Below, one piece after another: positions 1 to 30,770 of a DNA stretch of 30,770 nt. A program made the position numbers and the translations under genes. Positions within the stretch are counted from its first letter, which is position 1; every line of letters starts with the position of its first letter. Where the stretch lies: the IMG/VR virus record IMGVR_UViG_3300025132_000020, positions 1-30,770 of that record; one strand, 5' to 3'. Below the pieces are notes generated by a model. The model ran no database searches, had not been told where the DNA came from, and saw nothing but the letters and a program-made list of their open reading frames with translations. This DNA comes from a virus.

Positions 1-99
1 CTTAGAGCAGAACTGTCCAAAGACAGTCCCTATTATGGCAAGAGCGGCCAGTTTTTTAAGAGCGCTGAACTGCTCGAAGTATCGATCGTTACAATACCC
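1..99. repeat. 99-bp terminal direct repeat (left copy)
   Basis: Bases 1-99 are identical to 30672-30770, read directly. The repeat lies inside the prohead protease reading frame, and joining the ends restores one uninterrupted frame. An exact length of 99 looks like a k-mer overlap left by a de Bruijn assembler closing a circle, rather than a biological terminal repeat. Confidence 0.95.
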
Positions 100-507
100 G
101 CAAATGCTGAGGCCACAATGATTACACAAAAGGAATTTTCTGAATTCAAAAGCAGTATGCTCCACGAGATCCGCAATATGATCCGCTCCGAGCTTCTTAC
201 TCTGCCTGAAATGCGCATCAAGCACATCTTAGAGATCAGTGAGGAGGACGATAAGATCGTGATCTCCTTTGCCAAGGCTAAAGAAGAAATGGACGATATG
301 GAGGATATGGAACAAGAGGCGCTTGATCGCAGTAAAGAAGAGGACGAAGAGGACGAGGAGAAAGACCTCGAAGACAGTGAAGAGGACTCAACAGAAGATA
401 TGCCCAAAGCATACGGTGACGATGAGGACAGTGAAGACGACGACAAGCGAAAAAATTTTAAAACTGATATTGATAAAATCGCTGAGCTGTTTGCTCAGGT
501 CATATAA
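1..507 (+). CDS. HK97-type prohead protease, C-terminal part (cut by window start)
   Basis: This is the 3' part of the gene that begins at 30327. Frame 1 is open from base 1, in phase with the 30327 reading frame when the 99-bp overlap is collapsed, giving a protein of about 283 residues. This part holds the end of the S78 protease fold (LLEVSIVTIP) and then a tail extremely rich in Asp and Glu (about 311-460) ending at TAA 507. Family knowledge: these serine proteases trim the scaffolding part of the capsid protein during head maturation. The acidic tail may act as an internal scaffold or targeting tail, which is inference. The ATG at 118 is internal and not the true start. The capsid gene follows 20 bases downstream. 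Confidence 0.9.
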   Translation, partial: LRAELSKDSPYYGKSGQFFKSAELLEVSIVTIPANAEATMITQKEFSEFKSSMLHEIRNMIRSELLTLPEMRIKHILEISEEDDKIVISFAKAKEEMDDMEDMEQEALDRSKEEDEEDEEKDLEDSEEDSTEDMPKAYGDDEDSEDDDKRKNFKTDIDKIAELFAQVI

Positions 508-527
508 AACCATAAGGAGGACATAAC

Positions 528-1973
528 ATGTCTAACCACAAGATCGAAGAGGCTAAGCGCCTTGTTGCGGGACTGGTCAAGCATCAGCGAGAATCAGAAG
601 ACCGCATGACAAATTTTGAGCAGCAGGTCAAAGACCTAAAGAAAGCTCAGCAGCTCATGGCGGAAGGTCAAGAGCGAACCGTCACACCTGAAATCAGCGG
701 CGGCGACTTTGCGCTCAAGCAGTTTATGAATGAAGACGGTGTGCGCTGGACAAACGGAACCTCTAGAAAAGAGATCTCTGGTCGTGGACGCGTAACAGTA
801 GAAGAAAAGGGCTTGCTTGATGCGGATACCTATGCTAACGAATGGCATGCTGATCTGTGCAAAATGGCACAAGAGCGCTCATTGGTTAGGGGCATTATGC
901 GCGATGCGTCTACTCCTAAAGCTGACATGAAGCTTTACAACCACCTTCAGAAGGCGCCTTCATTCATGAAGCCTGCTGTAGAGAAAATTTTTAGTGACTC
1001 CGCAGGTGTCGGAAGCGAGTGGATCCCTGACGAATTTTCAAATCAGCTCTATCAAACTTTTTCTATACCTCGCGGACTGCGTTCTTTGTTTGCTGATGTG
1101 CAAATGGATCGCGAGACTTTGCTCGTACCCAAGTTAAGCCGCGGTGGACGTCCTTATATTAAAGGGGCCGCTACAGATGATCTGGCTTCTTACACTGCTT
1201 CAACCATTGAGACAGCGCAGAAGACCATCAGAGCTAAAGGCTTAGCGGTATTGATGAACATTGACGATGCAGCGGGCGAAGACTCAGCATTCGCAATCAT
1301 CCCAGCTATGACTCGACAGGTAGCTCAAGATCTTGAAGATGCTTATGAAGACTGTATGATTAACGGTGATACAGCGGGCACTCATCAGGACACAGGCCTC
1401 GCCTCATGGAATATTCGTGAAAGATGGGGCGCTTCGGGCCTCGGAACTGCGAGCGATCATAGACGCACCTTCTTGGGGCTTCGGGCCGCTGCTTTGGACA
1501 AAGGAACAGGCGACAACAGCGCTTTTAACTTTGCTAACTTTCTAGCTGTATCGTCTAAGATGGGCGAGCTTGCAATGGGTAACAAAATCATCATTGCATC
1601 ACCAGAAGCTGTTCTTGCTAACTTCCTTGATCTTACTGAGGTGGCTACCTTGGACAAGTTCGGGCCTCAAGCAACTGTATTGAGCGGACAGATCGCATCA
1701 TTGGCAGGTATGCCGATCATCATGAGTCGATTCATGGGCGCTGACATGAACACAAACGGACTCTTTGACAATGTAACAAAGACAAAGACCGGTTATCTGA
1801 TCGTCAATCGTGACAGCTATTACAACTATGTAAGACGCAGAATCACCATTGAGACCGATAAGGATATTAAGAGCGGTGTTATTCAGGTTGTAGCGACCAT
1901 GAGAGGAGTCTTTGATTCCCCAGATGCCACAGCAACCAAGAATGTAGCTTATCATTACAATATAGCGATATAG
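528..1973 (+). CDS. HK97-fold major capsid protein
   Basis: 481 residues, starting at ATG 528 seven bases after a perfect AAGGAGG site. Residues about 1-50 are charged and coiled-coil-like (KRLVAGLVKHQRESEDRM), typical of the delta/scaffold domain that the neighbouring prohead protease removes. The remainder has the pattern of HK97 capsid proteins: GVGSEWIPDEFSNQLYQTF near the start of the mature part, a glycine-rich E-loop region, and a C-terminal segment with IIASPEAVLANFLD, LAGMPIIMSRFMG and the final RRRITIETDKDIKSGVIQVV strand. It lies directly after the protease and before the connector genes, the normal order of HK97-like head modules. It forms the icosahedral shell. Confidence 0.92.
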   Translation: MSNHKIEEAKRLVAGLVKHQRESEDRMTNFEQQVKDLKKAQQLMAEGQERTVTPEISGGDFALKQFMNEDGVRWTNGTSRKEISGRGRVTVEEKGLLDADTYANEWHADLCKMAQERSLVRGIMRDASTPKADMKLYNHLQKAPSFMKPAVEKIFSDSAGVGSEWIPDEFSNQLYQTFSIPRGLRSLFADVQMDRETLLVPKLSRGGRPYIKGAATDDLASYTASTIETAQKTIRAKGLAVLMNIDDAAGEDSAFAIIPAMTRQVAQDLEDAYEDCMINGDTAGTHQDTGLASWNIRERWGASGLGTASDHRRTFLGLRAAALDKGTGDNSAFNFANFLAVSSKMGELAMGNKIIIASPEAVLANFLDLTEVATLDKFGPQATVLSGQIASLAGMPIIMSRFMGADMNTNGLFDNVTKTKTGYLIVNRDSYYNYVRRRITIETDKDIKSGVIQVVATMRGVFDSPDATATKNVAYHYNIAI

Positions 1974-1982
1974 GAGTATAAA

Positions 1983-2351
1983 ATGCCGATTATATTAAAT
2001 GCTTATCTGGATATTACAGCCGGCTCAGCGATCGATTGTTTCTTGGTTTGTCCTGTTGGGCTACAAGTAAAAGAGGTTAGACTTTGCGCCAATGCAATTA
2101 CAGCTAACAGTACCAATTACTTAACGCTTTCAGTTCAAAATCGAGCAGGAACAACCACTTTCGCATCGAGAGCCACAGACAGCAGCAGCTTTGCTGTCGG
2201 TGTTGTTGAGTCGTTGACTTTGGCAAATGCTGACGAGCTAGACTTTGCAGCTGGTGACGCAATCAAGATCCGAGTCGGACATGCTAACTCTGGTGTTGAT
2301 GGTCAAATCTCAGTGAATGTTCTTTGTGATCTTGCTAGAGACTATAGCTAG
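1983..2351 (+). CDS. Small beta-rich virion protein, possible head decoration protein
   Basis: 122 residues starting at ATG 1983, nine bases after the capsid stop with a GGAG-type site (TAGGAGTATAAA). I do not recognise the family firmly. The protein is rich in Ala, Val, Ser and Thr with alternating short hydrophobic strands (VKEVRLCANAITANSTNYLT, AIKIRVGHA), lacks long helices and ends in DLARDYS. Its position immediately after the major capsid protein and before the head-tail connector is where capsid decoration or head fibre proteins are often encoded. A decoration role is therefore inferred from context and beta-rich composition only. Confidence 0.5.
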   Translation: MPIILNAYLDITAGSAIDCFLVCPVGLQVKEVRLCANAITANSTNYLTLSVQNRAGTTTFASRATDSSSFAVGVVESLTLANADELDFAAGDAIKIRVGHANSGVDGQISVNVLCDLARDYS

Positions 2352-2359
2352 GTGATCTG

Positions 2360-2971
2360 ATGGCCCTTGTATCTGCTGCGACTCTCAGACAGTATCTACC
2401 AGAGATACAAGGGTCAGATCTAGACTCTGATCTTAATGGCCTCATCAGCCGAGTTGAATCCACTATAGCTCGCTATCTTGGGTTTACCTTGGCCGATGGG
2501 GCCACATCTTTAACTTTGGATCAGTCCACTTATAGCTTGCATATAGATGGGCCTATGTTTTCCATGCCTACCGTTCTACAGATCCCGATCAAGCCTGTTG
2601 TTTCTGTCTCCTCGTTACACAGCGATCCGGATCTGGAGTACTCCGCGGACACTGAAATTACATCCTCTCAATACATTCTCGACAAAGAAAACTCTCGCAT
2701 CATCTTAAAGACTGATAGCACAGCTTCATTTGATCGAGGGTATCGCAACATTAAAGCGGTTGTGTCCGCGGGCTACTCCACCTCCTCCCCACCTGACGAC
2801 CTTGTTCATGCGATCTGTGTCTATGCTAGCCATTTGCAGCGGGCGAAGACCTCACAAGGCAATCAGTCAATCACACAGCGTAATTCTACCGTCACACTCA
2901 GCGCGCGCACGATGCCGCCCGAAGTCAAAGAGATTTTAAGAGGGTTCAGAAATGGCTCAACTATCCTTTGA
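2360..2971 (+). CDS. Head-tail connector (gp6-like adaptor)
   Basis: 203 residues from ATG 2360. The first 40 residues (LVSAATLRQYLPEI, then SRVESTIARYLGF) and the later helix DDLVHAICVYASHLQRA match the architecture of gp6/gp15-type adaptor proteins: two N-terminal helices, a beta insert and a long helix. These form a ring below the portal and connect it to the tail terminator. The insert with YSLHIDGPMFSMPTVLQIPIKP resembles the usual strand before the PV..V motif in the family. The gene overlaps the following gene by 20 bases, indicating translational coupling. Confidence 0.75.
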   Translation: MALVSAATLRQYLPEIQGSDLDSDLNGLISRVESTIARYLGFTLADGATSLTLDQSTYSLHIDGPMFSMPTVLQIPIKPVVSVSSLHSDPDLEYSADTEITSSQYILDKENSRIILKTDSTASFDRGYRNIKAVVSAGYSTSSPPDDLVHAICVYASHLQRAKTSQGNQSITQRNSTVTLSARTMPPEVKEILRGFRNGSTIL

Positions 2972-3350
2972 TCAGTTTATAAAGGGCGCACAGAAGGCCC
3001 AGCGGCGACTCATAAAGGATCTCAATAACATCCTGCTTAAGAGCGCTTTAAGAATGGAGCGTGACGCAAAGAAGAACGCGACAAGTTTTCCCAAGGTGCG
3101 TACGGGGCGCTTAAGGTCGTCGATTATGGGCTTGACCGATGCGCCACAAGGCACGCCAAGAATAATCCTTAGAGCTGGCGGTCAGTCTGGCGGCTCAGAT
3201 GTGGACTATGCAAAGTATCAAGAATACGGAACACGCTTTATTCAGCCACCACGCCTATTTTTAGGTAAGGCAGTTTTAAGAGAGCGTGACAGATTACCCA
3301 ACGACCTTAAGCCGCTTTTATCAGTGTCTCTAGGGGTGGAAAATGGGTAA
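2952..3350 (+). CDS. HK97 gp10-like head-tail joining protein
   Basis: 132 residues from ATG 2952, inside the end of the connector gene. Key features of the HK97 gp10-like family are present: an N-terminal helix with a basic face (QKAQRRLIKDLNNILLKSAL), a central K..FPKVRTGRLRSSI motif, and the conserved VDYAKYQEYGTRFIQPPRLF motif in which the protein ends in a basic helix. Such proteins sit at the head-tail interface. The position between the connector and the tail terminator agrees. The stop overlaps the start of the next gene by 8 bases. Confidence 0.8.
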   Translation: MAQLSFDQFIKGAQKAQRRLIKDLNNILLKSALRMERDAKKNATSFPKVRTGRLRSSIMGLTDAPQGTPRIILRAGGQSGGSDVDYAKYQEYGTRFIQPPRLFLGKAVLRERDRLPNDLKPLLSVSLGVENG

Positions 3351-3801
3351 CTCGATACAAGTCACCATCATCGATAAGATCAAAACCCTGATATCTGCTG
3401 ATTACAGCTCAGGGTTCAGCGGATCGAATTTGTCCGCTACTGGTCGGGTCATTATTGGAGCGCCAAATGGGGCACCACTGATCCCCAGTGCATCGATCAT
3501 CTACATAGACACCATTGAGCGCCAAGGCCGAACACTGGGGCGTTATGTTGGAGAGTCCGTCTTTCAGATTGTGGCTTATGCTGGGGCCTCGACACTTGAG
3601 AACCGGATCAGGCTGGCGATCAATCTAGCTAGCGATATTCAAAAGGCACTCACATCTGATCGGACTTTGGGCCTTGCGGGCCTCACTGAAGATGTTTTGG
3701 TCAATCAAACAGCGCTAGACGGTGAAGAATATGGTATAAGTCAGGCAGGGATCGCTCTGCTTGAGGTTAGAGTAACTCATCAAACGCAATTTGGGGTCTA
3801 G
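3343..3801 (+). CDS. Tail terminator protein
   Basis: 152 residues from ATG 3343 (within GGAAAATGGG). It is encoded between the gp10-like protein and the tail tube region, the standard place of the tail terminator that caps the tube and docks to the connector. It starts with a helix (VTIIDKIKTLI), has a central beta strand region (SASIIYIDTIERQGRTLGRY, VFQIVAYAGA), a helix (ENRIRLAINLASDIQKAL) and a last strand ending in VRVTHQTQFGV. This alpha/beta layout is typical of lambda gpU and SPP1 gp17-type terminators. No catalytic site is expected. Confidence 0.65.
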   Translation: MGNSIQVTIIDKIKTLISADYSSGFSGSNLSATGRVIIGAPNGAPLIPSASIIYIDTIERQGRTLGRYVGESVFQIVAYAGASTLENRIRLAINLASDIQKALTSDRTLGLAGLTEDVLVNQTALDGEEYGISQAGIALLEVRVTHQTQFGV

Positions 3802-3803
3802 CT

Positions 3804-4565
3804 GTGAGCTGGTACAATGGATCATTTAATCGCCGCATGCCGGTCACAATCAATGCAAGCGCTGCATCAAGTGGTACACATGACTTTGAGGTGACAATTC
3901 CGGCCGATTGGGATGATTTCTGGGACAATATCAGATCAGACGGTAACGATATTGTGCTCACTGATGCAGACGGAAAGAGCATTTTAAACTTTCAATTTAA
4001 AAGCGGCTTTAACCTGCCTAACAGATCGCTCACACTTGAGGCTGAGAACATCAACATCGGAACAAACAACACGATGCGAGTGTGTCAGCTTTACTTTGAT
4101 AATGCCAACCAGAGCAGCAGCTTGCAAACCTCGATCACAGTATCGAGCGTGTTAACAGGACACATCTATCTAGGCGGGCCTGCTGGCTTTGTGGTTAAAG
4201 ATAGCGGATTCAGGCCGATCGGAACGGTGCCGACAAGCATATTTCAGAAAGACCCAGATGATCAGATCGATATATGGTTCCCAGTGGGCACAAGGCTCGC
4301 AAAGCGTCGCATTGAGTACAATCAAAGACTAGACTTTAAGCTTGTGCAGAGGGCCTCTATTGAGGTTAAAAATGATAGCAAAGTCAATCAGGTGTCAATG
4401 TATGCGCTTGAGGAGCTTAGGATTATAAATGGCTGGTGTCGCTTGAGGATCAAGGCTGGCACAGATAATAATGATTTTACAGTTAGATTAGGGCTGGTCA
4501 CCACTGATGCAGAGGTGATCATTATGTCGTGTTTATTACAAGTTAGAGAGTTAACAGCTCAATAG
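3804..4565 (+). CDS. DUF2341-like beta-rich virion protein
   Basis: 253 residues beginning with GTG at 3804, two bases after the tail terminator stop. The N-terminus (WYNGSFNRRMPVTI) and the downstream pattern with DIVLTDADGKSILNF and MRVCQLYFDNANQ resemble DUF2341-type domains found in archaeal and bacterial surface proteins, which start with W.....RRPI.I and contain DL.F.D..G. The C-terminal half is beta-rich (IEVKNDSKVNQVSMYALEEL). Its place between the tail terminator and the tail tube gene suggests a virion protein, perhaps a tail or capsid surface ornament. The exact function is unknown. Confidence 0.5.
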   Translation: MSWYNGSFNRRMPVTINASAASSGTHDFEVTIPADWDDFWDNIRSDGNDIVLTDADGKSILNFQFKSGFNLPNRSLTLEAENINIGTNNTMRVCQLYFDNANQSSSLQTSITVSSVLTGHIYLGGPAGFVVKDSGFRPIGTVPTSIFQKDPDDQIDIWFPVGTRLAKRRIEYNQRLDFKLVQRASIEVKNDSKVNQVSMYALEELRIINGWCRLRIKAGTDNNDFTVRLGLVTTDAEVIIMSCLLQVRELTAQ

Positions 4566-4574
4566 GAGAATAGA

Positions 4575-5513
4575 ATGCCTTTACAATTTGGACGATCAGG
4601 CTTTATCAATTTAGGGGAAGAATCCAGCTACGGTTCGGCCTCATCTTTGACAGTGACAAATAGAATTGTGAGCGCAAGCTTGGCAGAGTCACAAGAGCGG
4701 TCAAGAAAGTCATTTTTAACGCAAAGCGGCGCAGCTTTTTCAGTCGGTCACTTTGATAACTTTCTCATGGTTGGTGGTTCTGTTGAACTTCCTTTGCTCT
4801 ATGAAGGATCAGGACTACTCATCAAAGCAGCATTGGGATCTGTTACCACAGCAGGAGCGGGCCCTTCTTATACGCACACCTTTGCAGCATCTGCCGATCT
4901 ACCCAGTTTGACCGTTGAGTTCCAAAGAGGTACGGGATCAAGTGAAAAGTTCTTGGGCTGCATGGTTTCAAGTATCTCTTTCAGTGGGGCAGCTGGTGAG
5001 GAAATTATGATGAGCGTTGACTTTATCGCTCAGGACGCAAACACCCGAACAGGAACAGCAAGCTCCACTTTTGGATCTGGTCGTCAAGTGTTCCACTTTG
5101 AGGCGGGTACACTGTCGTTTGGTGGTAACACTTACAATGTCAGATCCTTTGAGTGCACCATAGACAACAAGCTCGAAAGGCGGCAGGTGCTCGGAGACAA
5201 GAAGACACTTGAGCCTGCTATCAGTGATGTGCGGGAGGCTATGTTTAACCTCACGCTTGAAATGGAAGACGATAACCTGTATAACGCTCAACTAGCTGAT
5301 ACCACATCGGATGCGGTTCTTGTGTTCACCAATTCAGACAGTGACAGCATCACTTTTACGCTCAAAAATGCCTACATAACGGACTACAGTGATCCTGTTG
5401 CTACATTCGGCGCTTTGGAGCGTTCTGTTACCTTTATGGGCGAAGCTGACAGCAGCAACGAGGCGATCAGCATTGTGATTGTGAACCAACAAAGCTCAGC
5501 AGTTGCTAACTAA
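4575..5513 (+). CDS. Major tail (tube) protein
   Basis: 312 residues from ATG 4575 after TAGGAGAATAG. The start (MPLQFGRSGFINLGEESSYG) is typical of tail tube proteins, which open with a short strand and a G.E..YG turn. The body is made of beta strands: a long strand pair around VEFQRGTGSSEKFLGCMVSS, then ISFSGAAGEEIMMSVDFIAQ and a C-terminal Ig-like pattern. It follows the terminator and precedes the chaperone and tape measure genes, the normal place for the tube protein that polymerises around the tape measure. In this genome the usual contact to the chaperone gene is broken by a minus-strand cassette. Confidence 0.8.
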   Translation: MPLQFGRSGFINLGEESSYGSASSLTVTNRIVSASLAESQERSRKSFLTQSGAAFSVGHFDNFLMVGGSVELPLLYEGSGLLIKAALGSVTTAGAGPSYTHTFAASADLPSLTVEFQRGTGSSEKFLGCMVSSISFSGAAGEEIMMSVDFIAQDANTRTGTASSTFGSGRQVFHFEAGTLSFGGNTYNVRSFECTIDNKLERRQVLGDKKTLEPAISDVREAMFNLTLEMEDDNLYNAQLADTTSDAVLVFTNSDSDSITFTLKNAYITDYSDPVATFGALERSVTFMGEADSSNEAISIVIVNQQSSAVAN

Positions 5514-5553
5514 ACGAAAAAAGGCCCTTTTCAGGGCCGATCTTCTTTGGTTG
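5509..5553. repeat. 45-bp inverted repeat shared with 24216-24260
   Basis: The reverse complement of 5509-5553 is identical to 24216-24260 over 45 bases. It contains the terminator stem and flanking bases that need not be conserved for termination. This marks the 3' edge of a cassette that occurs twice in opposite orientations. Confidence 0.95.
5515..5538 (-). terminator. Rho-independent terminator of the - strand gene (also between convergent genes)
   Basis: On the - strand the sequence reads GGCCC TGAAA AGGGCC-type stem followed by TTTTTT (plus-strand A run 5515-5522, stem 5523-5538). The T-tract is on the - side, so it mainly ends the small gene 5825-5556. In the + direction the stem is followed only by TCTTCTTTGG, so it may partly stop transcription from the tail tube gene. 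Confidence 0.8.
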
Positions 5554-5555
5554 TC

Positions 5556-5825
5556 TTAGATTTTAACATTGTAATAAGTGCCCAGATATCCATCTAGCTC
5601 GCAGTTGTATGCTTCTATATCGTTAATTACTTGAGCATTTAGATTTTTTAAGTATTTAGCAATCATCTTCATTGTTTGCATGTCTTTTTCTTGATTGTCT
5701 TCTGTGAATAATGAGACGTTAAAACTTCCATCACCTAAAAATGTGACTGCAAATTCATCAGATGTTATAAGGATTTCTTTTTTTAGAAGATTTGAGATCT
5801 TTGTTTCTATTTGTCGAAGAGTCAT
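5556..5825 (-). CDS. Small unknown protein of an accessory cassette (moron)
   Basis: 89 residues; ATG at 5825 follows CAACAGGAT. I do not recognise the family. It is acidic, with helices at both ends (RQIETKISNLLKKEI, MQTMKMIAKYLKNLNAQVI) around a short beta pair (FAVTFLGDGSFNVSLFTED), and ends in YLGTYYNVKI. There is no signal peptide or membrane segment. It runs against the surrounding tail operon, between the tail tube and tail chaperone genes, and has its own promoter and terminator. Both control elements are repeated at the TerS-TerL cassette near 23.6-24.3 kb. This is the definition of a moron; a role in host interaction or anti-defence is only inferred. Confidence 0.8.
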   Translation of the reverse strand: MTLRQIETKISNLLKKEILITSDEFAVTFLGDGSFNVSLFTEDNQEKDMQTMKMIAKYLKNLNAQVINDIEAYNCELDGYLGTYYNVKI

Positions 5826-5858
5826 TTTGTTATCCTGTTGTTTGGTGTTTGTACTTTA

Positions 5859-5886
5859 ATAATACCATCTACACTATGAACCGCAA
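5859..5886 (-). promoter_or_regulatory. Sigma70-like promoter of the 5825-5556 gene
   Basis: On the - strand: TATAAAC, then -35 TTGCGG (5886-5881), a 16-base spacer and -10 TATTAT (5864-5859). The 62 bases from 5893 to 5832 match 23581-23642 at 59 positions. Confidence 0.75.
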
Positions 5887-5905
5887 GTTTATAATGTAAA
5901 ATAAA

Positions 5906-5947
5906 TTAAAAAACCTTTATGTAAGATCCTCGATATGTTAAAAAACC
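5906..5947 (+). promoter_or_regulatory. Tandem TTAAAAAACC repeats upstream of the tail chaperone gene
   Basis: TTAAAAAACC occurs at 5906-5915 and 5938-5947, 32 bases apart, about three helical turns. The region lies between the divergent - strand cassette promoter and the chaperone start at 5981, so it may be an operator or part of the promoter that restarts tail transcription. I see no convincing -35/-10 pair here. Confidence 0.3.
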
Positions 5948-5980
5948 GGTACACCCTTAACAGATCAACAGGAGGATCAC

Positions 5981-6499
5981 ATGAAGGATTTTTTAAAAGA
6001 GCTAGTACAGGATAGCTTCTGGCGGGTTGAGTGCTTTGGTGGGCAAGTACTCATCGAAGGCCGCATATTGACCCCAGCAGAAGCGGAACGGGCCGGTCTT
6101 GCCTCTTCCCTTATTGCAGCTCAGATCGTCAAAGATCAACGCAGTTCAGGCGCTCAGAACATCCAAGATATAGCAAACAAAGCTCAGGAGGGCGAAGACC
6201 TAAGCGAGCAAGAGCAAGATCAGCTCATCGGCTTTATGTCGTCTTTACGACCTGAGCAGCTTAGTGCAATGACAGATCAAGAAGACCGTATATTGTGCGA
6301 GGTTGTTAAAAGAGGTAGTTCTGATGCTGGCGTATCGTGGGAGCGGTTGTTTCTGGTAACGGGCATTGATCAGCAAAATCCTGATACGGGCGCTTTGTGG
6401 GTCGGTATGCTGAGCAAGGAAGACAGATCGGCAATCATGGACGCGGCCATGGAAGGACACAAGGAGGCCGCACAAAAAGCGGCGAGCTTTCGCGGATGA
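5981..6499 (+). CDS. Tail assembly chaperone (gpG-like), zero-frame product
   Basis: 172 residues from ATG 5981, seven bases after AGGAGG. Highly charged and helical, with no membrane segment (LTPAEAERAGLASSLIAAQI, DLSEQEQDQLIGFMSSLRPE). It stands immediately before the tape measure gene, the fixed place of the gpG/gpGT chaperones that coat the tape measure protein before tail tube assembly. The zero frame stops at TGA 6497-6499, but another frame continues to 6719 without interruption and joins the tape measure gene, so a recoded longer form is expected. Slip candidates are UUU-C at 6488-6491 (+1) and the A5 run at 6474-6478 (-2). Confidence 0.75.
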   Translation: MKDFLKELVQDSFWRVECFGGQVLIEGRILTPAEAERAGLASSLIAAQIVKDQRSSGAQNIQDIANKAQEGEDLSEQEQDQLIGFMSSLRPEQLSAMTDQEDRILCEVVKRGSSDAGVSWERLFLVTGIDQQNPDTGALWVGMLSKEDRSAIMDAAMEGHKEAAQKAASFRG

Positions 6500-6719
6500 T
6501 AAACAACTGCTCCACATTTACGATCTTATTGGCGCTCGCTACGGTGTATTGCCCTCTGAGATTGCAAAGCTTAGCTGGGCGGATCTGTTCGTCTGTGTCC
6601 GGTGCTTGTCGACACGATCGCAAAGGGTAAACGGTATTATTAAGAAGCAGAATCGCAAAAAGTCTGCTATGTTATTCCCGAATGTAAGCTTGTCTGATCT
6701 TGCTGATCTGCTGGGGTAA
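6498..6719 (+). CDS. gpT-like extension of the tail chaperone, made by frameshift
   Basis: This frame has no good start codon but is open from before 6480 to TAA 6717-6719, two bases before the tape measure ATG. The translation (DKQLLHIYDLIGARYGVLPS, then EIAKLSWADLFVCVRCL and a basic segment with KKQNRKKSAMLF) looks like a real compact helical domain, with the LSW.DL pattern often seen in second-frame chaperone segments. It is in the +1 (equal to -2) frame relative to 5981-6499. Known biology: many tailed phages make a G-T fusion by ribosomal slippage, most often -1, but +1 and -2 cases exist. Without this extension about 220 bases would be non-coding, which is unlikely in this compact region. 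Confidence 0.65.
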   Translation, partial: DKQLLHIYDLIGARYGVLPSEIAKLSWADLFVCVRCLSTRSQRVNGIIKKQNRKKSAMLFPNVSLSDLADLLG

Positions 6720-6721
6720 TT

Positions 6722-8968
6722 ATGGCTTCAAATCTAGTTGAATACATTTTAGCGGTCGACTCTGATGGCGCTGTTTCTGGTCTTAAAAAGGTTGAGAAGC
6801 AGGCCGAAAAGGCGGAAGACAAGCTTGATAAGACGGGCAAAAAGGGCAAGCAGGCAGGGGATGATCTGAAAAAATCATTTTCAGCAGCTGCGGCCAAGGT
6901 TGCGATCGGTGCAGCAGCAATTGCTGCTGCCACCGCTGTAATTGTAAAACTTGCGGGGGCTGTGAAAGCTTTCACGATGGAATCAGTCGACATGATCAAC
7001 GACCTTGGTGATATTGGTAATCGATCAGGTATTGCGGCCGATACGATCGGGGCGTTAAAGGGCGCTTTTGTTGCATCTGGTCAAGAAGCTTCGGCTGTTG
7101 TGGGAGTGCTTGATGTGACTGCAAAGAGGTTCGCTATGCTCTCAAAGGGGAGCAAAGAAGCTGAAGATGCTTTTGCCAAATACGGGATCACAATAAGAGA
7201 TCAAAACGGTGATCTGAGATCAAATAATGAGCTACTTCTTGACAGCATGCGAGTTATTCAGGGCCTCGGTGAAACATCGTTGAGATCTAGAGCCTCACTT
7301 GAGCTTCTTGGGCGTGGAGGGCAGCAGCTTAGTCAGGCGTTAGGGGCAGGTAACTTTGATAAATTTCTTGAATTCGTCAATGAATTCGGCGCTGTTGCGG
7401 GGCCTAAAGCGGCAAAGTCTGCGGCATTGGTTCAAGACTCAATATCTCTTTCAGAGGTTGCGCTTGAGGGCTTCAGAGAAGAGGTTGTCATGTCTTTGGG
7501 CCTTATGGACAGGCTAGCATCTAGCCTCAACATGGTCATGATGTTTTTTGCTGGCATGAAAGAGGTCATTGAGGTCAACAAAGATATAATTACTGAGTTT
7601 TTCGACGCAGCAATTAGCATGGGTCAAAATTTCTTAGGGGTTTTAAACTCCCTCTTTAATGATGGATTTGAGCCAATGAGCGAAGGTTTAGCGGGTGTTG
7701 TTGAGGGCGTTGCGGCACTGGGCGCTGCGCTGCTTAGGCACTTGATTAAGCCTATAGCTCTAGCGCTTGGACACATGCTTTTATTCGCCAAGCTATCTGA
7801 TCAGGTATTCGGCACCCAGCTTGCTGGCTCTGTTTCAAGGACACTTGAGAGTCTCGCAAAGCTACACGATGCACTTGATCCAAGCACTGCACGCGGCTTT
7901 AGAACCTTTCAAGCCTTTCAAGTGGGGGCCGCTAAATCCATGAAGCTCTTTGGTGAGATCACAGGAGGAGCCACAACCAGAGCAGGCCAATTTGAAGAGA
8001 CCTTAAAAGATGTAAATGAGGCGCTCGACGAAACAACAGAAAAGATCGATCACCTTGCTGATTCAGCAAATGTGCTCAATGGTGTATTGTCCAAGCTCGG
8101 CCTGCCTCGCGGTCTTCAGTTTGGCGGCATCAAAGACGCGACAGCACAAGTTGAGAAGCTAACACAGGGCCTTTTTGCGCTCGGTGAGCGTGGCGCTTTT
8201 GCGGGCAGTGGAGGACGACAGAGCAGCGCGACGCAGGGCAATCTTGACATCATGGCTCAGAATGTAGCAACGGCGCTCAATGTGGCAGCGCCGCAAATCG
8301 GGGCAGCTATTGCGATCTCTGCTGGCCTTGTGCAACTGGCTGAAAAGTTAGGCACTATGGGTGACAGTATCGAAGAGATCAAGAACGAGCTTACAAAGTC
8401 AGTGCAGGAGCGGGCCGAGGTTATCGAGCGGGGCCTTCAGTCCTTGCCACAAATACTTAATGATGTATTGCCGCACATTGTGCAGGTGCTCGCAGATGCG
8501 ATCATATTTGGCTTTGCAAAAATAATAGCTCAAAACATCAACGAGCTGTTAACCGGATTGCGTCAAGTGCTCACGAAAGAAGGCAGGCAGGAGCTTAGAA
8601 AAGAAAGAAGCGAAGGGATCACACTGGGCGATCGTGCTGGTGAATTCCTAAAACGCATGGGCGTGCTGGGTGATATAGCATTTGAAGGTATGCGGGCGGG
8701 CGGGAGGATACCCAGCGCCCGATCAGGTCTGAATTTTACGGGTGAAAATGCAGGTCTGCACCTGTTACACAAGAATGAATTCGTTGTGCCTGAAAGCGGA
8801 CAAGCACCGCAAAGCGTGAAGCGTGCTATGGGCGGCATGGGCGGATCGGTTAACATTGTGGTCAATGCTCAGGTTGTGGAGCAAAATGCAGTTGATGAAT
8901 TGGTGCGACAGATTGAGCGTAGATTCAGAACATTCGGGCAAAGCACATCGCCTCTATTCGGGAGTTAG
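6722..8968 (+). CDS. Tape measure protein
   Basis: 748 residues, starting at ATG 6722, the longest protein in the genome. It determines tail length and is ejected on infection. The N-terminus is a charged coiled coil (GLKKVEKQAEKAEDKLDKTG) followed by an Ala-rich hydrophobic stretch (IGAAAIAAATAVIVKLAGAV). Further hydrophobic segments occur near residues 325-360 (VEGVAALGAALLRH) and 515-540 (QIGAAIAISAGLVQLAEKL), which are typical of tape measure proteins. The C-terminal part is helical, then has a Gly-rich segment (PSARSGLNFTGENAGLHLLH) close to the motif found at the end of many tape measures. By the usual 1.5 Angstrom per residue rule the tail would be about 110 nm long. Confidence 0.9.
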   Translation: MASNLVEYILAVDSDGAVSGLKKVEKQAEKAEDKLDKTGKKGKQAGDDLKKSFSAAAAKVAIGAAAIAAATAVIVKLAGAVKAFTMESVDMINDLGDIGNRSGIAADTIGALKGAFVASGQEASAVVGVLDVTAKRFAMLSKGSKEAEDAFAKYGITIRDQNGDLRSNNELLLDSMRVIQGLGETSLRSRASLELLGRGGQQLSQALGAGNFDKFLEFVNEFGAVAGPKAAKSAALVQDSISLSEVALEGFREEVVMSLGLMDRLASSLNMVMMFFAGMKEVIEVNKDIITEFFDAAISMGQNFLGVLNSLFNDGFEPMSEGLAGVVEGVAALGAALLRHLIKPIALALGHMLLFAKLSDQVFGTQLAGSVSRTLESLAKLHDALDPSTARGFRTFQAFQVGAAKSMKLFGEITGGATTRAGQFEETLKDVNEALDETTEKIDHLADSANVLNGVLSKLGLPRGLQFGGIKDATAQVEKLTQGLFALGERGAFAGSGGRQSSATQGNLDIMAQNVATALNVAAPQIGAAIAISAGLVQLAEKLGTMGDSIEEIKNELTKSVQERAEVIERGLQSLPQILNDVLPHIVQVLADAIIFGFAKIIAQNINELLTGLRQVLTKEGRQELRKERSEGITLGDRAGEFLKRMGVLGDIAFEGMRAGGRIPSARSGLNFTGENAGLHLLHKNEFVVPESGQAPQSVKRAMGGMGGSVNIVVNAQVVEQNAVDELVRQIERRFRTFGQSTSPLFGS

Positions 8969-8970
8969 AC

Positions 8971-9846
8971 ATGGGCAATTCTAAGTTTTTTTATTACCCT
9001 AAGCCGGACTCAAGGCGACTCGTAACGATCAACATGGGCGAGGTTATAGGCGAGCTGTTTTCTGACTTTGAGGTTGAGACAGTAGACGCAAACAGGCGAA
9101 ACGGGGGCATCAATAGATCGGTAGGCTTGACAAGAGAAATTGTAAACATTCAGCGTGATCGGATGGTTGGATCTGAGGATCTAGCTATTCAATTTGTGGC
9201 TATGCAAAATCACCTCGATAGAGGCGGGGTTATTGGGTTTTGTGCTGATACAGATAAAGCTTATGCTTATCCACTGATAAACAGGCCCAACAGCGGCGAT
9301 CTAACTGTGGGCTGTGCTCCGAATCCCTTTGTAGACATGGCGGGCAGTATTACTCCGGCTGTGGATGATTATGTTGTCATAGAGAGCGAAAGCCCAGCAA
9401 GCATACGAGAGCAAGGTAAGATCACGGTGAACGGAACAACGCCCGCAGTTGGTGGCCAAATAACACTAAAGAACAGGATCGCTTTCACTTATCCAAGGCG
9501 GGCATTTTTGCGACATTATCGATTTTGGCCGCTTTGCTTGCGTCGTCCTGCTGGCGAGGTGGGGAAGAACATAATCACGAATGAACGGGGCTTTCTGTTC
9601 AGCTTAGATGTGCGCTTAATGGTTGATTTGAGCGCCTTGTTTGCTTTTCATAGATCCTTTGATGGCATTAAGAGAAACCCTGACACATTACCCTCTGAGA
9701 CAAGCACAACGCCGCCTTTTGTGGGTTCGTATGATCCTTTGCCCTTTGACCGCTCAGATATTGAGATCGACATAATAGACAGCAGCGCCGCTGAGGATGA
9801 GTTTAGTTATGCTGATGGCGGCTCTTTGATCACTTTCGGAGAATAA
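8971..9846 (+). CDS. Distal tail / tail tip protein
   Basis: 291 residues from ATG 8971, two bases after the tape measure stop. This is the place of the distal tail protein (Dit) or gp-M/L-like protein that forms the tip ring. No catalytic motif is visible. The sequence is beta-rich, with features such as KFFYYPKPDSRRLVTINMGE at the start, a central module with QGKITVNGTTPAVGGQITLK, and the basic AFTYPRRAFLRHYRFWPLCL segment. The assignment rests mainly on gene order plus the beta-rich, Cys-poor composition. It could be a DUF2163-like hub protein instead. Confidence 0.6.
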   Translation: MGNSKFFYYPKPDSRRLVTINMGEVIGELFSDFEVETVDANRRNGGINRSVGLTREIVNIQRDRMVGSEDLAIQFVAMQNHLDRGGVIGFCADTDKAYAYPLINRPNSGDLTVGCAPNPFVDMAGSITPAVDDYVVIESESPASIREQGKITVNGTTPAVGGQITLKNRIAFTYPRRAFLRHYRFWPLCLRRPAGEVGKNIITNERGFLFSLDVRLMVDLSALFAFHRSFDGIKRNPDTLPSETSTTPPFVGSYDPLPFDRSDIEIDIIDSSAAEDEFSYADGGSLITFGE

Positions 9847-9847
9847 C

Positions 9848-11473
9848 ATGAGCTGGAATCGTGACTTTTTAGGAGCGCTCAGCAGTAGCTCAATATCGTT
9901 AGAATGGGCGCTGCAATTCGTCAATGTGGCAAATCATCTAGGGCAAGAGTACACGATATACAGCAATCGAGGACAGCCACAGATCGACACATCTGGAATA
10001 TCCATTGCAGGATCTAGGGTAATACCACAGCGCTGGAATGTTAGCTTTGGCGGGTTCAGTGTTCAAATAGTAGGGGACTTGAGGAAATGCTTGCCCTACA
10101 TCCGAAAAGGACAGATCGCAGCTTTGTATTGTAGGATCATAGGCTCGACAGACTTTGAGCGGATCGCTATAGGCCAGCTCGACACTTTAAGCGGCTTTCG
10201 TGGTCGCTTTCAAATGACTTTTAGAGACCTGTTGAGCGCTCTTCAAAACTCACTAGACACAAGAGCAGGCACTGCTTTCTCTACCTCAGATCCCCCACGC
10301 TTTAACCTGTTTTATGAGGTAGGACAGACCGCAAACATAACAAGCGCACTGGGAACATCAGACAGCACGCTAACAGTAAGCTCCAATGCTGTATTTAAAA
10401 AGCACAGCGGGACAGCCTCGATCCCGTCAAGAGGCATGATCAAGATAACACCCACATCCGGCGATGAGTATTTTGTATTCTGGACGGGCACAAGCGGATC
10501 CAACGACATAACAGGGATCAGCACCGTAACAAACAGAGGTGGTGTGCGAGCAGATGCCACAACCGGAATCGGCTCCACTGCGACTTACATCGCATTTGCT
10601 GAGAATCAACCATGGGATATTTTAGGGTCAATAATTACAAGTACGGGAACAGCATCAGCAAATGGGGCGCTTGATATCTTTCCACGTGAGTGGTCTGTGG
10701 GCGGTTATATCTCAAGGGATCTCTTTGATTTTGCGGATGCATCCAAGCAAGCTAGCTACATCAAGCGGTCTGATAACGGTGTTTATGAGTGGGGCTTAGC
10801 GATTGAGTCCCCACTAACCAATGGGATCCGGTCAATCGTCGACATTGGAACTTTGAGCGGACAATGGCCAGTATACCGCCAAGGCAAGATAAGCTGGCGG
10901 GGCTGTTCTGATCCTGATGAGGTCGACAGCGAGATCAGCGGGGGCGCTCCTGTTGCGCAAATAGGCGATCAAGACATCATTGAGATCTTGAGTCATGACT
11001 TTTTCAATCCTGACATCACAAACATTTATCGTACTACTCGCATCGTGTACAACCAAGCTGGATCGGGTAAGTTTTCAGGCGGGGTTTATGACGGGGATCG
11101 GGTTGACACCTTGCCAGCACTCGCCACTGTGCAAAGAGACAATAACTTGTATTACTTGCATGATAGAGGCGGGGCTGATAATTCAGAAACAATGGCGCTC
11201 GGTGACTTGAGGCGCATGAGGAGATGGGATCTTTACATATCTGAAAGGCTGGTTTTACGGGTCTCGCTCAAGTTTGCGGGGCTGGTTGCTGGTGATGTTG
11301 TTGAAATTTCTTCTCGTTATTTATATGGCCTTCTTGAGCCACAGAATCGAACCTTTAGAGGAAAGCGGGCCATGGTGACAGCCTGCGATTTTAACTTTGA
11401 TGCACAGCGGTGTTCACTCACTTTGTGCATACCAAGCCGCAAAACCAAACAAACAACAGATACAGAGGCCTAA
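9848..11473 (+). CDS. Tail hub / baseplate-like protein
   Basis: 541 residues from ATG 9848, one base after the preceding gene. It belongs to the tail tip region. The N-terminal half has an SGISIAGSRVIPQRWNVSFG segment and beta strands followed by a Ser/Thr/Gly-rich insert (SALGTSDSTLTVSSNAVF) that looks like an Ig-like or carbohydrate-binding insert. The C-terminal part contains NIYRTTRIVYNQAGSGKFSG and a last segment VAGDVVEISSRYLYGL typical of hub proteins (a last barrel with GDVV). I infer a role in the tail tip, perhaps receptor contact or tail needle attachment. No enzyme motif was seen. Confidence 0.55.
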   Translation: MSWNRDFLGALSSSSISLEWALQFVNVANHLGQEYTIYSNRGQPQIDTSGISIAGSRVIPQRWNVSFGGFSVQIVGDLRKCLPYIRKGQIAALYCRIIGSTDFERIAIGQLDTLSGFRGRFQMTFRDLLSALQNSLDTRAGTAFSTSDPPRFNLFYEVGQTANITSALGTSDSTLTVSSNAVFKKHSGTASIPSRGMIKITPTSGDEYFVFWTGTSGSNDITGISTVTNRGGVRADATTGIGSTATYIAFAENQPWDILGSIITSTGTASANGALDIFPREWSVGGYISRDLFDFADASKQASYIKRSDNGVYEWGLAIESPLTNGIRSIVDIGTLSGQWPVYRQGKISWRGCSDPDEVDSEISGGAPVAQIGDQDIIEILSHDFFNPDITNIYRTTRIVYNQAGSGKFSGGVYDGDRVDTLPALATVQRDNNLYYLHDRGGADNSETMALGDLRRMRRWDLYISERLVLRVSLKFAGLVAGDVVEISSRYLYGLLEPQNRTFRGKRAMVTACDFNFDAQRCSLTLCIPSRKTKQTTDTEA

Positions 11474-11474
11474 C

Positions 11475-12059
11475 ATGCTACGCATACACCTAGACAAACC
11501 GCCCGCTTTAACTGCTGCCGAGCTAGAGGGTTTTGCAACCTTCCAAGCAAGCTACGATCTGAATATCATAGGATGCAGAAACCCCATGCCTAGAATAAAC
11601 GAGTTTGACGACCTGCTCCATGTGATCCACCATCACAATGGAAAATGGCACGAGTACATTTTTCCTTGTACGCTTGATGCTGGTGCGCACTGGATGGAAA
11701 ACCCCATGCGCAAAGGCGGCACAGCACACCTGAAGCACCCGCACCAATACCGCTCGGCGTTCACTTTTGGATCTCACAAAGGAGAATACCCTTGTCTCGT
11801 GCAAGCAAAGAAGATCGATGTGTGGCGTGACTCAAATCGCAATCTTGAGCTAGACGAATTCAACGACGGAGAAGCTACAGCAATCCAGATCCACAGAGCC
11901 AGCAAGGGCGATCGGTCTGCTTTGGTCAATAAATGGAGCGCTGGATGCTGTGTGCTACAGACCGGATTTGCTGAATTCATGGAGCTTTGTTACAAGCAAA
12001 AGAAAAACGGGCGGGGTTCAAAGTTCAGCTTGACGGTTTTAGAAGGCCGGTATTTATAG
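11475..12059 (+). CDS. YkuD-like lysis enzyme candidate (endolysin)
   Basis: 194 residues from ATG 11475, which is two bases after the preceding stop; the frame continues further upstream but within the tail gene. The main clue is the motif IQIHRASKGDRS near residues 138-148 followed by NKWSAGCCV at 152-160. A His about 15 residues before S-x-G-C is the active-site arrangement of L,D-transpeptidase (YkuD) folds, with H140 and C158 as the candidate catalytic residues. Phage proteins with this IH...WSAGC pattern are usually found beside holin-like genes. Here it is followed by two small single-membrane-segment proteins, so a cell wall lysis role is likely. It could instead be a virion-associated wall enzyme. 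Confidence 0.55.
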   Translation: MLRIHLDKPPALTAAELEGFATFQASYDLNIIGCRNPMPRINEFDDLLHVIHHHNGKWHEYIFPCTLDAGAHWMENPMRKGGTAHLKHPHQYRSAFTFGSHKGEYPCLVQAKKIDVWRDSNRNLELDEFNDGEATAIQIHRASKGDRSALVNKWSAGCCVLQTGFAEFMELCYKQKKNGRGSKFSLTVLEGRYL

Positions 12060-12095
12060 GTAATTATTAAACTTTTTTAGAATTGGAAATTTGAT

Positions 12096-12500
12096 ATGAA
12101 AATCAACAAGTTAAAACTCGTGCATATCTTCGTTGAAGAGCTTATGGATGTTTATTCAGACCTTCAGCACAGCCAAAGCGAAGACAGCGACGGAGGGCGC
12201 AAAGTTACACGCGCTGAGGTTTGGAAGATGCTCATCGATTTCATCTGTGAGCTTGCTCCTAGATTAGAGGGCGCACTGCTTGCCCGCAACAGCCTTGATC
12301 CAGTATCTAAGCTAAGATGGACTATGATCAGAATGCTCGCTCAGGAGCTGGCCCAGCTGCCAGAAGAGCTAGAGCGTGTCCGTGCTCCTGACAGTGCTCA
12401 AGGCGAAGTCATAACCAAAAGAGAAGCTGTTGAGGTTGTAAGTAATATTTTACGATCAGCTATACCTAAATTAATACAACAAGCAAAATCTGAGCTATAA
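12096..12500 (+). CDS. Unknown helical protein in the lysis region
   Basis: 134 residues from ATG 12096, after a 36-base gap with only a weak ribosome site (GAAATTTGATATG). All helical by appearance (KLVHIFVEELMDVYSDLQH, EVWKMLIDFICELAPRLEGA, VVSNILRSAIPKLIQQAK) with no long hydrophobic stretch, so it is probably soluble. I do not recognise a family. It is encoded between the probable lysis enzyme and the holin-like genes, so a lysis or virion-assembly role is possible but unsupported. Confidence 0.6.
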   Translation: MKINKLKLVHIFVEELMDVYSDLQHSQSEDSDGGRKVTRAEVWKMLIDFICELAPRLEGALLARNSLDPVSKLRWTMIRMLAQELAQLPEELERVRAPDSAQGEVITKREAVEVVSNILRSAIPKLIQQAKSEL

Positions 12501-12507
12501 TTCCGCC

Positions 12508-12735
12508 ATGAGTACTGAGCAAATTATTGAAGGCATAACCGGCCAATTTGGCGCTTTGGTTTTAGCTGTGATTATGTTGTTGATCGTGATGCGCCATTAT
12601 AAGGTACTGATCGATCAGTCACTTAATGAGCATCGAGAAGACCGATCCATGTATCGTGAGACAATGCTGAGTTTAGCGGGCAAAGTTGATCAGATAGGGC
12701 GAGACATTGACGACATCAAACAGCGGATCCCGTGA
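12508..12735 (+). CDS. Holin-like small membrane protein 1
   Basis: 75 residues from ATG 12508. One clear membrane segment at residues 14-29 (FGALVLAVIMLLIVMRHY), followed by a charged, helical cytoplasmic tail (SLNEHREDRSMYRETMLSLA, then KVDQIGRDIDDIKQRI). This class-III-like or spanin-like layout, next to a wall-enzyme candidate, suggests holin or another lysis-membrane component. The last base of its stop codon is the first base of the next gene (TGATG), so the pair is translationally coupled. Confidence 0.6.
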   Translation: MSTEQIIEGITGQFGALVLAVIMLLIVMRHYKVLIDQSLNEHREDRSMYRETMLSLAGKVDQIGRDIDDIKQRIP

Positions 12736-13067
12736 TGGAGATCGTTTATGATATTCTGCTTAATGCTGGCCCGTTGGGTGTACTTGCGATCTATGCCATC
12801 TACACTCAAAGAGAAGGCCAGAAGCGCCTCGACACGCTACAAGGTGAATTCATGGAGCGTGTCGAACAGATCAACCAGAAAGGACTCGCAGAAAGAGAAG
12901 CCCTGTTGCATAAAATGGAGGATCGAGAGCGTGAGATAATTGAGCGTTGGCGATCAGTGGTTGAAAAAGTCGAATCTGAGCGGGACGAGGCACAGAAAGA
13001 AACGCAAAAATCGATAGAAAAGATCGTGTCCAAACTAAATCAATTACTTGACCGTCAAAATGCTTAA
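12735..13067 (+). CDS. Membrane-anchored coiled-coil protein 2 (holin/spanin-like)
   Basis: 110 residues from ATG 12735 (a GTG three bases earlier is also possible). A short hydrophobic segment near the N-terminus (LLNAGPLGVLAIYAIYTQ) is followed by about 85 residues of almost continuous coiled coil (REALLHKMEDREREIIERWR, KVESERDEAQKETQKSIEKI). The layout of N-terminal anchor plus long charged helix is the pattern of inner-membrane spanins (Rz-like) and of some holin partners. It stands next to the first membrane protein. I see no separate lipoprotein gene (Rz1-like) overlapping it, so the spanin assignment is uncertain. Confidence 0.55.
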   Translation: MEIVYDILLNAGPLGVLAIYAIYTQREGQKRLDTLQGEFMERVEQINQKGLAEREALLHKMEDREREIIERWRSVVEKVESERDEAQKETQKSIEKIVSKLNQLLDRQNA

Positions 13068-13308
13068 AAAAGAAGAGCACGAACGATCAGCTAAGATGCT
13101 GAATTTCTTATGTTTTTACTTAAAAGAGCAGGAAAAAATAGACGAGTCTCAGATTGTTGTAGCTTTGCTCTACTGTTTGGCGATACAAAGCCACAATGCG
13201 AAAGTATCAGAGTCCGCAGTTATGCGCACTTATAGCAGCATATCGAGCGAGGTTAAAGCCAAGCTTGCATTGATGCACCTCGGTAATAAAGACATCCCAG
13301 AAGCATAA
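13060..13308 (+). CDS. Unknown small helical protein ending the late operon
   Basis: 82 residues from ATG 13060, overlapping the previous gene by 8 bases (a TTG at 13048 would add four residues). Helical, mixed charge, with SAKMLNFLCFYLKEQEKI and IVVALLYCLAIQSHN. No known family. The gene ends the + strand late operon, and its stop is followed directly by a terminator. The operon position suggests late expression with the lysis genes. Confidence 0.65.
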   Translation: MLKKEEHERSAKMLNFLCFYLKEQEKIDESQIVVALLYCLAIQSHNAKVSESAVMRTYSSISSEVKAKLALMHLGNKDIPEA

Positions 13309-13310
13309 GA

Positions 13311-13337
13311 AAAGCCCCCATTTCTGAGGGCTTTAAT
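13311..13337. terminator. Terminator between convergent operons
   Basis: Stem AAAGCCC (13311-13317) pairs with GGGCTTT (13328-13334), followed by TTTAATT on the + side; the preceding AAGAAAA on the + strand gives a T-tract on the - side. It can stop transcription from both the lysis operon (+) and the fibre operon (-). Confidence 0.75.
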
Positions 13338-13394
13338 TGTCCGAAAACTAGAAACCATGAAGCAATATCATGCAGATGTATCTAGTGATTAACA

Positions 13395-13413
13395 TGCATA
13401 AATGTATTATGCA
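13395..13413. repeat. Small palindrome at the fibre gene stop
   Basis: TGCATAA (13395-13401) and TTATGCA (13407-13413) form a perfect inverted repeat with a 5-base loop, overlapping the stop codon of the fibre gene. No T-tract follows, so its role (end protection, protein binding) is unknown. The 98 bases 13309-13406 hold no gene. Confidence 0.5.
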
Positions 13414-15074
13414 AGATATCGAACCTCTAGACTTTCACCAGCTGCAACAGCAGATCCAAAAGTTACAGTAGTAGTGGATCCATCAGTGGCGCATGTGTAC
13501 TCACTATCATCAGATGGGGAGGAAGCAACAAGCTTACAAAGAAGACCATTGCGGTAAACCATAACCATATTGAGCAAAGTTGAAGCGCAATTGTTAGCAA
13601 GGTTAAACGCAGTCAATGATCCGTTTGGAGTAAGGATATCCTGTCGTGCTTGAAAGCTCAGCTTAGCAGGAGTTACACCAGAGTTAGCAAGTTGGCCAGT
13701 TCCAACACCAAGATCGGAAACCTTAATACCAGAAGCTGATCGGGCAAGGGTAGAGCCATCAAGATCTGCCTTAAATTGACCAGATACAGCCTCAACACCA
13801 TCACCAGCCATAGCAGACACGAGATCAGCGATAGACTCCTTTTTTGAAGCATTGCTGTCATCAGCGTCAACAATAGCGATCGAGTCATTAGCAACATTGA
13901 CAGCGCCAGCAGCCAAAGCATTAAGATCGACACCAAAAGTAACAGCAGCAGACCCATTGTAGCTTGCTGAGATAGCCAAACCAGAGTTAGCAGACAAGCT
14001 AAGATCGGCTAGGTTTGTGCCTAGTGTTTTTCCTGATATCGTCGAAGCGGCTAATTTGTTAACAGCTATATTTGCGCCCGCTCCGATCTGAGCATCAACA
14101 AGACCACCAACATTAAACGCACCTGAAGACGCGGTTAAACCTGTTCCGGCCATAGCTGTCGCTAAATCAGCGATAGACTCAAGACCAGTAGCATCAGCAT
14201 CAGCATCATAGATGGCAATGCTATCAGCGCTAGCATTAACAGCAGCAGCAGACAAGCTAGAAAAGTCAAGTCCGAAAGTGCGAGAGGTTGCCCCAGTATA
14301 AGATCCCGACAAAGCTAGACCGGAGTTAGCTGCAAGGCTCAAAGCTGCAAGGTTCCCGCCCAGAGTCACGCCTGAGATCGTGGAAGCTGCAAGCTTAGAC
14401 ACAGCAATAGCGGCACTGTTTGAGATTTCAGTGTTTGAGATCCCACCAGCATTAACTTTGACCCCTGATGCACCAACTGCAAGAGTAGACCCATCGAGAT
14501 CGACGCTTAGCGTATCCCCGGTTTTAGATAATCCGTCACCAGCTGCGGTGCTGTCTTGGCCGCTATAGATGCCAAAAGTGATATTATTTGTGCCAACAAC
14601 ATCCGATCCCGCTGCACTTGTACAAACATACTTTAATCCGCCCGATACTGTTCCTGCTTCGACGTATGCAAACGCACCAGCCTCTGAGGATCCAGCAGCA
14701 AAATCAGAAGATCTAGCCCAACCAGAAGCTGAGCTGATGTAGATTCCATTTTCAGACTGAGTGCTCTGGTTCTTCACCAGAATTCTCTTATTTGCTGTGA
14801 CAGACTGTCCGTCTATGCTTTGATTTCCGCTCAAAGTAATGTTAGCTGTGGTAGCAACAAAGACACTTTCTTTGTAGTCAAGACCAGCAGCAACGAGATC
14901 AGCGTAAGCTTTAGCGGCGGCCGCTGTTACCAGCTTTGTTGATGATGCTGAGGATCCAAGATCGGTTTCGATGTCTGCTGACTTAAGCTTTGCATAAGCA
15001 ACAGCGCCCGAACTTATTTTAGCTTCGACGACAACGCTGTCGACGAGCTGATTACTTCTGATTTGAATAGCCAT
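13407..15074 (-). CDS. Tail fibre protein with duplicated ~100-residue repeat
   Basis: 555 residues on the - strand; start ATG 15074 follows TAGGAGCTAAAT. The N-terminus (MAIQIRSNQLVDSVVVEAKI) is typical of phage fibre proteins. The middle carries two tandem copies of a segment of about 97 residues (about 216-311 and 328-426), which share KLAASTISG, LSANSGLA, and ESIADL..AMAG. A shorter LDGSTLA..ASG.KV block occurs at 193-207 and 438-452. The C-terminal 80 residues resemble the neighbouring 15084-15362 protein (VMVYRNG, then GESLEVRYLA). This Ala/Ser/Gly-rich, repetitive, trimer-like architecture suggests host-range determination. Low-complexity codon use makes recombination between repeats likely. 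Confidence 0.85.
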   Translation of the reverse strand: MAIQIRSNQLVDSVVVEAKISSGAVAYAKLKSADIETDLGSSASSTKLVTAAAAKAYADLVAAGLDYKESVFVATTANITLSGNQSIDGQSVTANKRILVKNQSTQSENGIYISSASGWARSSDFAAGSSEAGAFAYVEAGTVSGGLKYVCTSAAGSDVVGTNNITFGIYSGQDSTAAGDGLSKTGDTLSVDLDGSTLAVGASGVKVNAGGISNTEISNSAAIAVSKLAASTISGVTLGGNLAALSLAANSGLALSGSYTGATSRTFGLDFSSLSAAAVNASADSIAIYDADADATGLESIADLATAMAGTGLTASSGAFNVGGLVDAQIGAGANIAVNKLAASTISGKTLGTNLADLSLSANSGLAISASYNGSAAVTFGVDLNALAAGAVNVANDSIAIVDADDSNASKKESIADLVSAMAGDGVEAVSGQFKADLDGSTLARSASGIKVSDLGVGTGQLANSGVTPAKLSFQARQDILTPNGSLTAFNLANNCASTLLNMVMVYRNGLLCKLVASSPSDDSEYTCATDGSTTTVTFGSAVAAGESLEVRYLA

Positions 15075-15083
15075 ATTTAGCTC

Positions 15084-15362
15084 CTATGAGGTTGAATTAT
15101 AATCTGCGATCAAGCTCTCGCCCGATACAGGAGCAGCAAACGAGATCGTGAACCCGCTCGCTGTTTCTGCCACAGATGAGCCGCTTTGTCTGACACCATT
15201 ATAATAGACTCTAACTGAGTTTGAGCTAAAACTTTCTGAAATGACAAAGCTCGTCTTTGAGCCATTCAATTCACTACTAAAATCCTGCGTTTTTTGCGTA
15301 CCAGCAGCACCACCGCCGCCACCCGTACCACCTTCATTATTAAAAGCGCGCGCGATGCTCAT
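15084..15362 (-). CDS. Small fibre-associated protein with C-terminal beta module
   Basis: 92 residues when started at ATG 15362, which overlaps the stop of the preceding gene (ATGA), so translation is coupled. After a Gly-rich linker (EGGTGGGGGAAGTQKTQDF) it has a module with SELNGSKTSFVISESF, VRVYYNGVRQSGSS and ISFAAPVSGESLIADYNS. The same order of motifs occurs in the last 80 residues of the adjacent tail fibre, so the two genes share a duplicated beta-sandwich module. The product is probably a fibre tip or fibre-attachment protein. An upstream ATG at 15374 is less likely. Confidence 0.7.
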   Translation of the reverse strand: MSIARAFNNEGGTGGGGGAAGTQKTQDFSSELNGSKTSFVISESFSSNSVRVYYNGVRQSGSSVAETASGFTISFAAPVSGESLIADYNSTS

Positions 15363-15769
15363 GGGGCCTCCCAAGTGATCGTCACTTTCTCAACATCGCA
15401 AGATCCCTGATCAACTTTAAAGAACACATAACACTTGTCTGTTAGGTCGTTGCTCATTGTCACAATCACATCGAGCATATAGAGCGCTGTGCCATCTGTC
15501 GCAGTGGTTATCCCTGCTTGGATCGTGCTTTGAGTATCAGTTAAAAAGAAGTTGTTGCCCGCAGCATCCTCACTGATTGAGATCGTCAGCTTTGTTGGGG
15601 TGCTCGCATCGCTCAAATTGCTAAGAAAAATCTGAACAAGTGAGACTTTGGCCAGATAGACAGCTGTACGAGGCGAATAGTTCAGATCAACCTCGATGCC
15701 TTTTGATGCGTCGTAGGCTGTCCCTATGCCGGTTACTGTTGTTGTTGATCGTCCTTTATCCATGCGCAT
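15359..15769 (-). CDS. Unknown beta-rich protein, first gene of the fibre operon
   Basis: 136 residues starting at ATG 15769, seven bases after CAACAGGAGC. I do not recognise the family. It is beta-rich with Thr/Ser-rich strands (STTTVTGIGTAYDASKGIEV, LTISISEDAAGNNFFLTD, YMLDVIVTMSNDLTDKCYVF) and ends in VTITWEAP. Similar small beta proteins encoded just upstream of fibre genes often link fibres to the tail tip, so a virion role is inferred from context. A longer frame up to 15829 is open but has no ribosome site. Confidence 0.7.
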   Translation of the reverse strand: MRMDKGRSTTTVTGIGTAYDASKGIEVDLNYSPRTAVYLAKVSLVQIFLSNLSDASTPTKLTISISEDAAGNNFFLTDTQSTIQAGITTATDGTALYMLDVIVTMSNDLTDKCYVFFKVDQGSCDVEKVTITWEAP

Positions 15770-15808
15770 AATATAGCTCCTGTTGTCATGGTGTGCTCTA
15801 CCAATAAC

Positions 15809-15840
15809 AAAAAGTTTAGAGGGCAGCAAACGCCACCCTC
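15809..15840 (-). terminator. Probable terminator of the exonuclease transcript
   Basis: On the - strand the sequence forms a 9-bp stem (GAGGGTGGC with GCTGCCCTC, two wobble pairs, loop GTTT) followed by TAAACTTTTTG. It would end transcription of the exonuclease gene before the fibre operon. The segment 15770-15908 has no gene; it also holds an unused AACAGGAG-type site on the + strand near 15860 and a small AGCAGG/CCTGCT stem near 15889-15906. Confidence 0.55.
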
Positions 15841-15908
15841 AAGGACTTAATGAAGCCCTACAACAGGAGAACCGGCACAAAAACCGATCCAAGCAGGCAC
15901 CACCCTGC

Positions 15909-16478
15909 TCAGGTGTACTCTATCCCATCCGGCGAGAATTTCCACTCTAATTTTTTAAGATCCCTGCGACAAAGATAAAACAAATCCCGCACATGCTCAG
16001 CGTCAACAAGTGCATCGTGAGCATTGTCTAGCGACCAGCCAAGAAAGCGCCTAATCTCATCCAGTCGGCAGCTCTTAAGGCCCAGCGGGAACAGCGAAGC
16101 TAACGCTAGATGCTTTGTGTCTATGTATCGATTTTTCATCTTAAAATTAGTGTATCTAGGGCAAACAAGAGCTTTAACAAACTCAATATCAAAGAGCGGG
16201 TTATGTCCCACAATCACCATATCAGGCCGCTGATCAAAGAAGTCTCTTAACCAGAGCGCAGCCTTGCTTGAGTGGATGCTGTTCTTCCAGCCCTCATAAG
16301 TGTACCCGTTGACTTTTAAAGCCTCCGGATCTGCCTCATTGAGCCTTAAAGGCGTTATTTTTTGGTGTGTCCTATAGATCTCTTTATCATCTTTGTGTAA
16401 GATTATAGCAAAGCTGATCAGCTCGTGGCGATCAGGCTTCAGGCCGGTGGTTTCTGTGTCAAAAAAACAGTATTTCAT
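15909..16478 (-). CDS. DnaQ-like 3'-5' exonuclease (DEDDh)
   Basis: 189 residues; ATG at 16478. The three exonuclease motifs are clear: ExoI FDTETTGL (D7, E9), ExoII VGHNPLFDIEF (D97) and ExoIII AHDALVDAEHV (H154, D159). This is the DEDDh family of Mg-dependent 3'-5' exonucleases, with the fold of the polymerase III epsilon subunit and RNase T. In phages such enzymes are used for proofreading, single-strand trimming in recombination, or RNA/DNA turnover. No polymerase is encoded in this genome, so it may support host polymerase or recombination. It is divergent from the replication operon starting at 16552 and shares its promoter region. Confidence 0.88.
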   Translation of the reverse strand: MKYCFFDTETTGLKPDRHELISFAIILHKDDKEIYRTHQKITPLRLNEADPEALKVNGYTYEGWKNSIHSSKAALWLRDFFDQRPDMVIVGHNPLFDIEFVKALVCPRYTNFKMKNRYIDTKHLALASLFPLGLKSCRLDEIRRFLGWSLDNAHDALVDAEHVRDLFYLCRRDLKKLEWKFSPDGIEYT

Positions 16479-16487
16479 AATAAATCC

Positions 16488-16516
16488 TTGCGCTATAAAC
16501 CTGCTGATTATAGAAT
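16488..16516 (+). promoter_or_regulatory. Promoter of the early (replication) operon, divergent from the exonuclease
   Basis: -35 TTGCGC (16488-16493), 17-base spacer containing TATAAAC, -10 TAGAAT (16511-16516). The - strand has a possible overlapping -10 TATAAT (16512-16507) for the exonuclease gene. The TATAAAC element recurs at the other early promoters, although here it lies inside the spacer instead of before the -35. Confidence 0.6.
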
Positions 16517-16551
16517 GGTATCACACCACCATAACAACAGGAGGACAATAG

Positions 16552-17010
16552 ATGTCCAAACAAACAAAGCACGCTCGGCTTTTTGCTGAAGACTTGCGCC
16601 ATATAGCACAAATGAAACAGGCTGAGATAAAAGCCTATCTCGCTCTGAGATATTGCAGCTATCTCGATATGAGCAGCAAATTCATATCAACCAAATGCAC
16701 CATATCACAGGATCAGCTTGCGGCTTATTCTGGGGTAAGTCGAGCCACAATAACAAGAGGAATCGCACTCCTTAAAAAGCGCTTTCCGAACAACCTCACT
16801 GTAACAAGGCAGCTAGGACGACCCGCAATCATTGAGCTTGTGATTATTCGGGATGCGGCCACAAAAGAGTCAACATGTGACGCAAATAGAAAGGTCAACA
16901 TGGTGAGACAATCAAAAGAGTCACATGGTGACGCAAGCTACATATATAAACAAAATAATAAACATGATAATATAGTAGAATTTTCTTCTTATTTCGACTC
17001 TGACTTTTAA
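16552..17010 (+). CDS. Winged-helix DNA-binding protein, probable replication initiator
   Basis: 152 residues from ATG 16552 after AACAGGAGGACAATAG. N-terminal helices (EIKAYLALRYCSYLDM) precede a helix-turn-helix at about 51-77 (ISQDQLAAYSGVSRATITRG) and a wing (NLTVTRQLGRPAIIELV), the organisation of replication initiator or replisome proteins in phages (e.g. DnaD- or O-like N-terminal domains). The C-terminus is basic then Asn-rich. It is the first gene of the early operon and is followed by a possible helicase loader, fitting an origin-binding role; a transcription regulator is the alternative. Confidence 0.6.
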   Translation: MSKQTKHARLFAEDLRHIAQMKQAEIKAYLALRYCSYLDMSSKFISTKCTISQDQLAAYSGVSRATITRGIALLKKRFPNNLTVTRQLGRPAIIELVIIRDAATKESTCDANRKVNMVRQSKESHGDASYIYKQNNKHDNIVEFSSYFDSDF

Positions 17011-17024
17011 CACAGGAGCACCAA

Positions 17025-17672
17025 ATGACAGATCCATACAGATACGGAACACCCGACCATGTGAGAGCGTGCAATCATGCCGCCTCTATGCTTCAAACAA
17101 ACTGGTCAATACTGCGCACAAATGACCTCTGGCTGACACAAATGGAAGTTATCCTAAGATCCTCCTTCAAAGAGACAAAGCCCGAAGCAATCACCAAGGC
17201 CGCAGCAAAATACATCGCTGAGAGCCTCGCAGACTTCCCACCGCCAGCAGGCAAGATCGTCAAAGCTATGCGGGGTTTTATCGGAAACAGCAAGCTCAAA
17301 ACCACTTATGCAGACTGTGAGCTTTGTGACGGTGGTTTGAGGCTGGTGCATTATTGGGAGCGCATCAAACAAGCACCAAGAATGACGCAAGTGTTCGCCA
17401 GCTGCTCGTGCGAGGCAGGCCGCAAAAAAGAAAATTTAGGAGTGCACAAGCTTGATGTCTTGCTTGAGATCCTTGATCGGCGTGACAACCTCATGACGGA
17501 GGTATGGTACCAAACGAGGCACGAGGAGCGGATCCCTATGGAGCTTCAGGTGTGCCCTGATCGAGAATGGTGGGATCAGTCTTTTAAGCGAAGCACCTAC
17601 AAGCCACTAGCAAAGCACTTACCCAACCACGATAAAGATATGTTAACCCTCTTCAGAGAGAACAGCCCATGA
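17025..17672 (+). CDS. Possible helicase loader / replisome protein with zinc site
   Basis: 215 residues from ATG 17025 after ACAGGAGCACCAA. The N-terminal 85 residues (TQMEVILRSSFKETKPEAIT, then YIAESLADFPPPAGKIVKAM) resemble the small helical domain of phage helicase-loading proteins, where a FPP segment is common. Then follow four Cys (C98, C101, C127, C129; CELCDGG and CSCEAG) that could bind zinc. No Walker motifs are present, so it is not an AAA+ loader. It stands between the initiator candidate and the HNH protein; overlap of its stop with the next start (4 bases) shows coupling. The function is inferred. Confidence 0.45.
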   Translation: MTDPYRYGTPDHVRACNHAASMLQTNWSILRTNDLWLTQMEVILRSSFKETKPEAITKAAAKYIAESLADFPPPAGKIVKAMRGFIGNSKLKTTYADCELCDGGLRLVHYWERIKQAPRMTQVFASCSCEAGRKKENLGVHKLDVLLEILDRRDNLMTEVWYQTRHEERIPMELQVCPDREWWDQSFKRSTYKPLAKHLPNHDKDMLTLFRENSP

Positions 17673-18328
17673 CCAAAAGACCCCCACAATTCAGAATAGT
17701 TGAGACCCTGCGCATGATGGAAATGCTCACAGGCAATATTCAATATCTTAAAGAGCTTAAAGAGGAGAGCATAAAGCAGCTAGATGATGCCTGTTCTTCT
17801 TTCCTGCAAGGCGCTGACGACGATCAAAAGAGCGAGCTGGTTAGGTTCCTCTACTGGCACAGCAACCTCAACGCAACGACGATCCAACAATTAACAGGCA
17901 AGAGCGCCAAACAGCTCAGTGTCATATCTGGCCCGCTTTGCTTTGTGGCTCAATGCGTGACCTGTGGCAGCGACTACACAGCCCGCAAGACCAGCAGAAA
18001 CGCAGACTATGATCAACAATGCGATATATGTAGCAACAAGGACAGAATCAGAGCACACAAGGCCTTTTTGCTCGATTGGGAAGAGGTCGATCACATCCCT
18101 GATTCGGTCGACAAACAAAGTTATGCGGCATACCTCAACAGCGCAAGCTGGAAGAAAAGACGAAAGATCGCATTAAAGAGGGCCGGCTATCGTTGCCAGC
18201 TTTGTTCACAAGCTCAAACTCGGCTTGAGGTACACCACAACAGCTATGAGAGATTGGGCAGAGAAGAGCTAGAGGATCTGTGTGTGTTGTGTACCAGCTG
18301 CCATAAAAAACACCATAATATTGAATAG
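17669..18328 (+). CDS. HNH endonuclease with N-terminal zinc ribbon
   Basis: 219 residues from ATG 17669. An N-terminal helical part (about 1-90) precedes a four-Cys zinc ribbon (CVTC at 96-99, CDIC at 118-121). The C-terminal HNH domain is complete: LNSASWKKRRKIALKRAGYR, a CQLC knuckle (176-179), EVHHNSYERLG (H189, H190), then LCVLCTSCHKKHH. HNH nucleases in HK97-like phages commonly stand beside the terminase and aid packaging; here the gene is in the early operon, far from TerL, so a role in replication, recombination or as a homing-type enzyme is possible. Confidence 0.8.
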   Translation: MTKRPPQFRIVETLRMMEMLTGNIQYLKELKEESIKQLDDACSSFLQGADDDQKSELVRFLYWHSNLNATTIQQLTGKSAKQLSVISGPLCFVAQCVTCGSDYTARKTSRNADYDQQCDICSNKDRIRAHKAFLLDWEEVDHIPDSVDKQSYAAYLNSASWKKRRKIALKRAGYRCQLCSQAQTRLEVHHNSYERLGREELEDLCVLCTSCHKKHHNIE

Positions 18329-18386
18329 GTGATCGTCTATGCGGATAACGGTTTTAAAAAAGATCAGTTATTTATATGATATAAAC

Positions 18387-18415
18387 TTGAGAAATATAAA
18401 AGACCGGTTTATAAT
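18387..18415 (+). promoter_or_regulatory. Sigma70-like promoter P1 of a small-gene cassette
   Basis: TATAAAC-type extension, -35 TTGAGA (18387-18392), 17-base spacer ending in CCGGTT, -10 TATAAT (18410-18415). Same arrangement as the promoter at 19544-19572. The 115-base stretch 18329-18443 holds only this promoter. Confidence 0.8.
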
Positions 18416-18443
18416 AGAGTATACCTAAACAACAGGAAACACC

Positions 18444-18635
18444 ATGAGCACAATCAAAATTAACAACCAAGAATATAATATCTTAAATACAGATGAGCTT
18501 AGATACTGTAAGATGATCACCTTAGAGGGCAAAAGAGGAGCGCAAGCAAAGCTTTTTATCTATGAGAACGGATCTCTCAAGCTTATTAAAGGCAAGTCAC
18601 ACAAGAAAGTAACCATCAAAACAATAGAAATGTAA
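18444..18635 (+). CDS. Small basic unknown protein (gene A of cassette 1)
   Basis: 63 residues from ATG 18444, following AACAGGAAACACC. Basic, beta-like pattern (IKINNQEYNIL, AKLFIYENGSLKLIKGK, KVTIKTIEM) with no Cys cluster or membrane segment. No known family. It is the first gene after promoter P1 and is followed by a GNRA-loop hairpin and another small gene, an arrangement that recurs near 19.6 and 30.2 kb with different proteins. Confidence 0.65.
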   Translation: MSTIKINNQEYNILNTDELRYCKMITLEGKRGAQAKLFIYENGSLKLIKGKSHKKVTIKTIEM

Positions 18636-18640
18636 CAACC

Positions 18641-18673
18641 ACCAGCCCCGAAAGGGGCACCACCCAACAGGAG
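18641..18673 (+). promoter_or_regulatory. GNRA-loop hairpin plus ribosome site leader (copy 1)
   Basis: GCCCC-GAAA-GGGGC (18645-18658) followed by the constant ACCACCCAACAGGAG and the ATG of the next gene at 18680. Copies 2 and 3 have 6-bp stems with GCAA and GAAA loops. No T-tract follows, so this is a probable mRNA structural element between genes A and B rather than a terminator. Confidence 0.75.
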
Positions 18674-18679
18674 AAACCA

Positions 18680-19015
18680 ATGTATATTTATCGACACGAC
18701 ACAGCACAGATCGGACAGTTAGAGCTCAAGATCAAAACAGGCGAGAACATCGCATCAGACATGATCCGCAGCTACTATCACACAGGCGACAAGAGGATCA
18801 CCTTCAACAAGCACATGAATATGTTTGAGTGCTCAGAACACGACTATCAAGAGATCGCCTCATTGTTCTATCACATCGAGTTTTTAAGCGCCTCATTTGA
18901 TGCTTTGGGCTGGACACCAGCGGATCAGGGCGACTTTATGCAGCAGTATGATCATCTGTCCTTGTGGGATGGGTACTATGCCGCTGTTAATGCAATGTGT
19001 GAATTAATCGACTAA
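18680..19015 (+). CDS. Unknown acidic small protein (gene B of cassette 1)
   Basis: 111 residues from ATG 18680 after CAACAGGAGAAACCA. Acidic and rich in aromatic residues (IRSYYHTGDKRITFNKHMN, YQEIASLFYHIEFLSASFDA, GDFMQQYDHLSLWDGYYAAV). No membrane segment. I do not recognise the family. The size, acidity and early promoter resemble host-takeover or anti-defence proteins of phages, but no motif supports this. Confidence 0.65.
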   Translation: MYIYRHDTAQIGQLELKIKTGENIASDMIRSYYHTGDKRITFNKHMNMFECSEHDYQEIASLFYHIEFLSASFDALGWTPADQGDFMQQYDHLSLWDGYYAAVNAMCELID

Positions 19016-19030
19016 TCAACAGGAGCAATC

Positions 19031-19408
19031 ATGAAAAACTATCTAACATCTAGAATAAAGCGCTCAGGAGCGGTCATTGTCTGCGTTATCTGCCCGTTCT
19101 GCGGCTATTCGCAAAGGGAGCCTTTAAGGGGCATGGATCGCACTGTCTGCGGGCGCTGTGGGGCATCAAGTGAGAAGGGGCGATACTACACCAAGGATCA
19201 ACTGCTCGATCGCATCCACGAGCTAAGAAGGGCGGTCGACCTTAGACACAAGGCCGCCATTCAGGATCTGAGTTGTGGCATCTTGCCCTCCAACAGAGGA
19301 CAGAGCCTAAGACAACAACGGGATCAGCTTAGGTGCTTAAAAGATGCAGCTGGTCAATACGGAATAACAACAGAACAACAAGAAAAAAGAGGAGCTAGAA
19401 ATGACTGA
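19031..19408 (+). CDS. Zinc-ribbon small protein
   Basis: 125 residues from ATG 19031 after CAACAGGAGCAATC. A zinc ribbon near the N-terminus has C-x2-C knuckles at C21-C24 (CPFCGYSQ) and C40-C43 (CGRCG). The rest is a basic helical region (LLDRIHELRRAVDLRHKAAI, LRQQRDQLRCLKDAAGQYG), consistent with nucleic-acid or protein binding. No enzyme motif. Its end overlaps the next small gene by 8 bases. Confidence 0.6.
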   Translation: MKNYLTSRIKRSGAVIVCVICPFCGYSQREPLRGMDRTVCGRCGASSEKGRYYTKDQLLDRIHELRRAVDLRHKAAIQDLSCGILPSNRGQSLRQQRDQLRCLKDAAGQYGITTEQQEKRGARND

Positions 19409-19541
19409 ATTTATGAGCAATGTGCATTATTTTATGCAGGATCATCATTTAATTATCAAATTTTTATTTATTATGATCGGCGCTGCGGCCTTCGGTTTTG
19501 TGGTGAATATGGATAAAAGATTAAAAAAAGATAGGTTATAA
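19401..19541 (+). CDS. 46-residue single-membrane-segment protein
   Basis: ATG 19401 follows GGAGCTAGAA with good spacing. The product has a hydrophobic segment of about 20 residues (IIKFLFIMIGAAAFGFVVNM) and a basic end (DKRLKKDRL), so the C-terminus should face the cytoplasm. Start overlaps the previous gene and the TAA at 19539-19541 overlaps the TATAAAC of promoter P2. Too small for simple family assignment; early membrane proteins of this type may affect the host envelope or superinfection, which is a guess. Confidence 0.6.
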   Translation: MTEFMSNVHYFMQDHHLIIKFLFIMIGAAAFGFVVNMDKRLKKDRL

Positions 19542-19543
19542 AC

Positions 19544-19572
19544 TTGAGAATTATGAAGAACCGGTTTATAAT
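19544..19572 (+). promoter_or_regulatory. Sigma70-like promoter P2 of a small-gene cassette
   Basis: -35 TTGAGA (19544-19549), 17-base spacer ending in CCGGTT, -10 TATAAT (19567-19572). The downstream leader 19570-19604 matches the - strand leader 30220-30186 at 34 of 35 positions. Confidence 0.85.
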
Positions 19573-19605
19573 AGAATATAACCAATGAGCAACAGGAGCT
19601 TAAAA

Positions 19606-19920
19606 ATGTCAGATACTTACACCTTAGACAACAGAGTAGAAGAGCACATAAACCCTTCCGAAAGGGAAGCCTACATGAAGCAATATTTTAATGCACTGCA
19701 TTTGAAAGTAGTCGACTACAGGCATCTTCAGTGTTGGGGCATGTTTGTTGTTACAAGCGATGGTTCAGTCTATAAAGTTACAGCAGAAGATAGAAATACC
19801 ATGCGTATTGAGGACACATATGCACAAATTTCACGTGTCCATTGCCCAGAAACGGTCAACAAAGTACTTGATGCTTATGTCACGATAGACAGAGTGCAGC
19901 GCGGTCTTGATCTACACTAA
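19606..19920 (+). CDS. Unknown small protein (gene A of cassette 2)
   Basis: 104 residues from ATG 19606, seven bases after CAACAGGAG; the upstream ATG 19585 precedes the ribosome site and is rejected. The sequence is mixed alpha/beta (REAYMKQYFNALHLKVVDYR, CWGMFVVTSDGSVYKVTAED) without recognised domains. The central part G.FVV.SDGSVYKVT looks like a small beta-hairpin domain. It stands between promoter P2 and the second GNRA hairpin. Function unknown. Confidence 0.65.
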   Translation: MSDTYTLDNRVEEHINPSEREAYMKQYFNALHLKVVDYRHLQCWGMFVVTSDGSVYKVTAEDRNTMRIEDTYAQISRVHCPETVNKVLDAYVTIDRVQRGLDLH

Positions 19921-19925
19921 TAATC

Positions 19926-19960
19926 ACCAGCCCCCGCAAGGGGGCACCACCCAACAGGAG
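19926..19960 (+). promoter_or_regulatory. GNRA-loop hairpin plus ribosome site leader (copy 2)
   Basis: GCCCCC-GCAA-GGGGGC (19930-19945) followed by the constant ACCACCCAACAGGAG, then AAACCACC and ATG 19969. Stem is one pair longer than copy 1 and the loop changes from GAAA to GCAA, both GNRA. Confidence 0.8.
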
Positions 19961-19968
19961 AAACCACC

Positions 19969-20106
19969 ATGATCTATTCAAATCAAGAAACACGCTATCT
20001 AGCGCAGAAAGAGAACCCCAGCTGCTTCTCATTTTATAAAATAGAGGGCGGGTATGTCTGCTTTTATTGCGCTCAAAGCCTAAGCACATGGCTCAATCAA
20101 CGATAA
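19969..20106 (+). CDS. 45-residue unknown protein (gene B of cassette 2)
   Basis: ATG 19969 follows CAACAGGAGAAACCACC. The translation has 45 residues with ETRYLAQKENPSCFSFYK and GGYVCFYCAQSLSTWLNQR; three Cys (one CxxC-like pair FYCAQ is incomplete) do not form a full zinc site. The perfect leader and the TAA at 20104-20106 placed shortly before the next leader make it a credible gene. No family recognised. Confidence 0.6.
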   Translation: MIYSNQETRYLAQKENPSCFSFYKIEGGYVCFYCAQSLSTWLNQR

Positions 20107-20129
20107 CCACCACCAAACAGGAGAACACC

Positions 20130-20378
20130 ATGAACAGATCAATAAAACAAAAAGTAGAGCAAATAACATCCCAATACCAAAGCATTTCTGAGTGTTTGGA
20201 GCACCTAAAAGCAGATTTTGAAAAAGTCTATTTTTTAGATGATCAAATTTCTAAGTTAAACACCAATGCTCACATTGTCGCTTTATTGGGTAGGCGAAAA
20301 ATGACAGAGGATATTGTAAATCAGATTAAAGACTTACAAAAAATGAAGAGTCAAATTCTTAACAGGAGAACACCATGA
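20130..20378 (+). CDS. Unknown coiled-coil small protein
   Basis: 82 residues from ATG 20130, preceded by AAACAGGAGAACACC; a longer frame from 20067 lacks a ribosome site. Predicted helical throughout (KQKVEQITSQYQSISECLEH, then VNQIKDLQKMKSQILNRR). The last codons form the ribosome site (AACAGGAG) of the next gene, which overlaps by four bases, so both are coupled. No known function. Confidence 0.65.
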   Translation: MNRSIKQKVEQITSQYQSISECLEHLKADFEKVYFLDDQISKLNTNAHIVALLGRRKMTEDIVNQIKDLQKMKSQILNRRTP

Positions 20379-20776
20379 ACAACGAAACATTACAGAACCT
20401 AAGAAAAGCGGGCTTTATCGTGAAGCTACAAGGCAAAGAGTTTGTTCTCTTTGCAGGGCTTCAAGTCCTTGCTAGAGAGCTGGGCCTTAAGAGCGTCAAC
20501 ACTGAGCTTGTAAGCATTGATAAAGACTCTCAGACCACGATCGACGGTGAGCAAACCGTAATAACAAAGGCGACAGGCTTAACGATATTTAAGGCCACTG
20601 TTAGCGGCGATATGGGCACATTCACCTCGTATGGGGACGCATCCCCTAAAAATGTTGGCAGGATGATCGCTCCACATCTGATCAGAATGGCCGAGACTAG
20701 GGCGATCGCTCGTGCGCTTCGGCTCTATTGTGCGATCGGCATGACCAGTCTTGAAGAACTAGGGGGTGGACAATGA
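20375..20776 (+). CDS. Rad52/ERF-like single-strand annealing protein candidate
   Basis: 133 residues from ATG 20375. N-terminal part with FVLFAGLQVLARELGLKSV, a beta segment with TKATGLTIFKATV and a conserved-looking C-terminus FTSYGDASPKNVGRMIAPHL then IRMAETRAIARALRLYCAIG. The arrangement of beta strands followed by an R..ETRA.ARALR helix resembles Rad52/ERF-type annealing proteins and related phage and archaeal proteins, though shorter than usual (often 150-250). If right, it anneals single-stranded DNA during replication-linked recombination. It could otherwise be an unknown nucleic-acid binding family. It overlaps the next gene by 4 bases. Confidence 0.45.
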   Translation: MNNETLQNLRKAGFIVKLQGKEFVLFAGLQVLARELGLKSVNTELVSIDKDSQTTIDGEQTVITKATGLTIFKATVSGDMGTFTSYGDASPKNVGRMIAPHLIRMAETRAIARALRLYCAIGMTSLEELGGGQ

Positions 20777-21036
20777 ACCCCACAATCACAAGAACAACAG
20801 CAAACCGCATTATTCAAGAGATGGATGAGAGCTGGCGAAATGGCACATCTGATCTCATCAAGCGGATCGACAAGTTCCACATCTATCAAAACGGGCGCTG
20901 TCTTACTCGGTACAGGTTTATGCTCAAAGACGGGGCGGTCTTGTCCTCGTTTGGAGACTGGAAGAAATACAACAGCAACGATCCTCATGCGATCATGATC
21001 GACAGCCTGCATCAACTAACAGATCGCAAATTATAA
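20773..21036 (+). CDS. Unknown small protein after the annealing-protein candidate
   Basis: 87 residues from ATG 20773 overlapping the stop of the previous gene. Helix near the start (TANRIIQEMDESWRNGTSDL), then a beta part (FHIYQNGRCLTRYRFMLKDG). No motif recognised. Coupled translation with the upstream annealing-protein candidate suggests a shared task, for example DNA binding or accessory recombination work. Confidence 0.65.
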   Translation: MNPTITRTTANRIIQEMDESWRNGTSDLIKRIDKFHIYQNGRCLTRYRFMLKDGAVLSSFGDWKKYNSNDPHAIMIDSLHQLTDRKL

Positions 21037-21047
21037 CAGGAGATAAC

Positions 21048-21323
21048 ATGACACACTTTAATCGATTTTTTAAACACCAGCTTGAACTAGCCAGCTGCTC
21101 TATCAATCAGAGCGAGCTTTGTAGGCAGTCAGAAACAACATGGCCATGTCTGTGGAAATGGGCAACAAAGCCAATCAAAGAGCGCCCCAAGGATCAAACG
21201 CTTTACAGGGTTTTTGTTGTCTTGGCGCCTTATGTCGGCTCTACTCCTCAGAACCTTATGATCGAGGCGAATCAGGCTATTCTCGAAGACTTCTTTGCAA
21301 GAATGGAGGTGCTCCATGGGTGA
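21048..21323 (+). CDS. Small helix-turn-helix-like regulator candidate
   Basis: 91 residues from ATG 21048 after ACAGGAGATAAC. The first half (FFKHQLELASCSINQSELC, then CLWKWATKP) has the length and spacing of a Cro-like helix-turn-helix, with S-I-N-Q-S-E-L-C as the first helix region and W.CLWKW as a second recognition helix. The rest is helical and may dimerise. It ends 8 bases inside the start of the methyltransferase gene. It could regulate the early operon. The family assignment is weak. Confidence 0.4.
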   Translation: MTHFNRFFKHQLELASCSINQSELCRQSETTWPCLWKWATKPIKERPKDQTLYRVFVVLAPYVGSTPQNLMIEANQAILEDFFARMEVLHG

Positions 21324-23124
21324 GAGTATCGGAACATATACACCAATAGAGGATCTGAAAGAATGGGACAATAACCCAAGGCACAACGATCACGCTGTTG
21401 ATGAGGTTGCAAAATCAATCAAGCGCTTTGGTTTTGCTTCGCCCATCATAGCAAGGAAGGAAGACAACATGGTAATTGCTGGTCATACCCGACTAGCAGC
21501 GGCGCGCTCCTTGGGTCTTGACACTGTACCCGTTCGCTTTGTGGATCTTGACCCTACAGAGGCGCAGTTGCTTGCTTTGGCTGACAATAAGATCGGCGAG
21601 ATTGCAGAATGGGATCAGGATCTGCTCAGTGAGGTTTTGACGGATCTCAAAGATGAGGATCTAAGCGGTATCGGTTTCTCTGATGCTGAGCTTGAGGAGC
21701 TGATCGAAGAGGCCCAATTTGAGCCGCTGGACAATGTCATAGAGGGCGATCTTGAGGATCAGGACTGGGATCAAATGCCTGATCAATCGGTCAAGATCGC
21801 CAAAGCTGGCGGGGTTTATCAGATCGGCGGGCAACAGGTCGCATGCGGTGATTGCGTTGAGGTTATGCGCTCCTTGCCGGATAACAGTATTGACTCAATC
21901 GTTACAGATCCGCCGTACGGCATATCTTTCATGTCAAAAGACTTTGACAGTCCATCTAAGATGCTCGGCCAGATGAGCACAGGACACGAGCAAAGGGGCG
22001 CATTTGCTTATGGTGGGACTCATTCAAGAGGATACGCTGATAACGACAATGAGATCTTTCAAGCTTGGTCTGAACGTTGGCTCACTGAGGCTTTCAGGGT
22101 TTTGAAAGATGGTGGTCACATCATCGCATTTGCTGCTACGAGAACAGTCCACAGGTTAGCGGTTGCGGTTGAGGATGCAGGTTTTGAGATAAGAGATCAG
22201 CTTGGTTGGTGTTATTACTCTGGCTTTCCTAAGAGCATGGATATTTCTAAGCAGCTTGATAAAATGGCGGGGGCTGAGCGTGAGGTTATTGGATCAAAAA
22301 CAAATTGGGGAGAAGCAAGTCAAAGCACACCTAATTGCGCAAATGGATCATGGGATATAACAAAACCAGCCACCAAAGAAGCTCAATATTGGCAAGGTTG
22401 GGGAACTGCCTTAAAACCTGCTTATGAGCCTTGTGTGCTTGCTCGAAAACCAATCGCTGAGAAGAATGTTGCTAGTCAAGTTTTGAAGACTGGGACGGGG
22501 GCGATCAATATAGATGCTTGTCGGTTTGGTTATGGCGATCCTTGTTGGATAGGGCCTCAGAATGAAAATTTATCAAGACACAATAATTCATCTGATAATT
22601 ACAGCCCAACAAGCTACAGTCTAGCTCCAAACGAAAGAACCCTATATAACAGGTCTGAATTAGCGGGTGGTAGATGGCCCGCTAACCTCTACCAATGCCC
22701 GAAACCATCACGATCAGAGCGTGAGGAGGGACTGACAGATCTTGAGAGCGAAAGCTCAGCTGCTGTTGAATATCATGGGGAAAATTCTAAAGCTCTATCT
22801 TCACCAAGAGCAGGCGCGGGAAGAACAGCGGGTGAGGTTAAAAACTTTCACCCAACAGTCAAACCCGTCAATCTTATGAGATGGCTTATTCGTCTTGTGA
22901 CACCCGTTAACGGTCTTGTCTTAGAGCCTTTTCTTGGATCGGGGACTACTGGAGTGGCCTCAAGTCTTGAGGGGTTCAGATCGATCGGTATTGAGAGAGA
23001 ACCTGATTATGCTGATATTTGTTTGCAGCGGATCAAGAATGCTGAAGGTGTCGATATTGTAGAAATAGAGGCTTTAAAGATTGAGTGCTTAGAGGAGGAT
23101 GTATGTCTCGAAGAACAAAGCTAA
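21316..23124 (+). CDS. ParB-like domain fused to beta-class DNA (N6-adenine/N4-cytosine) methyltransferase
   Basis: 602 residues from ATG 21316 after GGAGGTGCTCC; a frame start at 21295 is less likely. Residues about 4-95 form a ParB/sulfiredoxin-like domain (KEWDNNPRHNDHAVDEVAKS, GHTRLAAARSLG, then ALADNKI). The methyltransferase part has motif IV DPPYG at 198-202 and, near the end, the AdoMet site FLGSGTTG at 539-546 with motif X HPTVKPVNLMRWL before it. Motif IV before motif I defines the beta order of CcrM-like enzymes. The target sequence cannot be read off. ParB-methyltransferase fusions are common in phages and may mark phage DNA against restriction. The end overlaps TerS by 22 bases. 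Confidence 0.88.
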   Translation: MGESIGTYTPIEDLKEWDNNPRHNDHAVDEVAKSIKRFGFASPIIARKEDNMVIAGHTRLAAARSLGLDTVPVRFVDLDPTEAQLLALADNKIGEIAEWDQDLLSEVLTDLKDEDLSGIGFSDAELEELIEEAQFEPLDNVIEGDLEDQDWDQMPDQSVKIAKAGGVYQIGGQQVACGDCVEVMRSLPDNSIDSIVTDPPYGISFMSKDFDSPSKMLGQMSTGHEQRGAFAYGGTHSRGYADNDNEIFQAWSERWLTEAFRVLKDGGHIIAFAATRTVHRLAVAVEDAGFEIRDQLGWCYYSGFPKSMDISKQLDKMAGAEREVIGSKTNWGEASQSTPNCANGSWDITKPATKEAQYWQGWGTALKPAYEPCVLARKPIAEKNVASQVLKTGTGAINIDACRFGYGDPCWIGPQNENLSRHNNSSDNYSPTSYSLAPNERTLYNRSELAGGRWPANLYQCPKPSRSEREEGLTDLESESSAAVEYHGENSKALSSPRAGAGRTAGEVKNFHPTVKPVNLMRWLIRLVTPVNGLVLEPFLGSGTTGVASSLEGFRSIGIEREPDYADICLQRIKNAEGVDIVEIEALKIECLEEDVCLEEQS

Positions 23125-23537
23125 ACCCACAAAGACAAGCAATGATCATCGAGGCGCTACAGCTGGGAATGACGATCGAGCTTGCGTCAAAGTATGCGGG
23201 TATTGAGCAGAAGACTTTCTATAACTGGATGAACAGAGGTCGACGTGAAGGTGAAGGAATCTACTTTCAGTTTTTACAAGCAATTGAAAAGGCAATCGCT
23301 AAGAGCGCTTTGGTCAATATGGCAATCATTCAGAAGGCCGCTAAGGAAGGAACATGGCAGGCTTCAGCTTGGATTATGGAGCGGCGGCACAAGTATCATG
23401 CAAAGCAAGAGCCGGAGGTTATCGTGCAGATTGACGCAAAAGAAGCGAGCATCACACAGCTGATCCAGCAGGTCAAAGAGACAGATCTAGAGCTTGAAAC
23501 CTTTATAGCTGATCCTGTGATCGATCTTGATGAATGA
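23103..23537 (+). CDS. terS: Terminase small subunit (TerS)
   Basis: 144 residues starting at ATG 23103 after AGAGGAGGATGT. An N-terminal helix-turn-helix (MIIEALQLGMTIELASKYAG, IEQKTFYNWMNRGRREGEG) is followed by an oligomerisation core (FLQAIEKAIAKSALVNMAII, WQASAWIMERRHK), the standard arrangement of small terminase subunits that recognise phage DNA and start packaging. The C-terminal tail is acidic (ETFIADPVIDLDE). The gene is followed by a 50-base gap and a moron cassette rather than directly by TerL. Confidence 0.85.
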   Translation: MSRRTKLNPQRQAMIIEALQLGMTIELASKYAGIEQKTFYNWMNRGRREGEGIYFQFLQAIEKAIAKSALVNMAIIQKAAKEGTWQASAWIMERRHKYHAKQEPEVIVQIDAKEASITQLIQQVKETDLELETFIADPVIDLDE

Positions 23538-23587
23538 GGACGGGCGGGCTTGTTGAAAAAATAGTTATACTTTTCTTTGCTATAAAC

Positions 23588-23615
23588 TTGCGGTTAATAG
23601 TGTACATGGTATTAT
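23588..23615 (+). promoter_or_regulatory. Sigma70-like promoter of the TerS-TerL cassette
   Basis: TATAAAC then -35 TTGCGG (23588-23593), 16-base spacer, -10 TATTAT (23610-23615). The 62 bases 23581-23642 match 5893-5832 on the - strand at 59 positions. Confidence 0.75.
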
Positions 23616-23647
23616 TAAAGTACAAACACCAAACAACGGGATCGAAA

Positions 23648-24214
23648 ATGAACACCAATTATCACACAGTAAAAATAGACAACAAGCGAGTAAGACTAAC
23701 AAGCATGGAATGCTCAGTATACAATGCTGTAAAAACACTTAGCGAATATGAAGAGTGTTATGCCCTACATCCAGAAGATATAATGCATGAAACAGGCATT
23801 AGCATGAAGCAGCTAAGAGGCGTTATATCTTCACTTGTTAAAAAAGAACTTGCTTATGTGGATGAGTTAATTTGTGGTCGAGGGGATTGGGTTATTCTTT
23901 GGGAGCCTAAAGAAGAGAACGAAGAAGAGGCCGACAAAGAGGAGTTAAGAATAGAAGAGCCCACCAAGGAAGAAGTAAGCGAAGACAATATAAAATTTTG
24001 CATCACTGCACTGTTAGAGGTTAGATGGCCCCGCAAGCCAATAACCTCTAAAGACGAATTTAAGAAGGCTCTTTATGAAGAAACAATGCCAATGTGTGAG
24101 GTTATGTTTGGACTTATTAGCCTTCCAGTACCCAGCCCCTCAGAGCTAGATAAGCTTTGGTGCCGAGAGTTTGCTTATCTATATAAAACTGAAGGCCTTT
24201 ATATTGTCGAATAA
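23648..24214 (+). CDS. Winged-helix accessory protein between TerS and TerL (moron)
   Basis: 188 residues from ATG 23648, the first start after the promoter; a frame start at 23534 would lie before it and is rejected. Residues 18-85 look like a winged helix (MECSVYNAVKTLSEYEECYA, DIMHETGISMKQLRGVISSL, then WVILWEP), similar to MarR-like or replication-type DNA-binding domains. Residues 88-112 are an acidic linker (KEENEEEADKEELRIEEPTK). The C-terminal 75 residues are unassigned. Codon use is richer in A and T than the adjacent terminase genes. Own promoter and terminator, both repeated around the small gene at 5556-5825, show it to be an inserted cassette. A regulatory or host-directed function is inferred. 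Confidence 0.75.
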   Translation: MNTNYHTVKIDNKRVRLTSMECSVYNAVKTLSEYEECYALHPEDIMHETGISMKQLRGVISSLVKKELAYVDELICGRGDWVILWEPKEENEEEADKEELRIEEPTKEEVSEDNIKFCITALLEVRWPRKPITSKDEFKKALYEETMPMCEVMFGLISLPVPSPSELDKLWCREFAYLYKTEGLYIVE

Positions 24215-24215
24215 C

Positions 24216-24260
24216 CAACCAAAGAAGATCGGCCCTGAAAAGGGCCTTTTTTCGTTTAGT
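24216..24260. repeat. 45-bp inverted repeat shared with 5509-5553
   Basis: Identical to the reverse complement of 5509-5553. Marks the 3' edge of the cassette between TerS and TerL. It includes bases on both sides of the terminator stem. Confidence 0.95.
24231..24252 (+). terminator. Rho-independent terminator of the cassette gene
   Basis: GGCCCTGAAAAGGGCC followed by TTTTTT, 17 bases after the stop of the cassette gene. It would separate the cassette from TerL, so TerL must be transcribed by read-through or from an unseen promoter. Confidence 0.85.
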
Positions 24261-24275
24261 GGGATATATTGTCTT

Positions 24276-25760
24276 ATGAGCACCACATCAGATCGAACAA
24301 AGCTGGAAGAGTCGCTAACAGTACGACAGGAGCTACTCGCCTATATAAAAGCTTATCCTTTGGCCGCTGGTCGGCTTTGGGAGCCTTTCTGCTGTCGTTG
24401 GGACGGGTTGAGCGATCAGAGCGACAGGTTGCGCGGTTGTGGGCGAAGAATGCAGCGTGTAGGGGCTGGACTGTATCGCTGTGATCATTGCGACATCACC
24501 GAAGAACGCACCTCTCAGAAAGAAGCAATCCGATCTTTAGCGGAAGAAGCCACACTGATCAGCGGAGGCAACAGATCCGGCAAGAGCCACATGGGCGCAC
24601 AGCTGGCGGTTGCATTTGCGGCGGGTAAAGATGAGCGCTGGGTTATGGACTGGATCACACTCAATGAGATCCCGCCTGAGCTTATTCCTGATCGACCTTC
24701 GACTGTGTGGTGTGGCTCTTTGAGCTACAAAGACGGGCTTGAATACATGCGGCCTAAATTGGATCTCTTCCTGCCGACGAACACAAAGCGAATCCGGTGG
24801 AACAGTCAAGATCGGGCTGTTGCCATTTTGCCCAACAAAGGGCGGATCGTGTCTATGTCTTGTGATGCAGGGCGTGAGGCTTTTCAGGGTGGATCCGTGT
24901 CGATGGTTTGGCTTGATGAGGAGCCGCCTGAGCCGGTCTTTGAGGAGTCAATACTGCGGACAGTGGATCAGCGGGGGAGGGTTATTGTGACTGCTACACC
25001 GCTCAAAGGCCTAAGCTGGATGTTTGATCGCTTTGTTGAGAAACCGCCAGCAGGCTTTGCACGTGTTCAGATCTCGGGGCTTGATAACCCCTACATTTCA
25101 AGCGTCAAAATGAGGCGTGCTGTTAGCCATCTGAGCGAAGAGGCGCAGCAGTCTAGGCTCTTTGGTGAGTTTGCAGCTCAAACTGGTCTTATCTATTCAG
25201 AGTTTAGACCAGATCGCCACATAACCAAGATCGAAGAGTTACCGGATCATTGGCGCAGGTTCCGATCGATTGACTTTGGAACCTCACACCCGTTTTGCTG
25301 CTTGTGGTTTGCTGAGGCTCCAGCTGGTTATCTTGCTTCTGATCCGGTGTTGATTGTCTATGATGAGCTGTACTGGACAGAAAAGACCACATTAGAGAGC
25401 GGCAGGGAGATCTTGAGGCGCTCAAAGGGGCAGGATTTTGATTGGACTGTGGCGGATCCTGAATCTAGAGATGGGAGGCTCACATTGGCGCGAGAACTTG
25501 ATCTGAGAACCTTGGCGGCGCCAAAGCATTTTGGAGTGGTGGAAGGGATCAATCAAGTCAAAGAATTTCTTGCTTCTGATCTTGAGGGCAAAGTGAGACT
25601 GCTTATAAAACCGAAATGCAAGAACTTAATCAAAGAGCTTAAGCTCTACAAGTGGGATCAGAAAAGCAAACAGGACAAACCAATCAAGAAATACGATCAT
25701 GCGCTTGATGCTTTGCGCTATCAGATCATGCAATACAAGCGATTTTTAGCTCACAGGTGA
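24276..25760 (+). CDS. terL: Terminase large subunit (TerL)
   Basis: 494 residues from ATG 24276; earlier starts in the frame overlap the terminator. ATPase motifs: Walker A GGNRSGKS at 97-104, Walker B VWLDEEP at 211-217, motif III ATP near TATPLKG. Nuclease motifs of the RNase H-like domain: D333 (SIDFG), D394/E396 (ADPES), and D474/D478 (DHALDALRY). A Cys-rich segment before Walker A (about 40-70; CCRWDGL, RCDHCD) may be a small zinc site. The enzyme powers DNA translocation into the prohead and cuts concatemers. Confidence 0.95.
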   Translation: MSTTSDRTKLEESLTVRQELLAYIKAYPLAAGRLWEPFCCRWDGLSDQSDRLRGCGRRMQRVGAGLYRCDHCDITEERTSQKEAIRSLAEEATLISGGNRSGKSHMGAQLAVAFAAGKDERWVMDWITLNEIPPELIPDRPSTVWCGSLSYKDGLEYMRPKLDLFLPTNTKRIRWNSQDRAVAILPNKGRIVSMSCDAGREAFQGGSVSMVWLDEEPPEPVFEESILRTVDQRGRVIVTATPLKGLSWMFDRFVEKPPAGFARVQISGLDNPYISSVKMRRAVSHLSEEAQQSRLFGEFAAQTGLIYSEFRPDRHITKIEELPDHWRRFRSIDFGTSHPFCCLWFAEAPAGYLASDPVLIVYDELYWTEKTTLESGREILRRSKGQDFDWTVADPESRDGRLTLARELDLRTLAAPKHFGVVEGINQVKEFLASDLEGKVRLLIKPKCKNLIKELKLYKWDQKSKQDKPIKKYDHALDALRYQIMQYKRFLAHR

Positions 25761-25762
25761 AC

Positions 25763-26530
25763 ATGAAAAAAACAAAACCATTAAAACCATTTTTTAAGTA
25801 TTACGGGAGCAAATGGAATCTAGCTAGATATTACCATTGCCCACAGTACAAATTGGTTATAGAACCATTTGCAGGCAGTGCTTGCTATGCCCTACATCAC
25901 TGGTCAAAGAATGTAATCCTCAACGATTTAGACGAGAATATATATCAGCTGTGGCATTACTTGATCAATGTTAAGGCCTCCGAGATTAAATCATTGCCCT
26001 ATTTGCAGCCTGATCAAACCGTTGACGATCTTAAAATTTGCAAAGAAGCTAAGATTTTAATCGGATTTTGGATCGGGTTTGCCTGTTCTGCTCCCAAGAA
26101 GACACAGTCTGAAACAGTAACCAAGGCCCAGATTAAACACCCAAACCAATGCCTAACATGGGCCGATCCAGCCAAGCAGAGAATAATTGAACAACTGCCG
26201 AAAATCAGACACTGGAAAATCACAAACAAAAACTATTATCAAATGAAAAACTACAAAGGCACATGGTTTATAGATCCGCCCTATGAGGTCAAAGGGAAAT
26301 ATTACAGAAAATCAAAAGTTGATTATGAGCGATTGTCTATCTGGGCTCAAGATAGGCGAGAGCAATACATTGTTTGTGAGAATAATGGCGCGCAATGGAT
26401 GAATTTTACACCTTTTAAAACAATGCACAACCAACACAGAAAAAACAGAGATGAAGTTGTGTGTAATTTTGGCTTTGGTACAAATACACAACAGATCACA
26501 ATCTGTGATATATTACGCTCAAAGAGGTGA
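25763..26530 (+). CDS. Dam-like (D12 class) DNA N6-adenine methyltransferase
   Basis: 255 residues from ATG 25763 (a GTG at 25757 is also possible). Motif X FFKYYGSKW at the N-terminus, motif I EPFAGSACYALHHW, NDLDE, and motif IV DPPYE at 171-175, in the alpha-class order of Dam/D12 methyltransferases. Composition is more AT-rich than the surrounding packaging genes. It is inserted between TerL and portal, genes that are normally adjacent, so it is probably an acquired moron. The genome has about three times the expected number of GATC sites by hand count, consistent with GATC specificity, but the target is not proven. Confidence 0.88.
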   Translation: MKKTKPLKPFFKYYGSKWNLARYYHCPQYKLVIEPFAGSACYALHHWSKNVILNDLDENIYQLWHYLINVKASEIKSLPYLQPDQTVDDLKICKEAKILIGFWIGFACSAPKKTQSETVTKAQIKHPNQCLTWADPAKQRIIEQLPKIRHWKITNKNYYQMKNYKGTWFIDPPYEVKGKYYRKSKVDYERLSIWAQDRREQYIVCENNGAQWMNFTPFKTMHNQHRKNRDEVVCNFGFGTNTQQITICDILRSKR

Positions 26531-26532
26531 TT

Positions 26533-28230
26533 ATGTCTGATCTAGAAAAGAGACAGGGTTATTTTGTTCGCTTGTGGGATGCGATCACGGGCAAGTCATA
26601 CGCTCAACCTGTAGCAAGACCCAAAGAAGAAAACAGGGGCGCTGCTTGGGCCGCCCCTGCTGGTGTTCGGCCTACTTACTCACAAGGCGCATCATTGGCC
26701 GCTTATGGTATTCATGGATACACACATGCCGCAGCTAAGCGAAGCGCTCAGGATCTTGCAGCACTGCCGATCAAGCTACTCAAAGGAAAGGGCGCAAACA
26801 CTGAAGAGATCGGGGAGTCTGATGTGCTCGACCTGCTCGATCAACCCAACAGCAAAGAAAGCGGTTTTATGTTTAGAGAGTCGCTACTCACTGATTTGAT
26901 GCTTGCGGGTAACTGTTACATTTTGCTCCTTGGGCCTCGTGATAACCGGCCTTTGTCGCTGGTTAGATTACATCCCGATGAGGTTAGGATCGTCACAGAT
27001 CCAAAGATGGGGATCACTGGATACGAACACAACAGCAGTGGATCTGTCGTTCTCTATCCTCCTGAGCGGGTGATCCACGGTAAGAACTACAGTTATGCAA
27101 AGGGCGCTCAGTCTGTCTATGGTTGCGGCGCTGTTGAGGCCCTAAGCAGGGAGATCGATGCGGATCTTAACGCTCAAAAGCTAGCATCAGATGCAAGTGC
27201 TAAGGGTCGACCTGATATTCTGCTCTACCCAAAAGAAGACGGGGACATTTGGCCCTCTGAAACAAGGCGACAAATTGCGGATCAGTACAGCGGGCTAGCT
27301 TCAGAAGGTGGTGCTCTTGTGCTCAGTGGACAGGTAGAAGTTAGAGAGCTTCAACTGTCACCACGTGAAATGGAATTCGAAGCATCGAGACGCATGGCCA
27401 GAGAGTCAATATCTGCGGTGATGGGTGTGCCGCCTACGATATTGGGCCTCCCTAGTGCAAATTATGCCCTTGGGCGACAACAAGCGATCAACTATTGGAC
27501 TGTTCAAATCAAGAAGGGTAAGCAGTTCGGCGAGCTGTTGACCTTGATCGCTCAACGCTTTAACCCTGATTACAGGATAGAGCACGATTACAGCGGGGTA
27601 GAAGCTTTGCAAAGCGTGAGAACAGAACAGCTCAACAGGGTGCAAATGCACATCCTCAACGGTATAGATCCACAAGCAGCATATGCCGCAGAAGGTCTTG
27701 ATTTTCCAAGCGTGCAACCTGATCCGGCCGACATCGGGCAGGAGGAAGATGAGAATGCCCGCCTGTTTGATCATCTGCTGATCGAGACTCGAATCTATGA
27801 TCCCGAATATGCAGATCTGGCAGTGAGCAAAGACGCAGGTAATCCACAGCAACAAAGCCACGAGGACATCAGGCGATCTGTTCTTGGTTCTCCTCCAAAT
27901 TGGGAGCGATACAGAGAAGCACATGCGCTCTATAATCCAGAGCAGGATCAAATGCTCGACGGTTATTTGTTGCTTATTGCAAGACGAGAAGACCCACAAG
28001 ACCCCACAAACGCAGCACCTGAAGAGGGGCGTCTTGTGGTCTATCAGGATCTGCTCAGCCGGGCCGTCGATCTCCTCAATGGCGCAGAGGGCAGGCTTGC
28101 AATCACTGAAGAAGAGCGTGAGCGGGCATATCGTGTGATCTCAAGATACTACGACAAGCTCGGGCAAGATGCTCCAGCTTTGTCGCCTGTTTACCTGAGT
28201 CTTCAACCGAAAAAAAAAATTCTGAGATAA
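26533..28230 (+). CDS. Portal protein
   Basis: 565 residues from ATG 26533 after AAAGAGGTGATT. HK97-type portal features: SLAAYGIHGYTHAAAKRSAQ, LDLLDQPNSKESGFMFRES, LTDLMLAGNCYILLLGP, LVRLHPDEVRIVTD, and the stem/wing region with ISAVMGVPPTILGLPSANYA. Residues about 440-550 form an additional domain (NWERYREAHALYNPEQDQML, GRLAITEEERERAYRVISRY) typical of phage head proteins and not of a plain portal. The end of the gene contains a run of ten A (28210-28219) just before the TAA; a -1 slip there would enter the following MuF frame. Confidence 0.9.
   Translation: MSDLEKRQGYFVRLWDAITGKSYAQPVARPKEENRGAAWAAPAGVRPTYSQGASLAAYGIHGYTHAAAKRSAQDLAALPIKLLKGKGANTEEIGESDVLDLLDQPNSKESGFMFRESLLTDLMLAGNCYILLLGPRDNRPLSLVRLHPDEVRIVTDPKMGITGYEHNSSGSVVLYPPERVIHGKNYSYAKGAQSVYGCGAVEALSREIDADLNAQKLASDASAKGRPDILLYPKEDGDIWPSETRRQIADQYSGLASEGGALVLSGQVEVRELQLSPREMEFEASRRMARESISAVMGVPPTILGLPSANYALGRQQAINYWTVQIKKGKQFGELLTLIAQRFNPDYRIEHDYSGVEALQSVRTEQLNRVQMHILNGIDPQAAYAAEGLDFPSVQPDPADIGQEEDENARLFDHLLIETRIYDPEYADLAVSKDAGNPQQQSHEDIRRSVLGSPPNWERYREAHALYNPEQDQMLDGYLLLIARREDPQDPTNAAPEEGRLVVYQDLLSRAVDLLNGAEGRLAITEEERERAYRVISRYYDKLGQDAPALSPVYLSLQPKKKILR
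28210..28219 (+). other. A10 slip site: probable -1 frameshift from portal to MuF
   Basis: The portal frame reads CCG AAA AAA AAA ATT CTG AGA TAA. Moving back one base gives CCG AAA AAA AAA AAT TCT GAG ATA and enters the MuF frame, which is open from 28122 to 29438. Any 3-base step within the A run permits tandem slippage with full re-pairing. A one-base homopolymer assembly error is the alternative. Confidence 0.6.
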
Positions 28231-28289
28231 CCAATTTCCCCAAGCGAGGCGACGATCTCAAGGTCAGCCTTAGAAGCTCACAATGGAAA

Positions 28290-29438
28290 TTGTTTGATCC
28301 TGCTTATGCGGCAAAGCTCAAAGAGGAGCACCCGAAGATCTGGCGGGCTGGTGGCAACATACGAGGCAATGACCAGTACAGAAGACTCACGCCAATAGTA
28401 AAGAACAACGGTGTCCCCACATCGGAATCAGAAGAGAACGCTATAAGGCTTAGAGAAGCTTGGATCGCTAGACATGAGGGCGACGGGGCACAATTCAGAG
28501 ACAAGGATCACCCGATCAATCTGTCTACCGTTGCGGGCCTTGTGGCTCAGGTCAAATGGTACGGGGTAAGCGTGATCGGTGAGAGTAGAATGAAGCAGGT
28601 TCTCAACGAGCTAAAGCGCAAACTCGACAAGGAGGATCGATCATTTACGCCAGAAGAGCGGGCGGACATGTGGCATGCTTGGGTTGAGCGATCACAGCGC
28701 AAAGCAGAAGAGGGTATTAAAAGGCGTGTAAATGGCTATTTAAGGGGCGCAAAGAGGCGCTTTGTGCGAATAGTCGAAGAGAACAGCGAGCAGGGCTTGC
28801 TTGATGTAGTACGGGCGCAGAAAGCGGAAGAGTTAAGACTGCTGAAACAAGGTTATCAGGGTGAGTTTGTTAAGTGGTTTATGCTCACAGGTAATGCAGA
28901 GCTGGATCGGGTCTTCCGAATTGCGGATGTGGCTAGACCGCTTGATCTGGTCTTCGGTCGTCGTGATCTTGCTGTGCAGCTGTCGAATAAAGCAGCAAAA
29001 GAAATGACGAACACCACGATCAGCAGTGTAGAGTCAATCATTCAGCGGGGCCTAACATCGGGCGCAAGTGTGCCAGATATAGCCGCAAGCCTTGCGCAAA
29101 TAACCGACGACCTAACCAAAAGCAGAATATTCTCAGACAGTAGAGCGTTAGCAATAGCAAGAACCGAAAGCACCAAAGCGCTCAATGCCTCAACGGATCA
29201 AGCCTATCGACAAGCAGCTACAGCAGGGATCAACATTCAAAAGCAGTGGCTCAGCTCAAGGGATGCAAAAGTGAGAGCGGCACACGCGGAGCTTGATGGT
29301 GTGGTCGTTGGAGTCAATGAGGAGTTTGAGAGCGAAGGATATACTAGCGCTTCACCGGCTAACTTCGGTGATCCGTCGCTCGATGTTAACTGCCGGTGCA
29401 CTATTATCCCCGTTATTGATGGTAAGACAGACCTGTAA
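28290..29438 (+). CDS. MuF-type phage head morphogenesis protein
   Basis: 382 residues if started at TTG 28290. The frame is open upstream to 28122 and encodes RGDDLKVSLRSSQWKLFDP before the TTG, a segment that looks conserved, so the product likely starts earlier through the portal frameshift. The N-terminal part (KIWRAGGNIRGNDQYRRLTP, IRLREAWIARHEG) and the C-terminal Mu gpF/SPP1 gp7-like domain (LAIARTESTKALNASTDQAY, SRDAKVRAAHAELDGVVVG, DVNCRCTIIPV) identify a minor head protein that is packed in the capsid with the portal. No ATG or GTG start is available in this frame between 28122 and 28290, and TTG 28290 has no strong ribosome site. Confidence 0.85.
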   Translation: MFDPAYAAKLKEEHPKIWRAGGNIRGNDQYRRLTPIVKNNGVPTSESEENAIRLREAWIARHEGDGAQFRDKDHPINLSTVAGLVAQVKWYGVSVIGESRMKQVLNELKRKLDKEDRSFTPEERADMWHAWVERSQRKAEEGIKRRVNGYLRGAKRRFVRIVEENSEQGLLDVVRAQKAEELRLLKQGYQGEFVKWFMLTGNAELDRVFRIADVARPLDLVFGRRDLAVQLSNKAAKEMTNTTISSVESIIQRGLTSGASVPDIAASLAQITDDLTKSRIFSDSRALAIARTESTKALNASTDQAYRQAATAGINIQKQWLSSRDAKVRAAHAELDGVVVGVNEEFESEGYTSASPANFGDPSLDVNCRCTIIPVIDGKTDL

Positions 29439-29502
29439 CAATACGACCAGACAGCGACAATCCTTCTCGACCCACTGCCCGATCGCATGTAAACAAATTT
29501 TA

Positions 29503-29793
29503 TTAGAGGTTTCTTAACTCGACTATTCTGATGTTGTCAATGCAATCGTGATGAGCAGCTACAAATTCAAGCGCCTCTATGCTGTAGGGTATAGCCTCTT
29601 CTTTGTAGCTCTGATAGGTGATCAAAACCAGCTTTGTTGGTGCTGTCGTTGTCTGATCGGCCTCGTCGCTAAGTCTTTCATACAGAGCATTGAGGTGATC
29701 AAATGCCTCGTTAAGCTCAGGGTGATTGTGTGATTGATATGCTGTGTCTGCCTCGTTCATAAATGTATTGAGGGCTTGATATAGGTTGTTCAT
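29503..29793 (-). CDS. Unknown acidic small protein (gene B of cassette 3)
   Basis: 96 residues; ATG 29793 follows CAACAGGAGAACACC. Acidic and helical (ALNTFMNEADTAYQSHNHPE, LNALYERLSDEADQTTT) with a later beta-like segment (TKLVLITYQSYKEEAI). No known domain. It is the second gene of a - strand pair lying between the MuF and protease genes, opposite to the head operon. The pair uses the promoter, hairpin and leader also found at 19.5 kb. Confidence 0.7.
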   Translation of the reverse strand: MNNLYQALNTFMNEADTAYQSHNHPELNEAFDHLNALYERLSDEADQTTTAPTKLVLITYQSYKEEAIPYSIEALEFVAAHHDCIDNIRIVELRNL

Positions 29794-29799
29794 GGTGTT

Positions 29800-29834
29800 C
29801 TCCTGTTGGGTGGCGCCCCCTTTCGGGGGCTGGT
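29800..29834 (-). promoter_or_regulatory. GNRA-loop hairpin plus ribosome site leader (copy 3, - strand)
   Basis: On the - strand: GCCCCC-GAAA-GGGGGC (29830-29815), then GCCACCCAACAGGAG and the ATG of the next gene at 29793. Stem and loop of the same type as copies 1 and 2. Confidence 0.8.
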
Positions 29835-29846
29835 TGATTGTTGAGT

Positions 29847-30185
29847 TTAGTTATTTTCAATATATTTTTCATATGCTACCAGAGGAGCAATTTGCTTCTG
29901 TACATATTTAGGTAAATCCTCAAAGCTACCGTCAAAACCGGTACATCCTTCTCCGTATTCGTAAACCTCGCCCCAGTAGTCATTGTCTTTTGTGATGTGC
30001 TTTTTTACTGATATGTAAGGCATCTCATCAGGATCCCTACCATCCTGAACAGCTTCTTCATGGCTACTTTTGAAAAAGGATAAAGCTTCAAGATGTGGTT
30101 TTGTTGATTTTGGTACAATATCAAAATACATCATATTTTCATCTGGGCTATTTGGCCATATTAAGATCTCATATTCTATTGTCAT
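29847..30185 (-). CDS. Unknown acidic protein (gene A of cassette 3)
   Basis: 112 residues; ATG 30185 follows CAACAGGAGCTTAAA. Acidic, with many Tyr, Asp and Glu (EYEILIWPNSPDENMMYFDI, DNDYWGEVYEYGEGCTGFDG, SFEDLPKYVQKQIAPLVAYE). No membrane segment and no recognised family. It stands against the head operon between the MuF and protease genes, which normally follow each other, and so is an inserted unit. Acidic early proteins of this size often inhibit host or defence proteins; here that is only a hypothesis. Confidence 0.75.
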   Translation of the reverse strand: MTIEYEILIWPNSPDENMMYFDIVPKSTKPHLEALSFFKSSHEEAVQDGRDPDEMPYISVKKHITKDNDYWGEVYEYGEGCTGFDGSFEDLPKYVQKQIAPLVAYEKYIENN

Positions 30186-30217
30186 TTTAAGCTCCTGTTG
30201 CTCATTGGTTATACTCT

Positions 30218-30246
30218 ATTATTAATCAGTATTTTATACATTGCAA
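30218..30246 (-). promoter_or_regulatory. Sigma70-like promoter P3 of the - strand cassette
   Basis: On the - strand TATAAAC, then -35 TTGCAA (30246-30241), 17-base spacer, -10 AATAAT (30223-30218). The following leader matches that of P2 at 34 of 35 positions. Confidence 0.8.
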
Positions 30247-30283
30247 GTTTATATATAAAAAAAACTCAAAATAAATATCATTC

Positions 30284-30312
30284 TTGTAATATTTGGATTT
30301 TTATAGTATATA
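30284..30312 (+). promoter_or_regulatory. Probable promoter of the head operon
   Basis: -35 TTGTAA (30284-30289), 17-base spacer, -10 TATATA (30307-30312), followed by TGAGGATCGT and the protease ATG at 30327. It would restart transcription of the head genes downstream of the - strand cassette. The 141 bases 30186-30326 hold only this promoter and the divergent P3. Confidence 0.6.
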
Positions 30313-30326
30313 AGACTGAGGATCGT

Positions 30327-30770
30327 ATGAATAAAGTACATTACATAGTCAAAAGACAAGAGCAGACCGCAGAAGCTGAGCCTTCTAAAGTCTCATTTGT
30401 TGCGTCAACCGCTACCCCTGATCGCTATGGTGACATCGTGAATCAGTCGGGGTGGTCATTAGATGCATACCGCCGAAATCCAATAGTTCTTTTGAACCAC
30501 GATAGCTCACAGCTGCCAATAGCCCGCGGAAAGGTCGAGGTCAAGAACGATCAGCTTGTTATTGATGTTGAGTTTGACATGGACGATCCACGAGCTGCCG
30601 AGGTTGCAAGGAAGACCCAAAAGGGCTTTATGAATGCTGTTTCTGTAGGCTTTCAACCTTTACAGAGTGCGCTTAGAGCAGAACTGTCCAAAGACAGTCC
30701 CTATTATGGCAAGAGCGGCCAGTTTTTTAAGAGCGCTGAACTGCTCGAAGTATCGATCGTTACAATACCC
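30327..30770 (+). CDS. HK97-type prohead protease, N-terminal part (cut by window end)
   Basis: Starts at ATG 30327 after GAGGATCGT and stays open to the end of the window; it continues at base 100 after collapsing the 99-bp overlap, for about 283 residues. The S78 protease features are present: VSFVASTATPDRYGDIV at the start, catalytic His candidate H58 in LLNHDSSQLPIARG, and Ser candidate S106 in MNAVSVGFQPL. The enzyme processes the capsid scaffold during head maturation. The C-terminal acidic tail is encoded at the left end of the window. Confidence 0.92.
   Translation, partial: MNKVHYIVKRQEQTAEAEPSKVSFVASTATPDRYGDIVNQSGWSLDAYRRNPIVLLNHDSSQLPIARGKVEVKNDQLVIDVEFDMDDPRAAEVARKTQKGFMNAVSVGFQPLQSALRAELSKDSPYYGKSGQFFKSAELLEVSIVTIP
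30672..30770. repeat. 99-bp terminal direct repeat (right copy)
   Basis: Identical to bases 1-99. Both copies lie in the protease gene in the same frame. Removing one copy gives a circle of 30,671 bp. Confidence 0.95.

Follow-up and report, generated by a model that had tools for sequence, protein, structure and literature searches.

Two loci in the structural half of a tailed phage of about 30 kb are probably fixed accessory slots, each holding a moron-type unit with clade-specific ends in which the ORF turns over, is replaced within the clade by homologous exchange and would act early in counter-defence or host takeover. Comparison with related phages reveals constant flanks and brackets around variable ORFs, empty alleles, ORFs that relocate and AT-rich cargo. 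The sequence analysed is IMG/VR record IMGVR_UViG_3300025132_000020 (30,770 bases), referred to hereafter as the window; a repeat search of the record found a 99-base terminal direct repeat. The phage encodes a Phage_capsid (HK97-type) capsid protein and a PHROG 290 tail protein, is not T4-like, and no lysogeny genes were seen in the window. An unguided repeat search returned two inverted pairs of arms, 5832-5893 with 23581-23642 (62 nt, 59/62 or 95% identical) and 5509-5553 with 24216-24260 (45 nt, 45/45 or 100%). That is, the original prediction that the units at 5509-5893 (minus strand) and 23581-24260 (plus strand) have a promoter-leader and a terminator in common proved correct. The 45-nt terminator occurs in just two copies in the whole record. 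The two loci, named site A and site B, are made up as follows.

4575-5513, plus strand: core gene flanking site A, tail protein (PHROG 290)
5509-5553, minus strand: right bracket of site A, rho-independent terminator, 45/45 match to 24216-24260
5556-5825, minus strand: cargo ORF Y89 (89 aa), between the site A brackets
5832-5893, minus strand: left bracket of site A, TATAAAC/TTGCGG/TATTAT promoter-like sequence with leader and RBS (CACCAAACAACAGGAT), 59/62 match to 23581-23642
5981-6499, plus strand: core gene flanking site A in a tail assembly-type position, adjoining the tail gene in the empty-site relatives L014/G2, L011 and L012
23085-23537, plus strand: core gene flanking site B, terminase small subunit (terS)
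23581-23642, plus strand: left bracket of site B, the site A promoter-leader again, preceding different ORFs in L003 and L008
23648-24214, plus strand: cargo ORF X188 (188 aa), between the site B brackets
24216-24260, plus strand: right bracket of site B, the site A terminator again, also in L003 and L008
24276-25760, plus strand: core gene flanking site B, terminase large subunit (terL)

Relatives were obtained from TerL and tail-protein searches of IMG/VR and form a close clade (L003-L017, TerL mostly 91-98% identical in amino acids) and a wider clade (TerL about 49-65%). The sample is small, with three near-complete genomes plus short fragments; G2 (3300029309_000235, L004 and L014) and G4 (3300030406_005472) are both near 29.6 kb. 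Among the best matches listed from characterised phages TerL identity is below 30%, and a TerL profile retrieved no relative from bacterial and archaeal genomes, so that no host or prophage was found. The core genes around the slots stay put, with 72-94% nucleotide identity among relatives, and gene order is alike in G2 and G4. Within this conserved frame the terminator bracket was found in six places, namely window A, window B, L003 B, L008 B, L016 A and G4 A, where it accompanies ORFs of 89, 188, 120, 141, 99 and 81 aa, respectively, that show no pairwise similarity at E<0.05. The claim that the same brackets would enclose different ORFs in related genomes is thus supported by six brackets with six unrelated ORFs at two loci, and in IMG/VR the terminator extends beyond the window's own genome to four related records.

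At site A, the terminator follows an unrelated ORF of 81 aa in G4 and another unrelated ORF, of 99 aa, in L016; the window and L016 have TCTAAGACAACCAAA in common, running from the stop codon into the terminator. The site is empty in G2 (L014), L011 and L012, in which the tail genes lie about 90 bases apart. At site B, L008 has a 141-aa ORF inside the same leader and terminator as the window, and in L003 a Mom-like fragment precedes a unit made up of leader, 120-aa ORF and terminator. In G2 the site is occupied by a Mom-like ORF alone, without the terminator, in G4 by an 88-aa ORF with a diverged promoter and likewise no terminator, and in L005 it is empty. In the wider clade (TerL 54-65%) the bracket cassette is absent between terS and terL, where other small genes are found. 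When the window is compared with L003 and L008 at site B, identity extends across the leader, breaks off at the ORF's first codon and is restored at the terminator. Such breaks at the bracket borders plausibly fit ORF replacement at these points, and much the same pattern would result from crossovers in the core genes on either side. In the L016 contig, sequence of an unrelated phage takes over at 870-900, on the upstream side of the ORF; the changeover falls at ACAACAGGACAACAAAATG, which occurs both in the leader and in the NTTGQQN repeat of a fibre-like gene, and the contig is probably an assembly chimera joined at this short shared word.

Two near-identical brackets in one genome could also have arisen if a single gene had been duplicated along with its signals and the protein had then diverged. 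We regard this as extremely improbable. Profile and predicted-structure comparison bore out the claim that the two bracketed proteins are unrelated: Y89 and X188 give an hhalign probability of 2.9%, differ in length (89 versus 188 residues) and are predicted to have unlike secondary structures and different folds. Y89 was modelled as alpha-beta-beta-alpha-beta-beta (pLDDT 79). The single-sequence model of X188 has a winged-helix domain plus helices (pLDDT 63), with a MarR-like winged-helix N-terminal domain at residues ~5-75 (about 70 matched) and a low-confidence remainder; it matches PHROG 18303 (7e-8). Moreover, Y89 has true relatives elsewhere, kept at 80% and 49% identity in other phages, and is therefore not a fast-diverging copy of X188. 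On this evidence duplication with divergence is refuted as it had been formulated.

Pfam and PHROGs yielded no named family for Y89 or X188, and PADLOC no defence family. A Foldseek search with Y89 returned nothing at a confident level, the top hit being a permuted ribosomal protein S6 at E 1.4e-3. Among characterised phages there was no match to Y89 and no bracket, and X188 was matched in its winged-helix region only. Both ORFs are AT-rich, with a GC content of 30.4% (Y89) and 39.5% (X188) versus 46.5% for the genome and 44-51% for core genes; Y89 lies lower than all 381 core windows of equal length. Among the other ORFs at such sites are ArdC-N (anti-restriction, E 1.5e-15) and, probably, a Mom-like protein of the DNA-modification type (E 2e-4, under the Pfam curated cut-off). 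These occupants suggest a counter-defence role for the cargo class, a role which by association Y89 and X188 may have as well.

The 62-nt element is a member of a promoter-leader family with five copies in the window and more in relatives, characterised by TATAAACTTG, a -10-like box 16-17 bases past a -35-like box, and a CAACAGGA leader ahead of the start codon. Three members lie outside sites A and B, at two further accessory sites, C and D.

18380-18441, plus strand: related promoter-leader at site D, from repeat search and family alignment
19537-19598, plus strand: related promoter-leader at site D, from repeat search and family alignment
30192-30253, minus strand: related promoter-leader of the site C accessory operon (genes 30185-29847 and 29793-29503), a member of the family

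TTGCGG, read as the -35-like box, is a weak sigma-70 match and was left unflagged by a consensus scan; the promoter reading is credible because sister elements in the same genome have TTGAGA-17-TATAAT. The conserved leader CAAACAACAGGA ahead of the ATG is not unique to the A/B pair, being present on many accessory or early genes of the window and absent from nearly all structural genes. At -16.9 kcal/mol (z -3.5), the predicted fold of the 45-nt element is that of a rho-independent terminator. The stop codon of the upstream tail gene 4575-5513 comes from the outer end of the site A terminator (CTAAACG on the plus strand); the tail gene ends in TAA via the terminator end when site A is filled and in TAG in the empty alleles. 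Exact scans of IMG/VR with the 23-base terminator core and with the 42-base leader found nothing because the loop and spacer vary in relatives, and relaxed patterns worked. With these, matches to the terminator alone across the entire IMG/VR collection were confined to the window's clade, and the promoter alone found L003 and L008; three extra promoter-pattern matches (L055-L057) lie inside unrelated contigs and were dismissed as chance.

A plain regulon would account for part of this picture: the same polymerase and timing would select similar early promoters and terminators, and ORF turnover would be independent of them. The five family members in the window, the further ones in relatives and the CAACAGGA leader, which marks accessory or early genes in general, all speak for it, and regulatory function alone can keep brackets alike without recombination. 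We nevertheless consider the regulon quite unlikely as the explanation, since the A and B promoter-leaders agree at 95%, spacer and leader included, versus 64-69% with the other family promoters of the window, since the two terminators are identical to the letter, loop included, and since the limits of the ORFs coincide with those of the brackets in L003 and L008.

Several ORFs change locus between phages. G4 (L006/L013) has a homologue of Y89 with 80% amino acid identity at site C, which lies past the head gene 28290-29438, and the distant phage L054 has one with 49% in its early region. At site C of G4 homology to the window spans the ORF and the adjacent leader; the promoter is different and no terminator follows. 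A family of 87 aa is represented at site C of L012 and, with 63% identity, at site D of G4. L012 also has ArdC at its site C, and L041 has it (66%) elsewhere in the genome, under a promoter of another type. The 99-aa ORF of L016 has a 50% relative in L045 that lies 3′ of a methylase and has promoter-like and terminator-like sequence of its own. Furthermore, L029 contains a relative of the L008 site D gene, and L033 a partial relative of the second gene at site C. ORFs thus travel more widely than the brackets, and outside the clade they sit within each lineage's own regulatory ends. Distant moves did not use the present bracket, because the cross-lineage homologues lie in different ones. In the wider clade, L041 (2480-2960) and L029 (2050-2420) have a promoter segment of their own (TTTACT...TATAAT with a ACTAACCAA leader) after a terminator-like end, and this segment precedes a variable gene at one place, either ArdC with a 116-aa ORF or the relative of the L008 site D gene.

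Relocation of ORFs is also what a strict, integrase-free cassette system would produce, in which the brackets are dedicated recombination targets and crossovers within promoter-leader and terminator swap ORFs between non-allelic sites (A, B and others). Y89 occurs at three loci, and the leaders of L003 and L012 resemble mixtures of both promoter-leader types. In addition, the A and B brackets of the window (95% for the promoter-leader and 100% for the terminator) resemble each other more than B resembles its orthologues in L008 (87% and 87% by global alignment), as would be seen with exchange or copying within a genome. Over 107 positions there are 3 differences between A and B of the window versus 11 between the window and L008 at B, which hints at copying inside the genome; with a Fisher test p of about 0.05 on positions that are not independent, the difference is marginal. 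Against such a system, an ORF common to both A and B was seen in none of the relatives compared, Y89 at site C has a different promoter and lacks the terminator, and A and B are mutually inverted, yet no inversion product was found and gene order is equal in G2 and G4. We therefore rate strict swapping between sites as possible but rather unlikely. Of the original proposal of a cassette system without an integrase, the part that stands comprises the same brackets around different ORFs, the empty sites, the moving ORFs and the lack of an integrase among the window proteins scanned. That the brackets themselves are the recombination targets is no more than plausible: they are confined to the clade, selection on their regulatory role would keep them similar in any case, distant homologues of the ORFs lie in other brackets, and the excess similarity is marginal.

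Occurrence of the ORFs at different loci might equally point to a transposon- or homing-type mobile element carrying them. This is very unlikely, and the transposon reading was rejected: neither a transposase nor an integrase was found among the window proteins scanned, no target-site duplication is visible between the filled and empty site A, and none of the cargo ORFs could be assigned to a family of nucleases or transposases.

According to the fixed-slot reading, each slot would be an autonomous transcription unit consisting of a promoter, a leader with RBS, one ORF and a terminator, and the clade-specific promoter-leader and terminator would be kept at the slot while the inner ORF turns over or the slot is empty. 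As judged from these signals, the ORF may be expressed early or constitutively from the leader, and the terminator would insulate the unit from late transcription. Replacement of the ORF would proceed via ordinary homologous exchange (host RecA- or phage annealase-type) in co-infection, with crossovers in the conserved flanks or brackets that would place one ORF border at the leader/RBS and the other at the stop codon/terminator; the brackets are plausible places for such recombination. The cargo ORFs would serve counter-defence or host takeover. A stronger version, which we think unlikely, is a dedicated integrase-free exchange platform where crossovers concentrate in the promoter-leader and terminator and a counter-defence pool is plugged into equivalent sockets. 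If it were true, small ORFs from across the clade could enter several sockets per genome with expression guaranteed on arrival. A second type of bracket, possibly an intercistronic version of this socket idea, is present in G2 too and in a variant form in L012. It consists of a GC-rich hairpin followed by a CACCCAACAGGAGAA RBS and lies between accessory genes at sites C and D.

29798-29834, minus strand: second bracket type, intercistronic GC hairpin plus RBS, with repeats at 18646-18682 and 19926-19962 (plus strand)

Among known systems, morons are defined by sequence in lambdoid and other phages (PMC4378225, PMC1524935, PMC2629481). Sites A and B are alike in that a single ORF has its own predicted promoter and terminator, sits between genes that are adjacent in relatives (empty B in L005; empty A in L014/G2, L011 and L012), deviates in base composition (30.4% and 39.5% versus 44-51% GC) and is represented by different genes at one place in different relatives. 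They differ in that two loci per genome, and the loci of relatives, have near-equal promoter-leaders and terminators around unrelated ORFs. In Mu-like Pseudomonas phages, no flanking sequence common to the morons could be recognised, and how they are acquired was described as mysterious (PMC4378225). Unlike morons without common flanks, the present units have flanks that are common, short and identified, with both empty and filled alleles, and shared borders could explain moron-like gene exchange. The slot picture fits the proposal of a single ancestral insertion and later, repeated modification of that one place (PMC2629481). The brackets offer a concrete place for crossover mapping, and the sequences between them are a simple source of new counter-defence candidates.

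The PeSL (promoter-early stem-loop) motifs of T4-type phages (Arbiol 2010, doi 10.1093/gbe/evq006, and Comeau 2014, doi 10.1093/gbe/evu129, as cited in PMC4503421) are repeated promoter/terminator elements at small variable ORFs and reportedly bring about shuffling of genes among close relatives. Variable ORFs between repeated regulatory motifs in close relatives are found here as well. In contrast to PeSLs, the window is not from a T4-type phage, its A and B promoters and terminators lie on opposite sides of the ORF whereas a PeSL is one composite intergenic motif, and the A/B bracket has at most two copies per genome. PeSLs, although different in anatomy, come nearest among known systems as a precedent for small ORFs being shuffled by repeated regulatory ends. 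Integron cassettes are similar in having unrelated ORFs between constant borders; they differ from the present units, each of which has its own predicted promoter and terminator and is not known to have an attC-like site, and no integrase accompanies these in the scanned proteins. Sites A and B are best regarded as autonomous expression units of the moron type whose ends are shared and specific to the clade, and which in function come close to the T4 PeSL concept.

Some further features of these genomes were noted. The frame of X188 is open upstream across the promoter-leader (window 23534-23647) to an ATG overlapping the terS stop codon, as it is in L008 with an unrelated ORF but not in L003, and a 38-residue N-terminal extension of X188 might be translated from late transcripts. 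A D12-class adenine methylase gene (window 25757-26530) lies between terL and the portal gene in the window and L005; it is absent in L003, L004/G2 and L007, where the portal gene directly follows terL. The portal gene itself has about 400 extra bases in L003, L004 and L007 relative to window 27757-27796 (688 versus 567 residues). The gene at 20375-20776 was suspected by eye to encode an annealing-type recombinase, a suspicion that was dropped after a Pfam and solved-structure profile search gave nothing. Its product is a short conserved protein with NVGRMIAPHLIRMAETRAIARAL, encoded in the early operon of the window and on the minus strand of site C in L034 (6524-6898).

Follow-up and report, generated by a model that had tools for sequence, protein, structure and literature searches.

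Lambdoid phages carry short, conserved boundary sequences at the junctions of their modules, which have been proposed to be targets of recombination. The PeSLs of T4-type phages were reportedly described by Arbiol in 2010 and by Comeau in 2014. In a citing paper, PeSLs are repeated motifs of an early-type promoter and a stem-loop located between small uncharacterised genes, for which shuffling by homologous recombination was proposed (PMC4503421), and a similar motif is mentioned for haloarchaeal virus HGTV-1 (PMC3950731). The SAS/ESAS elements of Cluster K mycobacteriophages are repeated RBS-like sequences at gene starts, some copies of which have an inverted repeat upstream, and ESAS sites are conserved together with a gene family (PMC3203893).

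The 30,770-nucleotide stretch of viral DNA analysed here (IMG/VR record IMGVR_UViG_3300025132_000020, hereafter the window) is probably a complete phage genome of ~30.67 kb, because its first 99 bases are identical to its last 99. It encodes a terminase, a portal, a Mu-F-like protein, head-tail genes and siphovirus-like tail genes with a 748-aa tape measure, as well as an endolysin-like protein, an HNH protein, an exonuclease and two DNA methyltransferases. The terminase matches recorded phages at <60% identity only, the 16.5-30.8 kb half has no DNA-level match among phage records, and no relative among isolated phages was found at the DNA level or for two of the variable (A) proteins described below. 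A search of 84,980 species genomes with the terminase yielded no host or prophage; relatives of the predicted annealing protein (40-63% identical, in Rubrobacter and other assemblies) were considered as a clue to the host and found uninformative. The sample comprises the window, two near-complete IMG/VR relatives (G001, 29.6 kb, ~87% identical; G002, 29.6 kb, ~70% identical), the fragments G003 to G010, and more distant groups; G009 and G010 belong to the window phage itself, and G007 is a distant terminase match only.

At three sites, near 18.4 kb (+), 19.5 kb (+) and 30.2 kb (-), an earlier note on this DNA had described a TATAAAC/-35/-10 promoter, a small gene A, a GC hairpin with a GNRA loop, a constant leader and a second small gene B, and this order, with an RBS in the leader, is present at all three (type I units S1 to S3, Table 1). 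The promoter stands as described at S1 and S2, and that of S3 is poor by consensus; the three score 61-67 bits versus 5.8 for the best shuffle, with a promoter matrix built partly from these same promoters. The three GNRA hairpins are likewise present, with the correction that they have no T-tract. Each hairpin leader out-folds all 200 of its own shuffles (z -3.0 to -3.6), and a covariance model built from the hairpins, as the earlier note had proposed, recovers the three window copies at E ~1e-11 to 1e-13, these copies being its training sequences; no Rfam family matches. Copies of the leader ACCACCCAACAGGAG at 18659 (+) and 19946 (+) are exact, and the copy at 29814 (-) differs by a single mismatch; when up to three mismatches are allowed, there are seven matches versus 0.5 expected, a number reached by 0 of 100 shuffles. 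Beyond these three sites, promoters of a second type were found at 5893 (-) and 23581 (+), heading slots that consist of promoter, gene and terminator at 5.5-5.9 kb (-) and 23.6-24.2 kb (+) (S4 and S5), whose genes end in the identical terminator GGCCCTGAAAAGGGCC-TTTTTT. The gene of a further slot, S6, is absent in G001, where one copy of its flanking repeat is left. The window thus has at least six fixed slots, five of them with their own promoter.

Table 1. Coordinates of slot features and of the predicted annealing protein in the window.
Feature	Position	Strand	Remarks
S4 right arm with terminator	5509..5553	-	
S4 gene, 89 aa	5556..5825	-	absent in G001; 80% aa homologue at S3 of G002
S4 promoter and left arm, type II	5837..5893	-	32 bp (5837-5868) identical to S5 left arm
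S1 promoter, type I, TATAAAC-TTGAGA-N17-TATAAT	18380..18423	+	11/12 to sigma-70 consensus
S1 gene A, 63 aa	18444..18635	+	81-aa gene instead in G001
S1 hairpin GCCCC-GAAA-GGGGC	18645..18658	+	
S1 right arm: repeated hairpin 3' strand, leader and RBS	18654..18679	+	
S1 gene B, 111 aa	18680..19015	+	same place in G001, 95% aa
S2 promoter, type I, TATAAAC-TTGAGA-N17-TATAAT	19537..19580	+	11/12 to sigma-70 consensus
S2 left arm	19577..19605	+	shares 29 bp exactly with S3 left arm
S2 gene A, 104 aa from ATG after RBS	19606..19920	+	different gene in G006; none in G001
S2 hairpin GCCCCC-GCAA-GGGGGC	19930..19945	+	
S2 right arm	19941..19966	+	shares 26 bp exactly with S1 right arm
S2 gene B, 45 aa	19969..20106	+	
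Slot S6, 21-bp direct repeats (20116-20136, 20361-20383) enclosing gene 20130-20378	20116..20383	+	
Predicted RAD52-superfamily single-strand annealing protein	20375..20776	+	next to S2 and S6; gene that anchors the sister-clade locus
S5 promoter, type II	23581..23624	+	
S5 gene, 188 aa	23648..24214	+	replaced or absent in G001, G002, G003, G004, G006
S5 right arm, terminator GGCCCTGAAAAGGGCC-TTTTTT	24216..24260	+	shares 45 bp exactly with S4 arm
S3 gene B, 96 aa	29503..29793	-	same place in G001, G008
S3 leader and RBS	29800..29814	-	
S3 hairpin GCCCCC-GAAA-GGGGGC	29815..29830	-	
S3 gene A, 112 aa, acidic	29847..30185	-	replaced in G001, G008, G002
S3 left arm	30185..30213	-	
S3 promoter, type I, weaker TTGCAA-N17-AATAAT	30210..30253	-	9/12 to consensus; weak -35 and -10

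Judged from sequence comparison, these units are probably slots for mobile regulatory cassettes that are exchanged by homologous recombination at shared arms. A slot would be a fixed genome position, usually with its own host-type promoter and, at S1 and S3, with a retained gene B; the piece that is swapped, lost or gained would be the A gene with its start leader and the downstream hairpin and leader. Recombination would take place between short sequences common to the slots, with promoter and leader acting as left arms and either hairpin and leader or a terminator acting as right arms.

The positions of the repeats agree with such an exchange. Apart from one short palindromic stretch in the tape-measure gene (6911-6930), every exact repeat of 18 bp or longer in the genome, eleven in all, is located at the flanks of the six variable genes of S1-S6. 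Ten of the eleven are at most 60 bp away from a boundary at which sequence shared with G001 meets sequence that is not, and the left-arm repeat of S5 is 71 bp from such a boundary; when repeats were placed at random, a mean of 1.35 fell near a boundary and 0 of 20,000 trials reached ten. Alternatively, the repeats might be expression signals only, alike because one regulator or the host machinery uses them all, with A genes changing through unrelated illegitimate events. The arms do include promoter and RBS, leaders like CAACAGGAG precede many genes (25 matches at one mismatch versus 7.7 expected), and a promoter dyad of the sister clade described below is identical at all three sites of one genome. 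However, the identity between S4 and S5 extends past the functional elements (45 bp with both terminator flanks, 32 bp in the left arms), the repeats coincide with the boundaries of gain and loss, and the same A gene occurs in near-identical form in different slots, all of which makes it unlikely that expression alone accounts for the repeats.

The suggestion that a regulatory scaffold is reused for changing content is supported by related phages, in which further copies of the units exist: at S1 and S3 the promoter, leader and gene B stay while gene A is replaced, and the same A gene appears in different slots. S1 holds a different gene in G001 and two genes in G002; S2 is empty in G001 and holds other genes in G006 and G002; S3 holds other genes in G001, G008 and G002; S4 is empty in G001 and holds another gene in G002; and S5 holds other genes in G003, G006 and G002 and is empty in G004. 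A Mom-like gene occurs alone at S5 of G001, and its 3' end precedes the cassette in G003. Gene B is kept in G001 at both S1 and S3, and in G008 at S3. Paralogy of the A and B genes was considered as an explanation and rejected: as the earlier note had perceived, the A proteins are not visibly related, and they have no matches to each other except for those that have moved and one weak pair (E 0.007).

An 81-aa gene beginning MINIETTKG is located at S1 of G001 and at S3 of G008 with 245 of 246 nucleotides identical (99.6%), compared with a backbone identity of 88.8-92.3%. The identical block starts between the -35 and -10 boxes of the promoter and extends to the hairpin flank; at the right-hand junctions the flank and the leader ACCACCAAACAGGAG are common to both genomes and the stems are unequal in length. 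Recent cassette swaps with breakpoints in the arms, which speak against repeats that are expression signals only, are already partly seen. The S4 gene and its homologue at S3 of G002 are 77.9% identical versus 79.1% for the backbone; since this pair is as diverged as the backbone, the move between S4 and S3 in G002 is old.

The hairpin and leader of type I units might instead be an RNA regulator of gene B, insulating or controlling its translation or stability whatever A gene is upstream. The hairpin folds well and is at a fixed distance upstream of the RBS, and comparable structures recur elsewhere, as unrelated stems at the same place in the sister clade and as a UUCG or GAAA hairpin in G014. 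Such a role is rather doubtful: deleting or breaking the hairpin in silico left the RBS opening energy unchanged (3.66, 3.60, 3.65 kcal/mol), so that insulation of the RBS was rejected on predicted accessibility, and covariation in the window clade is limited to one non-significant pair in an alignment in which MAFFT misplaces the gap of the shorter stem. Moreover, the variable A genes of G002 at S1, S2 and S3 are not accompanied by hairpins, indicating that the hairpin is dispensable. A regulatory function would be compatible with cassette exchange and competes with it only on why the hairpin exists. The S1-S3 hairpins have no T-tract and gave no terminator match, and are not intrinsic terminators. 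Between clades the hairpin keeps its position while its sequence is replaced, and at a comparable place it can be a true terminator; its likeliest role in RNA would be that of a partial terminator or a stabiliser of the mRNA end. A similar intergenic hairpin is also present in an unrelated phage (L118). Hairpin-like strings in L119-L121 appear to belong to a long coding frame that looks terminase-like by eye, and were taken as chance.

The likely agent of cassette exchange would be the phage's own predicted RAD52-type single-strand annealing protein, encoded beside slot S2. Its structure model (pLDDT 85) best matches RAD52 (Z 7.5-7.7), Sak of phage 80alpha (7.1), Mgm101 and Red-beta (lowest Z 5.7) in an alignment covering residues 1-124, with all Z scores <8, a range in which a match can mean only a common arrangement; the likeness to RAD52 is therefore support, not proof. 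The protein has no Pfam hit. One source links Rad52-like phage recombinases to relaxed homologous recombination and to mosaicism (PMC3945230). Another conceivable agent is integron-like site-specific recombination at the hairpin, to which a fixed promoter followed by promoterless units of gene and hairpin, 0-2 per site, would be suited. However, no integrase or resolvase family, tyrosine or serine recombinase, was found in seven genomes with positive controls (for tyrosine recombinase PF00589, 0 of 7 genomes and 14 of 14 controls), the hairpin sequence depends on the clade and is missing from some variable slots, and the slots are at several places on both strands. An integron-like mechanism is thus highly improbable, and with known recombinase families it is largely excluded.

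The same plan is found in a second clade (L125-L137) that possesses an annealing protein ~60% identical to that of the window. Its locus, between a protease gene and the annealing protein, consists of a promoter, a leader, 0 to 2 small genes, a hairpin GGGAGG-N6-CCTCCC and a leader ACTTACCAAAGGAG; in L129 it is empty, as are S2 and S4 in G001 and S5 in G004. The cassettes of this sister clade combine freely: MTNQQK occurs with or without MKAYTI after it, and MNEKMQL precedes either MKTYII or, in the form MNDKMQL, MKIIII. Because the hairpin follows particular genes, the unit in this clade seems to be a gene with its 3' hairpin; MKTIVK is found both with and without the hairpin, and some other junctions also have none. 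A cassette encoding an ArdC N-terminal domain is located at two different sites. One of them, in G026 and G029, is a tail-fibre site, at which seven or eight T come after the hairpin and make it a terminator. MKTIVK is found also at another site of G020, and is 97.7-99.0% identical across its two places, the annealer genes of its carriers being 88-90% identical. The sister-clade promoters contain a dyad, GTTG-N9-CAAC or similar, which is the same at all three G020 sites and suggests common regulation.

G014 represents a third lineage (terminase 59% identical). It carries two units of this kind, whose loops are UUCG and GAAA and whose leader is its own, ACCACCGAGGA or similar, as well as a row of four promoter-gene-terminator units at one end. 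For the UUCG copy, a competing fold over the RBS has the same predicted stability. It is possible, though less likely than not, that several small uncultivated phage lineages share a dedicated cassette platform: fixed slots with regulated promoters, promoterless units of gene and hairpin that would enter and leave by recombination at clade-specific arms, and a resident predicted annealer encoded at the main slot. If so, the platform would function as an integron without an integrase, one that keeps counter-defence genes circulating between phages.

Each cassette would carry a single small gene, which may be expressed early, and some of these genes probably act against host restriction. The A proteins of the window, of 63-188 residues, have no convincing function match in Pfam, PHROGs or PADLOC, and a structure model of the S4 protein was discarded (pLDDT 53). 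The anti-defence content that the earlier note had raised is only partly supported, by the ArdC N-terminal domain (PF08401, E 1.4e-15) in sister-clade cassettes and a Mom-like protein (PHROG 1384, E 2e-34) at S5 of two relatives, and not by the window A proteins. From these two families, counter-restriction can reasonably be guessed for no more than part of the cargo. More than 20 such accessory genes without recognised function beside the ArdC-like and Mom-like ones are candidates for counter-defence screens, and a practical rule for such phages may be that genes between a promoter leader and a hairpin or terminator arm are variable accessory genes.

In comparison with known systems, the slots of the window work like T4 PeSL elements and morons. 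S4 and S5 resemble morons in having their own promoter, one gene and a terminator and in being absent or replaced in relatives, and the row of four units in G014 invites the same description, so that all units might be ordinary morons gathered independently, with promoters and terminators that look alike by convergence. This is quite improbable, as it leaves unexplained the near-identical arms within one genome, the clade-specific arms and the movement of genes between slots; type I units, unlike morons, have no terminator, their flanks are nearly identical, and genes move between them. The likeness to SAS/ESAS is an RBS-like repeat at gene starts with an inverted repeat just upstream, but the 13-bp SAS GGGATAGGAGCCC has no match in the window at up to two mismatches, and in the window the arms stay while the genes change and promoters are part of the unit.

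The comparison with PeSLs is based on descriptions in citing papers. As in PeSLs, the repeated motif of the window contains a predicted sigma-70-type promoter (11/12 at S1 and S2, 9/12 at S3), and the slots appear, from comparison of genomes, to be tied to gene shuffling by homologous recombination. The stem-loop has the form of an intrinsic terminator at S4 and S5, whereas S1-S3 lack the T-tract. In contrast to PeSLs, promoter and stem-loop are on opposite sides of one gene in the window and form no composite motif (a composite of terminator then promoter is found only in the row of the distant relative G014), type I stem-loops lead into a second gene, and the phage is of ~30 kb with a siphovirus-like tape-measure gene rather than a T4-type myovirus. 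Since two features that define PeSLs are missing, the units were not classed as such. The slots would extend this kind of exchange outside the large T4-like phages where it was described before, as a compact, testable case in which short regulatory repeats would make a 30-kb phage genome a set of exchangeable slots, and as a specific illustration of a way in which phages may exchange accessory genes. Like the boundary sequences of lambdoid phages, the arms are short shared sequences at exchange junctions; they differ in being reused at several slots of one genome, so that genes can move between slots.

Genes B, which lie downstream of the hairpin at slots S1-S3 (fixed places with swappable small genes), appear to move as the variable A genes do: a short homologue of B3, the window's gene B of slot S3, occurs in the annealer-side region of phage G011 (L116 636-797), and a 45-aa relative of this homologue lies directly upstream of the annealer gene in L128 of the sister clade. 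At their C-termini, several A proteins with no other relationship carry similar versions of a motif, approximately F-x-[ST]-x2-EA-x2-[FWY]-[IL], which may reflect a common small fold. A hairpin of the same kind as the gene-flanking hairpins of the window was found in another phage (L118), with which the window phage shares no detected proteins.

The window begins and ends with a 99-bp direct repeat (1-99 and 30672-30770), and therefore the record is probably a complete phage genome, circularly closed or permuted. The tail-fibre-like region 13407-15829, poorly conserved among relatives, would be a separate hypervariable region of its own. One of the two window DNA methyltransferases is fused to a ParB N-terminal domain, and in two relatives the terminase gene adjoins a Mom-like gene.

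Coordinates of features in the window and in other phages
Feature	Location	Remarks
Hairpin CACCAGCCCC-GACTTA-GGGGC	L118 2440-2465	between two small genes
DNA methyltransferase gene	window 21316-23124	PF01555 + PF02195
DNA methyltransferase gene	window 25757-26530	PF02086
Mom-like DNA modification protein	L012 900-1361	slot S5, relative
Mom-like DNA modification protein	L022 start to about 350	slot S5, relative
Four promoter-gene-terminator units in a row	L110 1-2600	minus strand
A protein with C-terminal motif	L014 4379-4639	G002 S2
A protein with C-terminal motif	L117	G014 S2
A protein with C-terminal motif	L110 4692-4865	G014

A dyad, GTTG-N9-CAAC, overlaps the cassette promoters in L125-L137 (sister clade) and L151-L159. 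Its inner part varies between phages but tends to match within one genome; these dyads are possible repressor-type operators. The four-unit row of L110, with near-identical promoters and GCCC-hairpins as terminators, resembles the promoter and stem-loop elements (PeSL) of T4-type phages.
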